From IMG/VR virus record IMGVR_UViG_3300025669_000162, positions 1 to 27,689 of that record: a DNA stretch of 27,689 bases. One strand, 5' to 3'. The first letter of the stretch is position 1; each line of letters starts with the position of its first letter. Both the position numbers and the translations under genes were made by a program. Below the pieces are notes generated by a model, which had not been told where the DNA came from, did no database searches, and was given only the letters and a program-made list of their open reading frames with translations. This DNA is from a virus. This document shows, in pieces, positions 1-27,689 of this stretch.

Positions 1-189
1 TGTTATCGTCTTTTAGCTTCTCTCAGCGTTTGTCGGATACTTTCCTTTGATTCGCGTCACCGACTTCGTACTTAAAAAACTTCGGGAACTTTTTGGAAAA
101 CCTCAGCTCGCTTTTTTAAAAGGTCTTAGCCACTGTTTTCGTAGTGCTCATCTATATGTAATTTTTTTATATCTGTCTCTACTATATAC

Positions 190-275
190 TACTTACTATA
201 GTATTTATTCAAGTTGAGAGAAAATAAAGCACGAATGTTGAGAAAGCGTCGAGAATAGTACTATACAAATGTATA
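190..275. promoter_or_regulatory. Cluster of AT-rich palindromes with a possible plus-strand promoter
   Basis: Three symmetric elements sit within 82 bases: TACTATAGTA at 194-203, ATAGTACTAT at 255-264, and TATAC/GTATA arms separated by AAAT at 262-275. The first two are perfect 10-base palindromes about 61 bases apart, centre to centre, close to six helical turns. A sigma70-like pair is also visible on the plus strand: TTGAGA at 238-243 and TATACA at 262-267 with an 18-base spacer, overlapping the second palindrome. This looks like operator/promoter DNA, but no gene starts next to it in the window, so its function is open. Confidence 0.3.
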
Positions 276-329
276 TTGTGCGGTTTTGCTTGTTTTTGCC
301 GTTGTAAGGTGGGTTTAGAATGCCCTCAA

Positions 330-364
330 TCGCGTGTCGCTGTCCGCAAACGGATCTTTCGCGA
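330..364 (-). other. Hairpin abutting the end of the last late gene
   Basis: An outer pair TCGCG/CGCGA (330-334 with 360-364) encloses an inner pair TCCG/CGGA (343-346 with 351-354). It begins at the base after the stop codon of the gene at 365-556. It lacks the T run of an intrinsic terminator, so it could be a transcript-end stabiliser, a weak terminator, or chance. Confidence 0.25.
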
Positions 365-556
365 TTATTCGGGTATGGATACCTTTTCTTCCATTCCGTC
401 CAGTGACAGCCCCTTCTTGGGGAACCTCTCGACGTACTGGAATAGCGCCATACGTGATAGCGCCGATAGTGTCAGACCTTTTCGCTTTGCGTATGCCTTG
501 AAGAACGCATCCTCTGTTTCGTCGAGGCTGAACTGTGTCGTTTTTGTTTTTGCCAT
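365..556 (-). CDS. Small ribbon-helix-helix type DNA-binding protein
   Basis: A 63-residue basic protein with the pattern of the CopG/Arc ribbon-helix-helix family: an N-terminal strand around KTTQFSLDE (residues 4-12), then two helices at about 12-25 and 30-42. Such proteins dimerise and bind operators in DNA, usually as repressors. It starts three bases after the stop of the preceding ORF and has no clear Shine-Dalgarno sequence, so translation is probably coupled to that gene. It is the last gene of the late block and lies next to the palindromes at 194-275, which would be natural binding sites; that link is inference. The family call rests on pattern only. Confidence 0.6.
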   Translation of the reverse strand: MAKTKTTQFSLDETEDAFFKAYAKRKGLTLSALSRMALFQYVERFPKKGLSLDGMEEKVSIPE

Positions 557-558
557 GC

Positions 559-957
559 TTATAATATACCAGATTTCTGAGCTTTGAGATAGTCTGAAAT
601 AGCGTTAAGGATCGCGCCGACCACGATCCCGATTGCTATTCCAATACCTCCGCTTTCAAGGATCAGGGTGATACGTTCCGCTTGCCAGGATTGCTCGGCC
701 TTTTTCGATGAGTCTTTTATATCGCTTATTTCCTGCCTGAAGATCTCGATTGATATCTCTGCCACTTCGTATAGCTTCCCCTGCTCGATTAGCTTCTTGT
801 CCTGCGCTCTTCGCTCCGTCTCGAATTGCTCGAAGGTTCTGTCGAGTTCCGCTTTTTGCTCGTCCGAGTAACACCATTCCGCTGACAACCGCGCCGAGAA
901 TGAAAAGAAGAGCACCACCGACAATATAAAGAATACCTTTAAGTTTCGACATTTCAT
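559..957 (-). CDS. Probable spanin-like envelope protein (outer ORF of a nested pair)
   Basis: 132 residues from the ATG at 957, which overlaps the stop of the holin-like gene (ATGA) and has GGAG six bases upstream. Residues 1-26 look like a signal peptide or membrane anchor (basic start, then VFFILSVVLFFSFS). A charged coiled-coil-like stretch fills about 30-100, and a glycine-rich hydrophobic segment (GGIGIAIGIVVGAILNAI) lies near the C-terminus. The 98-codon ORF at 656-952 lies wholly inside it in another frame. Size, coiled coil and nesting after endolysin and holin recall Rz/Rz1 spanins, which fuse the two membranes at lysis. There is a Cys after SAEW, but Trp at -1 does not make a normal lipobox, so this is not a standard lipoprotein o-spanin. 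Confidence 0.6.
   Translation of the reverse strand: MKCRNLKVFFILSVVLFFSFSARLSAEWCYSDEQKAELDRTFEQFETERRAQDKKLIEQGKLYEVAEISIEIFRQEISDIKDSSKKAEQSWQAERITLILESGGIGIAIGIVVGAILNAISDYLKAQKSGIL
656..952 (-). CDS. Spanin-like inner-membrane protein nested in another ORF
   Basis: 98 residues. Residues 4-29 form a strong N-terminal transmembrane helix (ILYIVGGALLFILGAVVSGMV), followed by a long basic and polar helical region with regular Arg/Ala/Glu spacing (about 31-88), as in type II i-spanins. Its ATG at 952 is five bases inside the start of the 559-957 ORF, so one Shine-Dalgarno (GGAG near 965) could serve both. The whole gene lies within that ORF in a different frame. Either or both frames may be translated; the anchored, helical pattern of this one is the more spanin-like. 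Confidence 0.6.
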   Translation of the reverse strand: MSKLKGILYIVGGALLFILGAVVSGMVLLGRAKSGTRQNLRAIRDGAKSAGQEANRAGEAIRSGRDINRDLQAGNKRYKRLIEKGRAILASGTYHPDP

Positions 958-1148
958 TTCTTCTCCAAGACGGTCACGCCCAGCAATGCCGCGCCCATGA
1001 TGCAGAGCGGCCATAGTATATTCCCTGCCTGTCCCGGGTCTTGAATGATAGCGTATCCGGCTACCAGTATCGCCGTTGCGATTGTCACAAACGCCGCGAC
1101 CCGCTTGCTCGACGTGTTACCTTCTTTGTCTTTCAATAGATTGCTCAT
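954..1148 (-). CDS. Small two-helix membrane protein, probable holin
   Basis: 64 residues from the ATG at 1148, which overlaps the endolysin stop codon (ATGA). An upstream in-frame start at 1157 exists, but the overlap makes 1148 more likely. After a short basic cytoplasmic start there are two hydrophobic segments, about 17-35 (VAAFVTIATAILVAGYAI) and 43-60 (ILWPLCIMGAALLGVTVL), and a Lys-Lys end. Size, two transmembrane helices and place beside the endolysin fit a class II holin, which would release the signal-less M23 enzyme to the cell wall. No sequence family is recognised. Confidence 0.65.
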   Translation of the reverse strand: MSNLLKDKEGNTSSKRVAAFVTIATAILVAGYAIIQDPGQAGNILWPLCIMGAALLGVTVLEKK

Positions 1149-1708
1149 ACTTCCCACCCTTCTGGATTAATTCTATTCTCCCAACGCTGCCAACGGTTAC
1201 TTGTGTGGATCTCCCAGTGCGCATGTGCTCCTGTTGAGTATCCCGCATTCCCGACATAGCCAATTATATCGCCCTCGACGAATAACTTTCTCGGCGTGTA
1301 GTAAGCATGAATCGGGAACCGTCGATCTTCTGTTTCTTCGATGCTCAAGATCTTGTCGAAAATGTTTTTGTTGAACAGCTGATTCGAGTAGCTGTGACAA
1401 ATAACGTGTGTTCGATACTCGTCCGCTGATCGAGCAATGATCACCCCGCCGAATGTATCGTAAAAATAATTGCACCACGGCATGAGTCCGAAGTCTTCGA
1501 TCTCTGGCATCTCGGGCCAATACATTCCCGCTTTCGGTCTGTATGCAGCCCACGCGAAAGTGAACCCGTTCTCAGGCATATATATCGGCGTACCTCTTGG
1601 AGCTGCGAGATCAATCGCACCGTGAACATGATCTCGTTCGTCGAGCGGTTTCGACAGTGGTCGTTGCTCTGTGAAGTTCGTTGTCAGCTTGCCGATTACT
1701 GGGTTCAT
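1145..1708 (-). CDS. M23 family endopeptidase, probable endolysin
   Basis: 187 residues from the ATG at 1708, which overlaps the previous stop (ATGA). Longer in-frame starts give an arginine-rich N-terminus that looks like read-out of the neighbour gene. The LytM/M23 zinc site is complete: HGAID with H29 and D33, and GAHAHWEIH with the H162-x-H164 pair, preceded by the family's GNAGYSTG turn. M23 enzymes cut peptide cross-links of peptidoglycan. There is no signal peptide or transmembrane helix, so it probably depends on the neighbouring holin-like protein. An insertion at about 55-90, rich in Trp, Tyr and Pro, separates the first metal ligands from the rest. In the lysis cassette its role is very likely host lysis; a virion-borne role is less likely. 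Confidence 0.85.
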   Translation of the reverse strand: MNPVIGKLTTNFTEQRPLSKPLDERDHVHGAIDLAAPRGTPIYMPENGFTFAWAAYRPKAGMYWPEMPEIEDFGLMPWCNYFYDTFGGVIIARSADEYRTHVICHSYSNQLFNKNIFDKILSIEETEDRRFPIHAYYTPRKLFVEGDIIGYVGNAGYSTGAHAHWEIHTSNRWQRWENRINPEGWEV

Positions 1709-2070
1709 GGTATTGCTGCTCCTATCATCTTCCCTATCCCTTCTGCATCGACTGCACCTATCGCCAGAAGAAACCACGCAGCCCCGGTTAGTGTGACGAC
1801 AAAGGTCACAACGATAATAATCGTGCCGACGATACGTGGAATCTTCGGACGTTTGTTTGACTCTGAATCAACTTCTTTCTCGCCCTCCATCTTCGATACG
1901 ATACGAACCAGTTTCTCGACGGTTTTGCGTATGATAGGAACATCAGTAGAAAGCCCGTTGAATAGCTTCTCTCGAATTTGCTGATTACTCTTTTTAAGAT
2001 CTCGTATGTCACTCTGGATCTGATCAAGCTCTGCTGATTTTGAACACATATATACTATTTGTTCAGACAT
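1705..2070 (-). CDS. XhlA-like membrane protein of the lysis cassette
   Basis: 121 residues from the ATG at 2070, chosen because GGAG lies seven bases upstream; a start at 2085 would lack that spacing. The N-terminal 75 residues form a charged coiled-coil-like region (IQSDIRDLKKSNQQIREKL). One strong transmembrane helix follows at about 84-106 (IVGTIIIVVTFVVTLTGAAWFLLAI), then a short tail. Coiled coil plus a single C-terminal helix resembles XhlA/hemolysin-type phage membrane proteins that work with holin and endolysin. It overlaps the endolysin start by four bases. Confidence 0.55.
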   Translation of the reverse strand: MSEQIVYMCSKSAELDQIQSDIRDLKKSNQQIREKLFNGLSTDVPIIRKTVEKLVRIVSKMEGEKEVDSESNKRPKIPRIVGTIIIVVTFVVTLTGAAWFLLAIGAVDAEGIGKMIGAAIP

Positions 2071-2119
2071 TCTGTTTCTCCACAATCGGGCGAATACCTA
2101 TTTTTAACTTCGAAATTGC

Positions 2120-2650
2120 TTAGTCCTCAACCCATTCGACTTCTATCGTCGAGACGATATTCGCAGCTGTAGGATTGACTCGAAAGATATATCCGGTTGA
2201 CGTTTTGTATACCTTCTTCGAACGACCACCAGCCGATGCTCCTTGAGCGGTGAAGATCCCCGACCCACCACCTTGAACAAGACCGAGCAGCGTTCCTGAT
2301 CCGAGCAGAGTACCGCTTCGGCGAACGCTTGAGAGATTGCTTCTTGTGCTGTTGTGATTGTTGTTTAACACGACAGAGGCGACACCGCTTGCTGAAACTG
2401 TACACGATCTTCGTGTCGAGAATTCTGCTCCACCCGAAGACGTAAAAAACACCGTTGCATGAACTTCGACTGTACTGTCTGGCACCATCAAATAAACTTC
2501 TCCAAATACGCCTACACTCATCGAGCGAAATACTTCACTCGCCGAGAACATCTTTCCTTCATGAACCTTTAGGGTTTGAATATCTTCTGTAACGAATGCT
2601 TCCGAGTCTGCGTCCCACGCAACGTCATGAATTGATTTTAAATTTGACAT
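2120..2650 (-). CDS. Putative virion structural protein of the tail tip or fibre region
   Basis: 176 residues with no family I can name. The start at 2650 has GGGAG ten bases upstream. The composition is rich in Ser, Gly, Thr and Val, with alternating hydrophobic residues suggesting beta structure. A Gly/Ser stretch lies at about 115-145 (GSGTLLGLVQGGGSG), and the acidic end is EVEWVED. There is no signal peptide. Its position between the tip genes and lysis fits a small tail-tip or fibre component. Confidence 0.5.
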   Translation of the reverse strand: MSNLKSIHDVAWDADSEAFVTEDIQTLKVHEGKMFSASEVFRSMSVGVFGEVYLMVPDSTVEVHATVFFTSSGGAEFSTRRSCTVSASGVASVVLNNNHNSTRSNLSSVRRSGTLLGSGTLLGLVQGGGSGIFTAQGASAGGRSKKVYKTSTGYIFRVNPTAANIVSTIEVEWVED

Positions 2651-2721
2651 AATTTTTTTTCTCCCATGGCATATCTTCCAATGCCGTTATAATATTTTGA
2701 ACTCGGCACCATGCGTGTCGC

Positions 2722-3111
2722 TTACTTCTTTCCAATTTCGAACTTGATATAAATCTCTTCATACGCCCCCTCCCACTGTGGCGATATTTCTGCATGATAA
2801 AGAAACGGTACGATAGGGTGCATACAATAATGCCGAAACCCTGCCTCAATGAATTGAAACTTGATTCCGGCGTTGAAAGAATAAAACACGTCTACCGGTA
2901 TAAACGGGTTCGGCGCATCTTGTGTTCTCAGATTGGTAGTTATCCCGCCACCAACGAAAAATAAATCAAACATTTCTGCCTGAATATCCATCTTTACATT
3001 CGCACTACCGACAAGAGATTCTGTTCTCACGATATCCGTTTCGTAGGTTTGAATAAAACCCAACGGGAGCATCGCCATTTCGAAAACAAAAAACATCGAT
3101 AACCACTTCAT
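2722..3111 (-). CDS. Small exported protein with beta-barrel-like pattern
   Basis: 129 residues behind a very good Shine-Dalgarno (AGGAGG, five bases before the ATG). The N-terminus (MKWLSMFFVFEMAMLPLGF) looks like a signal peptide. The rest alternates hydrophobic and polar residues in short strands, with aromatic ends (VDVFYSFNAGIKFQFIEAGF) and a closing EIYIKFEIGKK, the pattern of outer-membrane beta strands. Around 100 mature residues is short for a full barrel. A phage could use such a protein to mask its receptor or exclude rivals. No family is recognised, and the exported barrel idea is inference. It interrupts the run of tip genes, like an accessory gene. Confidence 0.55.
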   Translation of the reverse strand: MKWLSMFFVFEMAMLPLGFIQTYETDIVRTESLVGSANVKMDIQAEMFDLFFVGGGITTNLRTQDAPNPFIPVDVFYSFNAGIKFQFIEAGFRHYCMHPIVPFLYHAEISPQWEGAYEEIYIKFEIGKK

Positions 3112-3120
3112 ACTGTCCTC

Positions 3121-3648
3121 CTAAATTACATGATCTATATAAATAAAACCGCGATTGAAGCCCGTCGAATTGAACGTTGCATCGTCAAAATATTCACCCG
3201 TGACTCTTGCAATCGTCACGTCACTCGCCGTACAACGAACCGTCCCTCCTGGCGTTGTGCTGGCTGCGCTTGCGAAATATCCAATTGGAATCGAATATGC
3301 GTCATCGTCTCTCCGTATCATTACATGTACATTCCGAATGTTCAAAATATTCAGTCCGTGCGCGATATTTACAAACGTTGTTCCTGACATATTCCAATCG
3401 CCGATTTCCAAAACCTTCTGAACCATATTCACAATAGTGACAGTTGAACTCACGCCAACGCTGTTGACTTCATATCCCGAACTCTTCCAGTCCGGTCCTT
3501 CGACGAATACCGTGGACGACTGGAAGCTCTTTGCCCCCGTGAATACAGTATCTCCGTCCTTGAGATATATCGTGTTGTCCATCAAGCGATCATAATCTGC
3601 CTTCTCTGTCGGATCGCCTACTGAAACCGTGCTGCTATTCCAACCCAT
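3121..3648 (-). CDS. Putative tail tip or fibre protein
   Basis: 175 residues starting two bases after the hub gene, with GGTGG as ribosome site. The N-terminus (VGDPTEKADYDRLMDNTIYLKDGDTVFTG) resembles the attachment segment of small phage fibre proteins, in which a virion-binding start is followed by a beta-rich C-terminal part. The remaining residues are rich in Val, Thr, Ser and Gly, and one surface stretch carries charge (MIRRDDDAYSIP). No enzyme motif is seen. The position after the hub gene suggests a host-contact or tip role. Confidence 0.5.
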   Translation of the reverse strand: MGWNSSTVSVGDPTEKADYDRLMDNTIYLKDGDTVFTGAKSFQSSTVFVEGPDWKSSGYEVNSVGVSSTVTIVNMVQKVLEIGDWNMSGTTFVNIAHGLNILNIRNVHVMIRRDDDAYSIPIGYFASAASTTPGGTVRCTASDVTIARVTGEYFDDATFNSTGFNRGFIYIDHVI

Positions 3649-3649
3649 A

Positions 3650-5551
3650 TTACCACCACCTTGATCTATTTAAGCTTGTCGCGTCTTCGTCATCGATCAG
3701 CCCGTCTGTATCTGTCCAGAATCCCCACGTCTCGAACGCATAGTTCTTTTGAGCTTCTGTCCAGTCTTTATCATAAGCCGTAACAGCTGCGCCGCCAAGA
3801 AGCGTAGGGAATGAAAGATCATCGTCTGTCCAGAAACCGACTCCAGCGCCGATACCTTTCAAGTCGTTGACGATGAAACTCATTTCGTTTGTTTTGAAAT
3901 TCTTGAGAATCGAAAGCAGATCGACTCGTCTCTCAGAAAGCCAGGCAATGTCTGCGTCTTCTCTTCGTCGTCTGAAAGAAAGAATCATCTGATCGCCCAT
4001 GTTCTTACTCGCGAACTGTAGATTCGTAACGTATGAGATCTCAGCGATCCCGCTCTCGTACAGCATTTTCAATCTGTCGAGCCAGACCTTCGCCCCGCCC
4101 TCTGTCGATAGCAAGGTCCCAACCGTTCGGCTTTTCGTTATGTCATAGATTCGTTCTGTGTCGGTTGAGCTTGTCGTCTCGTAGGCGTAAGTATCAGCTA
4201 CCCATTTCTTAACGTACCCACAGCGAAAGATCTGTCTGATCTTGCTTGTCAATGCCACGGCTTTGAATGATCCGTCTTTTATATCGAGATCAGAAACAAT
4301 GTCGAGATCCGCTTCTGCGATAGGTGTGAATACTTTGACAGCGAAATCACCATCGTTGTCGAGATAGAATGTTCCAAGACACGACTTCATGAGATCGCCG
4401 ATTGCATTCATGATCGGTTCATATTCGTTCATAACGAGTCCGCAGGGATACGATTCTGCTTTTGTGATAGCCAAAGTCTTCGCGTCTGTATCCCAATCTG
4501 AATCTGAAAAGCCCTCAAGCTCAAGCAGCTCCTCGAGGATATCAATCGGGTTCTCGATTAGAACACTACTCGCGTCGATGAATCCCGAAACGTCCGCGGT
4601 AACTGGATCCCCTGCTGTGTAGTCTGTCGCTGCAATCGTGAACGTACCATCTCCCACCGTCACACTCACAACCGTCTTCGAGATTTCGTTCACGTATGCT
4701 GCGGTGACATTCTCAATATCGTGTGTCGTCGTGTCCGCGATCTTGAACGTGTAGTTCACCGGGGTCGGGCTTTCGTCTCTGTTCGTGCAAACAGCTGGCA
4801 TCTTCTTTACTTTGCCCCACACATGAGGAATCGGCTTGCCTACGTCTTCGGCGTTAAGATCTGAATAGTCTGCTGTCGCGAATGTATCGAAATCGAGCGA
4901 TGAGGTGAGCTGTTCTTTCTTATCTTGAAACGTGAGAGACATTGTTTTGAGAGTGAATTCCTTTTGTGTAATGATCCCGTCGAAAACCGAAACATATTCT
5001 GTATAGGGTAGATCTTCGCCACCGAAAAGAATGTTGAGCTGTTTGTTTTCCCACGCCCAAGATTGGAATATATTATCGAACTCTCCGTCACCGTTTGCGA
5101 GAACGATACTGCCGGAGCTTATGATCGATACTCCCCAAAATATATCTTGCTTCGTCTGTCGGATGTTCGGCACAGATTGAAGAGCTGGCTGATAGAAATG
5201 ATCGTTGAATGTCTTGGCATCGTTCGAGTAATAGACTTTATAATTTGCGACTACTGTATTCGTGCTGAGAGTTGTCCCGGCGCCCCCGGCCACATGAACG
5301 TACAGTTTCGACCCGTCATAATAATTGGAACTCGGATTCGCAATACATAACGCCAGTGAAGTTCTATTTACATATCGCACCCCGTCAACGAAGACCGTTT
5401 GAACGTCGATCCCTTCACCTATCGCATTATAAAAAACCGTGTCCTCTTGCTCTGTCCAGTCTGTAATGTGCTCCGAAGGATATATCTCGACAAGAAAAGT
5501 GAACTGCGCCGATATCTGAGAAGTCAAAGCTGCAAGGGTAGTTATGCTCAT
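3650..5551 (-). CDS. Tail hub / tip protein downstream of the distal tail protein
   Basis: 633 residues starting within the stop of the previous gene (ATGA). It follows tape measure and distal tail protein, where siphoviruses place the hub (gp27-like/Tal) protein. The N-terminal part is beta-rich. Around 270-340 there is an Ig-like beta segment, including VSVTVGDGTFTIAATDY. At about 340-420 a helical segment (IDILEELLELEGF, IMNAIGDLMKSCLG) resembles the part of hub proteins that compares local structure units. The C-terminus is rich in Trp and acidic residues and carries GFWTDDD and GFWTDTD, which look like two short copies of the same peptide. No peptidase motif is seen, so it seems structural. 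Confidence 0.65.
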   Translation of the reverse strand: MSITTLAALTSQISAQFTFLVEIYPSEHITDWTEQEDTVFYNAIGEGIDVQTVFVDGVRYVNRTSLALCIANPSSNYYDGSKLYVHVAGGAGTTLSTNTVVANYKVYYSNDAKTFNDHFYQPALQSVPNIRQTKQDIFWGVSIISSGSIVLANGDGEFDNIFQSWAWENKQLNILFGGEDLPYTEYVSVFDGIITQKEFTLKTMSLTFQDKKEQLTSSLDFDTFATADYSDLNAEDVGKPIPHVWGKVKKMPAVCTNRDESPTPVNYTFKIADTTTHDIENVTAAYVNEISKTVVSVTVGDGTFTIAATDYTAGDPVTADVSGFIDASSVLIENPIDILEELLELEGFSDSDWDTDAKTLAITKAESYPCGLVMNEYEPIMNAIGDLMKSCLGTFYLDNDGDFAVKVFTPIAEADLDIVSDLDIKDGSFKAVALTSKIRQIFRCGYVKKWVADTYAYETTSSTDTERIYDITKSRTVGTLLSTEGGAKVWLDRLKMLYESGIAEISYVTNLQFASKNMGDQMILSFRRRREDADIAWLSERRVDLLSILKNFKTNEMSFIVNDLKGIGAGVGFWTDDDLSFPTLLGGAAVTAYDKDWTEAQKNYAFETWGFWTDTDGLIDDEDATSLNRSRWW

Positions 5552-8178
5552 CTTTGCTCTCTGAAAACAAGATCTCTGAGATTGAACATCGGTGTATTTT
5601 TGTTTCTGTTGAAAACATTGTTGCCTACCAAATACCCGTACACTGTTGACGAATAGAGTTGATCCTCGAATGAGATATAGAACGGCGTATTGTTCTCCAC
5701 TTCGTCGAGCATATCTTCATAGCCGACTTTCGTTGTGTTGTTGTAATACTGATCGAGAGGATCAACAGAGAGCAACCACTCTTTGAGCTTCTGCTTCTTG
5801 TTGAAATACGCTGCGCCTGATTGCGTGACCATGACAGTCGAACGGTTCAGCTGCGTTTTGCGATTGAATGAGATCGTGTTCGTCTGCTTCCCTGCTGGCT
5901 CGAAATACTCTCCCGCCCATATTCTACCGAGCTCTGATTTGTCGAGTGTTCTATCGTGCCAGTAGAGTTGGAGGGTTTTATATAGCTTCGGTCCGGTTAC
6001 GGCTACGGAATCGAAATAAATTATCTCACTTATGGCGAATGTCGCATCCATACTAACATCAAGCGACATCCCGGTTGCGTTTGCGCTGAACGTACCATGC
6101 ACCGTTATAATTTCAAACGCATTCTCCAAAGTGCCAGTGGATTGAGCTACTACCGCTTGTGCTGCGCCGGAAATACTTTGCAAAAGCCGAACAATTACAT
6201 CCGTACCCTTCCCTGTCTGCACGGCTGGAGTGTAGACCTTTACTGCGAATATATAACTTTCCCCCGGTAAAAATCCGTGCATATCTGTTGTGTCCGCAGT
6301 ATCGCAAAACCGCCACCTCGCCCCTGTTCCTGCGGCATTGTTTTTTGTCATTTTGATTGCAAGACTTCCTGCCGCTACTTGTGTTGTTGAAAACGTCCCG
6401 GAAGCATTAAATAAACTTGGCGTTATTTCTCCGCGCACCATCGGGGGTGTGAGTTCTTCGAGAGAGATATCGTCAACATAAATATATTCGTTTGCCGCAG
6501 CCGCACTTACGATTGTCAATCTCAATGCAAAACTAGCGATAGTGCTATCTGCCTGAAAAATAATTTGCAAGGTTTCGAACGCATCTTGAGTTGTCGGCAA
6601 CGCATTAGTCGTGACCCATGCCGCAGATACATATTCACGTATTGCGAGCCGCACTTCATTCGCCAACGGACCACCCGATGAAGGAACATACATCTTGCAC
6701 TCTGCCTTATACCATCTTCCTGCCGTGAGTCCTCTAAGATCGGCAACGTCAAGCGCATCGTGCAGATATACATCGACCTGCCCCCCGAACGCCGCTGTTG
6801 TTTTCACTATCTTGAGAGAATACGTCCCTCCGTTTGCTTGAGACGATGATAGCTCCACGGTTGCGTTAGTAGGCGTTATTTGATCTTCACCTCGAATAAC
6901 CGGAAAGGCGACTTCTTCAATCTCGATGTTGTCAGTATAAAAGAATTCCGTATCGGCTGCCGTTCCGGTAGCGAACACCCCCAAGCGAAACCCTGTTGCT
7001 GTTGAAGGCAACGTGAGCCAGTATTCGATAGTTTTCCATATGTCCAGTACTGAGGGGCTTCGCCTGATGTCTACCCATGCCCCGCTGTTGTAATATTGAA
7101 TAGCAATATCCGCTTCCCCTACAGCCATTCCGCTTGCAGTAGTGACAAGAATATCCATGGAAAGTTTATATATTCGACCTGGAATCATCCCATGTAAATT
7201 TGTTGTCCCGGTATCGTCTGCGAGATACACTGTTGAAGCAGTCCCTGACGCAATCGCTTTCGTATGCTTAAAACTGTACGTGCCACCGTTGCTTTCTTCT
7301 GCCGATCTTACCCATGTACAATTATCAATAGTTGCCGAAAGTTCGTTCTTCATCGCGGGGGTAGTTGCAGATTCGCAATCGCCCCTATCTATCATATCTC
7401 GCCAAGCATTCCCGCCTTCACAGTCTCCGTTGTCTATGAACTCTGTCGGCACACCTTCGCAGTCTCCACCTATGATAATCTCCGGTGCCGAGGGTTCGAG
7501 AGAGATCAAGCCCGATGTGATAGTGACCGTTGTACTCAACGCGATCCCTTCTTCGAGATTATACGGTCCGCTGAATAAGCCTGATTGTGTCGCTCCTCTC
7601 AATATCATCGTACCTGTCTCTGTCAGATTGTGGTTGTCAACGATGAACGCTGAGACTGTCTGAGTCGCTGAAAGATCGATATTGATTTCGTGCTCGTTGC
7701 CGAGAACCGCGACTGTCGATGTATAGATTCTGTCCGCGGAGTTGTACCCTGTCGCGTGATCGAATCCAAGCAGAACGGCAATTGTGTCGTCTTTGGTGTC
7801 GGGATCGTCGAACGATAATCTGAGAAACCCGTCACTGGTTGACGAACGCTTGATCGTGAATTTGCTTCCCGCATACGAGCAGTAGTGATCGGTGTAATCC
7901 CCGGTAGCATTCAAGCCCGATTGAATCTTCGCTGCGAGAGTTGCCCCGGTATAAGTCGCAGAGGGAATTGCATACGAGAGAGCATCTGCTGATTTCGAAT
8001 TGTGAAAAGGTAACAGATTATTCCGCGCATTGACTACGAAATCGTCCTCTGTTCGCCAGATCTTAGACTTGATTCCGTTCTGTATATTTGTGGCCGGTAG
8101 AGTTGTTAGCTGTGAACTGAACACCGAGACTGTGCCGCCGTCAACCGCATTATGATACTTGAAGTGAATTATACTCAT
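5548..8178 (-). CDS. Large distal tail protein with three internal jelly-roll modules
   Basis: 876 residues, ATGA-coupled to the tape measure gene. The place directly after the tape measure is that of the distal tail (Dit) protein. The N-terminal ~225 residues and C-terminal ~145 residues (from KLYKTLQLYWHD) look like the two halves of a tail protein. Between them lie three repeated beta modules at about 233-423, 427-577 and 580-728. Each has a G(G/S)x(Y/L)(S/A)xK strand (NGGTYSFK, NGGTYSLK, AAGSLAIK), a turn of the type hGhhxGxxY (MIPGRIYK, LTAGRWYK, FLPGESYI), and an end like FYTDNIEIEE, IYVDDISLEE or IYFDSVAV. This pattern is that of carbohydrate-binding jelly rolls (CBM_4_9-like). Three GDCE motifs (238-241, 251-254, 266-269) precede or open the first module. 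A glycan-binding, host-attachment role is likely but not proven. Confidence 0.7.
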   Translation of the reverse strand: MSIIHFKYHNAVDGGTVSVFSSQLTTLPATNIQNGIKSKIWRTEDDFVVNARNNLLPFHNSKSADALSYAIPSATYTGATLAAKIQSGLNATGDYTDHYCSYAGSKFTIKRSSTSDGFLRLSFDDPDTKDDTIAVLLGFDHATGYNSADRIYTSTVAVLGNEHEINIDLSATQTVSAFIVDNHNLTETGTMILRGATQSGLFSGPYNLEEGIALSTTVTITSGLISLEPSAPEIIIGGDCEGVPTEFIDNGDCEGGNAWRDMIDRGDCESATTPAMKNELSATIDNCTWVRSAEESNGGTYSFKHTKAIASGTASTVYLADDTGTTNLHGMIPGRIYKLSMDILVTTASGMAVGEADIAIQYYNSGAWVDIRRSPSVLDIWKTIEYWLTLPSTATGFRLGVFATGTAADTEFFYTDNIEIEEVAFPVIRGEDQITPTNATVELSSSQANGGTYSLKIVKTTAAFGGQVDVYLHDALDVADLRGLTAGRWYKAECKMYVPSSGGPLANEVRLAIREYVSAAWVTTNALPTTQDAFETLQIIFQADSTIASFALRLTIVSAAAANEYIYVDDISLEELTPPMVRGEITPSLFNASGTFSTTQVAAGSLAIKMTKNNAAGTGARWRFCDTADTTDMHGFLPGESYIFAVKVYTPAVQTGKGTDVIVRLLQSISGAAQAVVAQSTGTLENAFEIITVHGTFSANATGMSLDVSMDATFAISEIIYFDSVAVTGPKLYKTLQLYWHDRTLDKSELGRIWAGEYFEPAGKQTNTISFNRKTQLNRSTVMVTQSGAAYFNKKQKLKEWLLSVDPLDQYYNNTTKVGYEDMLDEVENNTPFYISFEDQLYSSTVYGYLVGNNVFNRNKNTPMFNLRDLVFREQR
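5995..7482 (-). repeat. Three tandem jelly-roll coding repeats inside the distal tail gene
   Basis: The repeats are at protein level; DNA identity between copies looks low. Copy one runs about 7482-6910, copy two 6900-6448, copy three 6441-5995, each 150-190 codons. They share the strand around NGGTYS(F/L)K, the turn before a YK/YI strand, and the closing strand ending in (D)(N/D/S). Diverged tandem copies point to old duplications kept by selection, as in carbohydrate-binding arrays that gain avidity. Confidence 0.6.
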
Positions 8179-10814
8179 ACGTCCGCCCTTATCGCTTGCG
8201 GGTTGATTGCCAGGCGACCTTCATTCGCTGCGCTTTCAACGAAGTCAACCGTGATCTGTCCGACGATCTGCCCGTCAAGCATAACGGGTGCCGCTACGGC
8301 TTCGATGTTTGCGGTGATTGACCGCCCTTCGTTGATAGCTTCGAGTAGTCCGGCGTTCTGACTTGCTTGACCTTCGTTGACAATGAACTCACCTGCTGAT
8401 GCTCGTATCGTGTTCTGATCGACTCCTGATTTCCCGCCGACCCATCCACCTTCCGCGAATGTAGGAAGAGGTGCAGTTCCAACGGCGATACCTTGTATTA
8501 AGCCTATACCAGCAGCAGCTACCGAAAGAGCGATACCAGCGACACCACCCGGAGACGCGAGAAACCCGATGATCGCTTGAGCTGTTTTCAGAGCAATATC
8601 GAAAATAGCGAATGCTTTGTTCGCCTTTGCTTCCTTTATTTTGATAGCGAGTATTTCATCTGACTTCTCTTTTTCGATTCTCTTCGTCGCCTCTGCGTCC
8701 CCTTCTGCTGCTTCAAGACGATCTTTGTATTTTTCGTTGATCTCGCTGATTTCTTTATTCGCGTTTGCCGTGAGTAGCTTTGACACCGAATTGGCAAGCC
8801 CCGCGACCATATTCCATGCGCTTTGGATGATCTTTTTCTTTCGATCTTCTGCAACTTTCGTCGCTGCAATGTCTGCCTGTCGATCAGCTTCTTTGCTATC
8901 AGCGACTAATTGATCGATAGCTATGAGATCCGTTGCCAGCTGTGCTGCTTGTTCGAGTCTGGTTTCATCTGCTGCGAGTTGATATTCCTCATTTGTAGCC
9001 AGTATTGCGAGAGCTTTCTCTTCCGCTTCTGCGTTCATTTCTTGAATCATTTCGTTCGTGGCGATAGCTGCTTCGAGTCTTCTCTCTTCCGCTGCGATCT
9101 GTATGTCGGCGATCTCTTTTGCAGTCAAGCCAAGAGCTTTCAACCGCTCGATCAGACTTTGAATAGTTTTGTCTGTGACTTCAAACGGTTCGTCGATTTC
9201 TTCTGAACTCAAACTGAGCAACGTCTCAAGAGCTTCCTCGAGGATTTTCTTTTGCTCTGCGACAGCATCGAACGATTCACCCGTTGCTTCTGCGAGTTCG
9301 ACTTGCTTCTGAATCAGAATATTTTCGTTTGCGATAGTAGCTTCGATCTCTTCGTTCCAGCTCTGCCACGTTCTCGCAATGGTCGCCGTTCCTTCATTAC
9401 CGTCGAGAGTCACGCCTTCGAGAAGCTCGAACTTCCCAATAGTTTCGTCGAGTATTCCAAGAGACTTCTGCAGTAGTTCGATTCTCTGTTCGTGAATCGG
9501 AATCGCTTTCTTCTGAGCTGCGATTTCTGCTTCTGTCATCCCAACGAGAAAGCCTCTTTCGTCGATGTATGAAGCTTGATCTTTCGCTGCTCGTTCTGCG
9601 AACGCGAGACTGTCAAGTTCCATTTCGAGTTGCATTTCTCGTTCAGCTCTCATCGTTTCGAGTTTATAGATTCGCTGCGCTGTTTCTAAGTTGAGAGCAT
9701 TCGCGACTCGATTGATCCCGATTACTGTTCCCTTGATTATCTCGTTATTCTCGTTTGCGAGAGCGATATTATCTTTCTGAACCCCTTTCCATTTGATGTA
9801 TTGAATGACGAACGCACCCAACGCGACGACCCCTGCAGCTATTAAGCCCCCGGGAGACATAAGCGTTTTGAATAGCGGTATCAATACTCGAACTGCCTGT
9901 CCCATTTTCCCCATTGCCAAGAGAGCGGGTCCGAGAGCTGCTGCGAGAGCTGCGACCTTGAGAATCAGTTTCTTCGTTCCATCATCGAGTGACATAAACT
10001 TCGCGACCATATCTTTCACTTTCGTCGCTGCGTCTTTGATCAATGGAATCAGAAATTGTCCAAGCTCGACAGCGAGATCTTTGATATCGTTTTTCGTGTC
10101 TCGAATGATGTTCGCTGCGCTGTCCTGAGTTCTCGCGTAATCCCCGACAGCATTCTTGCTTTGATCTGTCGCCATTTTCAGAGCTGTGAGTGCTTTCGCT
10201 TGCAGCAGACTCGCGCCCTCTGCGTCCATGTAATGTTCGACAAGCTCTTTGTATTCGTCTGAGTCTTGTCTGATTACTACACCGAGAGCTTTCGCCTGTT
10301 CTGATTCTCCGAGCATCGCTTTCGTAAGAGCTTTACTTGCGCCCTCTGCGCCACCTGAGAAGTTCGTGAACGATGCAAGATCAGCTGCGAGTTCGTTCAC
10401 TGCGAGAGATAGATCGAGAGCTGAGTCTTGAGTGAACCCGAACCCTGTCAGCAGATCTCCCGTATCTCCGAGCAGCTGTTGAGCTTGCGTCTGTGCGAAC
10501 CCGAACCCCTCGACGAGTCTGTCTGTCGCTGCTGTTGCACGTTCACCGATACTGCTGAAAACGACCTCGAACTTTTGCGCTGTCTCTTCTGCGTCGATTG
10601 CAGTCTTCGCCATAGCTGCGCCGATTGCGAGAATGGGAGCAGTAATGAACAGCGTCATTTTCTTTCCCGTCTTGGCGAGAGAGTCTGCCATGTCGCTGAA
10701 TTTCTTCTGAATCGTCTTTGTCGATTTGGTCGTCTTCTTTACTGCATCATCCAAACCTTTGTTGAAATCAGCGTCATCGAGTTTCAAAAATGCTCTGAGT
10801 GTTCCTACTGTCAT
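8175..10814 (-). CDS. Tape measure protein
   Basis: 879 residues, the joint longest gene with its neighbour, ATGA-coupled to the chaperone extension frame and to the distal tail gene. The N-terminus (VGTLRAFLKLDDADFNKGLDDAVKKTTKSTKTI) is the usual start of siphovirus tape measures. Hydrophobic stretches occur near 53-70 (LFITAPILAIGAAMA), 275-345 and near the C-terminus (about 760-800). Long Ala/Glu/Lys-rich coiled coils fill 385-750. The protein sets tail length and leaves through the tube at DNA entry. At about 0.15 nm per residue it predicts a tail near 130 nm, a rough estimate from the general rule. No lysozyme or peptidase motif is visible. Confidence 0.9.
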   Translation of the reverse strand: MTVGTLRAFLKLDDADFNKGLDDAVKKTTKSTKTIQKKFSDMADSLAKTGKKMTLFITAPILAIGAAMAKTAIDAEETAQKFEVVFSSIGERATAATDRLVEGFGFAQTQAQQLLGDTGDLLTGFGFTQDSALDLSLAVNELAADLASFTNFSGGAEGASKALTKAMLGESEQAKALGVVIRQDSDEYKELVEHYMDAEGASLLQAKALTALKMATDQSKNAVGDYARTQDSAANIIRDTKNDIKDLAVELGQFLIPLIKDAATKVKDMVAKFMSLDDGTKKLILKVAALAAALGPALLAMGKMGQAVRVLIPLFKTLMSPGGLIAAGVVALGAFVIQYIKWKGVQKDNIALANENNEIIKGTVIGINRVANALNLETAQRIYKLETMRAEREMQLEMELDSLAFAERAAKDQASYIDERGFLVGMTEAEIAAQKKAIPIHEQRIELLQKSLGILDETIGKFELLEGVTLDGNEGTATIARTWQSWNEEIEATIANENILIQKQVELAEATGESFDAVAEQKKILEEALETLLSLSSEEIDEPFEVTDKTIQSLIERLKALGLTAKEIADIQIAAEERRLEAAIATNEMIQEMNAEAEEKALAILATNEEYQLAADETRLEQAAQLATDLIAIDQLVADSKEADRQADIAATKVAEDRKKKIIQSAWNMVAGLANSVSKLLTANANKEISEINEKYKDRLEAAEGDAEATKRIEKEKSDEILAIKIKEAKANKAFAIFDIALKTAQAIIGFLASPGGVAGIALSVAAAGIGLIQGIAVGTAPLPTFAEGGWVGGKSGVDQNTIRASAGEFIVNEGQASQNAGLLEAINEGRSITANIEAVAAPVMLDGQIVGQITVDFVESAANEGRLAINPQAIRADV

Positions 10815-11164
10815 GGTAGCCAGCCCAACCCTTTGAGTTGATCGAGTAGCTGATCGCTGCTTTGTTTCTTCGCTTGAAACTTTATTCCAGTATAGTGTGA
10901 GATCATCATTTCTATCCGATCAATCTTGACTGAGCCGGGGGGTGTTTTTTCCCATTTCGAAACGAGCAGATTCAACTCTCGCCACGATAACTCATCTTGA
11001 ATAGTCCCGACTGTGTAACCGGGGTACGCCATCATAATAATATGATAGGCATCCCACTCGTCTAATTGACTCCCGGCTCCGGTGTCGTTTCCGGAATTGT
11101 GAAGTCGTCTGGTATCGTCTTCATCAGGTTCTTGAGTCGGGATGTGAAAAAAGGGAGCAGCCAT
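10811..11164 (-). CDS. Downstream frame of the tail assembly chaperone (gpT-like), read by -1 frameshift
   Basis: This frame is -1 relative to the chaperone at 11062-11541 and ends in the tape measure start (ATGA). An ATG exists at 11164 but lacks a good ribosome site. The frame is open further upstream, to about 11239, but that part is likely a shadow. In lambda and many siphoviruses the first chaperone (G) is extended by a rare -1 shift into T to make GT, which recruits the tape measure. Slipping at 11146-11155 would join residue 132 of the first protein to HIPTQEPDEDD and give a 243-residue fusion. The extension ends with a helical region (LLVSKWEKTPPGSVKIDRIEMM) that looks like real protein. 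Confidence is high for coding, moderate for the exact slip point. Confidence 0.75.
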   Translation of the reverse strand: MAAPFFHIPTQEPDEDDTRRLHNSGNDTGAGSQLDEWDAYHIIMMAYPGYTVGTIQDELSWRELNLLVSKWEKTPPGSVKIDRIEMMISHYTGIKFQAKKQSSDQLLDQLKGLGWLP

Positions 11165-11541
11165 GCCATTTGATTCTGTTCTGCGAGAGCTTTCACGATA
11201 TTGATCATGAGCCTGATCGAGAGAGCCTCTTTGAGCCACTCAAGTTCCGGGGGTTCATAATCGTCATTCTTATATTCGAAAACAAAATCAAAAAGACGTT
11301 TCACGATTGTGAACGTCTGCTCTGAATACTGAATGACCATCGCTGATAGATCGAGTGTTTCAATCCCCGACTGTGATAGGAGACTGCTCACGTTGTCCAG
11401 TTCCTTCGTCAACAACAGTGCCAGATTCTTTGCTCTTCCTATCGACATTTCGTTCATTTGAAACTTTGTTCCATTCAGCGAAATACTCTGCGCAGACTCG
11501 CTCAATTTTTTCCACACTCCGTTTTCTGAAACCTTTGCCAT
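11062..11541 (-). CDS. Tail assembly chaperone (gpG-like)
   Basis: 159 residues. It starts at the ATG at 11541 with GGAGG about 12 bases upstream; a second ATG at 11460 is possible. It lies just before the tape measure gene and is overlapped by a -1 frame joined through the slippery run at 11146-11155, the defining layout of lambda G/GT-type chaperones. The protein is mostly helical and acidic towards its C-terminus (TIPETTPEPG), also typical. Its first 182 bases overlap, out of frame, the end of the MAF-like gene, which is much more than the usual few bases. Confidence 0.75.
   Translation of the reverse strand: MAKVSENGVWKKLSESAQSISLNGTKFQMNEMSIGRAKNLALLLTKELDNVSSLLSQSGIETLDLSAMVIQYSEQTFTIVKRLFDFVFEYKNDDYEPPELEWLKEALSIRLMINIVKALAEQNQMAWLLPFFTSRLKNLMKTIPDDFTIPETTPEPGVN
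11146..11155 (-). promoter_or_regulatory. Slippery sequence for -1 ribosomal frameshift in the tail chaperone
   Basis: On the minus strand the run CCCTTTTTTC is read as CCT TTT TTC in the zero frame (Pro130, Phe131, Phe132). Two XXXYYYZ heptamers overlap here, CCCTTTT and TTTTTTC, both allowing tandem -1 slippage with full re-pairing. It lies about 28 codons before the chaperone stop and opens directly into the -1 frame that reaches the tape measure gene. Confidence 0.7.
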
Positions 11542-12541
11542 TATTTTCTATTACCTCCGCGAGATTTTCTTTCGGTAACTCAGTAATGATCCCCTCTGAG
11601 CAATCATATATCTGAGCCTGTTCGATTCTGTATACTGCCATGAGCGCGAGTTTATATTCCATCTGCTCTTCTGTTGTCTTAACGCCGTTGTTGGCTATGT
11701 GCAAAACTCTTCCCGCGATCTCGTCTGTCATTCCAAACTTCGGCTCTTGGCTTTCCCATGTGTCGTCTGTCGAGTTATGAGACCACGTTCGGGCTCTGTT
11801 CTGATCGCCGGGGAAACCGAAGTCAACGCCGACGAGAAAGAAAGGACCGAACCCCATAAAGTTTGCGACTTGCAAAATATTATTGACTACGCAACCAGCG
11901 TTGAGAATCGTCGTGCTGATCATCGGGTAGAGAGTGGGATTGACTGCCTCGAATAACTCGCTGCCGAAGATCTGTTTCTTGATCACTTGCACGATCTCTT
12001 CAAGCGTCATTCCATCCTTCATAGATTCAGGCTCGACTTGAGATATATGATTCATGAGATAATAGATTTTCTTGCCAGGCCAATTTTCTATTACGTCTGT
12101 ATCAACGCCCGGGTGAGTGACAAGTGTATCGTCTGCTACGTCATAACCTTCGAGAAACGCTTCCCAATGATGACCGGCGTCATAGTTGAAAATGTAGTCT
12201 GTTCGAATCCCCTCATGCTTGCACAGTCCGACGAGAGTCTCAGACAACATGACCGGAATTTCTGACTTTTTTAATAGTTCGATGTTCTTGTCGAGAGAAG
12301 GTCCCGCGCCCAAGATGATTGCGGGACCCCTCTTGATTCTACCTTTCGGCCAATCTTTGTTCGTGAAGTTCGGCTGATAATCTTTGAGTGCCGATATCTT
12401 CGGCGACCCGGATGCGAATTCGTCAACGATAGTGCGAAGGTTCCATGCTGTCTGATAAACCCAAGTTTGAAACCACGAGCGCATAACGCCCACATTTCTT
12501 TCATTATGTGTCTGAGAAATCCCTTCGCCCTTCTTGATCAT
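11360..12541 (-). CDS. MAF/DUF115-type protein, putative nonulosonate glycosyltransferase
   Basis: 393 residues starting right after the tail tube stop, with GGAGG six bases before the ATG. The core carries the family's glycine motif GPAIILGAGPSLDKNIELLK (about 72-91), a further conserved block around GIRTDYIFNYDAGHHWEAF, and the later block ILQVANFMGFGPFFLVGVDFGF (about 222-245). This is the MAF/MptE-like (DUF115, PF01973) fold. In flagellated bacteria MAF proteins move pseudaminic or legionaminic acid from CMP-sugars to flagellin; MptE-like relatives are pterin pyrophosphokinases. Between tail tube and chaperone, a glycosyltransferase acting on a tail protein is attractive but inferred. The last ~58 residues are hydrophilic and overprint the chaperone gene. 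A cytidylyltransferase at 25686-26435 could supply the donor. Confidence 0.7.
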   Translation of the reverse strand: MIKKGEGISQTHNERNVGVMRSWFQTWVYQTAWNLRTIVDEFASGSPKISALKDYQPNFTNKDWPKGRIKRGPAIILGAGPSLDKNIELLKKSEIPVMLSETLVGLCKHEGIRTDYIFNYDAGHHWEAFLEGYDVADDTLVTHPGVDTDVIENWPGKKIYYLMNHISQVEPESMKDGMTLEEIVQVIKKQIFGSELFEAVNPTLYPMISTTILNAGCVVNNILQVANFMGFGPFFLVGVDFGFPGDQNRARTWSHNSTDDTWESQEPKFGMTDEIAGRVLHIANNGVKTTEEQMEYKLALMAVYRIEQAQIYDCSEGIITELPKENLAEVIENNGKGFRKRSVEKIERVCAEYFAEWNKVSNERNVDRKSKESGTVVDEGTGQREQSPITVGD

Positions 12542-13318
12542 TTACGCCTCCACTCCCCATAGAAATAGCTGTTGAACAGGGTTTCTCGACTCATCTGCTA
12601 ACAGTTTGAATGTCATCGGTACGCCACCGAACTCAGCTGCCATTTGAATGGCAACGTCCGATGCGCCGATCTTTTTTGCTCTCCATGCGTGAAACATGAG
12701 TGCTTTCCCGTTCTCAAGATCATGCACGACTTTCAGCTCTGCTTCGAAATCGACGAGCTTTCCACCCACGTACACTACGTCCGCGGCTGCAGACTGCGTG
12801 TATTGAATATGAACTACGTCATTGTCAGAGATACTCCCACCTGCTTCCCTGGCAATCGTTCCTGCCGAGTTGTCTGAGGTGTAGTCTGTGCTGTCCGTGT
12901 ACTGAGTTTCCCAATCGCTTGAGAAAACCTTCACTGTTCCAGAAGTCCAGCCCGTCCGATCGACAGTCGCATTCGACGTGCCGGACATAAGGTGACTTTC
13001 CATGAATATGAAGCCTGAGAGCGTTACAGTCGCAGTCCGAGCAATCGGATCGACTGTGCTGTTTGAACCCCACTGTGAAGCGGAGTCGTAAACATATTGA
13101 AGTTGAGACGGTTTCAGATCTGCGACAACAACGTCAACTTCGCAAGTTTCGCCGGTTTTCCTCAGAATGATATCTGAGCCTGTGTCTTCGGCTTTCCCTG
13201 CGACTGTATCTTTTGTATATCGAATCGTCGCCATCGACTTAGGTCTCCCGAGTCGAACTGCATTCCAATACAGCTGACAGGGACCGATAGGAACTCTTGA
13301 GGCAGTAGTCTGGCTCAT
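12542..13318 (-). CDS. Major tail (tube) protein
   Basis: 258 residues, ATGA-coupled to the tail terminator gene. Beta-rich, without signal or enzyme motifs. Position (terminator, tube, chaperone, tape measure) and length are right for a siphovirus tube protein. Residues about 118-178 (from TVDRTGWTSGTVKVFS to DNDVVHIQYTQ) form a separable segment with the TDYTSDNSAGTI pattern seen in Ig-like or strand-pair insertions of phage surface proteins. The flanks (SMATIRYTKDTVAGKAEDTGSD and DFEAELKVVHDLENGKALMFHAW) look like the tube fold itself. The insert would project outward, a possible place for decoration. Confidence 0.8.
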   Translation of the reverse strand: MSQTTASRVPIGPCQLYWNAVRLGRPKSMATIRYTKDTVAGKAEDTGSDIILRKTGETCEVDVVVADLKPSQLQYVYDSASQWGSNSTVDPIARTATVTLSGFIFMESHLMSGTSNATVDRTGWTSGTVKVFSSDWETQYTDSTDYTSDNSAGTIAREAGGSISDNDVVHIQYTQSAAADVVYVGGKLVDFEAELKVVHDLENGKALMFHAWRAKKIGASDVAIQMAAEFGGVPMTFKLLADESRNPVQQLFLWGVEA

Positions 13319-13722
13319 ATAGTTTCCCTCCGATAATGTAAATCAAATCGCGCACCCCGGCCATAAGCGTCGAACTCCTCGCTGAACGTCTCCCCGGTTC
13401 TCCCGGCAAAGATCATTCTGAATCCTGTCGCAAACGGTTTCTGGTGCAATAAATAAACAATGCGGTCAAGTATTGTTTCTTGCGAATCATCTTCGGTCCA
13501 TGCAGTGACTATCACTTCACCCACTGTCACCAAAGTTGTCGCGTCGAAAGTCTGATCTGCGAGTCCAGAATCATACACAATCACCACTTCGGGGAATGTG
13601 GGCTTTTCTGGCACTCGTTCTGTAAAGGTCTGAAAAGGAGCTGCAGTCGGCACGTCGAGCAGAGCAAGATACGTTGTGTCTGCGACGAGTCGATCATAGA
13701 CTGCTGTCTTGACTGTGTTCAT
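13315..13722 (-). CDS. Tail terminator / completion protein
   Basis: 135 residues, ATGA-coupled to genes on both sides. It begins MNTVKTAVYDRLVADTTYLALLDV, the usual start of gpU/DUF3168-like tail terminator proteins (a short helix followed by small beta sheets), and includes a PEVVIVYDSG strand and a VYLLHQK helix. In siphoviruses this protein caps the tail tube and joins it to the head. The tail tube gene follows directly. Family from pattern and order, no catalytic residues. Confidence 0.7.
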   Translation of the reverse strand: MNTVKTAVYDRLVADTTYLALLDVPTAAPFQTFTERVPEKPTFPEVVIVYDSGLADQTFDATTLVTVGEVIVTAWTEDDSQETILDRIVYLLHQKPFATGFRMIFAGRTGETFSEEFDAYGRGARFDLHYRRETI

Positions 13723-14144
13723 CTAATCGCCCTCGTAATGTACTGAGCCAACGTGTACAGAAACTTCCCTGAGTAATACAGCAGGGCTGGCTTCATGAAC
13801 GGAAAGGCTCGGTGTGTCGATCCCGGTTTCGGTGCTTCGATGTATTCAGCATAAGACGCGACAGCTTTCACTTCGATTCCTGCGCCCTTCGGGCTGAATA
13901 GAACTTTCCCTGCGTTCATTGAGTTTATCAATACATTGCTCCACGTATAGAAACGATCATCAGGATGAGCTTTCGTCACCGACTTCGGTAAGCTCTTGCC
14001 CCTGTCGTGATTTCCCTGCATGTGCTGAATCACTTGATTCGCGCCCACTTCCAGGGCTGTCTTCGTTTGAGCTGTTGTCAGCATCTTTACGATTGACACG
14101 TTTCCCGCGAACTCTCGAATCCCGTTGTTTTCCAACTTCGTCAA
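13719..14144 (-). CDS. HK97 gp10-like head-tail connector or minor tail protein
   Basis: About 141 residues. No ATG fits well: TTG at 14144 (GGGAG only one base away) or TTG at 14135 (ten bases from the same site) are the candidates. Features of the gp10 family are visible: a helical start (TALEVGANQVIQHMQGN), then the extended segment with VASYAEYIEAPKPGSTHRAFPFMKPAL near residues 95-122. The motif YAEYIE...PFMKPAL is common to that family. It overlaps the previous ORF (13960-14253) by 185 bases and the next gene by four. The start is uncertain, the identity fairly secure. Confidence 0.7.
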   Translation of the reverse strand: MTKLENNGIREFAGNVSIVKMLTTAQTKTALEVGANQVIQHMQGNHDRGKSLPKSVTKAHPDDRFYTWSNVLINSMNAGKVLFSPKGAGIEVKAVASYAEYIEAPKPGSTHRAFPFMKPALLYYSGKFLYTLAQYITRAIR

Positions 14145-14253
14145 GCTCCCTTAATTCTTCGATTGAATAGACGGTTCCTTTATATGAGATATAAGAATCG
14201 CCTCTCTCGATTGCTTTGTCGATATGAAATGTGGTCAATCTTCCTGGTAGCAT
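13960..14253 (-). CDS. Small hypothetical connector-region protein with long overlap
   Basis: 97 residues from an ATG directly after the previous stop, with GGAG about nine bases upstream. The first ~43 residues (LPGRLTTFHIDKAIERGD...YSIEELRELDEVGKQ) look like normal protein with a helix at the end. The rest is Ser/Asp/Arg-rich (RKDADNSSNEDSPGSGRE) and read in another frame across the gp10-like gene, as expected for overprinted or off-frame sequence. The functional protein may be short, with a long non-essential tail, or a frame change may join it to the next frame (+1). No family recognised. Confidence 0.45.
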   Translation of the reverse strand: MLPGRLTTFHIDKAIERGDSYISYKGTVYSIEELRELDEVGKQRDSRVRGKRVNRKDADNSSNEDSPGSGRESSDSAHAGKSRQGQELTEVGDESSS

Positions 14254-14601
14254 TTATCTACTCTCCACTAATTGACAGATTATTTCTTTGTGATCTTCAT
14301 ACAGCTTCACGAACTTCGTCTCGTAGTAGTCTGTCTCGCCCGTCTCTACGATCTCTTGACCTACTGACACGGTGCTCGACAACGGAAAAAAAACTGTATG
14401 CGACCCTTGCATGACTTCCCCGTTCGCTGCTCTGTCGAAAGTGCCACGAATAGGGAATATGGCACACGTTCCCGTCCAAACGGCTGTGGTGCCACTTCTC
14501 CACGATCTACCACTCGAATCAATAACGGTAGCGGAGAGAACAGTCACCTGTCGCTCTCCGCTGTCTCGAATGATCACCATCGTGTCAGAAGCTCGGCTCA
14601 T
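14254..14601 (-). CDS. Head closure / neck protein
   Basis: 115 residues, ATGA-coupled to the upstream gene, beta-rich and without known motif: MVIIRDSGERQVTVLSATVIDSSG, a central GTCAIFPIRGTFDRAANGEV and the end KFVKLYEDHKEIICQLVESR. Length, beta content and place between the connector and gp10-like genes suggest a stopper/head-closure protein of the HK97 gp7/SPP1 gp16 kind, which keeps DNA in the filled head. The assignment is by gene order. Confidence 0.55.
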   Translation of the reverse strand: MSRASDTMVIIRDSGERQVTVLSATVIDSSGRSWRSGTTAVWTGTCAIFPIRGTFDRAANGEVMQGSHTVFFPLSSTVSVGQEIVETGETDYYETKFVKLYEDHKEIICQLVESR

Positions 14602-14858
14602 TGCGCCAGATCCCCGACATATTCGGATATATCGATCCCGAACTCGTCAACGCCCAACGCAATGTGCCTCACGTCTTCATACGGTTCCGACTCCACAGCC
14701 AACCGATACTGCTCTCGCGCTTTCAGCAACGTGGACAAGATCTGACTTTTTCTCACGGTCTTGTCTCCGATCTTATAGTCGGCTATAGAATCGGGCGATG
14801 CCACCAGCGTTGCGATCTGAGTATCAATAGCTGCAAGAATAGCCGTAACCGTTGCCAT
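14598..14858 (-). CDS. Small head-tail connector protein
   Basis: 86 residues starting one base inside the capsid stop codon. Highly helical, with alanine-rich start MATVTAILAAIDTQIATLVASPDSI and a middle DYKIGDKTVRKSQILSTLLKAREQY that recalls gpW-like or small adaptor proteins. The neighbours are the major capsid gene and the probable stopper gene, so a connector role is likely; the exact family is not recognised. Confidence 0.55.
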   Translation of the reverse strand: MATVTAILAAIDTQIATLVASPDSIADYKIGDKTVRKSQILSTLLKAREQYRLAVESEPYEDVRHIALGVDEFGIDISEYVGDLAQ

Positions 14859-16003
14859 CAGCCGCTACCTACCGACTGTATGACATATCTGTTTGTGATC
14901 GCGCCACAACCGCCCATCCATCGAGCTTTCACCTGATAGATGACATCGCTGTTGAACTCTTGCTCGTTTCCTGGCTTCGCTTGAAAGGTCTGAAGAGGGA
15001 AAACTTCGGTGAACACGAACTGCTTTTTGAAGTCTCCGAGATACCAGTACAACGAGCTTTGCAGCGAATTGACATAGCTACTTGAGATCACCTGTACCTC
15101 ATTGTGCCAAGGGTTCGTCACCCCTTGATTGTAGGTGGCGATCAGAGTCGATTGAGAGTTGATAATCTTGTTCGCAGTTCCTCTCAAGGGAGCACCAACG
15201 AGCAAAATCTTCGGGTCGAACATGATCACTTCACCCTGCTCATCTGTGAATGCAGCTCCAGCGGTGTAGGCAGCATCGAGATCTGTTTCGTCTGCGAGAA
15301 CATCGACGATCTGATTGTCCAGCGTTGCTGTGGTGTACGGATCGGTTGACGTGCTGCTGTACAGAGTCGCTGCTGTGCCAGCTGGTCTCCATGCCGCGTA
15401 GTCGCCGCTGTTGGTGATACCAAGAACCTTGTCGAAGATCTCTTTGTCTTTTCGTATGCTTGCAGACTCTCCGACCTGAGCAGCTCTCATCATCATCTGT
15501 CCGGTCTGATCGAACTTGATCGCTTCCTCGGTCAACGGAACAATTCTGCCCCATTTGCGGTTACGAATCTTGTGGTACTTCTCACCTATCGCCCCGCGAG
15601 TATATTCGATACCCTCGGGAACTTCCATGAGTTCATGGTCGTCGGTGAACCCAACGATAGTCTCGTCTTTCACGCTCGACGGAATAACCGTCACAAGAGC
15701 ATCGGTCATCCCTTGCGCTTTGTTGTACCCTTCTTGAATGACTCTGTTGATCAATGATCCCGTTATCTTGGGGAACATCGTGGAGTCCACAGACTCTTGT
15801 ATCTCGAAATCGCCCTCTTTCAATATGCGATTCGAGATTTCCTTTTCTTTGCCGAGGTTCGGTCTTCCGAGAGCTTCGTAAAGCCCCTTTAGTGAAAACT
15901 CTTTTGTGTCGAACTTCGGGTCGTTGATCCTGTTGATCATTTCTGCGGCGAACCTTTTGTCGCCTACTCTCTCTCGCAGTTCTCCTGCTCGTTTCCAATC
16001 CAT
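14858..16003 (-). CDS. Major capsid protein, HK97 fold
   Basis: 381 residues with GGAG nine bases before the ATG. Pattern of an HK97-type capsid: an N-terminal helical arm (residues 1-75, cut or reshaped at maturation), then IPSSVKDETIVGFTDDHELMEVPEG and the E-loop-like EYTRGAIGEKYHKIRNRKWGRIVPLTEEAI, a spine helix rich in polar residues (about 160-200), and a C-terminal beta region ending in VIYQVKARWMGGCGAITNRYVIQ. It sits after the decoration protein and the protease/scaffold gene, as expected. No sign of truncation. Confidence 0.85.
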   Translation of the reverse strand: MDWKRAGELRERVGDKRFAAEMINRINDPKFDTKEFSLKGLYEALGRPNLGKEKEISNRILKEGDFEIQESVDSTMFPKITGSLINRVIQEGYNKAQGMTDALVTVIPSSVKDETIVGFTDDHELMEVPEGIEYTRGAIGEKYHKIRNRKWGRIVPLTEEAIKFDQTGQMMMRAAQVGESASIRKDKEIFDKVLGITNSGDYAAWRPAGTAATLYSSTSTDPYTTATLDNQIVDVLADETDLDAAYTAGAAFTDEQGEVIMFDPKILLVGAPLRGTANKIINSQSTLIATYNQGVTNPWHNEVQVISSSYVNSLQSSLYWYLGDFKKQFVFTEVFPLQTFQAKPGNEQEFNSDVIYQVKARWMGGCGAITNRYVIQSVGSG

Positions 16004-16014
16004 TCAATTACTCC

Positions 16015-16470
16015 TTAGGTCGTTGACGTTTCGCGCTGGAATCGACCATTCAAGAATGACACAAGAATCTTTGTTCCCGCTGCGGGATAATTCTCGGCTA
16101 TTAGCGCGACCACCATCGAACCGGAAGTGAAAATATCCGTGATCGTTCTCTCGCCAAGACCCTGCGAAGACAGAATCTCCAACGAGTCACCAACCACATA
16201 GGTTCCACTGGTGATATCGTATTCCCAAACCGTTGAAGGATTGAGCATCGCAACTCTGACTTTCGATCCCGTGGTGTCTGTGGTCGGACTCGCGCTCATC
16301 GCGACACCGATCAGCCCGGAAACGTCTGTCGAGAGACTACAAGGAGTACAGTTTCCCGTGTTCCCCGTTTCCATTTTCAGCATATCGCCTATTTCGATTG
16401 CGACAGTTGCCGATTTCGTGATCCACTTATGATCAAGCGGACCTCTGCGGTAACGATAGGTATTAGACAT
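16015..16470 (-). CDS. Head decoration (capsid cement) protein
   Basis: 151 residues, GGGAG seven bases upstream. Beta-rich with the look of capsid-stabilising proteins: a GDMLKMETGNTGNCTPCS segment, VSGLIGVAMSASP, VRVAMLNPSTVWEYDI and YVVGDSLEILSSQGLGE. It lies directly before the major capsid gene in reading order, as in many phages whose heads are strengthened by a decoration protein. Two Cys close together (CTPC) may form a disulfide or be chance. Confidence 0.65.
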   Translation of the reverse strand: MSNTYRYRRGPLDHKWITKSATVAIEIGDMLKMETGNTGNCTPCSLSTDVSGLIGVAMSASPTTDTTGSKVRVAMLNPSTVWEYDITSGTYVVGDSLEILSSQGLGERTITDIFTSGSMVVALIAENYPAAGTKILVSFLNGRFQRETSTT

Positions 16471-16473
16471 ACG

Positions 16474-17847
16474 TTACTCCCTTATGATTCCCGTGAGATT
16501 GTCGAACTCGCCGTTGACTTCGCTTTCTTCGAGTTTCTCGGTGCTGCCACCCATCCCGGTAACGCCTTTACCTTCGGAAACAAGTTTCTCGCGGTCTTCG
16601 ATGAGCTGTTTGACCGAAGCAGTATCTTCGGCGTTGTCCAACTGTTCGCGGAAAGTTTTGCTGACGTGAGATTCTTTCAGCTTGCTTTCCTTGAGTGCTT
16701 TGTCGATCTCGGTTTTCTTTTCGGCGAGTTGCTCTTTGAGCTCCGACTCGTCTACTTTCGTCTTGAGAGCCGTATTGCTCTCAGTTAGCGTCTTGACCTG
16801 AGCCTCGAGTGCCGTTGCCTTCGAATCGCCCTGCAGACTCGCAGTGACCTGTTTCGTGATCTCTGAGATCAGGTCGGGTCTGCTTTCGGTCAAATCTTTT
16901 AATGAAAAGTCTTTGATTTCCAATTCGTTTTCCTCCGGCTTGGATTCAAATAGGTTTTTTGTCGATCCTGTTTCTGTTACCAGATCAATCGACGATAGAA
17001 CTCCCACATCCACAACGTTTTCCATGAGAGCTTTTGAGTCATAGGTGACTTCGCCGAAAGCGTGAATCGAATTACCGATCTTGTCTGACATTCGCTCGAC
17101 AAGCGGTTCGAACCACACCGCATGATTAGGCATATAGTGAAGATTCGCTCTCACTATTCCGTTCTCATCAAGGCGACCACCTTTGTAATGACCGAGAAGA
17201 TCGCGTACACTTCGCACCCCGCCCCGCTGCTTCATCTCTGCGTCTGTAGCATGATCACAATATGCTTTCACACCCTCGACGAGAGTCGCAACAGATAGAC
17301 GTGCCTTCTCTGTGTAGAATCTTCCCTTCGCGCTTCTGTGCTGTGGGAATTTGTTTCTTGAGGTCGGACTTAGAACAGCTACATTTTCGACAACGCAATT
17401 ATCCTTATCCAGTTTCGCCCCCGCGAACTGAGAAGAAATACTCGCTTCGTGTATTTCCATGCTTCCTTCTCCCGTGCTGAATCGCCCTATCATGTTGATT
17501 TCAAGCACATTATTGATCTTCGATCTTATCTTTGCCGGGATATTCAGTTTGTCGTCTTTCGCGTGACTCTCCAAGACCTGAGCGACCGCCCTCAGAACAT
17601 TCAAGTTCACCGCGCCAGCTGACTCATAGTACCCCGACTTCTTATCTATTTTCCCCGTACCTTGCCTGTACGGTAAATGCCATGTTGATCTTCGCTCTTC
17701 GTCGTCTACCCAAAGAAACGCTTTTCGCGGGAAGTTTCGTTTATCGATCTCGAACCACCCTGTGTTATTCGGGCTTTCGTGAAGTACCTTATTGACTTCC
17801 CCTGCCAGCCATGCCGCGAATAAAGAATTTTGGATAACCGTATCCAT
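16474..17847 (-). CDS. Head maturation protease fused to scaffold, with extra N-terminal domain
   Basis: 457 residues from the ATG at 17847, which lies one base after the previous stop; in-frame ATGs at 17880 and 17901 would extend into that gene. Domains: an N-terminal helical region with LPYRQGTGKI (about 1-125); a protease region (about 125-300) with HYMPNHAVWFEP, IHAFGEVTY and a SSIDLVTETG block, where H262 and S286 could be the catalytic pair of a U35/S78-like prohead protease; then a Lys/Glu-rich coiled-coil scaffold (about 310-430) ending in FDNLTGIIRE. Fusions of protease and scaffold are known in siphoviruses; the added N-terminal domain is less usual. The catalytic residues are proposed from motif shape. 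Confidence 0.7.
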   Translation of the reverse strand: MDTVIQNSLFAAWLAGEVNKVLHESPNNTGWFEIDKRNFPRKAFLWVDDEERRSTWHLPYRQGTGKIDKKSGYYESAGAVNLNVLRAVAQVLESHAKDDKLNIPAKIRSKINNVLEINMIGRFSTGEGSMEIHEASISSQFAGAKLDKDNCVVENVAVLSPTSRNKFPQHRSAKGRFYTEKARLSVATLVEGVKAYCDHATDAEMKQRGGVRSVRDLLGHYKGGRLDENGIVRANLHYMPNHAVWFEPLVERMSDKIGNSIHAFGEVTYDSKALMENVVDVGVLSSIDLVTETGSTKNLFESKPEENELEIKDFSLKDLTESRPDLISEITKQVTASLQGDSKATALEAQVKTLTESNTALKTKVDESELKEQLAEKKTEIDKALKESKLKESHVSKTFREQLDNAEDTASVKQLIEDREKLVSEGKGVTGMGGSTEKLEESEVNGEFDNLTGIIRE

Positions 17848-17848
17848 A

Positions 17849-18295
17849 TTACCAATATTTCTTATAGTGTCGTTTTTCATCGATGTAGATTCTCTCTCCA
17901 TAACCTACCAGCAAACCTTCTCTCTTGATCTCGTCACCATACTCGGAAATGAAGTACTCTTCCACCCCTTTATGATATTCGGATATTTCTCGCTTTCTCA
18001 ATGCCGGGATCTCATCTCTGATTTTTCGACGTATCTCTGCGACTTCTTTTTTTTCTTCGTCTGTCGCGTGATAATCTATTCGCTCGAATTTCACACTCTT
18101 CTCGGCGATCTGATCGCGCAGCTTCTTTTCTGCGTCTTGCCATGTCCCGTTTCGATTCGCAAGATCGGCGCTGAACTCAATGAACAACGAACCCCCGCTG
18201 AGTGCGAGTCGTTTCTCGACTGCGTTCATATCCGCTTGTGTGAGCTTCTTCGATTTGATCGTTTCCTTTTTCGCTGCTGTCTTTACGTCTGCCAT
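17849..18295 (-). CDS. Hypothetical charged helical protein of the head module
   Basis: 148 residues with GGAG upstream (GGAGAGAAGCACAA before ATG). Rich in Lys and Glu. A helix-rich start (MADVKTAAKKETIKSKKLTQADMNAVEKRLALSGG) is followed by a coiled-coil-like KKLRDQIAEKSVKFERI and KEVAEIRRKIRDEIPALRKREISEY. No family recognised. Its position between the MuF-like and protease genes suggests a head assembly role, possibly an assembly co-factor; nothing more can be read. Confidence 0.55.
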   Translation of the reverse strand: MADVKTAAKKETIKSKKLTQADMNAVEKRLALSGGSLFIEFSADLANRNGTWQDAEKKLRDQIAEKSVKFERIDYHATDEEKKEVAEIRRKIRDEIPALRKREISEYHKGVEEYFISEYGDEIKREGLLVGYGERIYIDEKRHYKKYW

Positions 18296-18308
18296 TTGTG
18301 CTTCTCTC

Positions 18309-19190
18309 CTAAGCTACATTTATTTGATCAACCCTGAATTCGTCCAAGGGTTCAATCGTGATATAACACTCGCACCACGGATGAGGGGTAGAGGGCGCAC
18401 TTCCCGGGGGATAGTTCCCTGATCCCAATCCGTATAGATCTTGAGTTGCGAGTTCATTACAAATCGGGCAATCAGCCGGCGACCCTGATCGGTTCCATTT
18501 GTTCGAGCGGATCCAATCCTTCCCCTGGGAATACGCTGTCGTGCCGAGCCTGTACGCTCGGTTGCTTTCCGTTACTAACACACGTTGAGCGTTCTTTGCT
18601 GCTGATCTGTACACGCCACGCCCCGGAGGATGCTGTTTGAAGTACAGTCTCCACTTCTTTGTTCGCATATCTGAATTGGGAGACAAAAGAAGTTTTTTCA
18701 TCTTCTGAGCGGTTACATTGAGCGGTGTCTGATCGATCAAATCGGTGATAATTGCTTGACGCATATTCGAGAGAGCGACCTGGTTGATATCCCATACCTT
18801 CCCGCTCAATTTTATCCCATCGACGGTTGTCTCTGCTGCGTCTGTGAGTCGTCTTGAAAGCTCAATGAACTCTTCTGAGCGCATATCGAATACCACTTTC
18901 GTTGCATAGATCTCCGCGGTATCAAGCGTTTTACTCAAACCGAGATTGACAGAAGAGGTCACGTCCTGCTGTACAGTCCGGGATACACTCGCCGAAAGTT
19001 CTTTGACAGTTTGCTCGACTCCGAACAACGTCTCTTGCAGCGTCTTTCCCTTAGAAGTCAGAACGATATTTGCTGTTCTGTTCCCGGCGACGATGTATTG
19101 TCTGTTTAGTCGAGTAACGGAAGCGAGCAGCATTCGTTGCTGCTCTTTTCTTCCAAGTGACATTATCTGTTTGATTTCGGGTTCGATCAT
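18309..19190 (-). CDS. MuF-like minor head protein (SPP1 gp7 family)
   Basis: 293 residues, ATGA-coupled to the methyltransferase gene. Residues about 100-210 carry the central helical part of phage Mu gpF-like proteins (SKTLDTAEIYATKVVF, QALSNMRQAI-type segment, then QRVLVTESNRAYRLGTTAYSQG). The C-terminal half has the family's metal-binding-like end: SPADCPICNELATQDLYG with CPxC, followed by PHPWCECYITI, which brings a His and more Cys. This family lies next to the portal and takes part in head assembly or DNA ejection. No toxin domain is fused to the C-terminus. Confidence 0.8.
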   Translation of the reverse strand: MIEPEIKQIMSLGRKEQQRMLLASVTRLNRQYIVAGNRTANIVLTSKGKTLQETLFGVEQTVKELSASVSRTVQQDVTSSVNLGLSKTLDTAEIYATKVVFDMRSEEFIELSRRLTDAAETTVDGIKLSGKVWDINQVALSNMRQAIITDLIDQTPLNVTAQKMKKLLLSPNSDMRTKKWRLYFKQHPPGRGVYRSAAKNAQRVLVTESNRAYRLGTTAYSQGKDWIRSNKWNRSGSPADCPICNELATQDLYGLGSGNYPPGSAPSTPHPWCECYITIEPLDEFRVDQINVA

Positions 19191-19834
19191 ATCGCCAACT
19201 TTTCTTGTCGCGTGAAATGATATATGCGGTCTGTCATTGCCTTGTGGTAGTCTGCGTCAATCTCAAATCCCATGTATTCGAAGCCCATATCGATACAAGC
19301 TATGATTGAGCTACCGCTACCTACGTGGGTATCAAGTATCTTGTCGCCTTCTTTGGCGTAGTTCTTGAGGAGCCATTTGTATAGGTCTATGGGCTTTTGG
19401 GTGGGATGTATGCGGTGTTCTTTGTTCTTCATATTCTCTTGCAACATACCATGCCACTTGTATTTGAATAATCTTACTGCTGTCTCAAAGGATGTCCACG
19501 CCAGCTCACAATCAGCAAAATCATTCTTGCCGTTGTCCTTATCCCAAACCACCACACAGCTTGTCGGTGGCAAATCAAAATGATTGCCCCCCCATATGAT
19601 GCGGTTTACCGATACCCTATCTATCTCTTGGAAATACGTTTTATTGGGTACGGCGGTATCATTAAACGTGTGGTATTTTTTAGACTCTGCCAAACAAGAG
19701 CGGGTATGATTATTACCACCACCCTGCCCAATCCCATACGGCGGGTCTACTATCGCAAGCTCAAAGTACTTGTCGGGAATATCGGCCATGCCAGCCATGC
19801 AGTCCATTAAATATACTTTATTCAGAGTCAGCAT
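19187..19834 (-). CDS. DNA adenine-N6 or cytosine-N4 methyltransferase, beta class
   Basis: 215 residues from the ATG at 19834, which has GAGG six bases upstream and lies 17 bases inside the portal gene; longer in-frame starts (to 19879) read more of the portal and are unlikely. Motif IV DPPYGIG is at 30-36, an RIHPTQKP helper block at 142-148, and the SAM-binding motif I as DTHVGSG at 168-174. Motif IV before motif I defines the beta group (PF01555). Asp-Pro-Pro-Tyr fits N6-adenine or N4-cytosine methylation. No restriction enzyme is nearby, so it is probably an orphan enzyme guarding phage DNA from host restriction or acting in packaging. Its insertion between portal and MuF-like genes is unusual. 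Confidence 0.85.
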   Translation of the reverse strand: MLTLNKVYLMDCMAGMADIPDKYFELAIVDPPYGIGQGGGNNHTRSCLAESKKYHTFNDTAVPNKTYFQEIDRVSVNRIIWGGNHFDLPPTSCVVVWDKDNGKNDFADCELAWTSFETAVRLFKYKWHGMLQENMKNKEHRIHPTQKPIDLYKWLLKNYAKEGDKILDTHVGSGSSIIACIDMGFEYMGFEIDADYHKAMTDRIYHFTRQEKLAI

Positions 19835-21278
19835 TTGCATCCTCTTCGCCGTGATCGTCGTCTTCATTCTCTGGGTCATCTCTGCTCACTATTTCATCTG
19901 CTTCGTCTTCCATTTCCTCGAGCAGCAGCTCTTGTTCAACGTCATAATCCCTGCCGAGTTCCGCGCTTGCTGTATGACCACTCGCCCACCCCTGGTTGTT
20001 TTGGAGTATCAGAGCTTGAGTTTCTTTCACTACGTCTCGAACGGCAATGTCGGGATATGTGATCATGCAGTCTGTTGACATTTCTCTGGTGATCTCGACT
20101 TCGGTGATAACGTCTTCGTCATTCACTACGGGAACTGTCGCGATCTCATAGTCTGGTATTTCTCGATGATCGATCCCCGTCAGAATCACTTTCTCGTATA
20201 TTTCTTGAAAGAACATCGAGAAGATATCTTGCCAGTCTTCGAACTCCATGACCGCAGGACCCTCAGAAACCATCGTCGAAGCATAGTTCGCGTTCGAAGC
20301 GTCACTCGTAACCATGAATTCAGGTAGACCGACTCCCGCTGCAATCGCCAGAAGCACCGCTCTACCGTCATGATGAACGTCTGCTGCGTCGAGCTTCGGG
20401 CTTTTGAAATCATAGTCAACTCCCTGATTCGTTGTGATAACAGAAACGCCCTCTGGTGCTTTCGTATACTTTGAATCGTCGGGTGCCGAGCTGTTCGCGG
20501 TGTTCTGATCTGATACGATGTTCGCTGCTTGTACTTTCGAGCCTGTCACTTTCTTGACGAGTGCGACAGTCGATCTCAGCTGAGAAAGTTTCATTCGTGT
20601 GTTCAGCCATTTGTAGTACATCGAGAGAAAAGGCATAATCACTTCGAGCAGAGATCGTCCGCGCAGAACGTCTGAATCGACGAGAATTTTAAGATGCAGA
20701 ACTTCCTCTGCTGGAATGAGAGTGCTTCTGTACCAGTACCCCGTCACGTCTTCTATGTCTTCCGGGTTCGTCTCGATACCGTTCATGGAGTTCTTGACAG
20801 GTTGATCTCTTGGGTTTCTTATGTCTTTGGCATTCATGAAGCGAATGACAGGATCAACTCCGTCGATGAAAAAACGCACAAAGACTTCCCCGTCTCTCAT
20901 TGCTCGACGCACAATTTCCTTCGCTCGTTTGAACATTTTGTTCCGTTTCCAGAAGTTGTCCCAATACGCGATCAGCTGCTCGTCTTCACTACCGGGATCG
21001 ATCTTGAACCCGCGCCCTGCGATGTACTTTTCGAACAGTCGAATGATGTTTCTCGCGTGAGGATTCTTTACATACAAGCGTTGAGCAGATTCTCTCATCT
21101 CGTCTTGATCGGTTACGTCGAGCTTTCGAGCATCGCTGCCACCGATGAGCGACCACGCATCTTCGTCCCGATCCCTGAGTGCGTCTTTTGTCGTCGCTTC
21201 TGTTATCGCATATACCTTTTGCAATGTTTCGAGTTCGATCTTCTTTCTTAGAGTACGGACTTTAAAACCTTCAAACAT
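19818..21278 (-). CDS. Portal protein
   Basis: 486 residues, GGTGA five bases before the ATG. A long, mostly helical protein with the portal pattern: N-terminal arm, then YVKNPHARNIIRLFEKYIAGRGF, RDGEVFVRFFIDG, VLHLKILVDSDVLRGRSLLEVIMPFL (the helix and turn common to portals), and VGLPEFMVTSDASNANYAST, ending in a very acidic tail (DEADEIVSRDDPENEDDDHGEED). Order terminase-portal-MuF is standard. Portals form the dodecameric DNA channel at one head vertex. The acidic tail overlaps the methyltransferase start. Confidence 0.9.
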   Translation of the reverse strand: MFEGFKVRTLRKKIELETLQKVYAITEATTKDALRDRDEDAWSLIGGSDARKLDVTDQDEMRESAQRLYVKNPHARNIIRLFEKYIAGRGFKIDPGSEDEQLIAYWDNFWKRNKMFKRAKEIVRRAMRDGEVFVRFFIDGVDPVIRFMNAKDIRNPRDQPVKNSMNGIETNPEDIEDVTGYWYRSTLIPAEEVLHLKILVDSDVLRGRSLLEVIMPFLSMYYKWLNTRMKLSQLRSTVALVKKVTGSKVQAANIVSDQNTANSSAPDDSKYTKAPEGVSVITTNQGVDYDFKSPKLDAADVHHDGRAVLLAIAAGVGLPEFMVTSDASNANYASTMVSEGPAVMEFEDWQDIFSMFFQEIYEKVILTGIDHREIPDYEIATVPVVNDEDVITEVEITREMSTDCMITYPDIAVRDVVKETQALILQNNQGWASGHTASAELGRDYDVEQELLLEEMEDEADEIVSRDDPENEDDDHGEEDANADSE

Positions 21279-21285
21279 ATTTCAC

Positions 21286-21420
21286 CTAACCCGTTTTAAC
21301 TTCGGTTTTATCCCAACAAAACCCCAACCATTGTCGCCAGATCTGCAAATATCTTTCACCTTTGCGAGTATAAGACGACCAGTGTATTCGAGGAATTAGG
21401 TGTGTAATGAACCACTTCAT
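21286..21420 (-). CDS. Tiny ORF before the portal gene
   Basis: 44 residues from an ATG with AGGAG six to seven bases upstream, ending seven bases before the portal ATG. The sequence (MKWFITHLIPRIHWSSYTRK and on) is rich in Trp and basic residues. No family recognised. A proper ribosome site and tight packing between the next tiny ORF and the portal gene support it being translated, though it is short. Confidence 0.45.
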   Translation of the reverse strand: MKWFITHLIPRIHWSSYTRKGERYLQIWRQWLGFCWDKTEVKTG

Positions 21421-21422
21421 AT

Positions 21423-21563
21423 TCACTCCTTTGATTTTGGTTTGGGTTTCCCGGCTTTGCGGAATGCGATAGAAATTGCTTGTTTTGGTTTATAGCCAGT
21501 GCGGACGAGTTCTGAAATATTCCGGTTGATTACGTCCGTGGAAGTTCCTGTCTTTAGGGGCAT
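21423..21563 (-). CDS. Tiny basic protein with phage RxGxxPKQAIAIA-like motif
   Basis: 46 residues from an ATG preceded by GGGAGG. The body [30 protein letters not shown] matches the small phage protein type SxNIxELVxxGxPxxQAxAIAxxKAG, a short basic helical protein found by tail or packaging genes whose role is unknown to me. It overlaps no other gene and lies between the large terminase and the next tiny ORF. The pattern match makes it more convincing than length alone would. Confidence 0.65.
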
Positions 21564-21598
21564 AATCCCTCCCAGTTTCTTTCATATATCCTATTATC

Positions 21599-23068
21599 CT
21601 ATATATTAACGCCGTTTTCAACATCTTTCTCAGAAAAGAACTGATCGCGTGATTCTGGTAAAACGTATATAGCGTATACAAATGAGTCACCTTTATCCGG
21701 GGAGCGTTGTAATCTCTTCTTGAAATCGTCCTTTGCTTCTGCTCTGAGTCTCCCGTCACTGTGTATCTTATACTGCATTCCGGTGAGATCTTCGATCAGT
21801 TCGGGATCGTCGGGAATGCTGATCACGTTGCCTTCTTCATACTGTCTCTCGAACAGATCTCGCGCAGTCATCCACATTTCGGCTCTCTGGTTGAAATACT
21901 TCTCGACCTCGAACGCTTTCTCTGAACTCACTATGCCGTAACACGGTTGACCCAACTCTGCGAGTCTGTCGAATACCCCGGCGCCTACACCTATCGCGTC
22001 CACCTGGACGATCTCGTTATTCGGTATCAAAGCTCGAACGATCCCCGTGGTTTCCATCGTGTTCTTTTTTCCCCAGACGGTTTGCAGTACAACGACTTTG
22101 TTTTTGTACTGAGTGAGGACTGTCTGATCGTCGCCCATTCGCGCGACGTCAAGCCCCCAGATTGCCGGTTGAATGTATCCATCGGGTGTAACTTCTGCGT
22201 TGATCGCGCTCTCGACCCATTTCAGCGGGATAATGTTGTTGGTCCCGAACGTGCTGAACTCGCCGAGTACCTTCGTTTCCCACATGAACTTATTCGTCTC
22301 GTACCACTCGTCGTATCGATCTCTGATCCACTCTTCCGAAGCGATCTGAACAGTGTTGCCACGCTTCAACGGCCACTCTGTACCCTCGTGAGGCTTGCCG
22401 TATTCATAGAGCTTTGGATTGACTTCTTTTCTGAACTCCGGGAAATTCGCGATATCGACAAGGGGAGAATCGAACGCCGAGAGGCGTATCTGCTTCCACT
22501 GTGACCGCTGTTCTGAATGATGCTTCCTGAAATTACTCTGCTGATCTGCTCCGTCTGTCGTGCTGAGTTCGAGCACACAACAGAATCCACCCGTAAGAGA
22601 TCCCTCGATTGAGTCCTGCAGCCAAGGAGCGACACCCTTTGCTTCGTCTACCACCCACAGAATAAACGGCGCGTGTTGCCCTTCCATGCGGTCTGCGCGG
22701 TCTGTCGAGAACCCAAACATGAACCATTCCGGAGCGATCTTCACCGACATTTGAGTCTGCTGGCCATAGATCCGCTTGCCAACTCGCTGATATATTCCCC
22801 CGATTTCTTTCCAGAGCAGCTTCTCGACGAGCTTGTTCGTGGGTGCTGTAGTAATGACTATCGAGTTAGGGAAGAGGTTGAGAAAGGTTACTGCGATATT
22901 CGCTGCGGTAAATGTCTTTGATATTCCGTGACAGGCTCGAACTGATACTCGCTGGTACTTCCAAACGTAGTCGATGATCATTCGCATTCCAGACCACAGA
23001 TACGCGCCGAGCTGCTCTTCGATGAAAGCTTCGGGCTTTAGAACATAGTCAATCGTCGGGTTACTCAT
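21599..23068 (-). CDS. terL: Large terminase subunit
   Basis: 489 residues, starting eight bases inside the small terminase gene. ATPase half: Walker A variant RACHGISKT (44-52), Walker B ILWVVDEA with the catalytic Asp141-Glu142, and a coupling-type block LELSTTDG (167-174). Nuclease half (RNase H fold): GLDVARMGDD (Asp307), VQVDAIGVGAG (Asp357) and PDKGDSFVYA (Asp461), the three-acid metal site. Both parts are complete, so packaging motor and DNA cutting are intact. It belongs to the cluster of shorter terminases lacking a long N-terminal extension. Confidence 0.93.
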   Translation of the reverse strand: MSNPTIDYVLKPEAFIEEQLGAYLWSGMRMIIDYVWKYQRVSVRACHGISKTFTAANIAVTFLNLFPNSIVITTAPTNKLVEKLLWKEIGGIYQRVGKRIYGQQTQMSVKIAPEWFMFGFSTDRADRMEGQHAPFILWVVDEAKGVAPWLQDSIEGSLTGGFCCVLELSTTDGADQQSNFRKHHSEQRSQWKQIRLSAFDSPLVDIANFPEFRKEVNPKLYEYGKPHEGTEWPLKRGNTVQIASEEWIRDRYDEWYETNKFMWETKVLGEFSTFGTNNIIPLKWVESAINAEVTPDGYIQPAIWGLDVARMGDDQTVLTQYKNKVVVLQTVWGKKNTMETTGIVRALIPNNEIVQVDAIGVGAGVFDRLAELGQPCYGIVSSEKAFEVEKYFNQRAEMWMTARDLFERQYEEGNVISIPDDPELIEDLTGMQYKIHSDGRLRAEAKDDFKKRLQRSPDKGDSFVYAIYVLPESRDQFFSEKDVENGVNI

Positions 23069-23540
23069 CTTTTTCTTGATCTTTCCTGAACTGCTTCATT
23101 GTCTCTGCGACGATATCGATATATGGTTTATTCGCGGCAACGTCCCTTGCTGTCACGTCCACGTCAATCTTGATCTTTGATTCTGCGTCTATGCCGTGAA
23201 TGTCTTTGAGGTCGTGAGCAGCTTTCAATCTGACATTCCAGTCTTCGACAGTGATTGCTTTATCACCACGAATAATGATCCTGTTCGCCCCAAGTGCTCC
23301 AGCTATTACTTGCGAGACCCGTTCTTCCCCGAGTCCGAGTTGAGAGAAGACTTCGCTCCAAGTGCCGATCTTCTTTATGATCAGCTGCTTGATTTTGTAT
23401 CCCTCTTTCGCGGCGTTCATTTTTGACATTTTCGTCTTCGGTGTGTACGCCTTATAACACTGGTCAAGACGTTTCCCGTCTACAAAAAGAGCGTGCATAA
23501 ATTTGAACTCTTTGACCGTAAGTTTTTTCGGTTCTTTCAT
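23061..23540 (-). CDS. terS: Small terminase subunit
   Basis: 159 residues from the ATG at 23540, which has GGAG six bases upstream; a GTG two codons earlier has no such spacing. N-terminal helix-turn-helix-like start (LTVKEFKFMHALFVDGKRLDQCYKAYTPKTK, residues about 7-37) as in small terminases that recognise the packaging site. A central region (LGLGEERVSQVIAGALGANR) and an acidic Lys/Glu end (KQFRKDQEKDE) complete it. It lies directly before the large terminase in reading order with an eight-base overlap. Assignment by order, size and helix pattern. Confidence 0.7.
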   Translation of the reverse strand: MKEPKKLTVKEFKFMHALFVDGKRLDQCYKAYTPKTKMSKMNAAKEGYKIKQLIIKKIGTWSEVFSQLGLGEERVSQVIAGALGANRIIIRGDKAITVEDWNVRLKAAHDLKDIHGIDAESKIKIDVDVTARDVAANKPYIDIVAETMKQFRKDQEKDE

Positions 23541-23549
23541 AACCACTCC

Positions 23550-23579
23550 AAGAAAAGTCCGCTGCCAGTTAAGCGGACT
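23550..23579 (-). terminator. Intrinsic-terminator-like hairpin after the transporter gene
   Basis: The minus strand has an 8-base perfect stem AGTCCGCT (23579-23572) and AGCGGACT (23563-23556) with loop TAACTGGC, followed by TTTCTT. The short T run is interrupted by C, so it may terminate only partly or act as an attenuator. It closes the parB/dpdA/yhhQ cassette and lies ten bases before the small terminase start, overlapping its ribosome site region. Confidence 0.5.
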
Positions 23580-23587
23580 CTGTTTAT

Positions 23588-24211
23588 TTAAGCTGTCTTT
23601 TCAAAATCTTTGTTTACTTTTCCCTTTGTAAGGAGATAGAAGATCGGCGTATCTACTGCAGCAATACAGATCTTGAGAAGATATTGCGACAACATCATCC
23701 ATGCAAGGTTCGGCACACTACCAGCGAACGCGATCGATATATAAATAGCGGTATCGAGAGCTTGAGAAGTCATCGTCGAGGCGTTGTTGCGAATCCACTT
23801 ATGCTTGCCATTAGTTTTCTTTCCCATGAAGTCGAAGAACCACACGTCCCACGTCTGAGAAACTCCATACGCCACCATCGATGCCAACACGAACTTGAGG
23901 TTAGTCCCGAGCAGAGTATTGTATGCTTCGTCAACGTTTTCCGCGAACGATGCTGCTGGCAACCACTTTGTGAAAAGAATCATTAGCGCAGCAAACACCG
24001 TACAGATAAACCCTATGAGAACCACTTTGTTTGCAGTCTTTTTTCCATAGAGCTCGCTGATCAGATCGGTCATCAAGAAGGTCACTGCGTATAAAAGAAA
24101 CGCGCCGGGAACGATGAACCCAAAAATATTGAGCACCTTTCCAGCAACGACATTGGAAACTACCAACGCAGTAACGAAGATTGCAATTATGATCTGCTGT
24201 TTAAGTTTCAT
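23588..24211 (-). CDS. yhhQ: YhhQ/VUT-type queuosine-precursor transporter
   Basis: 207 residues with five to six hydrophobic helices, an inner-membrane protein. The first helices (ITIAIFVTALVVSNVV-like start, then FIVPGAFLLYAVTFLMTDLISELYGKK) and the motif WIRNNASTMTSQALDTAIYISIAF (about 134-157) match the YhhQ family (PF02592), where the Ser-Gln...Asp block is conserved. Characterised members take up preQ0 and preQ1, the 7-deazaguanine precursors. The gene comes directly after a DpdA-like gene, with a hairpin in its leader and good AGGAG. A phage would use it to feed DNA base modification by salvage. Family call is good; substrate is inferred from family and neighbour. Confidence 0.8.
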   Translation of the reverse strand: MKLKQQIIIAIFVTALVVSNVVAGKVLNIFGFIVPGAFLLYAVTFLMTDLISELYGKKTANKVVLIGFICTVFAALMILFTKWLPAASFAENVDEAYNTLLGTNLKFVLASMVAYGVSQTWDVWFFDFMGKKTNGKHKWIRNNASTMTSQALDTAIYISIAFAGSVPNLAWMMLSQYLLKICIAAVDTPIFYLLTKGKVNKDFEKTA

Positions 24212-24216
24212 ATAAA

Positions 24217-24252
24217 CTCCTGTTTATTTATTTCTCGTAACTGGCAACGAGA
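24217..24252 (-). promoter_or_regulatory. preQ1-I-riboswitch-like hairpin and A-rich tail in the yhhQ leader
   Basis: The leader between dpdA and yhhQ has, in order, a 6-base stem TCTCGT/ACGAGA (24252-24247 with 24238-24233), loop TGCCAGTT, an A-rich stretch AATAAATAAA (24232-24223) and CAGGAG, whose AGGAG is the ribosome site. Loop bases C24244, C24243 and G24241 can pair with G24219, G24220 and C24222 of the tail, giving a compact H-type pseudoknot that would hide the ribosome site. This is the plan of class I preQ1 riboswitches, and the regulated gene fits the ligand. Against it: in the simple fold the loop is short and no free C precedes the closing strand, where the class I ligand-pairing C should be. 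Confidence 0.4.
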
Positions 24253-24258
24253 TATTCA

Positions 24259-25119
24259 CTAAAATTTCTCAAGGTATTCCGCATACAACAACCATTGCAT
24301 GAAATTGTGTTTCGCTACCTCGTACGCCTTGAGCATCATTCCTTCTGGTGGTTTGGATTTTTTCATCCCTGTTCCGGTGAAATGGTACATATATCCACCG
24401 ATGTTTCCGTGAACCCACGCTGTCGAGTCTACACTATCGAATCTATATTCCTTAATGTTCTGCTTCGTAAATCCAAGCCCGTGTATCTTACAGCCGTTTT
24501 TGTGCGAAATCTGTATCAGTTTTTTTAATGCGGGGTAATCTATCGGCCGGATCTCCCTCGATACTATCCCGCCAATCGCTATGTATTTATAATCCTCTAC
24601 CATTCGGTGAAAGTAATCCATTCCCCTCGAAACGTGCCACACCGGAATGCTCTGTCTCCCTGTTGCCTGTTCTATGGTGTCTCTGTATTCCTCGACCTTT
24701 TCCAATCCGGTCACAACGTCGATATCGAGTTCGTAGAATAACTTGATTTTGTATTTCTTAATTACCTTGATATATCTCTGCACGTACTCTTTCCAGTCCG
24801 GTGACTCCGCGCTATTCTCCATGAAGGTATAAGCCCCGGAATCCAACATGAAACCTTTGTAATAAGGAACCGCGTCATATTGCCATTCTTTCGCATAAAA
24901 GAACGATTCCAAAGAATAGACTCTACGGAAAAACTCCATATCGTTTTCAATGTCGTTTTTCAACCAGTTCTTCCGATATCCGTTATTATCTGCTAAACGC
25001 ATTTTCACGGGGTGTTTCCTAAGCCTATTATCTGACATCGTTTGAGCGAGATAAAGTTTCATGATTTCTACATATCCGTCTTTCGGCCATGACTTGAGAC
25101 TGGCGAGATATATTTTCAC
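24259..25119 (-). CDS. dpdA: DpdA-like DNA-guanine transglycosylase (7-deazaguanine insertion)
   Basis: 286 residues from a GTG start that overlaps the previous stop (GTGA). The TIM-barrel TGT pattern is visible: FMLDSGAYTF (90-99), whose Asp93 matches the TGT LxDSGxFQ aspartate; FYELDIDVV (128-136); the YIAIGGIVSRE strand (179-189), like TGT YAIGGLSVGE; and FDSVDSTAW (227-235), where Asp228 or Asp231 would be the nucleophile. The C-terminal CxCxxC...H zinc site of tRNA enzymes is absent (only one Cys, 210). This is typical of the short phage DpdA type that replaces guanine in DNA by preQ0-like bases. Such bases protect phage DNA from many restriction enzymes. Transporter and ParB-like neighbours support this role. 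Confidence 0.8.
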   Translation of the reverse strand: MKIYLASLKSWPKDGYVEIMKLYLAQTMSDNRLRKHPVKMRLADNNGYRKNWLKNDIENDMEFFRRVYSLESFFYAKEWQYDAVPYYKGFMLDSGAYTFMENSAESPDWKEYVQRYIKVIKKYKIKLFYELDIDVVTGLEKVEEYRDTIEQATGRQSIPVWHVSRGMDYFHRMVEDYKYIAIGGIVSREIRPIDYPALKKLIQISHKNGCKIHGLGFTKQNIKEYRFDSVDSTAWVHGNIGGYMYHFTGTGMKKSKPPEGMMLKAYEVAKHNFMQWLLYAEYLEKF

Positions 25120-25643
25120 TCAAACACATATCCACACTTCGGGCATACCGTGTGCTTCTCTGCCTTTTCCTTTGTCCCGTGTTTGAAGAAGTCGTCGATA
25201 TTCACTTCTATATCTTTTAGGTCAATAGCAGAACCCATGATCTGAGTCATATCCTCGACCTTCATCGGTGTGAGAAACTCGTCAATACCTTGCTGCGTGA
25301 ATTCTCCGAACTGGCTGAGGTAGCTCGTCATGCGTTGCTTTGCTTCCGCGAGGTCTTTCGCCTTGATGAATACGGCTTTCAGTTCGGGTAGTTGATACCC
25401 CTCTTCTTTCATCCGTTTCAAAGCGTCGAGTCGTTGCACCCCGTCCAGTAGTCGCAAGCGTGTTTTTGTTTTTGTTTTGCTTTTCCAGACATAGAAAACA
25501 GAGTCGAAGCCGTTTTTTATTATGTTGGTTTTAAGTTTCTGATACCCTGTATCCGTTAGAACTTTCAGGTTCCCTTGTATGTTCTCGAGCTGTTCGAGCT
25601 CAACTGTTCCGAATCCCACGATGGTGTTTTTGATTTGTGCCAT
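25116..25643 (-). CDS. ParB/sulfiredoxin-fold protein, possible DpdA partner
   Basis: 175 residues, AGAGG five bases before the ATG. The ParB-type core carries LRLLDGVQRLDALKRM (64-78), matching the family signature (D/E)GxxRxxAxxxx, with NLKVLTDTGYQKLKTNI and NGFDSVFYVWK before it. The C-terminal CPKCGYVFE (167-175) is half a zinc ribbon. ParB-like proteins bind or cut DNA, hydrolyse nucleotides or regulate. In bacterial dpd clusters DpdB has a ParB/DndB-like domain and is needed with DpdA for insertion of preQ0. Here GTGA overlap with dpdA points to a joint task, but this protein is much smaller than DpdB, so partner role is inference. Confidence 0.65.
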   Translation of the reverse strand: MAQIKNTIVGFGTVELEQLENIQGNLKVLTDTGYQKLKTNIIKNGFDSVFYVWKSKTKTKTRLRLLDGVQRLDALKRMKEEGYQLPELKAVFIKAKDLAEAKQRMTSYLSQFGEFTQQGIDEFLTPMKVEDMTQIMGSAIDLKDIEVNIDDFFKHGTKEKAEKHTVCPKCGYVFE

Positions 25644-25673
25644 GTTACCTCTTCTTGTCTAAGTGGTGATAGA

Positions 25674-25702
25674 AATATAGCCTACTCAAAACGGCATTGC
25701 AA
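25674..25702 (-). promoter_or_regulatory. Candidate sigma70-like promoter of the dpdA cassette
   Basis: On the minus strand TTGCAA (25702-25697) and TATATT (25679-25674) are separated by exactly 17 bases. The -35 matches four and the -10 five of six consensus bases. The start of transcription would be near 25667, about 24 bases before the ParB-like ATG. It lies at the end of the cytidylyltransferase gene. Together with the hairpin at 23550-23579 it would make the cassette a separate transcription unit. Confidence 0.4.
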
Positions 25703-26435
25703 CTTCTTTGATGCTCGTTATCTCCCGGTAGCACTTCTGGAAATCCTCGACTGTCTTCGGTCTTCTGCCAAGATGATTATATATCAATTCGAGAATCGCA
25801 AGTTCAAGAGGGTAGTCCACGGTGTTTTTCCAGAGAGATTGCTGTCTGTCTACGAGATCCAGAATATCAACCATCTTCGGTTCATGTAGAAAAGGAACGT
25901 CTTCCACCGCCAGCGGTATTGTCCAGTATTGCGAAGCGTGAAGCTGTCGATATTTCCCCGGTGCAGCATAATAGTATTTCTCATAATCGAGATACCATTG
26001 CTTCGCTTTTATTCCGGTGTGCATGACGAACCCCGCAGGGTCGAACATCGCGGTCGAAGCGTAGACAATGTGATTCGGATCGGTCTTGCAATAGTTGATC
26101 ATTCGCTGCGTCATTCTGTTGTCCATGAACGGAGCATCGCCACAGATATCGAGAATGAAATCAAGCTCGTTCTCGTTGATACATTGCATATGTCGCTCGA
26201 TCAGAATATCCGGATGTCCTCTGGTCAAGCTCACTCCGTAATCTGAGGCGATCTCTTCGAGCGGATCGTCTGACTTTAGATAGGACGTGCAAACGATTAT
26301 GTCGTCGAGCTGGTCAAGCTCCTGCAGCTGCTCGATGAGGTGCGCGAGTATCGGTATCCCCGCGATCTTTGCTATTACCTTGCCAGGGTATCTCTCGCTG
26401 TCGTACCGTGCCGTGATCATTGCTCCAAGTTTCAT
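25686..26435 (-). CDS. SpsF/KdsB-type cytidylyltransferase (CMP-sugar synthetase-like)
   Basis: 249 residues from the ATG at 26435, with AAGGAG five bases upstream and ATGA overlap; an in-frame start 13 codons earlier lies in the previous gene. Nucleotide-binding start MITARYDSERYPGKVIAKIAG (residues 6-26) is the CTP_transf_3 (PF02348) signature. DDIIVCTS (44-51) and LDICGDAPFMD (95-105) supply the second and metal-binding blocks. The closest named relatives are SpsF-like enzymes of spore coat polysaccharide and CMP-KDO or CMP-sialic acid synthetases. Likely reaction: CTP plus sugar acid gives CMP-sugar and pyrophosphate; the sugar is not known. A MAF-like transferase at 11360-12541 could be the user. 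Confidence 0.8.
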   Translation of the reverse strand: MKLGAMITARYDSERYPGKVIAKIAGIPILAHLIEQLQELDQLDDIIVCTSYLKSDDPLEEIASDYGVSLTRGHPDILIERHMQCINENELDFILDICGDAPFMDNRMTQRMINYCKTDPNHIVYASTAMFDPAGFVMHTGIKAKQWYLDYEKYYYAAPGKYRQLHASQYWTIPLAVEDVPFLHEPKMVDILDLVDRQQSLWKNTVDYPLELAILELIYNHLGRRPKTVEDFQKCYREITSIKEVAMPF

Positions 26436-26632
26436 GTTTTCTCCTTTTCTTCGATTGCTATTTGTATCTGACAACCCATCCCGTGAGATATAGCCAGACC
26501 GCAGCCGCCCGATGTGATTTCCTTATACCAATCTATCTCATCGCACAGACTTTCTATTGCTTTCGCTGCGTCATAATCCACCTTCCCGACTCTGAAATCT
26601 TCCCTTATTTCCAATATCTCTTGATCTTTCAT
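26432..26632 (-). CDS. Small hypothetical acidic protein
   Basis: 66 residues, AAGGA before the ATG and ATGA overlap with both neighbours. Acidic helical start (KDQEILEIREDFRVGKVDYDAAKAIESLCDEIDWYKEI), then TSGGCGLAISHGMGCQIQIAIEEKEKT, a glycine/cysteine segment that might hold two metal-binding Cys (GCG and MGC). No family recognised. The regular coupling supports it being expressed. Confidence 0.65.
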   Translation of the reverse strand: MKDQEILEIREDFRVGKVDYDAAKAIESLCDEIDWYKEITSGGCGLAISHGMGCQIQIAIEEKEKT

Positions 26633-26796
26633 GTTTTTATTCCTTTCCTTTTTATTCTGACTTGTTCTTCCTCGTCTGATATCTCCACTAAAGTTGCTGC
26701 GTATTTTCTAAGCCCTGATATGAATCGTAGTGTCTCAAGATGCTTCTCGAACCCCTCGCGCTGATATATAGGAACGATCAATCTTCGCGTTATCAT
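26629..26796 (-). CDS. Very small hypothetical basic protein
   Basis: 55 residues from the ATG at 26796, overlapping the stop of the upstream gene (ATGA) and with its own stop overlapping the next ATG in the same way. Sequence starts MITRRLIVPIYQREGFEKHL and ends VRIKRKGIKT, so strand, helix and basic tail are possible. No family recognised. Without it there would be a 160-base gap in an otherwise gapless gene run, which supports its being real. Confidence 0.6.
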   Translation of the reverse strand: MITRRLIVPIYQREGFEKHLETLRFISGLRKYAATLVEISDEEEQVRIKRKGIKT

Positions 26797-27281
26797 ATCT
26801 TCATATCCGCGTGGATCTGGACTTTCCCGTTCACCATTTCTACCGGGTCGCCTTCTTGAATATCTTCTCCGGCTGTAAAATATTTCGGTGTATCGATTTC
26901 AGGTATACCGGGATTTGATTGCGCTCCGGCCATCCCTCTTGTATCTCCCCATTCTCCTTGGCAATACGCCCCTTTCCAAAAGTCAAAAAGTTCTCTGCAT
27001 AAATCAAGATTCATATTTCTGGTTTGGTTCCCGAACGAAGCACACGCGACACGCAACCTCCCTTCGTCGTCTCTAACCAACGACCCGTATAGCGCCGCAA
27101 CGGTTTGGACTTTCAGAGTATCGTTCGTTGCATGGAGCATGACCGCATTCAGATATGTACCAAGCCGCAAATGTGGTGATGCGTAATGTACGTCTACTTT
27201 TATTTTATTGAATAGCTCCACCGTCAATTCGACCGCGGCTTTTATCTGTTCTTCTAAAGAGCTTAGTTCCTTTTTAGTCAT
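26793..27281 (-). CDS. Hypothetical protein with a capsid-cement-like C-terminal motif
   Basis: 162 residues from the ATG at 27281, with GGAGGGG five bases upstream and ATGA overlap; the longer in-frame start lies in the previous gene. Helical first half (LSSLEEQIKAAVELTVELFNKI), then mixed sequence with CASFGNQTRNMNLDLCRELFDFWKG. The end FTAGEDIQEGDPVEMVNGKVQI (about 133-155) has the aGedIxxGdxVxxxxGkv pattern common in short phage capsid-binding or decoration proteins. Function is not known. Confidence 0.6.
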   Translation of the reverse strand: MTKKELSSLEEQIKAAVELTVELFNKIKVDVHYASPHLRLGTYLNAVMLHATNDTLKVQTVAALYGSLVRDDEGRLRVACASFGNQTRNMNLDLCRELFDFWKGAYCQGEWGDTRGMAGAQSNPGIPEIDTPKYFTAGEDIQEGDPVEMVNGKVQIHADMKI

Positions 27282-27559
27282 TGTATCCCCTCCATGTGAT
27301 ATTTTTCGTCGAGTGAATAAAACATACAATGAAAATCCTGCTCGACCTTATTCGTGATTCCTTTTTTCTTTATCCAGCATCTCGCCATTTCGCAACCTGT
27401 TTTCGTCAGCATATCAGAAGTAAATTCAAGCCAGCCGTTGCCGGTGTTTTCACTCACGTCGAAATAGATCGCTGATTTTTTCTCGTCAACAAAAAACAGA
27501 ACTTTCAGACCTTCTTTATTCAGCTGTTTGAGTTTCTTCTTTATTTTCTTCGCTGTCAC
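27278..27559 (-). CDS. Hypothetical small basic protein
   Basis: 93 residues from a GTG at 27559, chosen because GGGGGAGG lies eight bases upstream; a GTG at 27613 gives 111 residues without a ribosome site. Basic start (TAKKIKKKLKQLNKEG), a strand pair (LKVLFFVDEKKSAIYFDV), and C-terminal MARCWIKKKGITNKVEQDFHCMFYSL. Two Cys and a His late in the chain could bind metal. No family recognised. It overlaps the partial ORF at the right edge by 44 bases. Confidence 0.55.
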   Translation of the reverse strand: MTAKKIKKKLKQLNKEGLKVLFFVDEKKSAIYFDVSENTGNGWLEFTSDMLTKTGCEMARCWIKKKGITNKVEQDFHCMFYSLDEKYHMEGIQ

Positions 27560-27689
27560 TTCTTTTGCCTCCCCCAAATCTTCCCGGTGATACAAACGAC
27601 TTGTGAAATTCACCGCTCGTTTTCACGATGCTGACAATTCCCTTTCTCCCGTTTCTCGAATGAAATATCTTTCGTTTGTTCTTGGCTTT
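27516..27689 (-). CDS. C-terminal part of an ORF cut by the right edge
   Basis: 57 codons stay open from the window edge to a TAA, without a start inside. The translation includes FHSRNGRKGIVSIVKTSGEF and a Gly-rich, then acidic tail (SDSEENKEETQTAE), a normal composition for the end of a protein. It overlaps the following gene by 44 bases, so the coding claim is moderate. Product unknown. Confidence 0.4.
   Translation of the reverse strand, partial: KAKNKRKIFHSRNGRKGIVSIVKTSGEFHKSFVSPGRFGGGKRSDSEENKEETQTAE

Follow-up and report, generated by a model that had tools for sequence, protein, structure and literature searches.

What does a gene for a putative CMP-nonulosonate glycosyltransferase do between the tail tube gene and the tail chaperone genes of a virus? 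The question is raised by a 27,689-nucleotide stretch of viral DNA (IMG/VR record IMGVR_UViG_3300025669_000162), the whole of which was analysed and is referred to below as the window. Its minus strand carries, at 11360..12541, a Maf-like gene (PF01973/DUF115), the assignment of which draws on Pfam, an AF2 model, orthologues in two related contigs (L112 and L113) and a tree.

The gene and its place in the tail module

Along the minus strand the genes run as follows: tail completion, tail terminator, major tail protein, Maf-like protein, chaperone ORF, −1 frame chaperone ORF and tape measure. The tail completion or Neck1-like gene (13719..14144; phrog_5, E=2e-4) and the tail terminator gene (13315..13722; phrog_78, E=1.4e-5) precede that of the major tail (tube) protein, which has an Ig-like domain (12542..13318; phrog_807, E=8e-10) and the TAA stop codon of which abuts the Maf-like ATG at 12541 with zero gap (TAAATG). 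Next on the same strand come a tail-assembly chaperone-like ORF (11062..11541; its ATG is preceded by an SD-like GGAGG, and L112 has the same arrangement), a second chaperone ORF in the −1 frame (10811..11239; phrog_8018, E=4e-4) and the gene for the tail length tape measure protein (8175..10814; phrog_1293, E=1e-16). Position and overlapping frames suggest the chaperone role of the two ORFs. The slippery sequence CCCTTTTTT is at 11155-11147 (minus), where they meet in the −1 frame, and the tail chaperone is probably made by lambda G/GT-type programmed frameshifting there. A sequence-only reading of the window had announced a MAF-like (DUF115) gene at 11360-12541 between tail tube and tail chaperone; the ORF is real (PF01973, E=3.1e-21), and both of its flanks are as that reading had them.

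The Maf-like ORF specifies 393 amino acids, of which residues about 16-337 form the core. Its last 60 codons share 182 bp with the chaperone ORF in a different frame; the overlap region is still alignable to the proteins of relatives, and approximately the last 36 residues have no support from relatives. That the overlap is an assembly frameshift is disfavoured, as the L112 gene overlaps its chaperone ORF in a like manner (by 80 bp) and the protein can be aligned into the overlap.

Scanning with the window tail protein yielded two relatives, L112 and L113, with tail proteins 53% and 49% identical to it, and in both a Maf-like gene directly follows that of the tail protein, the same slot as in the window. 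Only the cut-off start of the gene is present in L113; the L112 protein is 41-44% identical to that of the window. The position is thereby established as conserved, and the Maf-like gene belongs to the tail cluster of the window's virus group. A cytidylyltransferase gene, which the window does have (below), was not found in these two contigs, both of which are fragments. For the window and L112 genes pN is 0.39 and pS, which is saturated, is 0.79; this excess of pS, together with the conserved slot, marks the window ORF as a selected coding gene rather than a chance one. A nearer pair of Maf-like genes, those of L011 and L020, is under purifying selection (dN 0.004 versus dS 0.088). Pattern scans for promoters and terminators did no better than on shuffled sequence.

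Several other features of the window deserve mention. At 23588-25643 (minus) are genes for a DpdA-like transglycosylase (phrog_887, E=1.5e-43) and a queuosine-precursor transporter (TIGR00697, E=1e-45) together with an ORF that looks ParB-like and gave no clear family match, and from these genes it is probable that the phage DNA carries a 7-deazaguanine modification. An N4/N6 DNA methylase gene (19187-19879, minus; PF01555, E=9e-17, second half of the profile only) adjoins the portal gene in the head module. Nested ORFs in different frames at 559-1014 and 656-952 (minus), near an M23 peptidase-like ORF (1145-1777), resemble overlapping spanin genes. The terminase (21599-23068, minus) has as its top match in the phage collection that of the Methanosarcinales virus BK063673, at 33.5%, barely above those of bacterial phages.

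Family, motifs and predicted fold

Residues 69-244 match PF01973 (MptE-like, formerly DUF115/Maf_flag10) with E=3.1e-21 and 76.3 bits, the curated cut-off being 34.6 bits, so that membership of the family is established; PHROGs gave no match for the protein. The motif GPAIILGAGPSLDKN, which the sequence-only reading had singled out, is present at residues 72-86. The Maf motifs GAGPSLDKN, NAGCVVNN...LVGVDFGF and DCSEG are all there, the last being the window's version of the Maf (N/D)(A/C)(T/S)(E/D)G stretch that reads NCSDG in the Maf of known structure, 5MU5.

Two AF2 models, one from an alignment of 13 sequences (mean pLDDT 70) and one from 37 (mean pLDDT 75), establish the predicted fold. 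They fit 5MU5 with Z 21.3 (3.6 Å, 259 residues) and Z 21.9 (2.7 Å, 234 residues) respectively, and MptE (8SD5) with Z 13-14. The part of the model that aligns (to 5MU5 238-514) is residues 16-337; a helix and a low-confidence tail make up the remainder. The CMP-sialyltransferases CstII, ST8SiaIII and ST6GALNAC2 follow at Z about 9-10, and structures past these related folds reach Z 4.9 or less. Pfam gave no match of the protein to the GT42 family of CstI/CstII type; phrog_4603, a sialyltransferase, is matched weakly, and by the relatives L013 and L016 only.

As the Pfam family name includes MptE, the 6-hydroxymethyl-7,8-dihydropterin pyrophosphokinase, a pterin diphosphokinase or other auxiliary metabolic enzyme has to be considered. 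A profile of viral and bacterial relatives does match MptE of M. jannaschii (E=3e-11), the fold is a related one (Z 13.0 over 192 residues in the 37-sequence model), and the closest phage-collection terminase, at 33.5%, is from a Methanosarcinales virus. However, the fit to Maf is far better (Z 21.9, 2.7 Å), and the same profile matches 5MU5 with E=3e-23 and runs through NCSDG, whereas its match to MptE ends short of the DCSEG region: the window chain continues past the end of MptE into this Maf-specific C-terminal stretch. MptE has an acidic stretch, DLDGD, with a role in metal/phosphate binding. In the one MptE sequence compared, that of 8SD5, the segment PDIIVSDLDGD aligns to TDYIFNYDAGHH of the window protein, with NYDAGHH in place of DLDGD. 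The relatives found are, moreover, all viral or bacterial Maf-like proteins. A pterin kinase is disfavoured by the better Maf fit, the missing DLDGD and the reach of the profile, to the point of being very improbable.

The MAF identity offered by the sequence-only reading thus stands for the fold and motifs and falls short for the flagellin enzyme as a whole. The three-domain architecture of flagellin Maf is absent, the 393 residues affording neither the extra N-terminal Rossmann-like domain nor the C-terminal helical domain, and most bacterial relatives are about 580-690 amino acids long. With these domains missing, the modelled protein is best described as Maf-like and single-domain, not as a flagellin Maf.

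In the orthologues the donor-site loop is altered, to GAGISLEKL in L112 and GAGTSVDKL in L113, so the Pro and Asn of GxGPSLxxN are not constant in the window lineage. Their loss, and the location of the gene between tail tube and chaperone, would suit a degenerate, non-catalytic Maf-like domain that helps to assemble the tail or is a minor virion protein. Against this, every Maf motif checked is intact in the window protein, the wider clade retains GAGPSLDKN and a TEGG stretch, and relatives have the sugar pathway described below; such a role for the protein is improbable, and an active transferase is the reading pursued here.

Relatives, sugar genes and the tree

Among 50,697 cultured-phage records (INPHARED) tblastn with the window protein and two viral relatives found no credible homologue. 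Searching viral and genome contigs at the protein level with the window sequence alone turned up no relative either, because short exact peptides were used. The DNA pattern for G(A/S)GPSLDKN was more productive and gave 13 stretches in 12 viral contigs, all coding for Maf-like proteins. Four contigs each have two or three Maf-like genes as well as genes for NeuB (E about 1e-78) and CTP_transf_3: G005, G010 and G011, which belong to the tail clade described below, and G007, a relative of these. In G005 two are directly before the gene for the major capsid protein (PF25209) and one is directly before that for the major tail protein; the layout of two capsid-side paralogues and one tail-tube-side gene recurs in G010 and G011. 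Unlike in these three, the capsid gene of the window (14858..16003, minus; PF25209, E=1.7e-22) has no adjacent Maf-like paralogue. In G023 and G024 the order is SU10-type capsid (E=3e-51), Maf-like, small ORF and NeuB, and in G019 it is Maf-like, NeuB and CTP_transf_3. The viral Maf-like genes of L009, L012, L015 and L183 adjoin no identified capsid or tube gene.

Between its head and tail genes G005 has a cassette of cytidylyltransferase, radical SAM/B12, methyltransferase, NeuB and TIM-barrel protein genes. Cassettes of this composition, the TIM barrel being of AP_endonuc_2 type, are found between capsid and tail genes in L010 (7045-11284), L022 (3610-7957) and L023 (17-2834). The members vary by virus; the TIM barrel comes after NeuB in each and may belong to the sugar pathway. 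The tail-side Maf-like proteins of L013, L014 and L016 have an additional N-terminal domain of about 100-130 amino acids (969-1400, 5900-6271 and 5213-5600, respectively) that is missing from the window protein and perhaps serves in acceptor recognition.

The co-occurrence of Maf-like and sugar genes in relatives is established. PF01973 is present in 16 of 37 NeuB-bearing viral contigs (4 known and 12 of 33, with 9 of the 12 above the cut-off), as against none of eight control viral contigs picked by an arbitrary 16-mer, a small set, and none of four terminase relatives; the contrast is large, though the control is small. A scan for DpdA relatives as a bigger control gave one contig only. As 21 of the 37 NeuB-positive contigs have no detected PF01973, NeuB also serves other ends in viruses.

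The window itself has a cytidylyltransferase gene of the CTP_transf_3 type (25686..26474, minus; PF02348, E=1.2e-16), KdsB/SpsF-like at the superfamily level: NCBIfam KdsB-type subfamilies score below their cut-offs, and PDB 6oew and KdsB are matched. Situated 13 kb from the Maf-like gene in a separate module, it is a possible maker of the CMP-sugar donor. Compared by tblastn at 1e-3 with the NeuA/SpsF-like genes at the remaining viral loci it matched only itself and a near-identical copy, and so is related to their enzymes at the superfamily level only. NeuB is absent from the 27.7 kb of the window, which is a fragment of the genome.

In a tree of 43 domains, in which the placements of the long branches L009, L186, L187, L183 and L012 were left unused, the five tail-tube-adjacent proteins, that of the window included, form one clade with support of 99/99, and eight capsid-adjacent paralogues of related viruses form their own (97/95). 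Membership of the window protein in a supported clade is thus established. In the window lineage the Maf-like gene follows the tail tube gene, and in L013, L014 and L016 it precedes it; since the proteins form one clade and yet are encoded on opposite sides, the adjacency of Maf-like and tail genes has survived rearrangement. The window major tail protein is homologous to the L016 tail protein encoded beside a Maf-like gene (29% identity). As the tail and capsid proteins of window-type and G005-type viruses are homologous, the two are not fully independent cases, and divergence from one ancestral association describes them best; G023 and G024, with a different capsid family, are a separate case.

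These pairings bear on two further explanations. The enzyme might modify the host surface, be it flagellin, pilin or a cell-surface glycan, with superinfection block or serotype change as the outcome and its place in the tail module incidental. The known substrate of Maf is flagellin (PMC11339370), and the NeuB viral contigs without PF01973 indicate that phages put such sugars to other uses. But the gene is inside a structural cluster, with a zero-gap junction on one side and a same-strand overlap on the other, the paralogues that pair with capsid and tail tube genes fall in separate clades, and the protein has none of the extra Maf domains, among them one similar to flagellin chaperones (PMC11339370); modification of the host is unlikely. 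The second explanation, that the transferase decorates phage DNA, for instance the 7-deazaguanine modification to which the DpdA-like and YhhQ genes of the window point, draws on the presence there of the DpdA-like and queuosine-precursor transporter genes and on the existence of DNA-hypermodifying phage glycosyltransferases (Pyle 2024, as cited in PMC12619734). Its Maf-like gene is, however, in the tail cluster, away from the DNA-modification genes, the partners in relatives are capsid and tail genes, and the Maf and sialyltransferase fold relatives listed above act on proteins and glycans, so that DNA is a far-fetched target.

A candidate virion glycosyltransferase among known systems

The reading that accommodates these observations, and which we consider fairly probable, is a CMP-nonulosonate transferase devoted to a protein of the virion, the tail tube being the likeliest. 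For the window enzyme we infer catalytic activity, donor, acceptor and biological benefit alike. The enzyme would be made together with the tail tube protein and would use a CMP-activated sugar of nonulosonic type (sialic, pseudaminic, legionaminic or Kdo-like). This sugar would be drawn from the host, with the phage cytidylyltransferase at 25686-26474 to activate it or add to the supply; relatives have NeuB besides. C. botulinum Maf (CbMaf) takes Neu5Ac and Kdo as donor sugars (PMC11339370), and spsF, a putative cytidylyltransferase gene of B. subtilis, is needed in a legionaminic acid pathway (PMC7439481); sugars of either class could therefore serve. Ser/Thr of a newly made virion protein would receive the sugar in the cytoplasm, in parallel to the action of Maf on flagellin; the likeliest acceptor is the major tail (tube) protein, the gene of which directly precedes that of the enzyme. 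The window tail protein is rich in Ser/Thr (as much as 35% over residues 121-160), which would fit O-glycosylation but is not diagnostic of it. A sugar coat on the tail may alter surface charge, adsorption or recognition. The sequence-only reading had also raised the idea that the tail tube or some other protein of the virion is the target, and the context (tail-tube clade, capsid paralogues, NeuB and cytidylyltransferase) lends this weight, with the tube as candidate acceptor.

Judged from their genes, these viruses probably sugar-coat their own particles. A more specific picture, of a widespread uncultured tailed-virus group with its own NeuB and cytidylyltransferase, separate Maf-like transferases for capsid and tail tube, and a sialic-acid-type coat, is put forward tentatively, its chances being slightly under even. 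If true, tailed phages have dedicated enzymes that put sialic-acid-like sugars on capsid and tail tube, and the flagellar filament and the phage tail, two protein tubes, would be modified by one enzyme family. Small single-domain glycosyltransferase candidates with a neighbouring acceptor gene would then be at hand, making acceptor choice by Maf-type enzymes directly testable, and PF01973 genes in viromes should not be called pterin kinases.

With the Maf flagellin glycosyltransferases (5MU5 of Magnetospirillum magneticum and CbMaf of Clostridium botulinum) the window protein has in common the central domain, the predicted fold, the GxGPSL loop and the LVGxD and (N/D)(A/C)(T/S)(E/D)G stretches. 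Unlike them (about 600-670 amino acids, with N-terminal Rossmann-like and C-terminal helical domains), it is without both outer domains, and its gene is in a phage tail operon, adjoining the tube gene. To CstI/CstII (GT42) and mammalian sialyltransferases it is related in predicted fold and, putatively, in the CMP-sialic acid donor class, but at 13-15% identity CstI/CstII are too far for a family match, and their acceptors are glycans, not proteins. MptE is of the same Pfam family with a similar core fold and differs in having DLDGD and in stopping ahead of the Maf-specific stretch.

The sequence-only reading had spoken of a new kind of phage decoration. This was too broad, as mycobacteriophage capsid and tail tube subunits carry glycans (Freeman 2023, as cited in PMC12619734 and PMC12363180). 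What appears new is the combination of a Maf-type enzyme and a nonulosonic-acid pathway carried by the phage, and no report of DUF115/Maf or nonulosonic-acid pathways for phage virions was found in the open-licence literature; virion glycosylation would then reach past mycobacteriophages, with a new enzyme class and sugar class. As with the mycobacteriophages Che8, Corndog and Myrna of those citing papers, a glycosyltransferase encoded by the phage would be predicted to modify subunits of capsid and tail tube. The gene is carried with virion genes, adjoining that of the major tail protein in the window and tail or capsid genes in relatives. Unlike in the mycobacteriophages, the putative enzyme here, from a virus known only as a metagenomic contig, is of Maf type and is accompanied in relatives by NeuB and cytidylyltransferase, and in these viruses the tail and capsid enzymes are separate paralogues.
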